From: Tribonema minus
Lineage: Eukaryota; Sar; Xanthophyceae; Tribonematales; Tribonemataceae
DNA: 64,000 nt
Assembly (NCBI GenBank): GCA_017506865.1
Contig: JAFCMP010000015.1
Location: forward strand, 186,001-250,000
Direction: 5' to 3'
Of this stretch, positions 1-64,000 are shown piece after piece. The position numbers and the translations under genes were made by a program. Position 1 is the first letter of the stretch, and every line of letters starts with the position of its first letter. The notes under the pieces are model-generated. The model ran no database searches and was not told the origin of the DNA. It saw only the letters and a list, made by a program, of their open reading frames with translations.

Positions 1-284
1 CAGCGCGGTGCCGCGATTGCACGCTGACACGCGCGCGCCGCAGCGCCGCCGCCTTTGCAGCAGCGCTCAGCGCCCTGTGACCGCCGCCGCACACACGCTG
101 CAGTGATAGCTACAGCTGTGGAAGCCATGGTCCTGCCCCTTGCCCTACGCCTAGCATACATGGCCCGGATCCTAATCCTAACCCTACCTCCACCCCACCC
201 CTGATCGTCCCCCATCCCCCCTCCCCCCCGCAGCCAGCCAAATGGCGCTTTCATAAGGCGGAGGAGAAGAGCTGAGGAACGCAC

Positions 285-3200
285 CTGCTCTAACTCGGCG
301 TTCTTGGCGGCGAGCGCTGCCAGCTCGCCTCGCAGCTGACTCTCCAGGGCCCTCGCGCTCGCGGCAGCATCGCCGGCGTGAGTCTGCTGCGCCGCCGCGT
401 CGGCCGCCGCCTGTGGCGTGCACGCGCGTGTGCGCAAGAGCGGTGGCGATGCGAATGAGCGATGCCGTGGGGCACTGAGGCAGTATACTAGGGTTAGGGT
501 TAGCATTAGGTTCAGATTGATGCGGCGGCTGTGTCTGCCGCGCCGGTGCGTCAGGTGCCGCCTGCGCGCACGTTTCGCAGGTTGGCAAGTCGCAGCCGCG
601 CTGTACGGGAGAGGAGCAGTGTCAGGGCTAGGGTTAAGGTGAGGCGGACGTTACGGGCGCGCCATGGCCCTATGTAGTCGTGAGTACGTACGCATGCTGT
701 ATGCCATAGCGCATGTATAGTGTGTAGGCATGCCGCATGTTATCAAGGCCGGTGGCCAGCCGCAACGGCCTCACGCGCATGGTGAGGGTGCGAGCGCGGC
801 CTCATCATGACGGCGCTCTGAGCGCTGCTGCGGCAGCTGCCCGCGCTCGCTCAGTACCGAGAGCCAGCGGCATCCGCACTCCGCTCTGCCGCTTCCTTAT
901 GTTGTTGATGTCGATGTTGTAGCACGCAATCAGCAGCGGCGCCGCGGACGGCAGCAGCAGCTCATCCTCCCGTACCTGTGCCCATCCCCGCTTGACTTCA
1001 TGACTTCAACTGCAAGCAAGTGACGCACCTGCGTCAGCCGCGCGTTCTCCGCCGCCGCCGCCTCCAGCCTGGCCTCGAGGGCCTCCGCTCGCGCCGCGGC
1101 ATCGCGCGCCTGCGCTTCCGTCTGCGCATGGAGCGCTGCTGCGCTCTCTGCCGCCTGCAGTCGCGCGCACACAGACACGGGGGCGGCGGCGGCAGCGCAC
1201 AGGAGGAGGGCGTTAATGGCGCGCGTGAGGTGCGGGCGGCGGAGCGCGCGTGCGTCGCCGTATATGACCCCACCAGGATCGGTCGCAGCATGGCGCAGTG
1301 TAGTCGAGGGTACACGGCCGGCGGGCTCCCTTTCTCCTTATCCTTTCACTATATCGCAGAAGCATAGTCCATGTACGTCCCGTCTTGGCTGCCTGGGCGC
1401 CGCACGCTCGACGCCATCGGCGCGGATTGCGGGCATCGCCTGCAAAGCAGCGCACTGCTGACAGCGCGCGCTCATGTCTGCAGTACATGCGTGTACACAG
1501 CGGTACACGTGTACGCTCTGTTGACAGCACCCACCCACCATGCCTGCAGTACACATGTATGAACAGCAGCACCTGTGCACAAAAACACAACTTCCTTCGA
1601 ACCTGTTCCATCCATGCCTGAGGTACATGTGATTTTAACATGAGCTTCCTCCGTACGTACGTACCTGCTTGTGCGCGGCGCACTCCGCGGTGACTATCCA
1701 TTCTTGCAGTACATGTGTACCAACAGCAGTACATGTGTATAAACAGAACTTCCAACGCACCTGCTTGTGCGCGGCGCACTCCGCGCTGAGCGCCTCGACG
1801 CTCGCCTCCGCGCTGCGCGCACGCGCCGCGGCCTGCCGAGCGGACAGCTCCAGCTGCGCGGCCTTCGACGCATCCTGCACACACGCGCAGGGGTACAGAG
1901 GGCGCAGCACGCTTCAGCGGTCAGTGCAGCACGGCACAGCAGCGCTCAGAAGCGTGCAGCAGTGCTCAGGATGATGCCGCAGCGAAGCGACAGCGCTCAG
2001 GAATGTGTGCGACGGCGCACGCGGGCTCCGGCCGTGCGACGCGGCTGGGCGCTGCGTGCAGATACTGGCAGACAAAGCATGGCCATGCATCACCTTCAAG
2101 TGGTCTTTACACAGCATGCGCCATGGGCTGAGCACCCACCTGCTTCTGCGCCGCCGCTGCCGCCGCCGCCGTTGCCGCCGCCGCCGCGACCGCCGCCGCC
2201 TCCAGGGCCTGCACGCGCGCCTCCGCCGCCGTGGCGCGTGTGCGCAGCGCCGCCGCCTCCTCCGCTCTCTGCGCAACACGTAGCGTCGGAGAGAGCGCGT
2301 GTTGAGCGCTGCTGAAGGTGCACAGAACGTCACGCTGCAGAGTTGCCCGTCGAAGATCCGAGGGGGGGGTGTCGGACTGCAGCCTGCTGAGCGCTGCTGG
2401 CTACCCATCTGCTGATGCTCAGCGCGCATATAAACTTCAACTCTTCTTTTCTTCACTTTTGAAAGCCTCACCTGCTGGTGCTCGGCGCACTCTGTCTCGA
2501 GCGCTGCCACGCTCAAACTTCTTTAAACTTCATCTCTCCTTAGCCCTAATTGCAAGCCTGCACGCTCAAACTTCATCTCTCATTAGCCCTAATTGCAAGC
2601 CTCACCTGCTGGTGCTCGGCGCACTCTATCTCGAGCGCCGTCACGCTCAACTTCTTCAAACTTCAACTATTTTTTGCTCTAGTTCACCTCACCTCCTGGT
2701 GCTTGGCGCACTCTATCTTGAGGGCCGCCACGCTCTGCTCTAGGCTCTGCGCCCTGCTCTCGGCCTCCTGTGTAAGCCGCTGCTGCTCTGCGAGCGCAGC
2801 CGCCGTCTGCAGCGCATGCAACAGCAGAGCGGAGAGCGCAACAGTCAGCAGGGGCCCAGCGAAGCTCGCACGTCACCCCTGCTGATGAGCAGTCGGCGTT
2901 GCACTGATGGCCGTGTCGCAAGGGCTGCCACACGGTGAACAGACACGAGCCAAAATTGTGCGGGCAATGGCGATCACACGCGTACCGTGATATATGGCGC
3001 ATCACTCACACGCACTCTTGAGGTTTATACCTCGACTCTGAGCCGCGCTCACCTGCTGATGCTCAGCGCACTCTATCTCCAGTGTTGCTACGCTCTGCTC
3101 CAGATTCTGCGCTCTGTCTTCGGCCTCGCTGGCGAGCCGCCGCTGCTCTGCAAGAACAGCCGCTGCCTGTGGCGCTCAGAGCAATGAGAGACAGGGCGTC

Positions 3201-3328
3201 GTTGATACAAGAGATGGTGATGATGCTCGCACTAAGTATTTAAGCAGCTGATGCTCAGCAGCAGCAGTGGTGGCGTTCGGTCATCAGAGTGTATGATAAT
3301 TGCACCATCAATGTTCGCAGCTGATGCT

Positions 3329-3372
<44 letters not shown>

Positions 3373-6300
3373 GCAGCGGTCGTTTGGGACAGATGACTGT
3401 ACGGCGTCTTTGAAGTCAGAAATACCGAGAGAGGCATGCTCTACTGAAGTGCCAGCATCAGCGACCACCAGCATGGCGATGGCCTCAGCGCCGCCAAATT
3501 GTCCATCTCATTCCGCTGCCTCACACCGCAGTGGGCCTCCCTTCGAGGCCGATGCTTGCTGTTCTCTGGCGGCTCCTGCGCAGCTGGCCCCGGTGCAGTG
3601 GAAAACGCTGTCGAATCACAACTTCAACAAGAAACTGCAAACTTCAACTGAAAAATGCAACTGACCTGCTCGCGCTCCGCGGCGAGCGCTGCCGCGCTGC
3701 TCTCCGCGCCCCGCGCGCTGGCGTCGGCCTCCCGAAGCTGCAGCTCCGCTTCAACGAGCATCGTCGTCGCCTGCGTATTGACCAGTACATGAATGGTACA
3801 GCAGCAGGACATGAGGAGTGCAGCAGCAGTACAGTACAACATGCAGCTCTGCTTCTACGTCGTCGTTGCCTTGCGTATTTGATCAGCAGTGCGGCGTCAC
3901 GATGCATGAATGGTACAGCAGCGGGACATGAGGCAGCAGTACAGTACAACATGCAGCTCCGCTTCCACGAGCATCGTCGTCGCCTGCATATTGACCAGTA
4001 CATGAATGGTACAGCAGCAGGGCATGAGGAGTGCAGCAGCAGTACAGTACAGCATGAAGCGTGTTGAAGTAGCACTGAACTCGAATTGTGCATGCGGCAT
4101 GAGCATTGGCCAGCCACGAGCATCGTCGCCGCTTGCGTGTTGACCAGTACATGAATGGTACAGCAGCAGGACATGAGGAGTGCAGCAGAGGTACAGTACA
4201 TCATGTGACGCGCGGCGTCAAAGTAGTGTTGAGCTCACACTTTGGATGTGGCATGAGCACCGGCTGCACCAAACAGAATCTGAAACTGCGTATTTCATGA
4301 CTGGCCGTGAGAGTGCAGAGGCAGCAGTACAGTACAACAGGCAGCTCTGCTTCTACGTCGTCGTTGCCTTGTGTACTTAATCAGCAGTCCGGCGTCACGA
4401 TACATGAATGGTACAGCAGCGGGACATGAGGCAGCAGTACAGTACAACATGCAGCTCCGCTTCCAGGAGCATCGTCGTCGCCTGCGTATTGGCCAGTACA
4501 TGAATGGTACAGCAGCAGGGCATGAGGAGTACAGCAGCAGTACAGTACAGCATGCAGCGCGCGGGCGTCGAAGTAGCGCTGAATTCGCACTGTGCACGTG
4601 GCATGAGCACCGGCTGCACCAACAGAATAGGAAACTGCGTATTTCATGACTGGCCGTGAGAGCGCAGAGGCGCCGCATGATTCGCTCACCACCAAGTACT
4701 TCACGTGTATGTATGCTTCTACGCATTCGCTATTGGCGCATGGTCTCTTGAGACGCATGCCGTGACGACGAAATGCAGTACCCCATACATGTATTGCAGC
4801 ACCGATCACGAGTGCACACCTCCACGTGCTTATGGGAACTACCCGAACTTCAACTTCAACTGACCTGGTCACACTCCGCGGTGAGCGCTGCCACCCTGCC
4901 CTCCAGGCCCTCCGCCCTGCTCTCGGCTGTGTGCGCGCGCTGCTCCTGCTCCAGCAGCCTCTCCGCGGCCTGTGTGTGCACATTTGATGTTGGCATTTGA
5001 AGTTGCGTCACCTGAGCTGCCGCGATGCCATCGCCTCATCGGTACAGCAGCAGAATTTGCTTTGCAGAAAACTATGTTCACATCTTTCGCTTACTGCATG
5101 GACAGGCGCATGCGCGATACGCAACAACACGACATGCAGCTGGCACTGCAGGAACCTCAACTGACCTGGTCATACTCCGCGGTGAGCGCTGCCACCCTGC
5201 CTTCCAAATCCTCCGCCCTGCTCTCGGCCACATGCGCGCGCTGTTCCTGCTCCAGCAGCCTCTCCGCAGCCTGCACGCATTTGAAGTTGATATTTGAAAT
5301 TGTGTCAGCTCGTCACTTGAGCCTGCTGTGATGCAATCCCATTGTTTCATCGGTACAGCAGCAGGACGGAGGTAGTACAGCAGGACGGCATGCAGCAGCG
5401 CTCAACGCGGCAGCTGCCGGAACATTGGTGCTGCAGCAATACAGTGCACGCGCTGGTGATGAATGCCCCTCTTTTCTGCCGCAGCGTACCGCTGAAGCTT
5501 CCTGAGGTTTGCTTCGCGGAAAAGTATGCTCATATCCTGCGTTTGCTGCGCTGGACAGGTGCGCATGCACAACACTTCTTGAAGTATGCACATCCGTGTC
5601 AGCAGTACTTCAACTTTAACTGACCTGGTCGTACTCCGCGGCGAGCTCTGCCACCCTGCCTTCCAGGCCCTGCGCCCTGCTCTCGGCATCGCGCGTGCGC
5701 TGTTCCTGCTCCAGAAGTTTCTCCGCAGCCTGCGCTCACAGTTGAAGTTGCGTCACGCCAACACGTGAGCAACGCGCTGATTCATTCACTCATCATTCAT
5801 TCGGTTCATTGCGCTCGCCCTGAGCTGACGACATGCGTCGCGAAATCCGGCTCAGCAGCGCTATGAAGCGTGCCCTCTGCAGCGCGGCACCGAGCGCCGT
5901 GGCAGTGCCTTCAGGAACGCAGCACGCGCGGCACCGCCGATGCCGCGATGACTCGGCCGCCGCGGCCCTTGCGTTGTGAGGCAGAGGCACGCCCAGCGGG
6001 GGGGTTCATCGAAAACGCTTCTCCCCCCCCCCCCCCCCCCTCCCCCTGCTGCCTTGAGAGCGACGAGAAGTCTGCACGCTGCGACGGTCTCTCAACATGA
6101 AGCAAGTGATGCAGCGTGAAACGGTGCTGACCGCTGCAATGAGTCGCGTGACGACACGCAGTGGGCGATGGGGGGCGCGAACCGCTGCTGGCTGACTGAC
6201 TGACTGACCTGGTCGCGCTCTGCCGTAACTGCCGTAACTGTCGCCGTGACCGCCGCGAGCGCGCCCTCCGCCTCGCGCGCCCTGCGCTCCGCGGCGCCCG

Positions 6301-8420
6301 CAGCCTCCTCCTGGTCCAGCGCGCGGTCCATCGCCTGAGCAATGCCACGCAGAGGAGATGCGCGATGTCAGCTGACGCAAGTATGTAGTTAGGGTTGCCT
6401 GAGCCTTAGTTGCTCGAGCATCATCACCACGTAGAGGAGCCGCGGATGTCAGCTGACGTAGCCGGGACTTGAAGGACACTTCGTGACGATTTCCCATCAA
6501 ATGGTTACGTCGCTTTGCATTGTGATGAAACTTAACCAGAAGTTGATCTTCACATGAGCTGTAATAATGAATCAAACAAGCCAAAACAAGGGGACCAAGC
6601 CCTAGTTCCACAGAGACAAGTTCAAGCCCTAGGCAAAGCGTCACCGCCCACAGCCCGATCTATGAATACACTATCACTCTCTCAGTCCCAGCGTCACTGC
6701 AAGCGGAGCTGCGGCCACACCCACCGTCCAAGGTCTAGCAAGTGCCAGCCTTCCTGCTCTGTTGTTTGCCTGCGACGCGCCAGTTACGTAACAGCGGAAT
6801 CCGACGCAAGTGACAGTGCGCAAGCGCGGCAGCCTGAGAGCACACACGATGCCCAATGGTCTACTATAGCTACCTACTTGTACATACCTGCATTCCTGCT
6901 CTACTGCCGGGCTGACCGCATCGAGATATGGCCCGCAGCGTCTGCAGCCGCGCATCCGCCTCGGCCTCACCATATACCTACCTACCTACTACTATGCATA
7001 CCTACGTACGTACCTGCTCTAGCGCCGCGCTGACGGCGTCGAGGTTGGCCTGCAGCGTCTGCAGGCGCGCGTCCGCGTCCTTGGCGAGGCGGTCCTTCTC
7101 CGTCGCGTCCTCCGCCATCTTGGGGTTTTGGGGTAGGGTCAGGCAGCGCATTGTAAGGTTAGGATTAGGGTTAGGTAGCCATGCGATGGGTTGAGGGTAG
7201 GGTTGGGCAAGCGCAGCCAAGCGTTAGGTGTAGGGTTAGGAACTGCATCTTAGGGTCAGATTCAGAGTCAGGTAGCGCGTCTCAGCTAGGTTTAGGGATA
7301 GGCAGCGCATCTAGGTTAGGATTTGGCAGTCCATCTTAGACTTAGGATGAAGGTTAGGCAGCGCATCTCAGGGTTAGGGTTAGGGTTAGGCAGCGCAGCG
7401 GTGGACTCGTCAGCGCGTGGCAGGCGTGGATTTGTACACGATTCATCAGAGGGCGCGCACTCACTGCCTGCCTGCCCGTCTCAATGAGCACAGAGTACCC
7501 GTCTGCTGCTGCAGGCAGGTGCACACACAGGGAATGTCTCTCATCGCCGCTGGCCCTGATACCTCAAGGTAAGCATGCATCCAAGAGTGCCTGATAAGTA
7601 TGCAGAAGGATCAAGAGTGCCTGACACTCAGGGGCCCCACCTGCTCTTCGTGCTTCAGACACTCGCTGGAAAGCCACTCGACCTCCGACTCCAGCGCGTC
7701 TACTCTCTCCTTGCTTGCTGCCCGCTGGGCATCGAGCTCCTCGATTGCCTGCAGAAAACATGGCGAGCATTTCCGTGCTTTGCATCAGGCCCAATGAAGG
7801 TGACCCTACATGGACGGCAGCAAAAATGACCCGACTTCAGGCCATAGGGGGTTCTGAGCAGGCACGCTGCCATTAACGGCAAGGCTGTTGCAGGTGTGCA
7901 GCTGCGTATCAGCGGCCTGACACAAAGGAGCCGTGATGCGGCCCTAGTTACAGAGAAGGTGCATGCATCATGAGTTGGACACTGAACGTCAGCACGACGA
8001 AGGACCCCCTTTGGCATGCACCGCACACGCACAATCGCGCAAACGCGCGTGATCACACTGGCCGTGCCTCACCTGATCGAAGGCAGCCCTCTGCTCCTCG
8101 TACTTGGCTGTCACTTCATCAACCTCCCTCGTCAGAGATGCTATGATCAGCTGCGATTCCTCCTCTTTGGCGTACGCTTCTTCCAGCGTCTCGCTGAGGT
8201 CAGCCTGCAGGCCTTCGATGACGATGCAGGAGTCGATGCGGGCTCCGCTGCCCCGTCTCAAGGTATCCCTGCGCGAGGGTGCGCTGTGGGGATAGGCCCG
8301 ATCACTGGATGCTTGTGCACGTGGGCTATTGGGTTTTGTTTCGAGCCGCAGGTGTGCTGGGATATCGCTGTCAGGCATGGCCACCGGTGCAGAGGTTGCG
8401 CGGAACCTTGACTTCATCAT
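285..8420 (-). CDS. Coiled-coil protein built from repeated phase-0 exons (3' end beyond window)
   Basis: Product unknown; a long coiled-coil, probably structural or scaffolding, protein. Exons in coding order: 8073-8420 (ATG at 8420), 7641-7748, 7014-7118, 6209-6334, 5625-5729, 5166-5270, 4865-4969, 3666-3770, 3053-3166, 2693-2806, 2140-2268, 1761-1874, 1029-1154, 285-410; about 610 codons, no stop reached. Every intron is GT-AG and phase 0, so each exon is a whole number of codons (35, 36, 38, 42 or 43 residues after the first). The first about 70 residues are Ser/Pro/Arg-rich and disordered; the rest is Ala/Glu/Gln/Leu/Arg-rich with heptad spacing and almost no Pro or Gly. Exons 5625, 5166 and 4865 are close copies of each other (all begin AAE-LLEQEQR), so the gene grew by exon duplication. 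Introns carry partial exon-edge copies. Exon boundaries are inferred by eye; the family (golgin-, myosin-tail- or centrosomal-like) cannot be told. Confidence 0.78.
1665..1690 (-). repeat. Exon-edge copy with donor site, downstream of exon 1761-1874
   Basis: Reproduces the last about 26 bases of exon 1761-1874 and its GT donor, about 96 bp further into the downstream intron. No acceptor-side part of the exon is present, so it is not a whole exon. Confidence 0.7.
2472..2645 (-). repeat. Two exon-edge copies with donor sites, downstream of exon 2693-2806
   Basis: Copies starting at 2472 and 2606 repeat the 3' end of exon 2693-2806 (coding ...ECAxHQ) followed by GTGAGG. Both lie in the downstream intron and break off into AT-richer sequence with repeated CTTCAAACTTC motifs. 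Confidence 0.7.
3328..3370. repeat. CAG/CTG trinucleotide microsatellite
   Basis: About 13 uninterrupted CAG units, then CAG/CGG interruptions, inside the intron between exons 3053-3166 and 3666-3770. It grows out of the motif GCTGATGCTCAGCAG, which also occurs at about 3247 and matches the end of exon 3053-3166. Confidence 0.9.
3845..4640 (-). repeat. Array of exon acceptor-edge copies upstream of exon 3666-3770
   Basis: The 5' edge of exon 3666-3770 (coding ATTMLVEAEL) and its acceptor recur with edges near 3869, 3983, 4133, 4368 and 4481. Between them lies a repeated spacer rich in ATGAATGGTACAGCAGCAGG and CAGTACAGTACA. Spacing is about 110-235 bp. Copies at 3983 and 4481 keep an intact AG acceptor; others are diverged. 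Confidence 0.75.
6890..6960 (-). repeat. Decayed copy of exon 7014-7118
   Basis: Plus-strand sequence here aligns with the exon at 7014-7118 (shared GCAGCGTCTGCAG core and flanking GCTGACxGCxTCGAG), with many substitutions. It lies in the downstream intron of that exon. Confidence 0.6.
7125..7400. repeat. Degenerate telomere-like minisatellite
   Basis: TTAGGG/TTAGG units alternate with a GGCAGCGCATCT spacer, giving an irregular repeat of about 35-45 bp. It lies in the intron immediately upstream (gene sense) of exon 7014-7118, and ends with three clean TTAGGG units. Confidence 0.85.
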
Positions 8421-8582
8421 CGCGCTGTTAGCCGCCGCCTCGCTTTACCTTCCTAGTGGTATGAAGAGCAGCAGCAGCTGCATTTTCTCCAGCGAGAAAT
8501 TTTCTGGCAGGCCACCAGGAAGTTCAGCAACGCGCCAACTTCAACTTTGAAAAGAAGGTTGAAGTTTGGATCCAGACGCTAT
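8421..8582. promoter_or_regulatory. Divergent intergenic spacer, probable shared promoter
   Basis: 162 bp separate the ATG of the minus coiled-coil gene from the ATG of the plus small secreted-protein gene. It is visibly less GC-rich than its surroundings and contains CAACTTCAACTTT and GGTTGAAGTTTGG, which form an imperfect inverted repeat. Promoter function is inferred from geometry only. Confidence 0.4.
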
Positions 8583-11077
8583 ATGGCAGCGCGTGCAGCG
8601 GCTCTGTGCCTTCTGGCCCTGTCAGCAGCGGACCAGATGGTTCACGCCAAGGCCAACGCCAAGAGTAAGGTGTGAGCGCATCCCAACCCCTTGAAGTGTT
8701 TGCTGAAGTTTTGGTGTGAATCTAACTTCTGCTGGGGTTTGCCTGGTGCGTCGCAGAGTGATAGGAAGCTGAGGGAGAGGACACGAATCTGCGAGTCCGC
8801 CGCCTGCGCCGCCCTCCACCAGTATGAGAACATGAACTGTGTTAATGCGTGCATCAGCACTGCTTGCTACGAAAAGATATACGCAGCTGAGCCGGTGAGT
8901 GGATCCGGGATGTGCAGTCGAATGTGGAGTGCATGATGCAGACACAACAAGCAGATGTCGTGGATCAACAATTCGATTCGCGACTGTACAGCGTGCAATT
9001 GCTTTTCGCGCTGCAGGGCAAACTTTTTAGCACATGCAAATCCTAGACCTTGTTCGAAAGGGATCTGCTGACCAAGTAGTGACTGACACTATTGTAGACT
9101 GCTGAGTCCGAGTGACTTGCAGTGAACTGCACGCATATCCGCTGCACTCAACGGGCGCTCCAACGCTTTCAGCGACGCGAGCAGTTACGTCAGTTGAATG
9201 GCAAAATTCCTTGCCAATTCGTGACCAGGGCAAAGGCCATCGGCCGGCGTGCGCAGCGGAGCATTGTTGCGCTGCTGCCAGCGCAAGCACCCCAGCACAT
9301 AGGCCCTCACCGGCAGCACCCTTGCGATTCTGAGCTTGAGCTCAGGGTTCGATGACACACTCACACTGCGGCAGCGCACATTGGCGCTGAGCACTGGCAC
9401 CAGCAGACATGACACAACACTTACTTCAAGTACAAGAGATTACATTCTTAAGGCACGCGTATGCGACGACGACACCGCTGCGCTGCAGCCCTCAAGCAGT
9501 GTCAGTGCACGGAGCACCACGGGCTGAGTATCAAATCGTGTCCGCCTCGGGTTAGGGTTAGGGTTAGGGCTAGGGTGCGCCTTGACTGCGCATCGCTGTC
9601 AGCGGCAGCCATGCCCGCTCGACGCCCGATGAGCGTTACCAGTGCCGCGCGGTGCGTTGAACCGCAGAGCTGCTGCGCGCACGCCATGAATGCTAGCGCC
9701 ACCGGCCATGACATGACGACACTGCCCCCCCCCCCCCCCTTCCCTCCTTCGTCGCCCATGCACGCTTGATGGCTGCGCTGCATGGCTGCTGCGCGCGGCG
9801 TGCGTCCGCTGCAGCTGGAGGACGGAGAGGTGGACCCCAAGCGCACCAAGCTTTTCAACACCTGCTTCAGGAACGAGCAGCGCTTCTCGCAGGTGCGGCT
9901 GTGTACTTGAAAGCATACGTTGTCTTGCACGTGATTTTGCGTGTTGAAACGACGTTCAAATCGACGAACCTCTTGGGTTCTTGATGTAGAAACACTACTA
10001 AAGTGCAAGTTTACATGCTACTGCCACAGTAACCCTAGCCGTAACCCTACATGCTTCCCCCCCTAGATGCCAGGTGCGCCCCTCTTGCGCACGCTGTCAT
10101 GCGTAGGCGTAGCATCGCCACGCTACCTGCCAGGTGCTTGAGAAACGAGCAGCGCTTCACGCAGGTGGGGGTGCTGGCCCTTAGCCCTAGCCGTTGCCCA
10201 CCTGCTCCTAAACACCCTTGCAGTAACCCTAGCCTTCAATCCCAGTCGTGCGCACCTCTCGCGCGCATGCTGTCACGCACCTGCGCTGCGCTGGATGACC
10301 GCGCTTCGCAACTCGGCATCCACTATCGTGCATGACGTGCAGAGCAAGACAGTGTCAATATTGCGCCAGTTCAAAGGCTGCTGCTGATGCGTCAGCGCCG
10401 CCCTCACCAGGCGCCGACATTCGTTTCCACCAACAAATAGGGTGTTTTTCCCAGTTAACCAAGATGGTGGTTGACATCATGACTGCCATGTCCCGTAGCT
10501 TTGCGCCATCCGCATCCATCACATTTGATGCCAGCGATGTAGATCAGTTGGGTGAGGCGGGGGCGCCACATGCAACATCGCTCCCTAGTGCAAGAGTGAC
10601 ACGCCCCTCTGCGCTCGGCGGCACCCAAAAGGCGCGCCTCGCCCGCCCCCCTAGCGCAGCCAGTCTCTCAACGCACGCGCTGCGCGGCGGCGACGCTGGC
10701 CACAAGGTTTGCCGTGTTGGCGTCCACCTATGTGTTGCAATGTAGAGAGCTGTTGCTCACTACCCTGTTGCTCCACACCGGCAGAGATGGCCATCAAGGT
10801 GACCAATGCAACGGACGACCGACGCCAGTCGTGTGCTGCTACAAGTGAATGTATCCTAGTCTGTCTACCGGTAACTGCCGTAACCATCATGCGTGCAAAC
10901 GGCAGTGAGCATGTAACTGCCGTATGCTCCAACACTATTCGCATGGCCATGTTCTTCATGTACCCTCAGCAATACCCATGACTCAACAAATTTTTATCGC
11001 GCTGTCGCTTGCAGCGACAGAAGTCGGCGCGGCGCTCGGACGACAGCTCGGCGGTCGACACAGCGGCTTCAACTTGA
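8583..11077 (+). CDS. Small secreted Cys-motif protein, DUF4787-like
   Basis: Four phase-0 exons: 8583-8669, 8757-8894, 9815-9892 and, less surely, 11015-11077 ending in TGA; about 121 residues. Exon 1 codes a hydrophobic leader (MAARAAALCLLALSAADQ), a probable signal peptide or anchor. Exon 2 holds a Cys cluster (CESAACAAL, NCVNACISTACYEKIY) and exon 3 continues EDGEVDPKRTKLFNTCFRNE. The NC-x3-C-x4-CYE-x-IY then EGEVD/RxxxFNxCxR pattern resembles the small eukaryotic family DUF4787, whose biochemical role is not known to me; this match is from memory and untested. The last exon codes a basic/polar tail of 20 residues and is chosen only because acceptor, phase and stop fit. A relic of the exon 3 donor edge lies at 10133-10164. 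Confidence 0.7.
9547..9573. repeat. Interstitial telomere-like repeat
   Basis: About four TTAGGG units, the last varied to CTAGGG, inside an intron of the DUF4787-like gene. Confidence 0.9.
10133..10164 (+). repeat. Exon-edge copy with donor, downstream of exon 9815-9892
   Basis: Codes RNEQRFTQ followed by GTGGGG, matching the exon 3 end (RNEQRFSQ then GTGCGG). It lies 272 bp into the downstream intron. A second intronic motif near 10075-10110 and 10250-10285 is also duplicated. Confidence 0.75.
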
Positions 11078-12782
11078 TCCTTCGGACTCTCGTGGCAGAC
11101 GCGCGGCGGCGGCGGGAGAGCAGCGGTTGAAGTGTGTGTGGGGGGGCTGCACACTTGAGCGCTTGCGCTGCCGCCGAACCCCACTTTGAGCCGCTGCACC
11201 ACGCATCACCACACACACAAAGGCAGGCTGCGTAGTGTGCGTTGCCGCCGGCATAGCAGAGTGATGCGCAGACGGCGCCGCTGCGCCGCAACAAGCACAT
11301 CGCGCTGCCGGCCGCCACTGCATGCGAGCGTGTCAGAGGGCGGAGGGGGGGGGAGGCGGGGCGGCGCCCCCCGCCCCATCAGCGAAGGCGCTCGTTGCTG
11401 CAAATCTTCAATATGGGCGTGCGTAACCCCCTGCTCAGCAGATCGCTGAAAGGGCCGTGCGTCCGCTGCCGCAAGCGCAGGGCGCAGCAACGCTCAGCAC
11501 CCGCATCCAGAACGCGCCGCAGGGCAGGAAATTTGCAGCACACTGCCAGCGGCGGCACAGGGTCGTTGTGCTAGCGCATGGGTTTTGAGCTTCTTGCACT
11601 TTGAGTTCAGCTCGAGTCGGCTTGCAAGCGGGCGTCCAAAGTGACCACCCCCCCCTTAAGCAGGCTTGATCAATACAATTGGGTAAGTGTGCATAGTCAA
11701 GTGCGTCATGGCGCGTCTTACCGCTGCTTGTGTGATCGTTTGCACGCCCAGTCACATGCACCAGGGCGCATCGCCTAAACACTGTGCTATGCTTGTTGAA
11801 CTTTGCTCAACCTCAACTGCAACAGACCGTAGGACCGGCGTAGGTAGCCTTGGCAATGCTCCGCTTGAACATGGGCACTGCATGCCCGCAGCTGGCTGAG
11901 CAAGTTGACAAGCCGCTTTGACGAACTTTCCCACATTTTACGCTTTTGCCAGAGTTTGGTGGATCACATACTGCCATGGTGTCAGCGCTATCATCAGACC
12001 CATCTGAACGACGCTCAGACGGCAGATGAGAGCGTGCCTGTTGTGCATAAGCTGATGTGCCACATTGGCTCTCAAGCAAGCGAGCAACCTTCGCCATATA
12101 GATGCACACAAATGACCAGTTGTCGGTATCGTTCGAGCCAGGCACTGATACAGGCGGCACAAACGCATGTACGAAGCAGCAGCGGCAGCGGCGGGACAGC
12201 GGCGCAGACGTCAGGTTACGCGCAGTGTATTTCGCTCTACATAGCCACGAGGCTGGCGCTCTAACAATGCAGGGGCAAAGGCGCCTCCGTGCAAAGCATG
12301 CATGACTCCCCGTCCTCCCCAGAGGGCGGCACCAAAATTTCAGCCCCCTGCGGCGGCGGCGGCGGCGCTGCGCGCCTCCATCACCCCCATCCCTCGTACT
12401 AGTACAGCTATGACAGGAGGGGCGCGACGCAGCGGCGCGCGTGCGCGTGCTGTGGGGACGGGCCCCCACAAAGCGCGGTGCGCGGAACGAGTCAGTACTG
12501 CGCTTCGGCAGCACTGGCGACGCGCGATCGCTGCTACCGCCGCTGCCGCTGCTGCCGCCGCCGCGCTGCTGCTGCTGCTGCTGCTGCTGCTGCCGCCGCT
12601 GCCGCTGCTGCTGCGGCGGGGCGAGCGCTGCTGCCGCGACTGCAGCGCTTGCACGCACGGCCCACGCCACGCGCGTGCGCAGAAAATGCGCCGCCGGACG
12701 GGGGCGCGCGCCGCTGCGGCGTCCCCCGTTTACCCAACCCCCGGTGTGCATCGCCCCCCCTCCCCCCCCCCCCCGCCCGCCC
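11078..12782. other. Intergenic, no gene recognised
   Basis: Between the ends of the DUF4787-like gene and PP4R3, which converge. It holds G-runs near 11345, an AT-richer stretch at 11900-12150 and Ala/Arg-coding low-complexity frames that I judge to be GC-rich noise. A CTG/CCG microsatellite at about 12540-12620 lies just past the PP4R3 stop. Confidence 0.5.
12540..12620. repeat. CTG/CCG trinucleotide repeat
   Basis: About nine consecutive CTG units flanked by CCG/CTG mixtures. It lies about 160 bp beyond the PP4R3 stop on its 3' side, possibly in the 3' UTR. Confidence 0.85.
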
Positions 12783-15700
12783 CTATGCTAAGCGCTGCCG
12801 CTTGCCCGCAGACTCCGCCAACGGGCTGCCGCGCCCTAGGCCCACGCCAGGCGGCCGATCCGCTTCGAGTGACGGCGATTGCGGCCGCGGCGGCTGCTCC
12901 GATGGCTTGGGCTTGGTTGGCGGGGAGTGGGGAATTCGTCCAAAGGGGCCGTCGTCGTCGTCGTCGTCCTGCGTGAGCGCGAGCGCAGGCGCGAGGCGCG
13001 CGTCAGCTTGCAGGTTTCGACAACAACAGCTGATCGGGGGCACGTGAGAGACTTGTAGGCGCAAGGCACGCGTCAGGTTGCAGGTGTTGATGACAGTTTG
13101 TCAGAGGTATGTACATGGCGCAGTTTTTGCATCTGATGAAGCGAAATCTCTCAGAGGCACTTTTTGAAGGACAAACAATGGTGTACCAGGGGCCAGGTGC
13201 GCACTGGCCTCCGAGTAGATGTAATCCACCCCCGTCGCGCCACCCCTACCAGGCCTCTCGGGCGAGAGCGCGTGAGCGTGCGAGCGCAGCAGGCAGGCGC
13301 GCACTCACGTCGTACGGCACCAGCGGCGCGAGCGAGCTGAGCATCCCCACGTCATCGTCGTCATCCCCCTCCGCCTTGAGCGGCAGCGGCCCCGCGTCCT
13401 CGTCGTCCGAGTCGCAGAAGTACGCCTCGTCCTCGTCCTCCTCCATCACGCGCCGCCGGCTCTGCGCCGCCTTGCTCGCGCCGCCGGCGCCGGCGCCGGC
13501 GCCGCCGCCGCTGCTGCTGCCGCCGCCGCCGCTGCCGCGCGACCCGCCGGAGCCGAGGTCGCGCCCTTCAAGGTAGTCGCGGTTCTGCTCGTAGCGCGTG
13601 ACGATGGCCTGCAGAGGGGGGACGCGGCGGCGGCAGCGGCGGCGTTGCCAAGCGGCGTCAGTGTGGTGCAGAGAGCGCGCGGCAATGGCACGTGGGGGTT
13701 GAGCAGCGGCAGTGGCACATGCGACAAGCGCCCCTCGAGGCAGGCGCGGTTCTGCTCGTAGCGCGTGACGATGGCCTGCAGTGGGGGGACACGGCGGCAT
13801 CGTCGGCGGGGGAAAGCGGCATTAGCTGGACATGAAGCGCTGGCGATGGCCTACGGTGTGGGCAGCGGCAGTCCTTAGCATCAACACCAGTAGGGTGGCA
13901 TCGATTGGACGTGGAGGGCGTAGTAAGGCGGCGATACGCGTCCGTGACCCCAGGAGCACAGGCCACAACCCGCACGGCCGTGGCCATTCAGATATAAGTG
14001 CCATTGCGCGGTTCAAGGTGCCCTTGCCACGAGTGTGGGTCCGCAGGAGCAGGCCACGTGGTGTATGAAATGTTAGGGTTAGTCAACAAGCACGGGCTGC
14101 ACACGCTGCACAGTGTGAGTTACAATCCCTACAGAAACCAGAAGAAGATGAACTGTGACTCGCCCCGCTTTGCAGTACCGCACCCCTCTTCCGGATCGAA
14201 CGATGCCAGGTTTAACCTGTTTTTGTGTGGCTTGTGTACGGCAAGTGTTCATGTATGCGCATCTGTGGCTCAAACTGGAGTGCCGTTGCTGCAAGTTGTG
14301 ATTCCGCAGGTGCAGGCCACGTGGTGTGATAAGCATTGGTCAAAAAGCACGGGGGTGCACACACTGCGCGGTGCGAGTCACTACCCTCACATGAAACAGA
14401 GGAAGGCGAACTGTGATTCGCCCAGTTTTGCACAAACGCCCCCCTGTCCAGTCGATACGATGCCAAGTAAAACCTGTTATGATAGGGTTCTGTACATCAA
14501 CGATTCATGTATGCACATCTGTGACAGCGCTCACCTTGAGCACTGGCGCGTGCCCCAGCTGCCCAAACTCCGACTCAAATCGCTCCACGATGTACTCAAT
14601 AAGCGACTTGACGTTTTCAGACCTGCAACAACAGCAGTTGATACACAGGGAAGTGACAACAAGGGTTAAGCTTAGGGTCAGGCGTGAGTGCGCCCTGCGA
14701 GAGGCAGGAGTGTATCCGAGTGTGCGCTGCGCGGGCTCACCCTGACTGACCCGACTTGTAAGAGAGGATGTACACAAGAGCCCCCCTGACAACAGGCGCA
14801 CGCAGTTTCACGCTGAGCATGCGTCGTCACTCATGCCGCAAGAACGCACATGCAAATGCCGAATACGCTCGCGCCGCAACAGTTTGCGAGCCCACTAATG
14901 AGCACACGGTTGCAAGCACAACACCCGAATTGCAAGTGTGGCTTCGCATACCCCAAGCACAACATCTGCGCATGCAGATCTGGGGTGCCACTGGAGAGGC
15001 CAAGCAGCTGCAATCGAGATGCAACTGATTTGCACTCAGAGCAGGCATGAGCGTTGAGATGCAGCCATGTGCCGAGTCCCATTGGCACGTGCCTAGCACC
15101 TATGGTAGCAATGGGCCCCGCTGATGCGTGTCGCGCGCTCCTCCCCAATCACCTGCGCATTCCACTGCGCGCCGCCTGCCTCCGCATGTGCGCGCACCTG
15201 AGCTCCAAGTATGGTGTTCGTCACTTGCTTCCAAGGTATGAGAGATACTTCAGTAGGCACCGCACAAATGCTCAAGTCTGCCATTTCACTCTTGTGCCAA
15301 ACGATTTGCCAAGGCCATGGTGCTCAATCACGGGCACGGCTGCTTATCATCTGCTGATGAGTCCGTGTACACACGTGAACTACGCACCTGAGGAACTCGA
15401 GCAGCTCCATAATAGCGCTGGTGATGAGGTTGTCCTTGGCTGCATTCTGCGCCAGCAGCGCAAAGACCGGCGCCAGGAGGTTGTTCTTGACGATGTAGCG
15501 GTTGTAGAAGTCGTCTTTGATGCCCACGCACGCGCGCAGGAACCGCACCGCCGCCAGCTGCAGCAGCGCGCGAGCGGGAGAGTCGCCGGTTGAAGCACGA
15601 GAGTCGCCAGGTGAAGTACGTGTGGTGTGGCCCTTGTGTGTACACGCGCTGCCGCACGCAAACCTCAAGTGGGTAACCTAGAAGCAAGCACTTGAGCTTG

Positions 15701-18700
15701 GAAGCAAGCTGAACTTCTGCAGTAGTGGGGTGGCCCGTTCCACTTCAACGAGTTGGCCACAGGGGCGTATCTTGTCTGCTTACCAGCACTGGGTTGCAGC
15801 CCAAGGGCTGTTAGCCTGCTCCACCTGCCTCCTAGTGTGCATGCATAGCCCGTACATGGTCCACGATAAGTGCGATCAGTGCATAGGAGAGTCACCGTGC
15901 AACGCATGCTCGCTGCGCGCGCTCGCGCTCGCGTCCGCAGGCACCGGCCCCGCAGCACGACGCGCCGGCTGCGCCACGCGCTGCGCCAACACCACCGTGG
16001 TGCCATCTCCTGGACAGCGTACTCTGCGGTGTGCACTTCAACGATTGATACAGTGTGCTGCGGAGGGTGTAGGACACGGCACCTAACGCATGCCTGCAAC
16101 CGCTGGATTGCTCAGGTGGTTTTACGTAGAGAATAGTGTGGAAGTTCTCTAATCTACTCTACACTTGACACACAAGCGGACTTCTGACGCAGTCAATTAT
16201 GAGTAGCATTTCAGGCCAAGCCCGAGTCAGACCCCGCACAACGCACCTGCAGGAACTTATCGCGGCAGCGCGCGAGGCGCAGCACGCGCGCGACGATGTG
16301 GTTCCGCAGCACAAAGTACTTCATCCGGTACGTGTGGCTGCGCACGCAGTAGCTCAGCAGGTCGCACAGGTGCGCGAGGCACGCCTTGGCGGCCGCCGTC
16401 GCGCGCGCCGCCGGCGCCGCTGCCGCCGCGCCGCCGCCGCCGCCGTGCCGCGCGCTCCCACCTTCCCCCCCCTCCCCGCCCCCCTCGTCCCCCTGCCAGA
16501 ACGGCTCCACGAGCCACTGGATGTAGTGGTCGTAGAACGCGCCTAGGAACGCGTCGCGGTCCGCCTGCCCGTCCATCGACTCCGTGTCGAGGCACAGGCG
16601 CAGGACCTCCGCGGCCTGCACGACGACGCCCACGTCCGCGTCCGTCGTGAGCCTCCAGATCACCCAGAACAGCACGCTGCGGCTCGCCTCCGCGCTCGCC
16701 GCCATCGCCGCCGCGCCCCCCCCGCCCCCCTCCCCCGCGCCCGCCGGCCGCGCGGTGCCGTTGAGAAAGGACCCCGCCCCCGGCCGCTCCGCCGCCGCCG
16801 CCGCCGCTGGCGCCGCCGCTGCTGCGGTGGCGGTGGTGCCTCCGAGCTTGGCGCTGCCCGTGTAGGGCGGCGGCGGCGGGTGCGAACCGCGCTTGACGAC
16901 GTGCATGCGCAGCAGCGCCGGGTCCTGGTGGAGGCTGCGCGTGTCGAGGTTTGGGGGAGCAGGTCGTCAGAGAGGGTCTCGGGTGAGGTGCGCTGTGCGT
17001 TGCGGAGTTGAGCTGCGCGGCGGCAGCGCGCACTGCGGCGCAGCAGCGCCAGCGGCACGCTTCACATACATGTGTGATTTATGAAGCGCAAGTTGCTGGG
17101 GCGCCAGGCGCGCTCCCCGGCGCCTGCACGTCTGCAGCTCAAGCAGCGCATGACATGGCAGATTTTGTGGTATACACGGTATGTCCGTATGCAAGTGAGC
17201 ATGTATGTATATACACATGTACAGAAGTATGGTACACATGTACTGAAGTATGTACGTATGTACAGTAGCTTCGGACACGCGCCAGGCCGCTCACACCGTC
17301 CCTGCAACACCTCCAAAGCTCAGTCCTGCCAGGCGACGCGTGTCCGCGTCTGCCGACTTAACGACACGACGCGTGCACGGCATGGAACTAGCGAGCGCCG
17401 CACAGGACATGTAGCAGCAGCGCTCCGTTAAGGCGGGGGGGGGGGGGGGGGGGGGGGTATGTAGGTACGCACCTGTGTACGAGGACCTCCATGCACGCCG
17501 CGCGCTCCTTGGGCCACGCCCGCGGATCTGCCAGCACGTGGAGCAGGGCGTCAAATAGCGGTACCTGCAGGGGGATGGGGGGGGGGGGGGGGAAGACGGG
17601 CACGTTGCGAGATGCTGAGCACTGCGGGGCAGCGCGCTGCTGCGTGGCGCCGACGTGAACGACAACGTCAACTTGAAACACAACAACTTCAAATGCACGC
17701 GTTGCACGTAATGCATCTCGTGCCAGATATACTGATGGAACGTCTCGCCGTTGACCTCCTGAAGGGTCTCCGAATGCAAACTTCAACTTCAATCACAACT
17801 TCAACTGCACGCATGCGCGTACGCACCTCGTGCCAGAGGTACCGGTAGAACGCCTCGCGGTTGACCTGCTGCAGGGTCTTGGCCGTGGAGAACAGCTCCC
17901 TCAGGAACAGCAGCGCGTCCTGCCGCTTCGCCTGCGGCGCACAGGCGACGATTCGCGCGCAGAAGCAGAGTGTGTCAGCAGCGCTCGACATGCATGGGAA
18001 GAGAGCCTGGAACGCGCGAGATGGCGGCGCCTGCACCATCGCCGCCTGCGCGACGCGAGGGCGCTGCGAACAAGGAGCCGTGTTTCTCTTTCCGCCAGTA
18101 TCATGGGCACTCCTCACAGAGAGATGTTTTGGTGGCACGCATTCAGGAGTGGTCCTGACAGACGTTTCTGAATAGCGGCACGCTTCGCCCTGGTCCCGCC
18201 GCGTCAGCAGCTTTCAAAACCTAGTCAGCAGACGGCCGTGATGCGCGACTGGTACGCAAGAAGACCCCTGACCAGCTTCTAGAGGCTTTCAGGGGCTCAT
18301 TTACACCCCAGACCCCCAAAAGCAAGCCTGGCTGGCACCGCAGCGCACCAAACACCAGATGCCGCGTCGACTCTCACCCAGGTACATTCAATGCACAGGT
18401 AGACCGGGGGGGGGGGGGTCTGGCGGGCCACGTGCATTGAATGTACAACCAATGCACACGGAGACCGAGGGGGGGTGGGTCTGACGGGCCACGTGCATTG
18501 AATGTACCTGGGGGAGAGTAGACGAGGGATCTGGTGTTTGGCGCGCTGCGGCGCCACCTGGGCTAGTTTTTCCGGATCTGGGGTGTACACGAGCCCCCGA
18601 AAGCCTCCAAAAGCTGGTCAGGGGTCTTCTCGCGCTCCACTTGCGCATCACGGCCGTCTGCTGAGCCAGTATCGACTACTGTACTCCGAAGATGGGGGAC

Positions 18701-21700
18701 GTCCACTTGCAGTTGATGGCGCCCAGTACATTAATGTACCACCTCTGTACTGCACTGTGCTTGGGACACCATTTCAGTTGGTGGCGCCCAACACAGACAA
18801 CTCAACCCCACGTTCAATGACTGCGGAGTTACCAAGCTGATCCGGGCCACACTCTTTGAAATGACATAGCCGGCAACAACCCCCCCCCCCCCCCTGCCGC
18901 CTCCAAATGCCCCCACCAACCTGCGGCAGGTCCTTCTCCTCCAGCAGCACAAAGCCGCTGCGCACGTAGTCCAAGTCCTTGTGCAGCGTACATACATACC
19001 CCTATACCCCGCCTATACATACCCCCAAATACCCCCCCCACCTGTGGCAGGTCCTTCTCCTCCAGCAGCAAAAAGACACGGCGCACGTAGTCCGAGTCCT
19101 TGTGCAGCGCGCCGACGATGGCGCCGTTGTTGAAGTACGCGACGCTAGTGAGCGTTGCTGCGACGGCGTCGTCCATCATCGGCCGCAGCAGCGTGTCCTT
19201 GAGGAAGGCGATGCGGAAGTTCTGGTGGATCCTCGCAACGATCTCGGCGTCCTGCCGGAGGGGGGGGGGGCGCAGCAGGGGGGGGAAATGGCAAAGGAAA
19301 GTGGTCAGCGCTCGCATTGCGCGTGCCCAGCAAGCGGGGGATGGCAAGAAACATGGTCAGCGATGGCATCTTACGTTGAACGAAGAGGCTGCACAAGTTG
19401 CCGGACAGCGGGCACAGTATCTGCTTGCAGGAAGCGGAATAGAGGCGGAACGACAGCGCAGGTATGCGCAGCGGGAGCTCATCCACGCACGCGCGATGCT
19501 GAGGCTGCGCAACTGCAAAACCTCAACGCGCGTTGTCTGCAAGCAGAACACGGAGCACGACGGTGCAGCAGCAGAAGGTGGTGCAGGAATGCGCGGCAGA
19601 AGGTCGTCCAACGTGTCATGCGCGACTCACCTCGATGGGCAGCATCTGCTTGAAGGCAGCGAGAGCTCAGCCGACTCATGCGCCGCAGCGGCGTGTATGC
19701 GGGCACTGCATGCACCACCCCTCATACCCCGACCTGTACGGATGTACGACAGTTTATATGCATACATGCACTTGATGCTGAGGCGCCGCGACTCACCTCG
19801 ATGGGCAGTATCTGCTTGAACGTGGCGAGAGCTCATCCAACGCTTACGGGTGAGGGCTGCGCCCTCACCTCAAATGGGCAGTATCTGCAGGCAGAACAGA
19901 GGCAGACCGACGGTGCAGGACTGCGCAGCAGAATCTCGTCCCAAACATTGTCATGCGCGACTCACCTCGATGGGCAGTATCTGCCTGAAGGTGGCGAGAG
20001 CTCAGCCAAGACTTGATGCTGAGGTGCCGCGACTCACCTCACTGAGCAGTACCTGCTTGAACATTGCGAGAGCTCAGCCAACACTCGATGCCGAGGCTGC
20101 ACAACTGACAACTCACCTCGATGGGCAGTATCTGCTTGAAGGTGGCGGAGCGGTCCAGGAACGCGCGGTGCTCCGCGCGGCAGCGCAGCTCCGGGTCATA
20201 CTCAAAGACCCCCGCCATGCGGTTGAAGAAGCGGTCGCTCAGCAGCATCTCCAGCAGCCCGGCGTCGTTGAGGCACAGCAGCGCCTTGAAGATGGCGCAC
20301 AGCAGTCTGCGTTGCGCGGAGGGCAGACGCGTGGCGTTGCTCAGTCGCCTGTAGCGAGCGGCTTGCATACTGCGGTGGGTGCGCTGCGCGCAAATGCCGT
20401 GATGAGTACAGGCGACGCAGCTCCTTGGCATATGGCGCAGACCCACATCTGCGGTTGCGGAAGGCGGCGGCGGCGTTCTAAACCACAGGCGCATCATAGC
20501 GCGGTGCTTGTGCACTTCGACGGCCGGCGGCGCGAGCAGCACGGCGCAGCGGCGACAGCGCATTGCGCCACTCCACCAGGCGCTGCAACTCATGCAGAGC
20601 GCAGGCTGGCTCCGCATGCGACGGCAGCATGCCGCCAGGACAGGGGCTGCGGGCGAGGGAGGCAGCTGGCCGCACCGTAGCAGTTGATGAGCGCTGACGC
20701 TCGCAAATTCCGACGCTTGCACAGCGCTCAACTGATGGCAACCCTCCACTTAGCATACGCGACGCTACTTCGCTGATCATGATGCGAGGCCTTTGAGCTG
20801 TCAGCGGTGCCTGATCGTGTGCATCGCGATGGACGACCTCCGCGGCGTCGCCGCGCCACGTGCACAATCACCAACAGCCACAGCTGAGCACTGACAGCAG
20901 CAGCGACCCAGACAGGCCGCATCCCCGCACCAAGCTCCAGCACAGCTTCCCTCTAGTAAGGCTTTCTGTTCAATCCAGTACGAACAAGGCGAAGCAAAAA
21001 ACGACGCATGGGGGGGGGGGCTGCCTGAGCCTCTTCGCGCCTCTGGTGATAAGAAAGTGAGGCAAAAGAGAAGGGGCATGGGGGGGGGGGGGGGGGGGGG
21101 CTTGCCTGAGGCTCTCCATGTCCTCCAGATCCTCGCAGTCCGAGAACACCGCCAGCAGCTTCTCCACGTACTCGCCGTCCTTCGCAAACACGCCGTTCGC
21201 GACGCACTCCTTATGCTGCGGGCGGCGGCGGTAGCGGCGAGCGAGCGAGCGCGCAAGCGAGCGGCGGCGCGTGAGAGCGGCGCGGGTGACGCGTTGAGCG
21301 CCGCTGCGCTGGCTGCCGCGCGGTTTCAGGCACCGCGATGGACAGCGGAGTGAATATCAGCGACGTAGCGGATGCTACGCTGGTGCCTGCTCTGCTGGAC
21401 GCGCTCATTCGTGGCAGCGCTCAGCGGCTCTGCTGCCGCGCTCCACGCCTCACGGCGCGCGCGTCCCCCGCCTCTGCACCTGCGCGTGCGGACGGACGCT
21501 CCGAATGCACAGCTGCAGCAAAGGAGCGCCGCAGTCGCAGCTGATCGCTGCTGCGCCCTCAGAATGCCCATGCGCACGTCAACGTCTGACCGGCGTCCTG
21601 CGTCGTGACCCGGACAGCCATGCCGGCTACTGAGCAATGTGACGCTGTGTGCAGGGCTGAAGCGTTGCTGGCAGTGACGCTCCTGTACTGCACTGCACTC

Positions 21701-24700
21701 ATTGTGACGATAATACCACTACGGGCTAAGGTGTCGGTGCGCCAGCTCAGGCGCTCGTGCTCAGAGGAAGAAGCGTGGCGCGATGCGTGGAGACGCTGCG
21801 CTGCTGCGCAGCCACGTCTCCTCCTCCACTGGGCAGCGCAGCTCAGCTGCCTGCCGAGCACTGTTCTTCCTGCAGTGCAGGACTCACTTGCAGCAGCTCA
21901 TGCCATGAGTCAAGGTCACGCTGCGGGCAGCCACTCACTGCAGGTCTGCGTGCGTCTGCCGCGCTGCTTGCCCCCCTGCGTGCTGACCACTGCCTGCTCA
22001 CTGCGCACTGGGGCGCCGGCTGCCCGCTGCGCAGTGAGCGCTGCCCCCGGCCGCTGAGCACTGCGCGCGCTGCCGCGCCGAAATTTCCGTGTATACATGC
22101 CTACCTATGCATGTGATGCGTTGCGTGCATGGCAGCAGCACACGGACGGAAGCGCGTCCTGTCCCGCCGGCTGCACCCGGTCGAGAGAAACCGCGGGTGC
22201 AGCCGGTTAAGAGAAGCCGCAATTCTTTGGAAGGCGCAGCCGCCGCCGCTGATGCTGCCGCCGCCACCGCCGCCACCGCCGCTAGAACGCACCCCGATGT
22301 TGCAAGAAGCGCCAAGAGCGGTCCAAGCACCACGGCGTGGCCCCGTTGCGCCGCAAACAACAGCTTTACGAAACACACAACCCCCAAATCGAGCCGGCTG
22401 TCTCCTTGAGTCAGCCGTACGCACCTGTGGTTCCGGACTTGCGGCGGCCGCCACCGCTGCCTCCAATATGTCCTGCAAGTTGTCGAGCCGTGGGTCGGGC
22501 AGCGTGACAACGCCCCCCCCTCCCCCGCCCGCCCCCCCTGCGCTGGACCCTCGCGACTCCCCCGGTCTCTGTACTCCAGGCTGTACCTGCCCTGCACGTC
22601 GGTGATCTGGAGGGGGGGGGGGGGCGCGTGGCAGCAGATGCGCAAGACAGTCATGAAACTGGCACGCGGCGCAGTGGCAGGCGGAAATGTAAACAGCGAG
22701 CTGGCGGCAGTCATTACCGGAGACTTAAAGCTGACGCCAGGCTGCGTTGTGCGCGTGCAGAAGCAGGGGCACGTAGGTATACACCGTTGTGAGCTAACGC
22801 CAGACATCCTGCGCACACTGGGCGGTCCGACGTGTGTTGGCGACGGAAGAGGCGGCATCGGATCGCGCAGTGAGCATTGATCTCGAACGGAGCGGCTAAT
22901 AGGGGCCTTATGGATGCATGATACCGCCGCTGCTCGACCAGAGCGCAGCCTGAACACCAACTGGCACCTGCAGCACTAGCAACTTTGCAATGGCGGACAG
23001 GGTGAAGTGTGCGAGCTGCAGAGCGCAGGTGGCATAAGGAGTGCGCGGAGGCAGTGATTTGCAGACGTGCCTACGCTTGCGACACTGCAGCAGCATGCGC
23101 CAGTCAGTCTGGGTCGGAGCGGCGAGCGCACTGCAGGCTTGCTGGTGCGCTGCAAATAGGCAACCGCACGTACAGACGTGTGTACAGAGTTGAAGTTGGG
23201 GTGCCAACTGTCACTTCACATGTACAGACTGTCACTTCACAAACTGACCGCAAGTCGCGCAGCCGCTGCTGGGCTTCGATGTGCTTGCTCCTGCTCTTGC
23301 GCGTTCACGCATTCACTGTACCCCCCCCTCCCCCCTCCCCCTTCCCCCACCAACCCCCCCCCCCCCCCCCTTCCCCCCCGCTCACCTGGCTCCAGATCTC
23401 CATGCAGCCCTGGTTTTCCTGGAAGCTCAGCGCCAGGTCCAGGCCTACGGGCTCGCACCACGTGATGATGTTGTCGCCCTGCCGCCGGTACACGTCGCTG
23501 TCGGACACCTTGCTCTGCGATAGCGGCGCGGGGGGCGGTGGCGTGCGAGGCGCGCGTCAGTGGCGTTGGTGCGACAGCGCGGAACGCGGCGGAGAACGCG
23601 CCCCGACCAGCGGCGCAAGGTGGCGAGCCCGGAACCGGCACCGGCAGCGTGAAATCGTTCCTCCGAAAGCCAGGCGCTGGCGGCGCGGCGCGAGGGGGGC
23701 AGTGGTGGCGTGCGACACACGCGCGTCAGTGGCATCACATCGCTGGATCGATCACCCACGGGGCCGAAAACTTTACGAGGGGCTTTCATCTAATATCGGG
23801 ACAGCAGTGTAAGTCACTCCCTCCGACTTCGAAGCTGAGATGTGCGCGCCGCCGGCGAGAGCGCGGAACGCGCCGGAGAACGTTCCCGGAGAACGCGCCC
23901 CGACCAGCTGGTCAAGTCAAGTCAAGGCCGCGAGCCTGGTACTGACGGCAGGCACATGAGAGAGAGCACGATATTGAGCAGCGTTCCTCAGCGTGTCAGG
24001 CGCTGACGGCATGCGCCACCACGGAGGCGATGACGCTCAGCAGCGAGGCGCGTCGACGCGCGGGGGCACCCCCCCCAAAAAGCAACGCCGCACGGTCCTC
24101 TGAGATGCGCACTGCGCGCGTGGTGCACGTCAAGCCGCTCCGCGTGCTCCGCGACGCACACTTGTGGTGGGCCTGCTAGTTGCGTGCAGCGTGTGTGCTG
24201 GCGGCCCGCGAGCAGCGCTGCGTGATATTTAGGCGGCTCAGAGCAATGCTGGCCGCATGCAGCGTTGCCCGGGCGGTACAAACAAGGCTGGCAAGAGCGC
24301 ATGCGGATGCGCCGCCCCAGGCTTGATGGCTGTTGGACATCGCAATCGCTGAAGCTGGCACGCTGCGACGCCAAGCGTGGCGCCCGCATGGCAGGTCAAC
24401 ATTGTGTAGGCTACGTGCAAGCTCCTCCACGCACTTCAACATGCACTTCAACATGGCTACCTTCAGACGTCATGCGAGGCCTCGCCAGAGAGTCGTCCGC
24501 AAGCGACAGACCGCACAATAGTGACGCGACCAACTGCAGAGTGCCACCTAACACATTTGCGCTTTTGTCATGCACTGCAGACAGCCGACCGTCAAAATGC
24601 CTCACGTGTCTCTCCGGATGCTGAGGCGCCCCCAAATGAACTCCAATTACTCCAACCTCAACTGCAAGCAGCCCAACGCGTGCTGTTTTATTGCCAGCAA

Positions 24701-25643
24701 CGTCCATTTACACCAAGCAAGTGCGCACTGGCATAGGGTAATACAATTTGACAAGCGCTGCAGTGGCTCGCATGCATATGTCGTACCAAACATGATGACC
24801 TGCGCATCGTGATCCCTGTCGTACCCTACGTAACGCCTGCAGTTACCTGCGTACTGACGTCGCGCCCGATGAAGGTCAAACACCGAGCATGCACAATGGA
24901 AGTCGACAGAACTGCCCTACTGGTGCCACACACTTTCGCGCGTGCAAGCCTTGTGAGACAGGTGCGCAATACGGCACATGAGAGCGCACGACGCCAGCAC
25001 AACGCGCCGCAGGCGCGCGCCTCACCTGCAGGAGCTGGCACCCGTCCACCTCGCTGACGACGCACAGCGCTGTCGCCTCCACTGCGTGTATGTACTTGCA
25101 GCTGATGTAGCCCGTGCCCTTGGCATCCCACTGCCCGTCGCTGTTCAGCTGGTACAGCTTAACGCGCCAGCCGTCCGCGCACGCGGCCGCCGCCACCCCC
25201 CCCGCTGCCGCCGCCCCCGCAGCTGTTGCAGCAGCGCCCCCGGCGCTGCCAGCCGTTGCTGCTGTGGCTGCTGACTCGTCGCCGTTTTGTACACCCATTT
25301 CAGAGGCGCCGCCAGCTAAATGTGGCCCCGCAGCACCCGCTACATCATGCCCAGAGCCCGCTGCGGGTTCCCTTTTTACAATGGCCGCGGCATTGGCGGC
25401 AGCTGCGACGGCAGCGGCAGCAGCCGCCGCAATGGCGGCCGCACTTTCATCTGGCTCCTGTTTCAATGGCTGATGTGATTGGTGTGCTGGAGCTGCTGCT
25501 GCTGCTGCTGGTGTTGCTGCCGGCGATGCAGAAGCAAGCTTATGGTGGTGGTGCTGCTGCTGCTGCTGCACGTGAACACCGTGGTGACTGGGGGCTCTGT
25601 GTCCCTCACCGCCGCCATTCAGCAGCGAAAGTGTATCAGTCAT
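12783..25643 (-). CDS. PP4R3: Serine/threonine protein phosphatase 4 regulatory subunit 3 (SMEK family)
   Basis: Regulatory/targeting subunit of the PP4 phosphatase complex. Exons in order: 25026-25643, 23386-23514, 22425-22606, 21106-21215, 20117-20306, 19042-19251, 17827-17931, 17473-17564, 16247-16934, 15388-15557, 14535-14622, 13309-13608, 12783-12968; about 1,020 residues. Exon 1 has a 160-residue Gln/His/Ala-rich extension, then the EVH1-like domain (WRVKLYQLNSDGQW) continuing through LALSFQENQGCMEIW in exon 2. Exons 4-11 carry the helical SMEK repeats, including YFVLRNHIVARVLRL and IKDDFYNRYI, the most family-typical blocks. Exon 12 has an acidic EEDEDEAYF stretch and exon 13 an Asp run and a basic end (GKRQRLA). 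Phases agree throughout except exon 3, which is one base short of frame in a G/C homopolymer. Exon 4 uses a GC donor. Introns carry exon-edge relics. Confidence 0.93.
13730..13775 (-). repeat. Acceptor-edge copy upstream of PP4R3 exon 12
   Basis: Matches the start of exon 13309-13608 (AIVTRYEQNR) and its CTGCAG acceptor, 167 bp upstream in gene sense. The reading frame differs by a few substitutions (Asp-Tyr to Ala-Cys after NR). Confidence 0.85.
16190..16246. other. Intron segment beside exon 9 of PP4R3
   Basis: Ordinary intronic sequence following the GTGCGTTG donor; no repeat or gene seen. Confidence 0.4.
17435..17458. repeat. G/C homopolymer beside PP4R3 exon 8 donor
   Basis: About 22 consecutive G on the plus strand (C in gene sense), 15 bases into the intron after the exon 8 donor. 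Confidence 0.9.
17717..17785 (-). repeat. Decayed donor-edge copy of PP4R3 exon 7
   Basis: Codes TLQEVNGETFHQYIWHE, against TLQQVNREAFYRYLWHE in the functional exon at 17827-17931, and lies about 110 bp further into the downstream intron. Its donor dinucleotide is AT instead of GT, so it should not splice. Confidence 0.85.
18222..18668. repeat. Foldback (inverted-repeat) element in PP4R3 intron
   Basis: The arm at about 18222-18398 is the reverse complement of the arm at about 18485-18668, roughly 85% identical by eye. Both ends carry CAGACGGCCGTGATGCGC and the inner ends GGTACATTCAATGCAC. Between them is a second copy of GGGCCACGTGCATTGAATG and a G-run. It lies between exons 6 and 7. No transposase is present; it could be a MITE-like foldback element or an inverted duplication of gene fragments. 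Confidence 0.75.
18921..18992 (-). repeat. Donor-edge copy of PP4R3 exon 6
   Basis: Codes LHKDLDYVRSGFVLLEEKD then LPQ before GTTGGT, nearly matching the last 24 codons of the functional exon 19042-19251. It sits about 120 bp downstream, and the GT donor is intact. Confidence 0.9.
19626..20070 (-). repeat. Array of five donor-edge copies of PP4R3 exon 5
   Basis: The exon 5 end (CTGCCCATCGAG then GTGAG, functional edge at 20117) is repeated with edges at 20038, 19966, 19869, 19797 and 19631, all in the downstream intron. Spacings are 70-170 bp. All keep GTGAG. Longer shared flanks (for example GAGCTCTCGCCAC, TGCGCGACTCACC) show that the unit is about 70-120 bp and includes intron sequence. 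Confidence 0.9.
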
Positions 25644-28600
25644 AGCCCCGCGGCGGTGCGCGCCGGCGCCCGCTCGCTTCCTCGCTGAGACCGCTCAGTG
25701 CTCTGCCCTGTCCTCGCGCTGCAATCCTAATGGCCAGTAATCGTGAGACACTCCGCCACGGCGGCGTCGGCACCAGAAACTCCTATGCGTTGCGATTGGA
25801 CGCTGTCAATTGAAACTGCGCCTGGCTCAGCCCGTTGGCGAGGTCAGGCTTGCCGCCATAATCGACCTGGCGAACAGCGGCACCAACAAACGCATGATAC
25901 GGGTGGAAGATGATTGTTTGAAAACAAAAGAGCGACAGGGCCCGCTGCGCGAGGTGCACGAGCATCGGGCCTCAATATTGAAGCGCCAACGTCAGGAAAT
26001 GCGACCTGAATATGACGGCAGTATCGGCTTCCTGTCAAAAACCGAGCGGCGCAGAGGACTCCGACACGCTGCCTGCCAAACCTTCAAGCACGCACCCCGC
26101 TTTCCCGAGAAGTGGAGCAACACAATGACCAGCGCGGCGACTGAAAACAAAAAAGCCTCTTAAGAGCGTGCCGACCACTGTGCCTGCGTTCACCTCCGTC
26201 CGGTGCAGCCAGCAGGCCCGTGCGCTCCGGCGCCAGCAGTGGTGCTGAAAAATAGCTTCTCTCAAATGCGTCCCCACTGCGCACCGGTTGTCATCCTTGC
26301 CTGCTCACCCTGAGACGACCACCAGGCCCTAGCGCCAGCTGCTCCAGCTCAGCACCAAAGTTCTCAGCCCCCTCTGCAAGAGTCGCTCCCCGCCTGGCGG
26401 CACTGCAAGACAATGTGAAGCCCACTGATGACCCTACCCCCCGATTTCCCCCTCTGGAGAAAATTCACATTCAAAAAAATGAAAAAATTCATGATCAAAA
26501 GCATGTGCACACACACCCCTGCATGACGTACCTGATTCTGCTTCCGTGGTCTGAGTGAGCCGGGCGGCGCGCGATGCAGGCATGCAGTTTCGTTCGCAGC
26601 GGCTCCAGCAGCCGGAACTGGTGAGGTTAGGCGCGAATCGAAAATTGAATGGCTGTGCACGCAGCCAGATTGTTGGCAGCTCTCAAGACTGGCTGCAGCA
26701 GGTTGCGGCAGGACAAGATCATCAGGTGCACCACTAGCACAAGCAGCAGCAGCCATGGCAGCGGGCGAAAGGACGATGACACACTTGGGATCCCAAGATC
26801 GGTGGTGACCTCACGAGAGCTGTTCGAGCCACATGGCCTCGAGCTGGAAGGCGCTGGCTACGATGGACAGCACCATTGTCATCTCGAGCAACAGAACTGG
26901 GATTTTCAGCCGCTCACGTTGTGCTCAAGCGACAGGGGACGCGGTGCAGCCCCGGGTTGGAAGAAATCATGACAATCGCCTCGGTCCCCGCTGACTGACG
27001 ACTGCAAGTTGCAACTGCTGCATGAGGTGAGATGCGACATTCATTTCTGCGCCGAACACAATGCCCACTGCTGCCTTACGGTGCAAACCACGCGTGCTTC
27101 TTCCCCTCAGTTATTTTGCTACACTTGTGACTGTTATGGCACTTCTATCCCCAGCTAGGGGCCATCCCTACCCCTAGAAGGTTTATTCCAGGTGCCACAT
27201 TGATCTCTCAGACGAGGCTTGAGTATGCACCCGGTCACCATTGTTGCACCTGGAGCACGCCCTCCTCTGACACATCCGCACAAATACGCGCTTGCCACTG
27301 CAGACGAACCACTCAAGCACCAAGGGCAGGAGCATCGTCTTGCGGCCGCCAGCTTCCAGTGCGCTGCCAGATGATGTCCTCACGGCGACACGCGCCGGTG
27401 CTGCGGCAGCGGTGCACCTCGCAGCTAATAGCGGTGTGATTAGGTCACGCCTGATGGTTTACCGTAGTGCGCTGGCCTGTCTAAAGCAAACCTGAGCTCA
27501 ATCGGAGCATGTGCGTCTCGAGCATTCCGCAGCAGCTTGTGGTGGCCCTACTGCTTGCACGCTGCAAGCGTGCTCTTGTTGCCGTGCGGCTTCCCTATGG
27601 GGATAATTCGCCTCAAACTGACACCTGCGGCTGACATCACAACCGCACTCCGGCAACGGACCAAGAACACGGCTTGCTTGGAGCAGCCATGATATCTTGG
27701 CGCTGAACACAACCCTGCTCTGGCCAGACGCACAAAAGCGACGCACTCATGGCGCTGGCTCCGCCCCATCGGACGCAAAGTAGCCACACGCGGCGAGCCT
27801 TGAGTTACGCTGCGGTGTTGTGCCACTGTGTGTGCGGCCCTGAGCCGTCTGGCGCCACGGGTTGGGGTGTCTGTGAGTGAGGGGAGGGGGTACCAGACCA
27901 GCCCACTGCAGTGCGGGCTGACCGCTCGGTCTCTGACTCAATGAGAGCCCTGCCGACACGCCTGCCGGTTGTCGCCGCCCCCCTTGCCTCGCCGCACAAA
28001 GGTCGGGGCTCGTCAGAATCGCGGGACCGACGACATTCACTGATGTCCAGACAAACATGTCCAGATAAACATGCGCGTCCGTGTCGTCTGACGATGCTCA
28101 GAAGGTGCCTTTTCCCCCCTCAAGCTGCTATGTTGGCACAACATCGATGCACGCACTCAGCTTTCCTTATAGATGCGCCTGCCTCGTGTCCCAGCAAACG
28201 AACGCTACCAGTGGTGATAGACCCATTGCCAACGCTTTTGAGCGCGCCAGCTGGCAGTACCTGCCATGTCAAGTTTACATCCATCCTGACAAACGAAGTT
28301 CTTTAAAAAAATAATAAACTTTGAGGTACTGCCAGCAGATGCTCTTGCGAAGTATACCTTTCTATGCCAAGATGCCCAATTATTGCTGCGTTGTTCGAAC
28401 GTTGAGGTCGCTGCACCAGTAACACCGAGATATTTACTTTTGGCATGCAAATGTATTGTGCTGGTCAAGGTCCGTAGTGCACTGGCTCAACATGCCTAAG
28501 CATGGCTTTGGATAGACATTGTTTGCAGTTGTTGGGTTCCCTCTGTTTCATCAAGGATGCAGCTGAGAATGCCCTGATTGCCTCAAGCTCACAAGCACGC

Positions 28601-29787
28601 CAAAACTGTCGTCCAACAGACATGGACAACGATGCGTCAAGACCAAAAACGTGCTCATCGTGCAAGCTGACATTCTGGGCTTCCAATTGCCTACAGCAGT
28701 GCTCAACGTGACAACTATTAAATTTAAAAATGCTAGCAACACTGTCACTCACCCAATGCTCTCGCCAAAACATGCATCAAATCCCCCAAACATGGCAGTT
28801 TGGTGTGCAATAATCATGTGCTTAGAAGCCAGCGAACATGCACCATCACAGCGGGTGCTTGCAGGAAAATGAGTAGAGCTGACGGCATTCGGTGGACCAC
28901 CATGCTGCATTGAACCCTGTGCCTGACCTTACTGAAGAATGACGGTGCTGCGCCCTGTGATGTGCATTCAGAGAGTGCAGGAAACTGCCTGCACGTTCTA
29001 AACCGTCACCAGAAAGTATGATCTGATACCGCTCGAACTTGAACAGTGCACAGCACTCTGCGCTGCTGTGCCACGTGTACGCACACCCTGCGGCACATGT
29101 GTACCGCCGTTGTGCGCCAAGGCTACAAGTGATACATGAGCCTGGGTGCTGTGGCTGCCCGCCTGTGCACCTGACAAGCCAGGGTTACTCATATCCCGCA
29201 TCGAGGGACATCGACAAAAGCTGTGATGCTAACTGCGCACTGTGCCGGCGCTCACGGCCCGCCCTTCTTGAAACCGACCTGGTCGACAAATTATAGCGTC
29301 TGCAGCTATGTGTGACGTTGACTGCGCCCAGTGCGCAGTCACCTCAGTCACATTTCAACCTGCAGACGCGCACCTCTGCTGCCATCGCTGCCTTCGGGTT
29401 GTTTGTAATCCAAACAACAAAATTACATGGCACATCAGGTGTTCCTGTTGCAGGACATGAACCTCAAGACCGGACGCTGCTGCCGACCACGAACGACCAC
29501 CATCCCCTCTCCCTCCCCCCATCTCACACCACTGTGAGACGCTTGCTGACTGACTGCACAGCAAGAGCAGCAGCGCAGGGCCGCAATTGCTGCGCCGCGC
29601 GCGCCGCGCCGGCTGCACCCGAGCGGATGGGCGCGATGCCGCAGCCTGCACACGCTTCGCGAAGCGCTCCCCTAACTCGAAGTTTTAGCGCAGCTCACTT
29701 CACGTCCAACGCACCGCAGCAGCACGCGCAAGCCGCGGCACCGCGGCTCGACCGCTGCGGCGTATCGTCATTCGCGCGGCTTGCGCG
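25644..29787. other. Intergenic, no gene recognised
   Basis: About 4.1 kb between the PP4R3 start and the kinase stop. GC content falls, especially at 28300-28850, where short A/T runs occur. A 117-codon plus frame at 25810-26163, just upstream of PP4R3, has a lysine/arginine-rich product with no motif I know. No clear splice-site series or conserved domain could be followed on either strand. Confidence 0.5.
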
Positions 29788-32174
29788 TCACGCCGGCGGC
29801 GCCTGGACGCCATCGCCGCTGCATCCCGGCACACGCTGCCCCTGCCCCCCTTCGCCTACAGGGTTCAGAAGGAGCGTCACCGGCGCCGGCGCCGGCCACA
29901 GGCGCGAGAAGTGCATGTACAGGTCCAGGCGGCCGCGCGCGTACGCGGCGTAGTCGAACCCGCCCCCCCCGCCGCTCTCTGCGGCAGCGCCCGCCGCCGC
30001 CGCGCCGCCGCCGCCGCCGCCGCGCGCCTGCGCCAGCCCCCAGCACGCCCACAGCACGTGCGATGCAAGCGCGTACTCTTGCGCCTCGCGCATCAGCGCG
30101 TCGACTCGCGGCGCCGCTGCAGCGCCGTCGCTCTCGCCGAGGTACGCCGCGCAGAACGCGCGCCGCTGCGCGTCGCTCGGGAAGCGCGCCGCGTCGAGCG
30201 CGTGCGGCGCGGCGCCGCGGTAGTCCGCGCACCACTCGCAGAAGTGGTTGCCGACGTCGAAGCCGCGCGGGTTGTAGGACGCGTACTCGTAGTCTATGAG
30301 GTACAGGCCGCCGCTGCCGCCGTCGCTGCCGCCGCTGCCGCCATCCTCCGCGCACGTGTACATCACGTTGCCGTACTGCAGGTCGTTGTGGCAGAACACG
30401 GTGGGGGAGGGCGTCGCCGCGAGCCGCGCGCGCAGCTCCGCGACGCACGCGTCCAGCTGAGCAATGACATCAACGTCGCCGCTGCTGCTGCGCGGCAGCT
30501 GCTCAGCAGCAGCGCTGCCACCAGCTGGCGGCAGCGGCTCCGCAGCAGCAGCAGCAACAGCGCCCGCACGCGCCATTGCGTGCCACCGCTGCAGCGTGCG
30601 CAGCAGCTGCGGTGCGGTATCGAGGCCCGCGGGGCGCAGTGCGTGCATGGCGGCCACCTGGCGGGCGATTTGCGCGCTCATGCGCGGCGCGCGCATGAGC
30701 TCCGGCGTCAGGGTCTGCGCGTCGAGGAATTCCTGGGGGGGGGGGAAGGGGGGGGCGACGCAGGGGGGCGGAGGTCAGCTGCTGCGCTAAGTGAAAGTTG
30801 TGCCACTTACGGGCAGGGCGCTGGCTGCAGTGACAGCGGCTGAGCAAGGATGTTACAAGCGAGAGCTGGCACAGATCGTGTGCGAGAAAGCTCCCGCTGC
30901 AACAGCAGAGGTGCCAAAGTAAGGATGCCATGGTGAGGCTGCCGACGGCTGCGATTGCAAATTCGCAAGCCATCAGAAGTGACTACTCGTCACTGAGTCT
31001 AAAGGGGAGGCGGAGCACATGAGGGCAGCGGCAGCAGCTGCATGAGCTTTGAAGCGCAGTGGCCCCGCAGCGGAATGGTGCCTATCGCGTCCATGGGAGG
31101 GCCGGGGGTTGCGCGAGTGCACAACTGACCCCGCGTGGGATTGTGAAGCGCATAATCTAGACTAGGCATTGCCAAGTCACACATGTTGCGACGGGCCGTC
31201 TACCCGCCATCGGCGAGGGCTGGAGGAGCCAGAGGCCGCATCACTGTAGCACGCGGCCATGGAGGGTGCTATGGCGATGCCCACAATGCTGTACTGCGAT
31301 GTGTGTGCTAAGGGAAAAGGGTTGACCGTTTTGATGGCATTTGATGGGGGCACAGCTGAGCACAGCAGTTGCAAAACGCCTATGATGCTGCACAGACGGT
31401 CGTGCTTCTGTAGACGTCAGCCCTGACCACAGGATGCAAGTGCCGTCGCAAAGAGCCATCGAGAACAACATCACGTCCTTGCAACGGTTGACTTGTGATG
31501 GACCTGCCGCCCGCTTCATCACCGCACCCCCTCCCAGCAGCTGCAGGCTTTCCAGAGACAAGTAGTGTCATAGTTTTTGAGTCATCATGGGCACTATGAC
31601 GCCCTATCATCGTCTAGAAAAGCACCACTTACGGTTCGTCTCGCAGCCCGCTCCCACCAACAACAGTACCCGCGTCACGCACCTCAATTCTCCCGTTTGC
31701 AAACTCGCCCAGCAGCTGTGGGCCCAGCCCGTTGCGCGCCAGGTATTTGAACGCCAGCAGCTCCGCGCTCCTATCAAAAAAAGCGTTGCTATTGAGCCCA
31801 TAGCATCGCAGCAGCACGCGCCTCCCCGCTCCTTTCTCGCAGCAGAAAACTGCGTTGCTCATACCGCCTGTGAGCGCCCGCATGTCAAACTTTGACAAAG
31901 AGGCTGGCGACGGCGGCAAAGAGGCGTGCGATCTGCCAGCGGTGCGTGAACTCCGTAGCGAGGCCGCGCTGCCTTCGCTCCAGCCTTCCACGCAGCGTGC
32001 CAGGATGCGGAGTGCAGCTATCTTGAGGGCCTGTGGAAGCTCTGGCTGATTGATGTCATTCAGCCCCAAAGCGGCGAGATCAAGTGTGTCCGTGCACACT
32101 GTTTGCCTCAGCTGCTTCAGCAGTAGCGGCTGGTGGCCGAGCTGCGTGCACACAGCACCTTCTAACGGAGGCAT
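29788..32174 (-). CDS. Choline/ethanolamine kinase
   Basis: Phosphorylates choline or ethanolamine with ATP, the first step of the CDP-choline/CDP-ethanolamine (Kennedy) pathway; cytosolic. Two exons: 31683-32174 (ATG at 32174, with an in-frame stop upstream) and 30732 down to TGA at 29788; 478 residues, phase-0 intron of 950 bp. Exon 1 codes the N-lobe with the nucleotide-binding turn LTGGMSNAVF and ends GRIE. Exon 2 opens EFLDAQTLTP, then holds the catalytic HNDLQYGNVM (Brenner motif) and IDYEYASYNPRGFD with GNHFCEWCADY, the choline-kinase signature. Gly/Ala-rich inserts (GGSGGSDGGSGG and an AAAAGAAAE stretch) enlarge it beyond the usual roughly 350-450 residues. Choline versus ethanolamine preference cannot be read. 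The exon 2 acceptor follows a long C-run. Confidence 0.94.
30733..30762 (-). other. C-rich polypyrimidine tract of kinase intron
   Basis: In gene sense the intron ends in two C-runs followed by CCAG and exon 2 (GAATTC). This is a typical example of the C-homopolymer acceptors in this window. Confidence 0.7.
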
Positions 32175-32371
32175 TGGAGCAGAATTTTCCAAGCAGCGGC
32201 GCTGTCTGTCCCTCCACTGTCGAACGGCGCGCCTGCAGTCTCAGCTAGAGTTTTTGCGCCGTCACCAACTTGAAGTTTGAAGTTTGGTGACTTTCTTACT
32301 TCCCAAACCTCCTTGTTAGGGAGCACTCCAATTTTCGCGCCCTTGCCGTGGCCTGAGATAAGCTTCTGCAC
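32175..32371. promoter_or_regulatory. Divergent spacer between kinase and IQ-protein genes
   Basis: 197 bp between two divergent ATGs. It contains ACTTGAAGTTTGAAGTTTGG, a short direct repeat. A shared promoter is inferred from geometry only. Confidence 0.4.
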
Positions 32372-33277
32372 ATGGTATCGGTGGCGCCAGATCGAGCATT
32401 TGGGCCTGCTGCAGCGGTCATCCAGGCATGGTACAGAAGCCACAAAACTCGCTTGAAGGTGGTGGAGGCGGTTTTGAATAGGCTGGCGGATATCTGCGAA
32501 ACCCTAGCGGAAGAGACTGGTGTCCCACCCGACTTTGCCTGGGACGCATCCATCATACCCCGCTGCTGGACGGCAGAGAGCGTTCTGCGTCGCAGCCCCG
32601 AAGCCCAGCCTGACGCACCAGCAGCAGCAGCAGCAGCAGCACAAGCAAGCGGCAGTGCAGACCACTTATGCAGATCACAAGCGCACAAAGCACCCTCCAC
32701 TCCCCCCTGCCGTCTCCAGCAGCAGCACAGCAGCCCCTCTACCTCCTTTTCGCCGCCCTTGGTCTCACCTCCACTGCTGCTGCACGTGGCGTCGCCGCCT
32801 CGAACGCCGCCGCCACCTCCGGCGCGCTCGCGCGACGCTGCCGCCGCTGCGCTCAGCACATCCAGTCAGAGCCTGCGCTTCTACATCTCGGAGCCGGGGT
32901 CCGCAGACTCGCTTCGCGGGCTTGATGCCTCATCGCTGCGCACCAGCTTCTCCAGCAACGACCGCTATCCCAACCAGTTGCGGCTGCCAATGCCGCCTTC
33001 GCCGAATTACGGCGTCGATTGTGCTGCAGCATCTTTGACGGAGGCGGCGGCGGCGACAGGCGCGGAGACTCATACTCAGACTCTGAGCGCAGAGGACGCG
33101 GCGGCGGAGCTGGAGTGGGTGCGGCGCGCGCTGGCGAGCAGGATCGCACACCTGCTGCGGGAGCGGCAGTCCTCAGGCAGTGCAGCAGCAGCAGCAGCAG
33201 CGGGTGGAGGGATGGGGACGGGGGCGACTGCCGCTGCGCAAAAGGCAGGGCGTATTGCTGTGTGCAGCCCCACTTGA
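32372..33277 (+). CDS. IQ-motif protein of unknown function
   Basis: Uninterrupted frame of 301 codons from ATG to TGA. Residues about 13-25 (AAVIQAWYRSHKT) form an IQ-type calmodulin-binding helix, followed by a helical stretch (LKVVEAVLNRLADICETLAE). Residues about 75-190 are Ala/Ser/Pro/Gln low complexity. A second helical patch lies near the C terminus (ELEWVRRALASRIAHLLRE), ending in Ala/Gly-rich sequence. Likely role: calmodulin-linked scaffold, inferred only from the IQ motif. The frame could be a first exon whose real donor precedes the last Ala/Gly-rich part; downstream exons could not be followed. It diverges from the choline kinase gene. Confidence 0.55.
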   Translation: MVSVAPDRAFGPAAAVIQAWYRSHKTRLKVVEAVLNRLADICETLAEETGVPPDFAWDASIIPRCWTAESVLRRSPEAQPDAPAAAAAAAQASGSADHLCRSQAHKAPSTPPCRLQQQHSSPSTSFSPPLVSPPLLLHVASPPRTPPPPPARSRDAAAAALSTSSQSLRFYISEPGSADSLRGLDASSLRTSFSSNDRYPNQLRLPMPPSPNYGVDCAAASLTEAAAATGAETHTQTLSAEDAAAELEWVRRALASRIAHLLRERQSSGSAAAAAAAGGGMGTGATAAAQKAGRIAVCSPT

Positions 33278-35730
33278 AGGCGCACCCGCAGGCGGTTTAT
33301 CCGCAGCAGGCGACGGAGCACTTGGCGTGCTGTCGGCAGCATGCAGGGTGCTTGACTGCTGTGCTGGCCGATCGCTTTCCATGCCGCGCAGCTCAGTGCG
33401 CGAAGGCAGCGGCTTTGCAGTGCACAATGGCAGTCGCACGGCGGACACATGCATTGCTGCATCCCCTGCGCACTGCGTTGCACAACAGCCGCAAACACTC
33501 CCTGCGCTGCACAGCGCGCACTGCGCAGCCAGCTAGCTCGAAGCGCACCCTAGAGATGCAGCGCGATGGCACGGCAGAAGTGGCGCTTGCACGAAGCCCG
33601 CTTGAAGTTGTGCCACGACTGCCGCACCATTGGGAGGACGGTGCCGCAGTCACAGCGCTGCTGCAGAAGGCACAGTGCCGCCGCAGCGTTTGCGTGGCCG
33701 GTGCAAGGAGGAGCTGGCGATATCTGTGCTGCAGGGACGCACGGCGGCGCTTTTGTGCCGCAGGCAGGCAGAGCAGCGCTCGGTAGCAACTTGCTGAGAG
33801 CTGCGATGTGCTGCAGCAGGCGCGTCGCTGCAGGCGCCTCACGACTGCCGCATGGTGCGCAGTATTTCAGCGGCTGCGCCTGTAGCGCCCGCTAGACATC
33901 AACACGCGCCCGCTGCGCCGCACATCCCAGCTGCTGCTGCTGCAGGGCTCGCTGCCAGTGCCGACGCCCTGTGCAGCGCACGTTGCAGCGCGGCGCGTCG
34001 TGCAGCTGCTCCCCTGGCCATGTCTGCGTCGGCAAAGCGCATTCATGTGGTGTGTCACCTCATGCGGCGGGGTAGCAGCAGCAGCAGCAGCAGTCGGCAG
34101 CAGTACCTGCCTAGGGCTTCCCTGAGAGAACGGCAGCTGTCGCACAAAGCGCGGGTGAACAGCGACGCCACTTCATCTATTTGCTGAGTGCCCCGCGTGA
34201 GTCATGACGCACCGCACATCAGCGCACTGCGTGCAGCGGAAGTTGCAATGCCAACATGCGTTCTAACGCCTAGCACCGCGCGTCTGTATACGCTGCCACT
34301 GTCGCATTGTCGTCGGTGCATATGCCTTGCCAGACCGAGACACTGTGCTGAGCACTGTTACTGCGTTGCCCCTCGATCCATGCATGTGTTGACCGTTACG
34401 GCAGCGGGCACCACGGCGCTTATGATATTGCTGGCGAGGAATTATGCCCAGACGCCGCTGTGTCGCTCTGCATTCCATGCACCGCGCTGAGAGCGAGCCA
34501 TCCTTTGTCCATCAGCTGAGCACTGCATCGCAGGGCAATGTTGAGCACAACAACGTGCACCATGCCTTTCTGCAAGACGCAACTGTTTGCTTGGGCTAGC
34601 ATTGGCGAGATTTCACACTGTCGCAGGCAGAATGTACTGTAGGTCTTACGCTCCAATCCAGTTGTTTTGGCACCAGCTCGATGAGAGCATCACGATCTCT
34701 GTCCTTGCACGTATTGCTAGTCGGGCACAAGCCTGGCACTGCCCTGCTTAGCACAGGAGCGGATGCAGCATTGCGCAACGGCAGCGCACACTGTGACCAA
34801 GTGTCTGCAGATGTCACAAGTCTTCATGGATGCGGCAGTCCTGTGAGCACAGCGAATGGCAGACAGCATACATGCATGGTGCAAGCACCAGCTGGCCAGA
34901 GTGGAAAGAGACTTGCATGGTGTACATTAAAGCCCTGCTGCCATGCTGGCAAAGTGTTGTACTTCAGAAGTATTTGAAGTCATGGCAGTGAGTATTTTGC
35001 AAGTACTTCGAAGTATGTCGATCGCTATGTTGCGGTCTTGTCATCAGCCACGCAATTGCCGATTTGGCTTCAACATGTAATGGTCGCCTGCCTGTTGAGA
35101 GGAAAGATGCTAACAATGGCCGAACGCTGCAATGGCAGATGCCCACGTGCCACCCCTCTTCCCCCCCCTCGCATTAAAAATCAATGATCTACATGTGCTA
35201 AGTGCAAGCGGACGCCTTCAGCAGCACGCCACTGTACAGCAGAATAGACAGTGCCTGCTGTACTACCCAAGTTGCCACTGTTTGGTCACAACCAGCGTCA
35301 GCTGCTTTGCAATTCACAAGTGTCAGCGCTCCGAAATCATGCAAGTGCTCCACAGCGCGCTGCTTCAACCTTGCGTTCAGGCACAAGCGGCCACGTCAAG
35401 GAGCGTTGCCTGTCGCCACAAGCTGCGCCGCGCTGCCGACTCACTGCGGTTGCACACAACAAGCCCGACCTCTGTCCCCTGGCACCCCACTCTATGTACC
35501 CCCTATAGAAGGTCCCAGGGAACTATTCGTGTGCAAATACCCACTTCTGAGCCGCCCCCTTAGCGCTCCCAGGGGCTGAAATGGGGATGGCAAGCAGCCC
35601 AGGGGGGGACTAGCTCACCCTTCAGCAATGTAGCGCACCGACGCGGTGCCAGCGAGGTCGCCATACCAGGCATTGTTTAGATATGTGCACTGCGCGCGTG
35701 CGGCAGTTACAGCGGCAGTTACAGCGGCAG
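33278..35730. other. Intergenic, no gene recognised
   Basis: Rich in GCAGCGCTG/TGCGC words giving many short Ala/Cys/Arg frames on both strands, which I read as composition noise. A CAG-type run lies at 34077-34092. If the IQ-protein gene has further exons they should be here, but I could not find a phase-consistent set. Confidence 0.45.
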
Positions 35731-35739
35731 TTACAGCGG
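35704..35739. repeat. Three tandem 12-bp units at the peroxidase stop codon
   Basis: CAGTTACAGCGG occurs three times without change. In the minus strand each unit supplies a TAA in the same frame, the first of which (35731-35733) ends the peroxidase. Confidence 0.95.
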
Positions 35740-38700
35740 CGGGTTCTCCGCGTGCGGGAGCGTCGTCACCCAGCTCGGCGCCGTGGGAAACTTGAACTTG
35801 GCGGCGATCGTCGCGTAACTGCCGTCCACGCCCGTCGCTGGGAAGCTATAACCGATGAGCGACATGGCCTGGTACGCCTTGCAGAACTTGGAGCGGAAAA
35901 GGGCGCTGCCGTCGGCGTCGCTCTTGCACGCGGCGAACGCGTCCGCGAAGCGCTGGTAGACGGGCGCGAAGGGGCTGTCGGCCGCCGCGCAGTGCCTGTC
36001 AAAGTCCATAAAAGACAGAAATAATGAAATGCCAGAAAAAGATACGGCGTACTTGGGGCGTATTCGACGATCAAGAATGCGTCTTGAGCAAACCTCAATA
36101 TGACAACATGCTGCGCAAAGGGCGCAATATTGCGGGGGCATGTGAGTCTGCTCGATTTCCGAGCATACAGTCCACCACAAGAGGAGCACTTCAACTCAGA
36201 CATAAACTACACGATCCACTTCTGTGGAACCCTACCTGTCAGTGAGGTTGGCGGTGGGCGAGGGGAGGTCGTTGCAGCGGCCGTGGCGGTCCGACGCGAA
36301 GATGCCCTGGTACGTCGTGCGCGCGTCCATGCGCATCACCTGCGCTAGGGTTAGGAATATGGTAGGGGATAGGGTTAGGGTTCGGGTTAGGGTGATGGTT
36401 AGGGTTAGGAGTAGGGGTAGGTTGCTGTTACGGTCAGGGTCAGCAACACGCTGACGTCAGGATCAGAATTAGGGTCAGGGTTGACGGGTGGCGTACACGT
36501 GAGACTCGTGTGCGTTGAAGGTGCTGAGCGGGGGATTAGAACTGTGCAGTTGGCAGGCGTGTGGGCGCGAGTGTCACACGGCGGCTGCATTGCGCGCCAT
36601 CTGAGAGGAGGCGAAGCAGGTTGTCGCGTTGAGGCGCGCGTCGGTGCGCACCGCGCGCGGGCGCGTGCGCGCAGGGCACTGATGATGATCAGCTGCGATA
36701 ATGCTTAGATGCGTACTAAGTAGTGGCAGTGCTCAGGTACGGTCGGCGCGCACTGCAGTGATGACGCGCTGCGGTGGATGGCGTCGCGAGCGTCGATTCG
36801 CGCGGCCGCAGCAGCGCGCCCCGCCTGGCAGGGGGCGTGCAGCTAGTGTCGTCGCCGTTCCGGGCGGGCGTTGCACATTGCCTGGCGCACACATCAGATG
36901 GGTTCTCGACGAGATGCGTAGCTGCAGTCAATGGCAGAGCTCAGAGCTGAGCCACATGCGCCAGCAGTGCCCACGAGAGCCGCGGTCGTTGGACGTTTGC
37001 ATGCATGCCATGCGGCAACAGGCGATGCGCTGCGCAGGAGTCCGCGTAGCAGGCATCAATTGAGTACGGCGCTGGCCCTTTGCCGGCGCTGCGGCCGAGC
37101 ACTGCCGATGCGCGCTGATCTGAAGGATCTCATTGGGATCTCATAGCGTATGAGTGCATGCTCATGAAGCAGCGATTCGGTCGCTGAAAGTGCCGAAATG
37201 CCAAACGATAGGTACAACACCGGAGAGATTGATGGCTTGCCCGGCAACGGCGCAGCACAACGTGTAGCGTTGAAGCCGCGTGTAAAGACGATCATTCTCT
37301 GCTTCAACGGGCGCTACAGTGATACTTAATGCCTCCTGGCCATGTAGTTCAGGTAGTAAATCAAGTACTTCGTCATGAATCCTCTGTGAGGCGCGAAGAA
37401 GCCCAGTCAGTAGGTGTCCAGCTTGCTACCAGAATCCAAATGTGTCCTGTGAACTTGAAAGTGTCGCAATGCGCATTGCCCATCACTTTCAGACGAAACC
37501 GCCAAATGGCGTTTCTCCCTCTGAGTCCTCGCGCTTCAACGGGACACGTGAACCGCGGAGCGCTGACCCACCTCCCAGAAGTACAGCGCGTCGAAGAAGT
37601 TGTCGCTGTCGTCGAGCCCCCTTGCGCCAGTACATACCCCTGTTTGCGCCATGACTCAGTACGCGAACACATGGCAAGAGTTGTACTTTGAACAACGAAA
37701 AACCAATATCAACTCTGAGAACATCCTCAAAGTATGAACAAACTGCACTGCTGAGCGCTGGCGCACCTCCCAGAAGTACAGCGCGTCGAAGAAGTTGTCG
37801 CTGTTGTCGAGCCCCGTGAGCTTCTGCACAGAGGGCCCGACAGGGTGCACACGGTTGTAGCCGATGGTGTGCGCGCCGCTGATCGTCGCCACAAACTCGG
37901 CGAGGCTCTTCTGGCTCGAGCTGAGCGCTGCCATGCGCGTGTCGTTCATGCCCGTGAAGCCAAAGTATGTGAGGTTGCTCATCTCGTAGCCCTGGAACTG
38001 CAGCGTCGGGCGCAGGGCAGGGGGGAAGGGGGGGAGGGGGGGTGGAAGGGGGGGGGGGGGGGGGGGGGGAGTGTGGTGGTTAGGGAGGGGCGCAAGGCAT
38101 GCATGGTGGAGGAAATTAAAGCAGGCACATGGCAGTTGCGGCGAGAGCATGGATGTGTCGAAGGGAACTTTGAAGTTCCTGCGTCTGGGCGCATTTGCGT
38201 GCGTGAGCATGCGCTGGTGGACAGTATGCACACAAATTGCTCAGACGATCGAGTGCATGCACGGCACGCGGCCGTGAACAGACGGTAGATGACCCCATCT
38301 GAGGAGGCCGGCGGAGGAGGGGGCTGGGGGGGGAAAGGGGGGCAGCACACACACGTGATGTATGCCCAGGCCTCGTGGGTGCGCGTGGGCTTACGGTTAG
38401 GGCTTAGGGTTAGGGCTTAGGGTTAGGGTTAGGGGGGGCACTTCCGCCAGCAGCAGACATGGCCACGCTACCGCCGCACAATACTCCTGCGGGAAGGTGT
38501 GCCGCGGAACTAGCCCCTTCAATGGCTCTAAAGCCCTACTCTAGACCAATTCTTACTGCGGCAGGTTGCGAATATCGTCGCGCGAGGGCGCATCCTTCAA
38601 GTTAGAGTTGAACTGTGAGTACCAACGCGCCCGTCACCCACCGCGCGGTCGCAGCCCGACCCAACCAGCTCTCTCTCACCGCGGCAATGGATGTGGACGC

Positions 38701-41700
38701 CGTGTTGCTCTCGTGCGGCAGGTTGCGCGTGTCGTCGAACCACGGCACACGCTTCAAGTCGAAGATAAAGTGCACGCGTGCCCGCCACCTACCGTACCAC
38801 ACGACCGACCTAACAAACTAGCTCTCACCGCGGCGATGGACACGGACGCCGTGTTGCTCTCGTGCGGCAAATTGCGCGTATCGTCGAACCATGCACGCGC
38901 GGGCGGCGCGTCCTGTCGCCCCGGATACCACCCGCACCCCTCCGCAGGCAGCCCCTGGCTCATGACGACGCCCATGTACCCCGCGATGGAGACAATGTCG
39001 GCGTCGGACATGGTCGCGCACTGAGCATCGCTGCGGATTTGCGCGGCGCGCCCGGCGGCGCCCCACAGGAAGTCATACGCGATCGCCAGGCCTGCGGCAT
39101 AGCGGCGGCGGCGGCGGCGGCAGCAAACACAAGGAAGGAGAACCCAGGGACAATGTAGCTTTAGTTGAAGTACTCCGTGTGTGTACATGCATGAATGTGC
39201 AAGTGTCGCCACCGAGGGTGGGCGATGGCGGCGTGTGTCGCTGCAGCACTCGGCGTGTATGACGAGTCGTCACAGTGACAGCGTATCATGATGATAAGTT
39301 GAAGCGTTTAACACTTCAGCAACGAAGCACGGGGAAGTGCACACCACCCGTTTCAGTGCTCAACATGTGCAAGTCATCTCTGTGAGTTGCACATCCAGGG
39401 CATATTGTGTATTTGGGCATACGCGTGGGCGTGTCCGGTACAGTACCGATCAATCTTCACTAAATTGTTGAATGAGTTTCTGCCAGCATGAATGCAGGCT
39501 GCTGAGGGAGTGCTGCGATGCATACACTGCATGTGATGGAGCTCTGCAGGTCGTGGCTTACTTTGTTGCCCTTTCTGACGCATGTTCAAGTTCTTCAAGC
39601 ATAAATACGGTTCCCTCAACCCTGATGATCGGTTGCAGTACTATTCTATGAAATGCGCATGAGAAGTACAAGGTTGTACTCAGAAGCACAACAGTGTACT
39701 CAGAAACACAAAAGCGTACTGATAAGTACACGAGTCGCGTGCCGACTACCAAGCGACACTCTCCTTGACACGTGCGGCATGCATTGGGCTTCACAAACTG
39801 CGCATCTGGGGTGACATGCTTACTTCAAAGTGTGACTCACCGTTCTGATCCGCAAACACCGCATCACCGTCCGCGTCAATGAAGTTGGTGTTGTTGCCCG
39901 CCAGAAACTCTCTGCGCACGGAGCCGTTGCAACCTCCTGCGGCAGCATCAGCAGCCACGGCAAACGTCAAATGTACGTAGCTGCGATGATTGCGGCCTAT
40001 CTGGAACGGCAATCAAGCCACGTCGTCGTCTGCGCGCACTTTGGTGGAGCTATTGTAGCAACACCGGTGCTTTGTGACCCAGAATTTGCATGCACGGTGC
40101 GGGCGCCATCTTCAATTTGCAGGGGTGCGCAAGCGCCACACATGTCAGTAGGGCAAGCCTTGGATCAACGATGCAAGCACTTGAAGTGCATCCTGGTGAC
40201 CCTCTGAAGCCAGCCAGTGACACTCCTTCATGGATGGAGAGAGGCTCCGCGCGCTCCGCAAGATCTGCTGGCGCACAGCTCTTGTGCTGGCGCATCAGAT
40301 CGCGTTGTCAGCGGCAGGTGTGCACGTTGCGTGCGCGTAGTACATGTGGCTATGCATTAACGGCCGCGGCTGTTTTGCAGCACGGGCATTTGCTCATCAG
40401 CCGTCTGTCCTATAGCAGTCAAAGGAGGCAACCCCGCGGCGTGTGTGCCTGACGGCTGAAGCAAGCAAGCAACACATGCGGCAGCAGCTGGGTTAGCGTT
40501 AGCTCCAACCCTAACCGTTACATCACCCTCTAAGAGCTTACACAGCTGATACCCCAGCTTCATTTCGCCGGATGCCTCCACCTTGAATGCGCTAGTTTGT
40601 GTAGACCATCACTTGAACCTCGAGGCCCTTTCTCCAAAAAGCAGATGCAGACGTGCGACTTCAAAGTACGCACCGCACTGCCCCGGGTACTTCTTGAAGA
40701 CGGTGGATGGTACGTCCTTGCTGCGGTAGGTGCCGCAGTCGTGGAAGGACATGCGCAGCAGCGGACCATTGACCTTTTCCGCGTTGCGCCGCGGGTTCGG
40801 CCACGACGCCTGCAGCAGCTTGGTGGCGCGCGCGAAGCAGTACTGCGCCTGCGCATCGATCGAGAGCGTCACACACACATGTGTTGTTGGAATTTCAAGA
40901 GGCAGCGGTGATTGTTTGGCCACGAGGCCTGCAGCAGCTTGGTGGCGCGCGCGAAGCAGTACTGCGCCTGCGCGTCGAGAGGTTGCACGTGCGCATGTGC
41001 CATGCATACTCAGCGTGGCGGCGGTAATTGGTGAGGGCTGCTTTGTGTGCACCGGTGCGGCAAACAGACTGCAGCGCTGAACATGGGTTGCAGAGTGGGT
41101 CTGTTGGTGTACCGCTGTTTCCCATTCTGAACTTTTCGGCATGCAGAAAGGGCTGTGTGCGTCGGCCCTACCGCCAACTTACGCGGCGGATTGTCAGCAA
41201 CAGCAATGCTGTCGCTCTTGGTGCGGTTTGTGAGGCTACTGCTGCCTCCACTGTATGCATGTATATGCTGCCACGGCTCGCGCCGGACGCGCATGTGTGC
41301 CGCCTGCTGCCGCGCTCCTGCTTTGATGTTTGACGTGCCGGTGTGTGCTCCAGACAGGTTCATCTCGTGCGCAGAGTTGCTGCACCACGATTGTGTGCTA
41401 GTCACTGCACTTCCGGTGTAAGGCAGTCGAGTGCAATCCGATTGTGAAAGTCCAACGTGACATGCTTGCTACAGCAAGCAGTGGCAGATACTGCACAGGG
41501 AGGTACATATACAGGCCAACATGGTATGGTGATCCACGGCACTGATTGCGTGCCCGGCTCTGGCACCCTAGCCCATTCCCGCCCGGAGCCAACAAACGCT
41601 CGTGATGAGCTGATACTGTATCGTTCTACAGAGCTTGACGACGCCACCGCGTATGCATTCATCGCCTCTCGTGCAGACACTAGCCATAGGGGTTCCCCAT

Positions 41701-41969
41701 GGGTCTGGCCCTGCGTCTGCTGGCCGAATTGGCCGAAGTAGCAACAGCACCAACCGCCCTCAGAAAGCTGAGAGGCAGGATCCAGCGGCTGCGCCAGCTA
41801 CCGCTGCCGTACTCACTTTCTGTAGGCTGCCGTACACCTTCTTGTAGTCTAGGCTCTGCTTGGCGCAGTTCATTCCGCATGCGCCCTCCAGCAGCAGTGA
41901 GGTGATCGCAAGCAGGCATGCGCTGCGAACGTAGCCACGCGATCTGTTGCCGTGCCGTGCAGGGTCCAT
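35731..41969 (-). CDS. Secreted haem peroxidase (plant/fungal/bacterial peroxidase superfamily)
   Basis: Reduces H2O2 using a haem; substrate unknown. Exons: 41817-41969, 40674-40848, 39841-39936, 38829-39091, about 38557-38612, 37767-37997, 36236-36339, 35731-35995; about 447 residues. Exon 1 codes a leader with a hydrophobic core (SACLLAITSLLLEGACG), so export or membrane insertion is likely. Exon 2 holds the distal haem pocket (LLRMSFHDCGTY: Arg and His). Exon 3 continues GGCNGSVRREF. Exon 4 has DADIVSIAGYMGV. Exon 6 has the proximal-His motif ISGAHTIGYN. Exon phases agree at all junctions except the exon 5 to exon 6 junction, where the only GT donor (CA then GTAAGA) is one base out of frame. 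Cys-rich ends suggest disulphides. Exons 2, 4 and 6 each have an edge copy in a neighbouring intron. Confidence 0.88.
36345..36480. repeat. Degenerate telomere-like repeats
   Basis: Irregular GGGTTAGG/GGTTAGGGTTA units with variants, starting 6 bases beyond the acceptor side of peroxidase exon 7, inside the intron. Confidence 0.85.
37572..37623 (-). repeat. Donor-edge copy of peroxidase exon 6
   Basis: Codes GLDDSDNFFDALYFWE then GTGGGT, against GLDNSDNFFDALYFWE then GTGCGC at the functional edge (37767). It lies 195 bp into the downstream intron. Confidence 0.92.
38040..38071. repeat. G/C homopolymer near peroxidase exon 6 acceptor
   Basis: About 20 or more consecutive G on plus (C in gene sense), with further C-rich sequence up to the CTGCAG acceptor at 37998. 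Confidence 0.9.
38391..38437. repeat. Interstitial telomere-like repeat
   Basis: GGGTTAGGGCTTAGGGTTAG-type units inside a peroxidase intron. Confidence 0.9.
38680..38748 (-). repeat. Donor-edge copy of peroxidase exon 4
   Basis: Codes WFDDTRNLPHESNTASTSIA then GTGAGAG, almost identical to the functional exon 4 end (edge 38829), 149 bp downstream. The GT donor is intact. Confidence 0.92.
40925..40967 (-). repeat. Acceptor-edge copy upstream of peroxidase exon 2
   Basis: Codes AQYCFARATKLLQASWP preceded by a CGCAG acceptor, matching the start of exon 2 (edge 40848). It lies 119 bp upstream in gene sense. Confidence 0.92.
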
Positions 41970-43269
41970 TTTGCTATGTTGCTGTTCTCCCTGCTGCAGC
42001 TGTTGCTGTCTGGCATGTGGGCTGCGCGCGATGCGCGAAAGAGCAGGTGTGCGTTCCTGCGCTTTTCCGAAGCCTTTTCGAGCAGGTGCTGCGGAGGTCC
42101 CGGTTGAAGTTGAACTTTGCATGGTTGACGATGCCATTTGAGCAGCAACTTGCTGAATGTTGCACATGCGCATGCGCTCGCAGCTGTCACACTGCAAACA
42201 CATTTAGCTCGGGGTAGGCCGCAAGCGGACCAAAGATCCATGCAAGAAGGCAACGCTGCTGCATGTTTCGTTGAATGTTGAAATCCACACTGTCTGCCAA
42301 AACAACGTTGACAATGATGGTCAACCACTTTCTACATACACTCTATCACGCGTGCAAGAGCCTCCAACGCTGTGTGCACGCTAAGCAACGTTACCCTCAA
42401 CAGTTGATGATTTGCCAAGGTGTCGCTGATAACTGCGTGCACCTCGCTGCTGAGCATGCTGATGGCAACGCGCAGAGCTCAGGTGATGTGCATCTGTAGC
42501 TGCAGTTGCACCTGGTCAACCTTCCCAGCAACGCTCCACGGTGCGCCTAACCAGCATGCAATGCAAAAGAACCTGCGTCCGTGCACTTAGCCACAGACCA
42601 CCATAGAATGCGCAGATGCCATTGACTGGTGGGTCATGTCAACAGCAACACCATAACCATGACAACACACACACAATGACGCACAGGCACACTTCGACAG
42701 CGCACGTAGTCATTGTAATGGAGATGTAACAACTGCCAGTTGGAGGCACGGCGTGTGAATGCACGTCAGACACATGCTCACGCTGTCGTACGCGGGGTTA
42801 CGCAACGTCATCCCCCTTCCCCCCCTTCCTTCCTCAACCACGCACAACGATGGGAGAAACAGGAGCAGACACACACTCAAAACCCGTACCACGGGGCGTG
42901 ATAGAAACGGCACCGCCGCTACTGCCGCAGCCGCTGTGCGACGCCGTCACACAGTCCGGCGCTGTGTGCCTCTGTCACAGCGCTCATCTATGGTGCCATG
43001 GACGCAAGCGAGCCCACCAACAAGGGTGCCCTCCGTGCTTGCTGCATACGCGAATGGGCGCCATTTTGCTGCCGGCTCTGCTGGTGCAGCCGCTGACGCC
43101 GCTGCCGTTGCTGCTGCCGCTGCTGCTGCGGCCGCAGTTGCTGCCACTGCCGTTGCGGCTGCGCTGCTGCTGATGCCGCCGCCGCAGCAGCCTCTGCCGC
43201 CGTGGACACTGCTGCACTGCCCCATCTACCGCCGCAGCCCATGGCTCCCCCGCGCTGCTGCTGCAGCGC
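41970..43269. other. Intergenic, no gene recognised
   Basis: Between the peroxidase start and the stop of the large helical protein gene, both minus. Frames at 42000-42200 are open upstream of the peroxidase ATG and could be 5' UTR. 43080-43200 is a GCC/CTG-rich low-complexity stretch just beyond the neighbouring stop. Confidence 0.45.
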
Positions 43270-46200
43270 TCACCGCTGCGGCGGCAGCGGCGCAGGCCCT
43301 TCCACCCCGATGGCCGCCAGCGCCCGCGCGCACGCCTGTCGCAACATCGCCTGGCCCGCGTCATCTGTGTCCTTTACGTCAGTGTCAAAATTGTCGCCGC
43401 ATGCGGCGGCACCAGCCGCTGCGGCCGCGCTGCTGCCGCCGCCGTTCTCGGCGGCGTGCGCAGTCGGCGGCGCGCCTGCCGCGCGCTGCTGCTGCTGCGG
43501 CGCTGCGCGGCAGCAGCGCTCCATGAAGGCGACCGCGTCCGCGGTCGCCGGCGCTAGCGAGGGAACTGCGGCATCAGTGAGGACAAGCAGTGAAGGCCAG
43601 TCAGAGACGGGGTGAGGGTGGTAAGGTGTGTTTTGATTGTGGCTGGCACACTATACTGGCCAGAGAGCGAGAAAACCACCACATAGAGGGTCGTCCTGCA
43701 GTGCGTGAGCAGTGTGGCACATCGGGGCGCTCTACGCGTCCCTCGGCAGAGTTGTTGATTACGGCACATCGAGGTAGTTACTTACGCGTAATTACGTCCG
43801 TCACTCTGTAAGACTGACTTGCGGCATTTACGGCTACGGCCAACTTCAACTAAATTGTAGTTGAAGTTCAACTTCAACACCTCCTTGTCAACTTCAAGGG
43901 TTTGAAACTTCAACTTGTGTTTATCGTGTGTTCCTCGCTTACAGCGCGCCCTCGCTGCACTAGTGTGTCTGCCAACAGCAATGAAATTAGTATCTGGCAT
44001 GCGTACACCGTGACTGTAGCTGCTGTTGGCGTGGAGAAGTGGTGGGGACGAAGTTCTGTGCAAGCACTCTCTCGCGAGGTGGGCTGTGCACCTCGCTCAG
44101 GTGGCCTGCAGATATGCTTCACATGTACATGCAGAAAGCATTCAATATGCTTTCAAGATCTGCAACAATGATGATGCTCTTTCTACAGAGGTTGCACAGA
44201 GCTCCTGCATGACCAAGCGCGAACGCATCTGCTCGGCCATTGCACAATTACTATGCACAATTACAGCAACTGCTGAGCGCATTCAGTTGTATACAAAGGC
44301 ATTGTGCATGCAGTGTCACTTTTCCTGCATCTTATAGTAACGGTTTCACCAGAGCATCAACACAATACGTGGTGTTGAAGTACGAAGCTCAACTTGAAGT
44401 CATGCCGTCATTTGCCGTACTTCATGAATTTGCAGTACCTTACTGACTTACTTACTCTGACGTAATTTGGCGTCATTACGTCATTAACAATCCTGTCCCT
44501 CGGTCTTCAGCTGAATTGTCCGTGGAGATGTGAGCCGGTCGTGATGCTGCACGGAGCGCAGCGCCGCAGCAGGGCACACAAGTGCGGCGGCACCACAGCC
44601 TGGCGTTCAGCGGATGCGTCGCCATCGCCGGATGCACCGCGCCCGAACCAAGCAAATAAGCGCAATGTGCCAGCTCGATATGTACTGCGTACCTAGGGTC
44701 ACGGTGAGAAAGAGGTCAGGCTGTGCACACTAGCACCAATCAGGCGAGCGCAGCAGCGACTGCGAGGCTCAACTACCCTAACTCAACACCAGCGCTCAGC
44801 GTCACTCACTTGCGGCCATCGCGGCCATGAGCTCCGCGCCCTTGCAGAGCACTGCCGCATCGTCCTCAAACACAACGCCCGCTTGCGCGCGCCCCGGATA
44901 CAGCCGCGCCAGCGCGCAAAGTGCATCCCCCACATCCCCCCCTTCCCTCTCCCCCTCCACCTCCCCCTCCCCCTCCCCCTCCCCGTCCCCCTCCCCCTCG
45001 TCGTCGCTCGCATCGTCATCCGAGCCTCCGCTGCCGTCCGGGGACTCCGCGCCCGCCTCTATGGCAGCTTCGCCATTGATACGAGACACAGCAGCTGCTG
45101 CTGCCTGCTGTGACGCTTTGCCGCTGCCGTCGCAAGCGCCGTCGGCGAGCGCTGTGGCCTCCGGAGGGGCTGCATCGGAAGCGGGCGGCGGCGGCGGCGG
45201 CAGCGGCAGCCACGGCCGACGTCGTTCTAGCTGCAGCAGCCGCTCCAGCGCGCACTCTGCTTCGTACGCTGCGGGCCCCTGCGCGGCGCGGTGCAACGGA
45301 TCGCATGTGTTTCTGAGCGCTGCTACATGAGAAGATGGCAGCGGCCACGCAGCAGCAGCGCATGAATGCCCGAGCCCATTGGAGCAACGCGCTGCCCTCT
45401 TGCTGCACTAAAAGCCCGTCTGTGGGGTGCACAGCAACCAAGTGTGGTGACCATTCCGACGCGCGCGCGCGGGGGGTGGGGGGGGGAGAGAGGGGGGGGG
45501 GGGGCAGGGGGCACTTGCGGGGACTGACTCAGAGTTGCGCTCGTGCGGTATGCGGTGAAGCGCTGATGATACCCCCCATGCCTGAGACAGGCGCTGATGC
45601 AGCCGTATGTGCTGCGCCCCGTGCGCCGATGCCACATGCGTGCCGCAGCCCAGCCGGGCGCTATGTGTCCTACCGCCCTTCTGCCTGACGCCGGTGCCGC
45701 CTTCCGCACTGATGATGATAGGTTCGCCACGCCGCAGCGACCACATTTTCCTAGTGCCAATCGCTAGCGCGCCCTCCTGCTCACCGACCGCTGCGCAAAT
45801 GCCACACCGCGTCCGCCGCTCTGCCGCCTGCACTAGGTGGCCCCTGAAAGCGCGTCTGCCATTTCCAAGCGAGCCGCGAAAGCGAGCGCGCAACCCATCT
45901 ACGCTTGGCAGGCCTCACACGCTCGCTCACAACCCGCGCACCCAACCACATGCCCCCACACCCCCCTTGGCACCCCCCAGAATCCCTCCCGGAGCATCCC
46001 CTCACCAGCGTGTCCTCCGGCTCTTCGCCCCCGGCGCCGTCCCCCTGCGCATGCGGCGCTCCCCCGCCCCCCCATTCCCATTGTATCGCCGTGCACAGGA
46101 GGTGCGCCAGCGCGCGCACCCACGCGGCGTTGGCGGCGTCCATGGGCTCAGCGGCGGCGGCGGACGGCGGCGGCATGAGCGCTGCTGCCAGCGCCGCCTG

Positions 46201-49200
46201 CAAACAGCAAGCAAACGAGATGTCAGGATTTGAGTGCCAGGTGCGTTCTGACGCGGTCAGAACGAGCGTACAAGAACATACCCACAACCCTAACCCTAAC
46301 CTTAATTCTAACCCTCATGATGGGAGGTCCGATGCGCTCGCGCAACAGCGCCGACCGCAGCGCCGAAACTGCGCTCGCAGCGATGCGATCGGCTGCCCGT
46401 TGAGGCCCGGAAGACCTTGAACCTGGCCCAAGAGTAACCCTGACCTACCCTGCTCCCAATCATATTGCAGCACCGATCCTTACGGTGAATGGCGCGTTCG
46501 CACACGCAGAGCTTTCAGCGCGCTCGCTCGCGCCCGTCAGCATGCCCCCGCCCTAGGGTTAGGGCCAGTTGCTGGTGCGCGCGCTGGCGCACGCGCCGCA
46601 CACATTCTCTCGTCAGCAAGGGCGCTGGAAGCACACTCAAGGAGTGAGGCGCGTCGCCGCTTGCAGTACGATGATCAAGTGTGCACCGCTGGCGTTTCGT
46701 TGGCGACGCCTGTTCTGGGCCTGCGGAAGCCAGTAAAGTGTCAGGTCAAGAGACTGAGACACGAGGGGCGACAGGCGCCGCGCGCGCGTGTTTGCCGCAC
46801 AAGAGAGCTGCGGAGCGCTGCTGCCGGCTGCGCGTTACAGGTCATTGCGCGTCACATGAATGTGTATTGTGGGCGCGACGGCGCGTCAGTTGATGTTGAT
46901 AAAGTTGAAGTTGGTGAGTTGAAGTGTAAATACCCGCGCGCATTCTTGCCTATTGAGACAGCCGCGGCTCGTAGTGCTTCACTCTTTGTTGACAGCAAAA
47001 TAAAAGAACTGCGCTTCGCAGGCGCGCAGCTCATCGGCACAGCATCAGCGCATCCAGTGCTTGAGAAGACATGACGCAAGGCTGCGCAGTGCAAATGCTT
47101 GGTGTGACGTGCATCAACTTCAACAGCAGATCATCATCGAAGTCAGTGCTCACCGCTGCCCGAAAGCAGTCCTCCAGAAAGGGGAGGTCGCCCTGCCGAT
47201 CCCTCGCTGCTTGCACCAGAGGGGGACCTGCATTGCGGCCAATGGTGCCAGCACAGTGTGAGCATGATAGCAAGGTGATCGGCGTTCTTTCTTGTTTTAC
47301 TTTAAATGAGGTAAGTTGCTGCACAGAAGGCCGAGCAAAAGGGACAGTCGCGTTCACAACTACTGTGCTTTGACTCGTATGGTTGAAGTTGACGAGCCCA
47401 CATCTGCACCTCCAGCATTGCACTGCAGGCACGGAATCGCATGCAGCGCAACGGCATGTGCATTGCCAGCATTGCAGTCCACCTGTTGCACGCACGTGCA
47501 TCGGAGGTGGTGCATTCGCAGCGATGACAGTTTCAAATGATGTTTACAAGCTGTTGCTACATCTACACGTGTACATGACCAAGGCGCGCAGTGTGCAGGG
47601 GTCTCAGCTGGTATGTATGTATCGACCAACTCAGCCCACCTACCCCGCCCTTGCACCAATCAGCCGTACATCAAGACTAACCCTAACCCTAACCCTAAGA
47701 CAGCGCAGCGCACAAGCGCGGAGGCTCACACTGATCCTAACCCTAATCCTGATCCTGAGCAACGGCGCATGCGGCGCAGTGTGTCCACGCCAGTCAGCCA
47801 CGTAGTGGTACAAGACACCACGTCTTGCAAATAGATCCTTCAACTTTTGCTCAAGCAGCAACGTCGTAGTCAAAGTAATTCAAAAGTGCCTGCATCGGCA
47901 GCAGCGACGCAGGCTACAACTGCCCTGGCGAGTGCGCGAGCGAGAGCACAAGTGGTGCGACTGCAACTCGAGACACGGCATCGCGTTTCATCTACACAAG
48001 TCACTTCAGAAAGAGCAAACTGCAAGAGACGCTTACCTAGAGAGTGTGCGTGCGGCGCAAGCGCAGTCCCCGCGGCCGCTGCCGTCAGCCGCAAAGCCTC
48101 CACGATGTCGCCCGCGGCGGCGCTGCTGTAGCGGCTGGCGTTCCGCAGCGCCTGCGATCAGTAGTCAACAATGGCTCCAAGGTTATCTAGCAGCTAGCAC
48201 GTCTAGCAGAACACGCAGCGCTGTAGCGTGAGCAAGGGGCGCCTGGCTGAGCAGTGCCGCGGACGCACGTGCGCAGCGGCAGAGCGCCGCTGTAGCGGTC
48301 GGCACTCCGCAGCGCCTGCAATCAGGTCAACAACGCTTTCAAGGTCAGCGGCTGGTACTGCTTCATAACTGCGTGAGCAGAACATGGCACCTTGTGGAGC
48401 GCTGTCGCGGACGCGCGCGTGCAGCGGCAGAGCGCTGCTGCAGCGGCCGGCGCTCCGCAGCGCTTGCAATCAGGCGGTCAACAACAACTGCAAGGTTGGC
48501 TCTTGGTACTGCTTCGGTGCTGCGTGAGCAGAATATGGCGTCTTGTTCAGCGCTGTCGCAGACGCACGCACACAGCGGCAGTGCGTTGGTAACTGGCACT
48601 TCTGCAAAGCACAACGCGCAGCACTGCAGCGCGAGCAGAATGGCATCTGCAAGCTGCGATCGGCGGTCAACGACCACTTCATCTTTGGCAGTTGATACTT
48701 CTTCATAGCTGCGTGAGCAGAACATGACATGTTGTTGAGCGCTGTCGCAACGTGCGCGCAGCGGCTGAGCACTGCTGGAGGCGCCAGTGGTGCGCAGCGC
48801 CCGCGACGGCGGTGCACGACAACGCTAAGGTCGGCAGCTGGTGATGAAAGAACACCCAACGTGCAGTGTGAGCGGATGGCGTCTTGCTGGGCAGCCTGCG
48901 GCGGCGTTGCTGAGCACTGCCGCATCTGCCGTCAGGAACTCACGGCGCCGGCAGAGGAAGAACTCAAGCACCCTGGCCTAAGTAGGCATTCATCTGCGCC
49001 GAAGGGGTGCAACGCATGCAGATAGCAGGCGTGCGGGGGACTGCCGCTGCCTCACCTGGCGCAGCATGCGAAAGCTTCGAGCGTTCGCTACAGCGCCTGC
49101 GGCACCGGCAATCAGCAGCTGCGGCATAGCCAGCGCGCACATCAATCGGAAGTGCGCGACACGCGCCACCAACAACCAAAATCAACATCGACGGCGGCGC

Positions 49201-52200
49201 TGCTCACCTTGCTCAGCTGCTCCGCGGCCCCGCGCACGGCATCCCCGCCGCCGCCGCCTTCGCCGCTGCCGCCGCTGCCGCTGCCGCCGCCGCCGCGCGC
49301 CGCCGCTGCCGCCTCGGCAGCGCCCACGAGGTCCGCCAGCAGCAGCGGCGAGCCGACGGCGGGGACCGTGACAGACAGGACATGCGCAGTGTCCAGCAGC
49401 GCGCCGCCGTGCGCGACGAGGCGGCGCGCGCACGCGACGGCGGCGGCGCGCGCTTCCGCGCACACGGCGCGCGCGGCGCGTAGGGCCTGGAGGGGCAGCG
49501 GCGGCGATGGGGAGACAGCACGCAGTTGCAGCACGGAGAGCGCGTGAGTGTGAGACCTGGCGGTGGCGATGGTAGTGGGCGGCGGCGGCGGCGGGATGAC
49601 GGCGGCGCGCGGTGGCGGCGTGGAGGGCGCGTGAGAGACCTCTTCTTGCGGGCTGCGCTTGCGGGCGCAAAACGGGCGTTGTACAGTGCAGAGCGATGCA
49701 GTGGTGCCGAGCAGCGCTCCGCTGCAGGAGGGGCGATCACGCACATGCCTCACGCCGCGCGCAAGCACCGGCGGCGGCGAGGAGACGGCACGCGGTGCGG
49801 CGCGGAGAGCGCGAGAGGCCTGGCGGTGATGGTGGTGGTTGTGGTGGTGGTTGTGGCGCAGCAATGCGCGCCGCGCCATTGCGAGCCGCGCGGGAGTGTG
49901 CCTGCGCGGCAGTGGCAGCAGCGCGCAGCGGTCGCGCAGCAGCGGGCGGCGCACCGCGCGCAGGGGGTCTGGCGATGAGGAAACGGCGCGGGGGGGGGGG
50001 GGCGGGGCGGGGGTCGGGGGTGGGGTACTGGTGACGTGGGGGGTATACGACGTACTATAGTAATAACTTGTCCTGTGGATGTATGCAACTGAAAATCAAG
50101 GTCGGGTGCACATGTGGGCAGGTGCGGGGGGGCATTTGTGGACGCAAGTATGCGCACAAGGACCTGGGTCAGGGCTAGGATGAGTAGCCGGTCGATACGT
50201 ACCAGGAATGTGGTCAACGTAGAAGTGTCAATATCATTGAGACACTTTCAGACTGTCACATAACACGTACATTCTGTACCATGAGCTCCGATATATCAAT
50301 CATCAGGGCTTTTTCATGCCCTGAGCGAGAATTGACAAAAAGTAGTACATGCATACCTGCGGCGTCGGCTGCGGTTTTCTCTCGCCGGCTGGGCTAGGGC
50401 TAGGGTTAGTAGGAGTTTGTAGGTAGGTACCGGGCTATGTGGTGGACGTAGTACAATACATACCTGCGATGTCGGCCGCGGTTTTCTTTCGCCGATGGCC
50501 TGCAGCAGAGCCTTGAGCTGGCGCGGGATGCGCTCCACGACGTCCAGCGCGCTCGCGACGCACGGGGCCAGCGCGTCCATGTGCGCGAACTGCGCGCGTC
50601 GCGGCAGCGATCAGCAGGTCATGTGTCAGCGCTCCACATATGTGTATGTGTGTGCATGCGCGCTAATGTGTGTGTGTGTGTGCAACTTGTTTGTATGGTG
50701 CGTGTGGAAGTGTATGTGTGTGTGTGTGTGTGTGGTGTGTGTGTGTACGTGCATGCGCGTGTGTGTGCGTGCTGTGTCTGGTGTGTGTATGTGTGCGTGA
50801 GAGCATCACGGCAGCGAGCAGCAGGTCGCGCATCAGCGCTCAACAGATACGCGGGGGGCTGCGCCTCCACGCGCGTAAAGCTGCAGTGTGTCGCAGCGGT
50901 GATGGTCAGCAGGCCAAGGATCGCAGCAGCCCTCAATGGAACTGTGAGGAGGGCAGGGGAAACGGGTCGTCCGCCGTACCGTCCGTGCCCGCGCCAGATG
51001 AGGATGCTAGCTGCAAGCCACGACATGAGCAGCACATCACCAACACCACTACCGCGTGCCTGCTCAGCGTTGCTGGCACACAGCGTCAACGGCGGACAGA
51101 CGATCGAAAACTACGCAGCAAGACTACGCGCGCATACGCACTTAGCAAATCCACCAATCTCACCTCTACGCACTCAGCCAACGCATTTAGCGCGTCCCGC
51201 GCAATCTCCGCCCCCACCGCGCCCGCAGCCTCGCCCGCGGCGCCCCCCTCCGCAGCCACCGCCGCCGCCGCCGCCAGCGCCGCCATCACGCGCGCCACCA
51301 CCGCCGCGTGCACCGCCGCCGCGGCGTTCTCCGCGGTGAACGCCACCATGACGCCCGTGATCGGCAGCAGCCGCGCCGCACGCGACGCCGCCGCCACCGC
51401 CGCCGACGCCGACAGCGGCGGCGCTTCCGCTGCAGCTGGCGGCGCCGCAGTCACCGATGACAGCGGCGCCGCCGCTGCCGGCGCCGCCGCTGAGGAAGTC
51501 TGCGGCGCTGCTGCCTCATCGGCACTGTTGGCGACTGCCGGCAATGAGGCAGTTGCGCCCGCTGGCGCAGCGGCGGCGGCAACGGCGGGCGACGAGGGCG
51601 CGGCGGCTTCGCCGGCGGCAGCAGCGGCGGCGGCGAGCGCGGGCGGCAGCGCGGCGCGCAGGCAGCGGTTGATAATGCTCAGCGGCGCGAGCGGCGGCAG
51701 TTCGTACGTGATGTGGATGGTGGGCGGCGGGGGGGTGGGGGCCTCAGCAGCTGCGGGGGGGAAGGGGGGGAAGGGGGGGAAGGAGGGGGGGGGGGGTGAG
51801 GCGGAAGAAGGCGCGGCACACTGATGAGGTGTGTCGCACTGGCAGGCTGCTGCGGGACCGCAATGCGAACGCAGGCCCCAGCTTGCGCATGGCGTTGCAC
51901 GTTTCCGGCACGCAGATTCGCACTACGTCAGACGACGCCATTGTCCCGAACAACCGCAACCGGTCACTCCTCGATCCCGACCACCTCTTTGATGGCATAA
52001 TACTTCAAAGTATCATGTGCACTTCAAGCGGTGACGCGCTACGGCGGCGACTGACTCACGCTCTGCGTCCGGGTGCTGCGCCGCCGCCGCCGCCGCCGCG
52101 CCGCCGCCGCCGCGGCGCCGCGCCGCCAGCGCGCTGCAGAACGGCTCTGCCACCACGCCCAGCATCTCGATTACCGCGCCTTCGTCGTCCACCGCAGGCA

Positions 52201-54654
52201 GCTGCTCCGCGCCCTTGATGGTGACCTCCACCTGGATTGCACGGGGGCAGGGCAGGGGGGGGGGGGTGAACACAACCGGTGAGGCCCGTGACAATGACCT
52301 AGGCTTAGGGTTAGGGGTAGGGTTAGGGTTGTGGGCACCCGTGCGAGCGCCGAGCCCCAACAGTCCAATCCCAAGCCTGCTTCCGATCGTACTAACGGTG
52401 TCCAGTGTCACTGACCGATGCGTGCAGTGTGCAGCGCTGAACGCGGTGCGGATGTGAGAGCTGCGCGCCAGTGCCGGGTGCCGCAGCAGCGCATCGCGCT
52501 TGTCGCCCGTGCTCGGCGCTCGATGACGTGAGAGCTGCGCGCACGCGCATTGGGCAAGTGCCGCGGGGGGGGGGGGCGTTGCCGACAACTGCGACGTCGA
52601 TGCCGCGACCGTGCAGCGCGTCGAGTGACGCACGCACCAGGCTCACGCTTGCGCTCAAGCACGCCGCCGTGAAAGCCGAGCGTTGCTGCAGCAGCAGCAG
52701 CCCCCCCCCCCCCGGGCGCCTCACCACATCGCCCAGCAATTGACCAACGCACCAGCCTCGCGCTCGCGCCGGAACATGCAACCGTGAAGCGCCGAACGGT
52801 GCTGCAGCAGCACCCCCCCCCGGGCGCCTCACCACATCGCTCAGTAATTGACCGACGCACCAGGCTTGCGCTCGCTGGCGCTGGAGCTCGTCGTCGTGAA
52901 CGCCGAGCGCTGCCGCAGCAACAACCCCCCGTGCCTCAGGCTTCTCGTGGTACTCCTCGCTCTCCAGAGCGCCCTTGAGTGACCGTCCAGATCCCCCAGC
53001 CTGTCCAGCCTTCTGTCACAGCTACCTCGAAGCGCATCGCTCAGCGACCCAACGCACGCACCAGGCTCGCGCTCGCACTCGCACTCGAGCGCCGCTCGCG
53101 CTCGCACTCGAGCGCGCCGCTGTGAACGCCGAGCCCCTGCTGCAACAACATACCCCCCCACCACATTGCTCAACGACACACCACATCGCTCAACGCACCA
53201 GGCTCGCGCTCGCGCTCGAGCACGCCGCCGTGAACGCCTCCCAGTCGGCGGCGGCGAGGGCGTCCAGAAAGGCGGTCACGGCGCGCGCGAGCGCCGCGGA
53301 GAACGCTCCGCGCGGACCGAGCCCCCGCGCCAGCGCGCGCAGCCACTGGAACAGCGCCTCCGACACGTCCTCCACAAGGTCGCAGACGGCGGCGTGGCAG
53401 TGGTCATCCGCAGGCGGCGGCGCAGAGAGGCGCAGGAGGCGCGTCGCCGCCTGCAGTTGGGGTTGGAGGGGCGCCGCACGGCGGGGGGGGGGGGGGGGGG
53501 GGGGGGAGTGGTGAGGGTTGTTCGGGGGGGGGGGGGGGAGGGGGGGGAGACGCGCAGGAGGTGTGTCGCGGCGTAAGTTAACTCTTCAGCTGTGATGAGT
53601 TGATTCCTTTGGCAACTTCATCATCGATTATTACAAACGGGAAGGCGCGCGCCGGTGGAACCGCTCGAAGAACCGCCGGAATCAGGGCAGGGGGCCCTAA
53701 ACTGTATTCGAAGAGTAGTTGGCGCGCAGTAGACAACGAGGTCTGCCGAGGCGGCTGTGACGCCTCTCTCGCACACCGGAAACGCACGGGCATGAACTGT
53801 TTTGACCCCTCCGACACCATGCGTGACACGCATTATTCAGCAGTGCTGGCTCAGGCCGCCGCGCGCTGCTGCGCGTGGGTTCTATGCGCTCGGCAGTTAC
53901 ACCGTAACAGCCGCCACGCCCCCCCTCATTAGCCCCGCCACTGCAACCCCCGGGCGCACCTACCTGTGTGGCGCTGACTTTAACCGCGGTCTCCTCCCAG
54001 AACTCAGGGGGCTCCAGCACCGCCGTCCGCAGCAGCGCCGCGAGCTGCGGCACGGCAGCGCTCAGCGCCTCGCGCTGCGCCGCCGCCGCGTGCTGCGCCG
54101 CCAGCCCCGCCGCCGCCAGCAGCACCGCCAGATCCTCGCGGCGGTCGTCTGCGCACGTGTAGCAACGAGTACGAAGTATTACATAGGCTTAGATGCATGT
54201 ACCATTGGGATGTTATCATCATGCGGTCCATCGGGGGGGGGAGCAGCATATGCCGCTGTGCTGTATGTGGCACGTGTGTACGTCTCGTGTCCTCCTACAC
54301 TGCACTATACTGTACACAGTCTTGATGCACTTTGATCAAAACTATTTTGTTATCAGCACTACAGTGCTGAGCACTGCTGCGTTGTGGAACGCCGCCTTCG
54401 CACACGCGCTGCAATGGGGCACCAGCCGCACAAGCTTGTGCCGCGTGAGCGGTTCCCCCCTCCCCCGCGCCAAGATAAACGCAATCATCGGGGCTGGTCG
54501 CTGCTACACAAAGAGCATAAAAAACAACAAATAAGAGGCTGCTCACCGGCGACATCGGCTTCGGTCGCCGCCGTGGCGAGCTGCAGCAGCTCTCCCAGCC
54601 ACACCTCAGTAGCGGGAGCGTCCAGCCCTGATAGCTGCGCCTTGACCCACGCGG
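43270..54654 (-). CDS. Large Ala-rich alpha-helical protein, family unknown (HEAT/ARM-like?); 5' exons not found
   Basis: Exons in order: 54547-54654, 53964-54148, 53199-53450, 52060-52231, 51164-51750, 50464-50589, 49208-49486, 48037-48151, 47154-47227, 46006-46197, 44810-45278, 43270-43565 (TGA at 43270); about 950 residues. All junction phases agree (0 or 1), which strongly supports one gene; the start exon lies above 54654. The product is made of short amphipathic helices with few charged motifs (VWLGELLQLATAATEADVAG, SEALFQWLRALARGLG, VASALDVVERIPRQLKALLQ), as in HEAT/ARM solenoids such as karyopherins, but no diagnostic motif is present and I do not assign a family. Ala/Gly linkers interrupt it, and exon 44810-45278 codes an acidic Glu/Gly/Asp run. 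Three exons have edge copies in adjacent introns. Confidence 0.6.
46286..46317. repeat. Interstitial telomere-like repeat (CCCTAA on plus)
   Basis: ACCCTAACCCTAACC followed by variants, in the intron upstream (gene sense) of exon 46006-46197. Confidence 0.85.
47676..47758. repeat. Two interstitial telomere-like tracts (CCCTAA on plus)
   Basis: A clean CTAACCCTAACCCTAACCCT tract and, 40 bp on, a degenerate CCTAACCCTAATCCTGATCC tract, in an intron. Confidence 0.9.
48152..48900 (-). repeat. Array of acceptor-edge copies upstream of exon 48037-48151
   Basis: The exon start (ALRNASRYSSAA) with its GCAG acceptor recurs near 48285-48320 (ALRSADRYSGAL) and 48430-48470, and in weaker form near 48620 and 48790. 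Copies are joined by a repeated intron segment containing GTGAGCAGAA and GCGCTGTCGC. The period is about 145-170 bp. Confidence 0.75.
49490..49990. repeat. Diverged tandem duplication of intron sequence, about 250 bp unit
   Basis: 49490-49730 and 49755-49990 share GGCGGCGA..GGAGACxGCACGC, CGGAGAGCGCG and CCTGGCGGTG blocks in order. It lies in the intron upstream (gene sense) of exon 49208-49486, beginning at the exon's 5' edge. Confidence 0.65.
50357..50395 (-). repeat. Donor-edge copy of exon 50464-50589
   Basis: Matches the exon end (GCGAAAGAAAACCGCGGCC...GCAG then GTATG), 107 bp into the downstream intron, with the donor intact. Confidence 0.85.
50636..50805. repeat. TG/CA-rich microsatellite tract
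   Basis: Long imperfect TG dinucleotide runs broken by CATGCGCG and similar words, within an intron of the large helical protein gene. Confidence 0.9.
52300..52331. repeat. Interstitial telomere-like repeat
   Basis: CTTAGGGTTAGGGGTAGGGT-type units in the intron upstream (gene sense) of exon 52060-52231. Confidence 0.85.
52638..53125 (-). repeat. Array of four donor-edge copies of exon 53199-53450
   Basis: The exon end (coding FTAACSSASASL, then GTGCGTTG) recurs with edges at 53062, 52861, 52753 and 52638 in the downstream intron, all retaining GTGCGT. Each copy is preceded by CTGCTGCAGCAG-like sequence and followed by a C/G run. Spacing is about 105-205 bp. Confidence 0.88.
53480..53545. 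repeat. Long G/C homopolymers at exon 53199-53450 acceptor
   Basis: Two plus-strand G-runs, about 24 and about 17 long, together with GGGG-rich linkers. In gene sense they form a C-tract upstream of the CTGCAG acceptor at 53451. Confidence 0.9.
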
Positions 54655-57060
54655 CTGCAGCGCAGCGGCGCACACGGCAGCACCCAAGTCAGCAGCGCGG
54701 TGTGGTGTGCGAGGGTCCGGCAACGTGCAGCACTTTTAATGGATGGCGTGCTCGGGTGCTCGGTGGGTGTCTGCATTTGCCTTCAAGCTGCTGGACTTTA
54801 GCCTGCCCCATGCAGGGAATAGAAAAGCTGCTGCTGCGAGTGCAAAGGTTTCATGTTGCTGATGGTACAGTGAGCAGTGGTGGTTTGCAGTGCACCGAAG
54901 CACGGCGGCGACGGTTAGGTGTAAGGGAAGCTAGCCACTGACCCACTGAGGCCTGGCAGCCTACTACTAACATCCCATCCCACAGCACAGGTGGCAGTAG
55001 TGAGGTAGGTGTGACTCGTGCCTGCGACAAGCGCCTGCCTCTTCGTGCACCGCCTTCGAATCGCATAAACTTGCACGTTGGAATTGGAAAGCACGAAATC
55101 ACTCACACAGGGCATATTGACGCATGTGATTGGACTTTACGCCAAACTCTCAGAGGAGCAGTGTGCGACTGGCGCGACTAATGGACATCAAGTCATATTT
55201 CACAGAGTGTCGTCCTGTGAGGTTTGCAGTTGAGGTGCAGCAGGTAACGATGCATGACAATTCGAGCAACAGCTCTTATTGCTAAAGCAGGTTCCATTGC
55301 TCTCTATGGTCACATTTCAAAACGTGTTGTCGTCGTCTGAGGTGATCACGGGTCTCACCCTCCCGTCCCGACTGCCGCAAGCCTGCAAGGTCAAACGTCA
55401 TGGCGCCGCGCGCCCTGGCGGCCGCCCTGAAGGGCCCTTGGCCTCTCGTGCGCTCCCGGTTCTCCAACGCCACTGTGTCCAAAGAGCGTCACCTCCTGCT
55501 TCTTCAACTTTGCGTTGAAGTAGGACATCAGGTGCCCTCCACCCCGAAAGCTGTAAAAGGTGCCCGCAGCCACGACATTCACCCTCGACGACGGCAGCAG
55601 GGTCAGCTACGACAACCATCGCGCAGCACTGGGAGGGCGTGAGGGGGATGATGCAGCGCTCCAGGCGCTCAGAGAGGCTTGAGGCTGTTGGCTGAGCGAC
55701 AGCGACAGACAACAGGTCTCGACACCCACTCAAACCTATCAGCGACGCGTCAGTGCTCATCAGTAGCGCTTGTTGTCAATGAGGCTACCTGAAGCTGCAT
55801 CCCCCTCACGCGTTGCCAGTGCGGCGTCGTGGTTCTTGTAGCTAGCCCTGCTGCCATCGTCGAGGGTAAAAGTCTTGGCTGCGGGTACTCGAGCACGAGC
55901 CTCAGCGTCAGAGTGAGGTCCAGCATGCTACGGTGCAGAGTTCGAGGTGCCACTTGCGGATCAGGTGTCAATTGCAGTTCACGCCCTCCGCCCGCCTCTT
56001 GGAGTAGCATCTGCGACTCCCCCCTTGAGCTGACACCCGACAGAGCCAAGACGCAGTGCTTCCTACATGAGGCGATATTTGTTGCCGCCTGCCCGCCGAG
56101 GCCTGCAACAAAAGCCTGGCGACCGGTGGGAGCCAGGCGCAACTGCGGGTGCGGTACTACATCGGCAGATTATTGGCTAGGTACTGAGAAGTCGACGATT
56201 TGTACGGGGGCTGCATCCGACGCTGCTTCCAAGCGATTGCCGCGCCATGTAGAAAGCCACGAAACATTGATGCCAATGCCACTGGCGGCCTCGCGCGAGG
56301 GTTTAAACGGTAGGAAGTGGTATAATGCGGCCGCGCTGCATGCCATCGTGTGGCGTGCAAGCAGTGCGCCGCGCAGCTGCACGCTCCCCCGCGTAGCGGC
56401 CCGCATCCCGCTGCCTGACCTCTGTGATACAGCAAAGCAGCCTGGAGTCTATGTTCTTGAGCAATAGAGCTGCTGAGCTGCTAGTGACATCAAAGTGCAA
56501 CCAACTTGCAGGGCAAACATCAGTGGGGCAAACAAAGACACACCTGTGTAGACATGACTGAAGAAGGAGAGTGAGCCCAATGGATATGGCTCAGCTCCAG
56601 AGGTCTTGCTGTCTCCCAGCCAGGATGGCCTCTTGTTGCTTGCCTTGTAGGTGCCTCGAGCACTTGTTGTTGAAGCAAAAAAAAGCCGTCCTCCTAGTTG
56701 CTGGCACAGGGCTTGAAGTTGAAGTACCGGTCCAGAGAACGGTCTCCCCCTTCCAGAGCTCCTGGCATTTCATGCTACTTGTAGCATAAAACAGAGAACT
56801 TGTATCATCCCTCTTCTTTGAAAGGGCCGCCGTCCGCGGCGCCCACTAGACTGGTGCGCGGAAGTCGACGTTTTATGATACTTGATATTCAGCAATCCGC
56901 CTGCTCTGTCGCATCATAGCCAGGTTCTTGTCTTGTCTAGGTTTAGGGTGCGTCACCGTTCACCGTTCCTTCACGCCAAGCGCGTGAGCTCAACACGGCT
57001 TCAGGGTCAACACCGATGCTTCACCGCTCCTTCGCACCACGCGTGCGAGTTCAACGCGAT
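54655..57060. other. Region without a complete gene, flanking the retroelement
   Basis: Should contain the missing 5' exon(s) of the helical-protein gene and the 3' LTR of the retroelement, but neither could be fixed. It includes the inverted pair at 55560-55888. Just before the polyprotein stop, two imperfect about 50-bp units (56966-57017 and 57021-57072) share CACCGxTCCTTCxC and GAGxTCAACxCG. Confidence 0.45.
55560..55888. repeat. Inverted pair of related coding-like segments
   Basis: 55560-55657 (plus) and 55794-55888 (minus) are about 80% identical and point toward each other. In matching frames they code PAATTFTLDDGSRVSYDNH and PAAKTFTLDDGSRASYKNH, each running to a stop. Differences fall mostly at third positions and one gap is 3 bases, as expected for protein-coding paralogues. 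They may be last exons of a tail-to-tail duplicated gene pair; upstream exons were not resolved. Confidence 0.5.
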
Positions 57061-60000
57061 TCAACATTTGCGCAGGCGTTTCTGGGGTCTAGTATCCCCG
57101 GTCTCGTGACTTGCAGCTGGCAAATCAATTTGTATGTCGGCCTTGAGCGGCTCCTCGGCGAGCTCGCGTGCCAGCATGAGGTTCCAAGATGAAGGTTCAG
57201 CTCGAGCGTCATCACGGTAATATTCGGCTCTGAGCTTCAAACGCTTCTCTAGAGGCTTTTGTCCTCGCGTGTTGGGGAACTCCACATCAAAAGTGAATTC
57301 TCCACAATCGCGCTTGGCGGACACAAGCCTAAGCAAGACGCCGCGGCTCCATCCGGAAGGGAACCGGTAGCGGAGAACTTGGCCAACGTAGAGTGGTCCA
57401 AAGTCAGTTGGCAAGCATGGACTCACAGTCACTCTTACATTAGCAGGCGGGTCAGCCGTAAGGCTGGAGTCAAAGGCAGGTTCTGGCTCGTTGCGCTGAC
57501 GCGCTAACCTACGCAGTCTGTCGCGCACGCCTTCGGCCATGAGCTTAGCAGCCCGTACCTGAGAAGACGTTAAGTCCTCCCACGTGCCATCAGAGTAGCG
57601 TACACGCCAGCGGGACAGCGCGAAGTCACGTACCTGGCCCCACAAGTAGTCAGTCGAGTTCGGCACATCATTGACTTGCCGGACCACTTGCGTGCCGCAA
57701 GGGTATCGCAGCAATGCAGCATCTTTGGACAGCGTGCAATCTTCGCGAGGAAGGTGACGTTCAGCGTATGGGGGAACGTTACCTTGGTGCTTGAGCTCAT
57801 ACAAAGCATGAAAAGTGTCCAGTACCCATGGTGGTATGAACACCAGTTCTACAAGCTCTTTCTCGCGCACCCACTCTGAAGTAGTGCCGTCGCGCGCCAG
57901 CCACTTGTATGACCAGCCGCCGTCCTCGTCAGCTCTGCGGTCCAGTATCTGGCACAATTGCTGGTCAGGGTCCAGCTCTTGCAGTTGCGCGGAGTCCAGG
58001 AGGGCATGTACTCCCTCAATGTCAAGTCGCGCGGGTCTGGGGTGATATGGCTTCATGTTTTCAACATGCGCGGTGGTCTCGCGTATGCGCGTGCCCATGA
58101 GTTGGCATTGAAAAGAAAGCCCTGAGTCACCGTACGGAGCTACTAGCTTCCAGGGGCCAGTGAAATGCTCCTCAATGGCACTTGCGCGGCCGCGTGAAGG
58201 TGGTTTCTTGATCCACACATAGTCACCGACCTCCAAGTGTACAGTGCGTTGGATTTGGTCATTGCGAGCTTGAATGCGCTCAGCACGTTGCTGCAGCGCC
58301 TCGCCAACCGCCTCCTCAGCAAGTTTAAGATTTTCTTGCAGACGCTTTACCTCAGCATGTAGGTCTTGTGGACTTGCAACCTCAGAGGTCAAAGCGTCAA
58401 GAGGGAAGCGTGCTTCGCGACCATAAACACAGAAGAATGGGGTCAGACCCGTCTCCTCCCTAGGCGTGTTCCTGAGCGCAAATTGCACGGCATCAAGGTA
58501 TACATGCCAGCGTGCCTGGTAGCGAGAACAGAGTCTAGCAAGCGCTCGCTTGACGCGCCCATTCATGTTCTCAACGACGCCGTTAGACTGGGGGTGATAT
58601 GCGCTGGTTTCAATCTTGTGCACTTTAAAGAAGGTGCAGAGCGTGGTTATCAGCGCACTCATGAATTCTGCGGCCCTGTCAGACATCAGCTCTTCCACAA
58701 GCGCGCCGCACTCAAAGAGCACTCTTGCCAGTAGGGGTGCGGCCTCAGCTGCTGATCGTGTCTTTACGGGGAAAAGCCAACAGTAGCCTGACCTAGCTTC
58801 GGTGATGATGAGCAAGTATCGATGCCCTTCTGAGGAAAGGACGCCGACTTCGGTGTAGTCCACATGCAAGCGTTGCCACATGTGTGTAGATGGCATCAGT
58901 GCTTGCTTGTACCTGGCAGTGGACTGCGGTTTGGTTTGTTGACAAGGGACGCATGAGCGTACGTAGTCTCGGACGTCAGCGCCTAACCCTCTCCAATACA
59001 TGCGTTCCAGCACCTTGGCGTGCGTGGCAGCGGTCGAGGGGTGTTGAGCACTGCCATCATCATGGCAAAGACGGAGCACTAGTGGCTTCAAAGCGTCGGG
59101 GATCACCCACTGAGTAATTAAGGTGCCCTTCTTTGACCGACTTGCCATGAAGTGCACGAGTAAACCGTCAGGTTCAACTGTGAAAAACTCTTGGTTCTGG
59201 CTGACAAATTTGGCAAGGCTAGGGTCAGGGGTCTGGCCTTGTGTTTCCAGATAGTGCTTCACAGATGAACAGAAATGGTCACTTTCCTGCCAACGCACAA
59301 AGTTTTTGCGTTCCAGCATAGCAGGTGAAGACTCTAGGCGTGAGTCAGACTCTCCAGTCTGGGTTGACATATTGTCATCTGAAGTATCTGCTTCAGCGTC
59401 TTCAGCTCCAAGGGCAAGGTCAGTGATTTCGCTAGTTTCGGTTGGAGCAGTTGCATCTCTAAGCGGCGAGAGTATCGCAGCGCAGCTGTCCCAAATGTGC
59501 TCAGAATACGAGCCCAATTTCATGCTGCAAAGCATGGAAACGAGGGGAGTGTTTTCTAGTTCTGGTTCACCTCCCTCTTCTTTGAAAAGCGCGGTGTGCA
59601 CGCACGCGCTCTCGTGCATGGTATCACTGAGGTCATGTACCTCCTGAGGTGTCAATGTACCCATGCGGTTGCTCAGTTTTGTAGATATTTGTGCAAGTTT
59701 GTTAAATTTAAAAGCCGTGGCTCCTGGGCATGCCGTATAAGCACCTATACGGCCTAGAAATGCTGGTGAGTCTTGCAGTTGTTCATCATCAAAACGTACC
59801 CCAGACGGAGGTGCAGGTCCAGCATCGGTGCAGTCGGGCCACTGCTCGTCAGCGTGCTCGTACTGCCTAGGTCCGATGATCTCCGTCATCTGAGGCATGC
59901 GTGAAGGGCAGTCTGCATTGCCATTGTCTTTGCCAGGCCTGTGTACGACCATGATGTCGTATTCCTGGAGACGCATGGCCCAATGTAGCAGCTTGCTATT

Positions 60001-63000
60001 GTGATTGTTCAAGGTCAAGAGCCAGCGAAGCGCAGACGCGTCGGTTACGACGGTTACAGGTCTGCCCCAAATGTAACCGCGGAAGTTGTTCAAAGCTAGC
60101 ACTACAGCCAGACACTCTAGTGCAGTAGCACCAAGTTTTGCGTCCTGCACTGAGTTAATCTTGCTGAAAAATGCCACAACTACCTCTCTGGCAGGTTTGC
60201 CGTCAACTGTGTTGACACGGCGCGTGCTGGCCCAGGGGAAGTCCTTGTGCCGTTCACGTAATTTGTCTAGTGGCACGAATTGAGATAGAACACCAGCAAC
60301 GGCTAGCTTGCTTGCGTCTGTATGTACTATAAAAGGTAGGTCAAAGTCTGGGTGCATGATCACAGGAGCGTTTGACATGGCGTGCTTGAGTTTGGCCAGC
60401 GCCTCTTGGCGGCGTTTGGTCCACGACATGTCAGCGCCATCACGCGTACACTCGACTAGGGGAGCTGCAATATGCGCGAACCGATGTATGTAGCGCCTAT
60501 AGTAATTGAAGCACCCCATGAGGACTTGCATTAGCCGTTTATCTACCTTGCCGTCCTTGCCTACGGGTGGCATCATGTCGACCATGGCTTTTACTTTGTC
60601 CTCACATGGCTTGATTCCATACTTGCCCACCTTGTGGCCTAGGTATGTAACTTCTTCGGCAAAGAGTTGGCACTTGTGTCTAGACACACTCATGCCGTAC
60701 TCTTCCACGCGTCGAAGTACATCGTCCAAGTGAGCTATATGGTCTTCTAGATTCTTGCTGTGTACGAGCACATCATCAACGTACACGCACGCATGCGTTT
60801 GCCTGGCTGAGCCTAGGAGCTCATGCATGCATCTGGTGAATATGCTTGGCAGGCACACCAACCCAAACGGCGCGACCTTGTACTCCCAGAGTGAGCCATC
60901 AGGTGCCCGGAATGCCGTCTTGCAGGTTGATTCTCTAGTCATAGGTATTTGCCTGTAACCAGAAGCAAAGTCTAGTGCCGAGAATATGCGTGAGCCCGAG
61001 CATTTCTGAACCAAGTCGTCCATATTGCCAAGCCCATACTCATCACGGCGTGTAACTCTGTTGAGCGGCCTATAGTCAACGCAGAAACGGACCTTGTCCT
61101 TCTGAGTCACCAGCACTGGATTGCTAGCCCAAGGACCATTGGCAGGTCTGATCTGTCCGCGTTTGCGCTCATTTTCAATGGCTTCAAATATGATTTTAGC
61201 TTCGCGTTCAGCCCACCTGCGTGCCCTGTCGGCGATGGGCGCTGCGTCGCCTGTGTCAATGTCCACGTCAAAACGGTCCGTCACCTTGGGGTTCTTGGGG
61301 TCCTTGGCAAAGGCGCCTCGTCGCCGGCGAAGCACCTCCATGGCGCGGTCATAATAGGTGACGCCGTGTCGATCGCGTTGCTTGAGGATGTTGAAGATCT
61401 CCCCGTTCTTGTCACACAGCACTTCACGTAGCTCCTCGTCTGTGCAAGTTCCCAGCGAGGCATTGTGCTCCTCTGCCACCTTGTGTCTGAATGCGGCTCG
61501 TTCCGCCTCAGCGCGCATGGCAGGGTCTGGTCTTGGCGAGTCGTGTTCTGGCACACACGAGGGGTCTGGCTGCTGCACAGGTCTTGATCTGTTTACAGCA
61601 GGTGTATCTGGTGCGTTTTGCCCAAGGTGTCTCAACGCAATTCTTGTCAAGTTAGCCACAAGCTCCTCTTTGCCAATGTCTAGGCTGCAGATCATGTCAG
61701 GGGCCTCAATGACGCCTAGCACTGCACCTCTAGGCACAAACACTGGCGCAGTGGAAGTGTTCTCGACTAACATCCCTAGTGGCTTGTTAGGTGCTACAAA
61801 GTCCACCGTATCCATGAGAACGGCACCTCTGGTGGCCAGCCTGTTTGTCATCACTGACGCCTCTGGCGCGTCAGGGGTGAGTAGCACTTCAACAGGGCCT
61901 GTGCACTGTACTGGTGGATGTGACACTACTTCAATGGTTTTAGCGGTGTCAGCTTTAAGCACCTGGTCACACGTTGTACGCAGCAAATAAGTGCGACTAG
62001 GCAAAGTGGGCCTCTGAGAAGACTTGGCTCTTGTAACACCCACCTTGATCGTGTTGGCAGCTGGGGGGTCTAGAGTCCCCAACTTAGCTTGTTCATGCAT
62101 GGCAACGGCAGGTCCAGCGGATCCAGCGGGGTGGAATCGCATGCCATGTTCATAGGTGATGGACGAGCCAAATTTGCCAAAGAAATGTGACCCCAAGATT
62201 GCCTCGTAAGGCAGGTCCACCACGTAAAAAGCGTGTGTGAATATGGTGTCTTTGAAGCGCACCTGGGCGTGCACTACACCTGAAATTGGCACAGACTTCT
62301 TGGCGTCTGCAAGTTCAACCGTGGTAAAATCACCCTCGGAGAGCGGGCAAATTGAACCCGGCGGCAACTGGTGTGCGCGTTCTGTGTTAATGAATTCGGC
62401 CTCGGCGCCGTTATCCACTAGCGCGTCAAGTACCAGTTCTTGTATGCCGTTACCAACTTGTGTGCGTATTGGCATGTGCACAAAGCCATTCTTCTTAGGT
62501 TTGCCGACTGCACGTGCCCTATGTAGAATCTTGGGAGGCTTGTCACGTGCTATGCGCCTGGGTTGAGTCTTGAAAACATCGGTAGCAATGCTACTAGCAC
62601 TAGGCTGCTGAGCATCTGCATCGCTGTCAGTGTCGCTCATTTCTCGCATTGCAACAGCACGTGGCGTCTCGACATGCGGCGCATGAGAAGCATGAGGAGT
62701 CAAAGGCTCTTCCTCATCTTCACCGTACGTCCAAGGCGTCTGCGAAACCGGTGCATCACTTCCAGGCCCAAATGATGCAAGTATGGCTTGGCCTACATTG
62801 CGTGTAAAACGCTGGAAGTTCCGCACGCAAGCACTAGCTAGGCGCAATATTGCAGGCCGATCAGGACCGGAGTCTACCATCCATTCTGGCGGGGGAGAAG
62901 TGCGATCATGCACTACAACCTCACCTGGTAAGACGCCAGTAGCATCGCGAGGGCTTGGCCATTCCTCCGGCAAGGCAGCAACCGCGTGCAAGGCAAGCAT

Positions 63001-63639
63001 GAGCGCTGACACGCAATTGGGTTGCACTAAGTTTGCAGCCCAGCGCTTCATCTGAGTGACAGTCCCGGAAGGATGTGGCTCAAAGTAGCCCAGCAAGTTC
63101 ATGACCTGATCAACAGTCAAGACAAGGGCCTTATTAACTGGTCCTGCGTCTTTCTCACGTGGCTGATAAGACGAGGAGGGGCCCCGCCCAGGCTGGCGAG
63201 TAACAGGGCTAGGGAGCGGCATGTCAGTAGACAGCACGCCTTGCGTCGTGGGTTGCCTCGGGTCCCAATAAAACGTGTCATGGGAGCAACCAAGATGTTC
63301 ACGGACCGTACGTGGCTTGCTGGTGCGAAAGCGCTCATTGAGAATTGCATTCAAGCGTGCAAATCGTTCAGGCAACCGAGCAGCATTTGCAGCTGACACA
63401 GTATAGACGCGCTCACGTGAAGATGCACCATTAACGTCGGTCCCACGAAACTGCACCTCATAGGTGGAGTACCCCTTTGTACCCACGACGCGGCAGAAGT
63501 CACGCCATGAGCTTGATAGGAGCATCCTAGGCACGTTTTCGTTGATGACTAGAGCTGGCAGGCAATCGGCAGCAATCTCTGCAACATGTACAAGCGTGCG
63601 TGCTGCATCGCCTTCAACCCCATTCCCGCAGGGGAAAAC
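57061..63639 (-). CDS. Retrotransposon polyprotein: methyltransferase C-terminal half, protease, RT, RNase H, integrase, chromodomain-like and Tudor-like modules
   Basis: The frame is open from 63639; residues are numbered from the GTG at 63534 (2,157 codons). Just upstream of 63534 the frame codes the methyltransferase motif VI (ENV), then SSRER (motif VIII, residues 38-42) and LVQPNCVSAL (motif X-like, about 169-178). The linker to about 360 is disordered. Aspartic protease: VDNGAE at 373-378 (DNG instead of the usual DTG/DSG). Reverse transcriptase about 780-970 with FSALDFASGYRQIPM and YVDD at 918-921. RNase H Asp1073, Glu1140, Asp1165. Integrase HHCC zinc site (His1491, His1498, Cys1528, Cys1531) and D1559, D1619, E1655 with 35 residues between the last two. 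A chromodomain-like stretch at about 1862-1893 (ILDRR..WSYKWLARDG..SEWV) and a Tudor-like one at about 1964-1990 (GQVRDF..WRVRYSDGTWEDL) follow. Translation probably relies on frameshifting from the upstream frame. Confidence 0.95.
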   Translation of the reverse strand, partial: VFPCGNGVEGDAARTLVHVAEIAADCLPALVINENVPRMLLSSSWRDFCRVVGTKGYSTYEVQFRGTDVNGASSRERVYTVSAANAARLPERFARLNAILNERFRTSKPRTVREHLGCSHDTFYWDPRQPTTQGVLSTDMPLPSPVTRQPGRGPSSSYQPREKDAGPVNKALVLTVDQVMNLLGYFEPHPSGTVTQMKRWAANLVQPNCVSALMLALHAVAALPEEWPSPRDATGVLPGEVVVHDRTSPPPEWMVDSGPDRPAILRLASACVRNFQRFTRNVGQAILASFGPGSDAPVSQTPWTYGEDEEEPLTPHASHAPHVETPRAVAMREMSDTDSDADAQQPSASSIATDVFKTQPRRIARDKPPKILHRARAVGKPKKNGFVHMPIRTQVGNGIQELVLDALVDNGAEAEFINTERAHQLPPGSICPLSEGDFTTVELADAKKSVPISGVVHAQVRFKDTIFTHAFYVVDLPYEAILGSHFFGKFGSSITYEHGMRFHPAGSAGPAVAMHEQAKLGTLDPPAANTIKVGVTRAKSSQRPTLPSRTYLLRTTCDQVLKADTAKTIEVVSHPPVQCTGPVEVLLTPDAPEASVMTNRLATRGAVLMDTVDFVAPNKPLGMLVENTSTAPVFVPRGAVLGVIEAPDMICSLDIGKEELVANLTRIALRHLGQNAPDTPAVNRSRPVQQPDPSCVPEHDSPRPDPAMRAEAERAAFRHKVAEEHNASLGTCTDEELREVLCDKNGEIFNILKQRDRHGVTYYDRAMEVLRRRRGAFAKDPKNPKVTDRFDVDIDTGDAAPIADRARRWAEREAKIIFEAIENERKRGQIRPANGPWASNPVLVTQKDKVRFCVDYRPLNRVTRRDEYGLGNMDDLVQKCSGSRIFSALDFASGYRQIPMTRESTCKTAFRAPDGSLWEYKVAPFGLVCLPSIFTRCMHELLGSARQTHACVYVDDVLVHSKNLEDHIAHLDDVLRRVEEYGMSVSRHKCQLFAEEVTYLGHKVGKYGIKPCEDKVKAMVDMMPPVGKDGKVDKRLMQVLMGCFNYYRRYIHRFAHIAAPLVECTRDGADMSWTKRRQEALAKLKHAMSNAPVIMHPDFDLPFIVHTDASKLAVAGVLSQFVPLDKLRERHKDFPWASTRRVNTVDGKPAREVVVAFFSKINSVQDAKLGATALECLAVVLALNNFRGYIWGRPVTVVTDASALRWLLTLNNHNSKLLHWAMRLQEYDIMVVHRPGKDNGNADCPSRMPQMTEIIGPRQYEHADEQWPDCTDAGPAPPSGVRFDDEQLQDSPAFLGRIGAYTACPGATAFKFNKLAQISTKLSNRMGTLTPQEVHDLSDTMHESACVHTALFKEEGGEPELENTPLVSMLCSMKLGSYSEHIWDSCAAILSPLRDATAPTETSEITDLALGAEDAEADTSDDNMSTQTGESDSRLESSPAMLERKNFVRWQESDHFCSSVKHYLETQGQTPDPSLAKFVSQNQEFFTVEPDGLLVHFMASRSKKGTLITQWVIPDALKPLVLRLCHDDGSAQHPSTAATHAKVLERMYWRGLGADVRDYVRSCVPCQQTKPQSTARYKQALMPSTHMWQRLHVDYTEVGVLSSEGHRYLLIITEARSGYCWLFPVKTRSAAEAAPLLARVLFECGALVEELMSDRAAEFMSALITTLCTFFKVHKIETSAYHPQSNGVVENMNGRVKRALARLCSRYQARWHVYLDAVQFALRNTPREETGLTPFFCVYGREARFPLDALTSEVASPQDLHAEVKRLQENLKLAEEAVGEALQQRAERIQARNDQIQRTVHLEVGDYVWIKKPPSRGRASAIEEHFTGPWKLVAPYGDSGLSFQCQLMGTRIRETTAHVENMKPYHPRPARLDIEGVHALLDSAQLQELDPDQQLCQILDRRADEDGGWSYKWLARDGTTSEWVREKELVELVFIPPWVLDTFHALYELKHQGNVPPYAERHLPREDCTLSKDAALLRYPCGTQVVRQVNDVPNSTDYLWGQVRDFALSRWRVRYSDGTWEDLTSSQVRAAKLMAEGVRDRLRRLARQRNEPEPAFDSSLTADPPANVRVTVSPCLPTDFGPLYVGQVLRYRFPSGWSRGVLLRLVSAKRDCGEFTFDVEFPNTRGQKPLEKRLKLRAEYYRDDARAEPSSWNLMLARELAEEPLKADIQIDLPAASHETGDTRPQKRLRKC

Positions 63640-64000
63640 TCAACACAAGAAGATGTATTCCAAATCGCGTCTGGCTTGAGGTGCTTGAGCCTCTCGCGAA
63701 CTTGGGGGCTAGATACATCTGCACATATGACCTCGGTGTCAGGGAAGAGTTTGCTGTACTCCTCACATGTACGCTTGCAGTTGTCTACCGCTAAGACCAC
63801 CTGCACGTCAACGTCTGCTGCACGTGCGAACTCCTGCAACCCCCTATGTACACCCCCTATTCCACAGCACAACTCTGCCACCCGCAGCCGCCTTCTGTCC
63901 GAACGCCCCGCGTCGGCATCAGACGCCTCCTTAGTCTGCGGATATGACACGGGCGAAGTGGTGGAAGTAGGTGCAACGCATCTGGGGTCAGAGTCAGAAA
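63549..64000 (-). CDS. Cytosine-5 DNA methyltransferase, N-terminal half, within retroelement (partial at window edge)
   Basis: The frame is open from the window edge to TAG at 63549. Numbered from the GTG at 63950: S-adenosylmethionine-binding motif I AELCCGIGG at 25-33, motif II VLAVDN at 52-57, motif III ICADVS at 75-80, motif IV region NTSSCVEFSPAG at 98-109 with the candidate catalytic Cys102. The Pro that normally precedes this Cys is Ser here. The rest of the domain (the AR-x-L helix, ENV, SSRER, motif X) lies in the overlapping -1 frame of the polyprotein. No start codon is visible: the Ser/Asp/Thr-rich sequence upstream is open to the edge and could be the end of a gag-like region. 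Such enzymes methylate C5 of cytosine in DNA. Confidence 0.92.
   Translation of the reverse strand, partial: SDSDPRCVAPTSTTSPVSYPQTKEASDADAGRSDRRRLRVAELCCGIGGVHRGLQEFARAADVDVQVVLAVDNCKRTCEEYSKLFPDTEVICADVSSPQVRERLKHLKPDAIWNTSSCVEFSPAGMGLKAMQHARLYMLQRLLPIACQL

What the first reader, a model, noticed from the sequence alone, without database searches (positions are those of the whole stretch)
62970..64000. A Ty3-type retrotransposon that encodes its own cytosine-5 DNA methyltransferase
Motifs I, II, III and IV occur in order in the first frame; VI (ENV), VIII (SSRER) and an X-like motif continue in the polyprotein frame, immediately followed by linker, protease and RT. Methyltransferases captured by retrotransposons have been reported in a few algal and dinoflagellate lineages (my recollection of published work), so the class may be known, but this arrangement, with the methyltransferase contiguous with the protease-RT polyprotein, looks distinctive. 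It suggests an element that methylates its own copies or host sites.
Basis: partly seen in the sequence, partly recalled or inferred. Interest (0 to 1): 0.9.

Follow-up and report, generated by a model that had tools for sequence, protein, structure and literature searches.

The report
Algal retrotransposon carrying a DNA methyltransferase
A recently copied "jumping gene" in an unnamed alga carries its own DNA-marking enzyme, and many related enzyme copies, of at least three kinds, lie in similar elements of the same genome; such elements were known, but this enzyme type and its positions look new.

Summary
On the minus strand, window 62959-63893 encodes a C5-methyltransferase (MTase) followed in one polyprotein by protease, RT, RNase H and integrase. 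The window copy is broken (a frame break in the MTase; a 1.47-kb inversion upstream of the window). Of 19 other loci read from the same family, 17 have an open MTase; five fetched copies hold one 3177-aa frame. The element is a young Ty3/gypsy LTR retrotransposon: window LTRs are identical over 385 bp, with a 4-bp target duplication. It is not an assembly join: 85 of 91 listed RT rows of this class have the MTase upstream, and two divergent database polyproteins keep the order. The MTases read form three groups at two polyprotein positions (gag-MT-PR-RT; gag-PR-MT-RT). None lies in the DNMT2 clade, and DNMT3 is not their nearest class. Selection is purifying (omega 0.09-0.26 where dS exceeds 0.03), yet one proliferating lineage has lost the catalytic loop in the copy read. 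Retrotransposon-borne DNMTs, including one in a Gypsy Pol frame, are published (de Mendoza 2018), so this is a new variant of a known kind. Methylation of its own cDNA is the likeliest function but is inferred; there is no consistent CpG depletion.

The parts
56421..56424 (-). 4-bp target-site duplication (CAGA in element orientation), 3' side; its partner lies beyond the window next to the 5' LTR
   Evidence: flank sequences, read by eye
56425..56809 (-). 3' LTR (TGATACA...TGTATCA); identical over 385 bp to the 5' LTR at C15:253278-253662 (window 67278-67662, outside the window)
   Evidence: self-BLAST 100% over 385, coordinates
56810..56830 (-). polypurine-rich tract directly before the 3' LTR (tcaaagaagagg)
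   Evidence: sequence; function inferred
57061..63639 (-). 2192-aa frame: second half of MTase, linker, PR, RT, RNase H, integrase, C-terminal extension
57064..58173 (-). C-terminal extension after the integrase core, 45% identical to P0002 and P0003; weak Tudor-like match (PF21743, E 0.0015, 18.7 bits, below cut-off 27.2)
   Evidence: structure model too poor to use
58591..59103 (-). integrase: H2C2 zinc domain and rve core (rve 29.1 bits, below its cut-off 32.6)
59959..60348 (-). RNase H
60628..61098 (-). reverse transcriptase (YVDD)
62158..62487 (-). aspartic protease region (VDNGAEA here; DTGA and DSGA in P0002 and P0003)
   Evidence: weak Pfam matches in intact relatives, below cut-off; sequences
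62959..63893 (-). C5-MTase domain, group 1, limits set by eye from conserved words
   Evidence: fold of the P0002 relative
63549..63639 (-). overlap of the two open frames: this copy carries a frame break just after motif IV
63549..64000 (-). end of the upstream frame (754 aa, C15:249552-251813): gag core, zinc-finger-like CxxC...H..C (by eye), spacer, MTase motifs I-IV; continues beyond the window

Best explanation
This is a recent, defective copy of a Ty3/gypsy LTR retrotransposon whose single Gag-Pol polyprotein carries a C5-cytosine MTase between gag and protease. Shown: the anatomy, the young age, many copies with an open MTase, conserved catalytic residues and purifying selection. Inferred: (1) the mRNA primes itself, its 5' end in the LTR pairing with a 14-nt primer-binding site; (2) the MTase is packaged with Gag-Pol and freed by the protease; (3) it methylates the element's own double-stranded cDNA before or at integration, so that new copies arrive marked and are silenced or tolerated by the host, which limits damage and favours long persistence.
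Against: No consistent CpG depletion: observed/expected 0.886 for the window element against 1.03 in its flanks, but 0.887-0.888 against 0.79-0.88 in C404, C435 and C471, and 0.831 against 0.781 in C442. The paper's own Gypsy MTase (KnitGypsy) and SymbioLINE MTase gave no methylation in yeast (inconclusive by its authors). The copy read of a proliferating lineage (L060) lacks the catalytic loop, so catalysis is not needed by all relatives. Motif IV of family A reads SC, not PC. The catalytic loop (residues 83-92) of the model is of low confidence. DNA as the substrate is untested. Several dS values are near saturation or beyond.
Confidence: 0.55

Rival explanations
1. The MTase acts in trans on the host genome, raising background methylation so that the element's own mark no longer stands out or host silencing is misdirected.
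For: 222 C5-MTase loci in one genome, at least 4 of them (C223 twice, C181, C523) apparently ordinary genes; the scored lists were capped. De Mendoza 2018 links DNMT-bearing elements with the unusual methylome of Symbiodinium (PMC5890265, parts 1-3).
Against: No methylome or expression data here; window CpG o/e outside the element is 0.98, not depleted.
Confidence: 0.2
2. The MTase modifies RNA (the element's own mRNA or its primer duplex), in the manner of DNMT2.
For: DNMT2 chains are the best-scoring sequences in the PDB for the group-1 profile (48 bits, against 33 for M.HhaI and 26 for DNMT1).
Confidence: 0.12
3. The domain is mainly structural or nucleic-acid binding (for example a nucleocapsid helper), and catalysis is dispensable.
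For: L060 (C214) lacks 25 residues including the motif IV Cys, yet its remaining MTase-like domain is 69.5% identical to L062, above its linkers (51% and 61%), in a 3455-aa open frame; three other listed loci, not read, have frames of 3455, 3455 and 3452 aa.
Against: In group 1 the catalytic residues are invariant across the 8 MTases aligned. Much of the L060/L062 divergence may predate the loss.
Confidence: 0.13

Closest known systems
KnitGypsy-Dnmt3 of Klebsormidium nitens (de Mendoza 2018, PMC5890265, part 3 read)
   Same: Gypsy-type domains with a C5-MTase in the Pol polyprotein frame; purifying selection on the MTase; several copies.
   Different: There the MTase is DNMT3-class and the repeats are arranged as in DIRS elements; here the nearest classes are DNMT2/HhaI-like, the element has plain direct LTRs, the host is a red-lineage alga, and two polyprotein positions and three MTase groups occur. 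Its domain order was not seen in the text read, so position cannot be compared.
SymbioDIRS-Dnmt3 and SymbioLINE-Dnmt of Symbiodinium (same paper, parts 1-3)
   Same: Very many retrotransposon-borne DNMTs in one algal genome; SymbioLINE MTases are called an orphan lineage, and the present ones also fall outside the classes I could test.
   Different: DIRS and LINE elements, not LTR/Gypsy. Whether the orphan MTases are related was not tested (no sequences held).
Tf1/Tj1-type self-priming LTR retrotransposons (PMC4600332, passages read)
   Same: PBS complementary to a segment of the element's own 5' LTR transcript.
   Different: No MTase is mentioned in the passages read; here the RNA 5' end is not mapped and a tRNA primer is not excluded.
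Ectocarpus Gypsy families with C-terminal chromodomain or Tudor domain (PMC12477816, passages read)
   Same: Gypsy pol with a C-terminal extension after integrase; weak Tudor-like match here.
   Different: No MTase described for those Gypsy families in the passages read (they mention an N4-cytosine/N6-adenine MTase in a Sola DNA transposon); the Tudor match here is below cut-off.

Membership tests
Ty3/gypsy LTR retrotransposon | paired direct LTRs with short TSD | tested here: met
   Direct repeats of at least 98% in 8 of 11 fetched copies, two of them cut by the fetched end; none in C513 and C40, and C234 starts at a contig end. Matching 4-bp TSD, by eye, in 4 of 6 copies inspected, two of these 4 being the same insertion; not in C471 and C442
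Ty3/gypsy LTR retrotransposon | order PR-RT-RNase H-integrase | tested here: met
   PR match itself weak, below Pfam cut-off
C5-cytosine MTase (PF00145) | profile match over cut-off and catalytic motifs I, IV, VI, VIII | tested here: met
   in the window copy the second half alone is below cut-off
KnitGypsy-Dnmt3 type | DNMT3 is the closest DNMT class | tested here: not met
   Group-1 profile against the PDB: 52 sequences up to E 10, named as DNMT2, bacterial MTases, DNMT1, Rad8 (the DNMT5 entries) and one unrelated enzyme; no DNMT3 chain named. No DNMT3 sequence was in my tree
KnitGypsy-Dnmt3 type | DIRS-like repeat arrangement | tested here: not met
   plain direct LTRs
DNMT2 | placement in the DNMT2 clade | tested here: not met
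   DNMT2 clade (100/99) excludes the 15 retroelement MTases in the tree; 214 columns, long branches
SymbioLINE orphan MTases | common clade | not tested
   no sequences held
Tf1-type self-priming | PBS complementary to LTR-derived RNA | tested here: met
   14 nt in A and B, 18 in window copy
Tf1-type self-priming | no tRNA fits the PBS; RNA 5' end at the complement | not tested
   genome pattern search for a matching tRNA did not complete; no transcript data

The most novel reading that the evidence does not exclude
In this alga several deeply separated Ty3/gypsy lineages (RT identity 30-39% between the groups) carry C5-MTases of a so far undescribed, non-DNMT3 lineage, at two different positions in the polyprotein, and one proliferating lineage has turned the domain into a catalytically dead but still conserved part. 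MTase capture would then be the rule rather than an oddity for this genome's Ty3 elements, with both enzymatic and non-enzymatic uses.
Probability: 0.4. Interest if true: 0.8.

Novelty: new variant of a known kind. Interest (0 to 1): 0.6.

Why it matters
It extends retrotransposon-borne cytosine methyltransferases from DIRS, LINE and one charophyte Gypsy to young, abundant LTR/Gypsy elements in a red-lineage alga, with a different enzyme class and a natural candidate for loss of catalysis. That makes an open question testable in one genome: whether an element gains by methylating DNA, by comparing methylation of young insertions from lineages with live, altered and lost catalytic loops.

Tried and rejected
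Rejected: an assembly join (27 of 150 rows, the window copy included, are 90-100% identical over at least 129 residues; polyproteins on database contigs of 33 and 54 kb have the same order). Rejected: membership in DNMT2. Rejected: that the element's 5' leader is unrelated sequence in the window copy, which I first believed from a global alignment; BLAST showed it is an inverted segment. Not accepted: that the 65 RT rows without a listed MTase lack the domain; the two of them that I read (L060, L062) both hold an MTase-like domain, L062 above the Pfam cut-off, L060 with no Pfam match; the other 63 were not read. Led nowhere: viral-contig scans with four MTases (no relative; the scan notes that records near the window's genome may be left out); alignment query A3 not usable for such a scan; C-terminal structure model too poor for a fold search; naming the host (light-harvesting proteins point to a chlorophyll-c, red-lineage alga). 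Paper searches (mostly listings seen) showed no C5-MTase in Gypsy elements other than de Mendoza 2018 and works citing it; [quoted passage not shown] No DNMT3 chain was among the 50 rows; this alone excludes nothing. Before the count I left out 5 rows and the rows that overlap; one search repeated the merge with 150 and 123 rows and gave the same 222 (221 with a 5-kb gap).

Full report
What was checked. The finding points at the minus strand of the last kilobase of the window. Pfam finds the C5-cytosine methylase family in the first frame (32.1 bits, cut-off 22) and its continuation, weakly, in the polyprotein frame (15.6 bits), which also holds RT (111.8), two RNase H models, the integrase zinc domain (62.0) and the integrase core (29.1, cut-off 32.6).

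The window copy. The window is G000:C15:186001-250000 of a 158-Mb eukaryotic assembly. With the adjoining sequence fetched, the element runs from window 56425 to 67662. Its two LTRs are identical over 385 bp, begin TGATACA and end TGTATCA, and are flanked by the same 4 bp, CAGA. So it is a young insertion. This copy is defective: the frame breaks just after motif IV of the MTase, and about 1.47 kb after the 5' LTR is inverted compared with C404. I first took that segment for unrelated sequence; this was wrong.

Other copies. With 149 residues of the MTase as query, 150 of 322 candidates were scored in the genome and listed; 27 rows, the window copy included, are 90-100% identical over at least 129 residues. 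Of the 20 loci cut out, 19 are other loci; 17 have no stop in 330 aa after motif I, one stops at 275 and one at 168. C234, C404, C435, C471 and C23 each hold one 3177-aa frame, C134 one of 3180; C435 and C23 are the same insertion by their flanks. C404, C435, C471 and C23 show 0-5 substitutions each over about 11.2 kb against the commonest letter of five aligned copies. Order in C404: gag core (406-605), MTase (901-1212), protease region (1370-1479), RT (1795-2045), integrase (2502-2826); the limits were set by eye from conserved words.

Many MTase loci. PF00145 gave 378 candidates in the genome, of which 123 were scored; all 123 listed rows pass the cut-off. Merging the 150 rows and the 123 gives 222 loci. 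This is a count of MTase-like loci, not of elements: at least four (C223 twice, C181, C523) look like ordinary genes, broken copies may count more than once, and both lists are capped. Of the 150 listed RT rows (151 matches, 1416 candidates; two rows are pieces of one RT), 85 have an MTase upstream within 6 kb on the same strand, at a median of 2889 bases, and these pair with 84 of the 222 loci. By the start of the RT profile match, a rough sorting of my own, 91 rows are of the window's class; the 85 are all among them. The other 6 (C257, C105, C323, C6, C27, C112) sit in frames of 338-1829 aa and may be truncated or have an MTase that was not scored. The remaining 59 RT rows are of a second class. 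I read two of these 59. Both hold an MTase-like domain between PR and RT (L060, L062); L062 passes the Pfam cut-off (32.5 bits), L060 does not match at all.

Three groups, two positions. Group 1 (families A-F, I, O) has the MTase before the protease in those read far enough (A, B, P0001, P0002, P0003). Group 2 (L061, read through RT) has it after the protease and before RT. Group 3 (L060, L062) also has it after the protease. RT identity is 0.91 for A/B, 0.72-0.75 for A against P0002/P0003, 0.32 for A against group 2, 0.33-0.34 for A against group 3, and 0.38-0.39 for group 2 against group 3; over all pairs between groups 0.30-0.39. Groups 1 and 2 are alike over 299 columns by profile comparison (probability 99.2, E 3e-19). 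In a tree of 25 rows and 214 columns, groups 1, 2 and 3 are each one side of a branch (89/88, 100/99, 100/100), DNMT2 is a starred clade without them, and the 15 retroelement rows lie together (91/91), with long branches. One old capture followed by a shift of position, and separate captures, are both open.

Elsewhere. The protein collection gave three polyproteins with this MTase among 4759 candidates: P0001 (99.3% identical to family B over 1874 aa, so the same or a very near species), P0002 (48%) and P0003 (46%), the latter two 3112 and 3241 aa with the same order. A search with the MTase alone, in which only the 8000 best candidates were scored, found two fragments (P0004, P0005) and one remote protein (P0006, 27%). 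No viral contig matched in four scans.

Selection. Between A and B amino-acid identity is 0.48 in gag, 0.38 in the spacer before the MTase, 0.63 in the MTase, 0.39 in the linker after it, 0.76 in PR, 0.91 in RT and 0.77 in INT; omega for the MTase is 0.19 with dS 1.7, near saturation, and for gag 0.50. Other pairs: L042/L044 0.137 inside and 0.33 outside the domain; L042/L043 0.18 and L044/L043 0.23 inside. Over whole fetched frames (MTase plus flanks): L045/L050 0.09 at dS 0.37, L047/L048 0.18, L048/L049 0.15, L046/L045 0.26. The four pairs with dS under 0.02 scatter from 0.09 to 0.73 and say little. In L062/L060 the MTase-like domain is 0.695 identical (omega 0.147), its linkers 0.51 and 0.61, gag 0.61 and RT 0.93.

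Priming. Directly after the 5' LTR, families A and B share TGGCTCAGCTCCA. Its complement lies inside both LTRs, near position 208-217; the 14-mer is the longest word the two LTRs share, while the LTRs are identical at only 214 of 412 aligned columns. The RNA from that site to the PBS is predicted to close end to end, though the fold energies of the two A copies are unremarkable (z -1.65 and -0.89; B -3.15). This fits self-priming as described for Tf1 and Tj1 (PMC4600332, passages). The tRNA alternative could not be tested because the genome search did not complete.

Self-methylation. Methylated CG decays, so depletion is expected if copies are methylated for long. CpG observed/expected is 0.886 for the window element against 1.027 in its flanks, but 0.888/0.787, 0.888/0.879, 0.887/0.805 and 0.831/0.781 for C404, C435, C471 and C442. 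There is no consistent depletion; the copies are young, so this is weak evidence either way.

Host. Light-harvesting genes match FCP- and chlorophyll a/c-type proteins of solved photosystems; I conclude a red-lineage alga and do not name it.

Literature. De Mendoza 2018 (PMC5890265; parts 1-3 of 7 and found passages read) reports DNMT3-class MTases in DIRS and in a Klebsormidium Gypsy Pol frame, and orphan MTases in LINEs, with activity shown for the DIRS ones. PMC12344493 (passages) speaks of DNMT3 members in LTR Copia and DIRS elements; PMC9998398 (passages) reports no such element in the text seen; PMC6338049 (passages) proposes antiviral roles and says that DAM- and DCM-encoding Ty3/Gypsy and DIRS elements occur in several algal groups, stramenopiles included, which limits any claim of a first sighting. 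My searches in open papers (mostly listings) showed no report matching this one; subscription papers and preprints were not searched.

Verdict. A real, recent Ty3/gypsy element family with a conserved C5-MTase: a new variant of a known kind, with an unusual number of MTase groups and positions in one genome.

Noticed in passing
C15:251807-253278 (beyond the window, next to its 5' LTR): In the window copy about 1.47 kb of leader and gag N-terminus is inverted relative to C404 (99.3% identical), with a breakpoint at the primer-binding site; yet LTRs are identical and a TSD is present, so it was either mobilised in this form, inverted afterwards, or mis-assembled.
   Followed up: partly
L060 (C214:47001-56500) and L062 (C15:513601-521824): A third Gypsy group with an MTase-like domain between PR and RT; L060 lacks 25 residues with the motif IV Cys, and in L062 motif IV is altered (STRCEGAS).
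   Followed up: partly
L061 (C340:2001-12000): Group-2 MTase between PR and RT, with gag (CCHC knuckle, by eye) in a separate frame divided from pol by one stop codon.
   Followed up: partly
G000:C311:3853-7197: An MTase-RT element lies in one open frame of 6208 aa, about twice the usual length; perhaps a tandem or fused element.
   Followed up: no
L026/L027 (C435) and L030/L031 (C23): Two copies have the same flanks, so they are one insertion seen twice (haplotypes or duplicated contig).
   Followed up: no
L056, L057, L058 (C223 twice, C181): Stand-alone C5-MTase frames of 367-390 aa; L057 is nearest to M.HhaI among solved structures and matched no viral contig.
   Followed up: partly
L049 (C64) and L053 (C212): Single MTase copies with a changed motif I (CCRALGG instead of CCGALGG; YFGAGG instead of YCGAGG), probably decayed.
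   Followed up: no
window 18382-18507, 19956-20096, 48258-48585, 52709-52929: Four short tandem arrays with units of 61-151 bp in the flanking host DNA.
   Followed up: no
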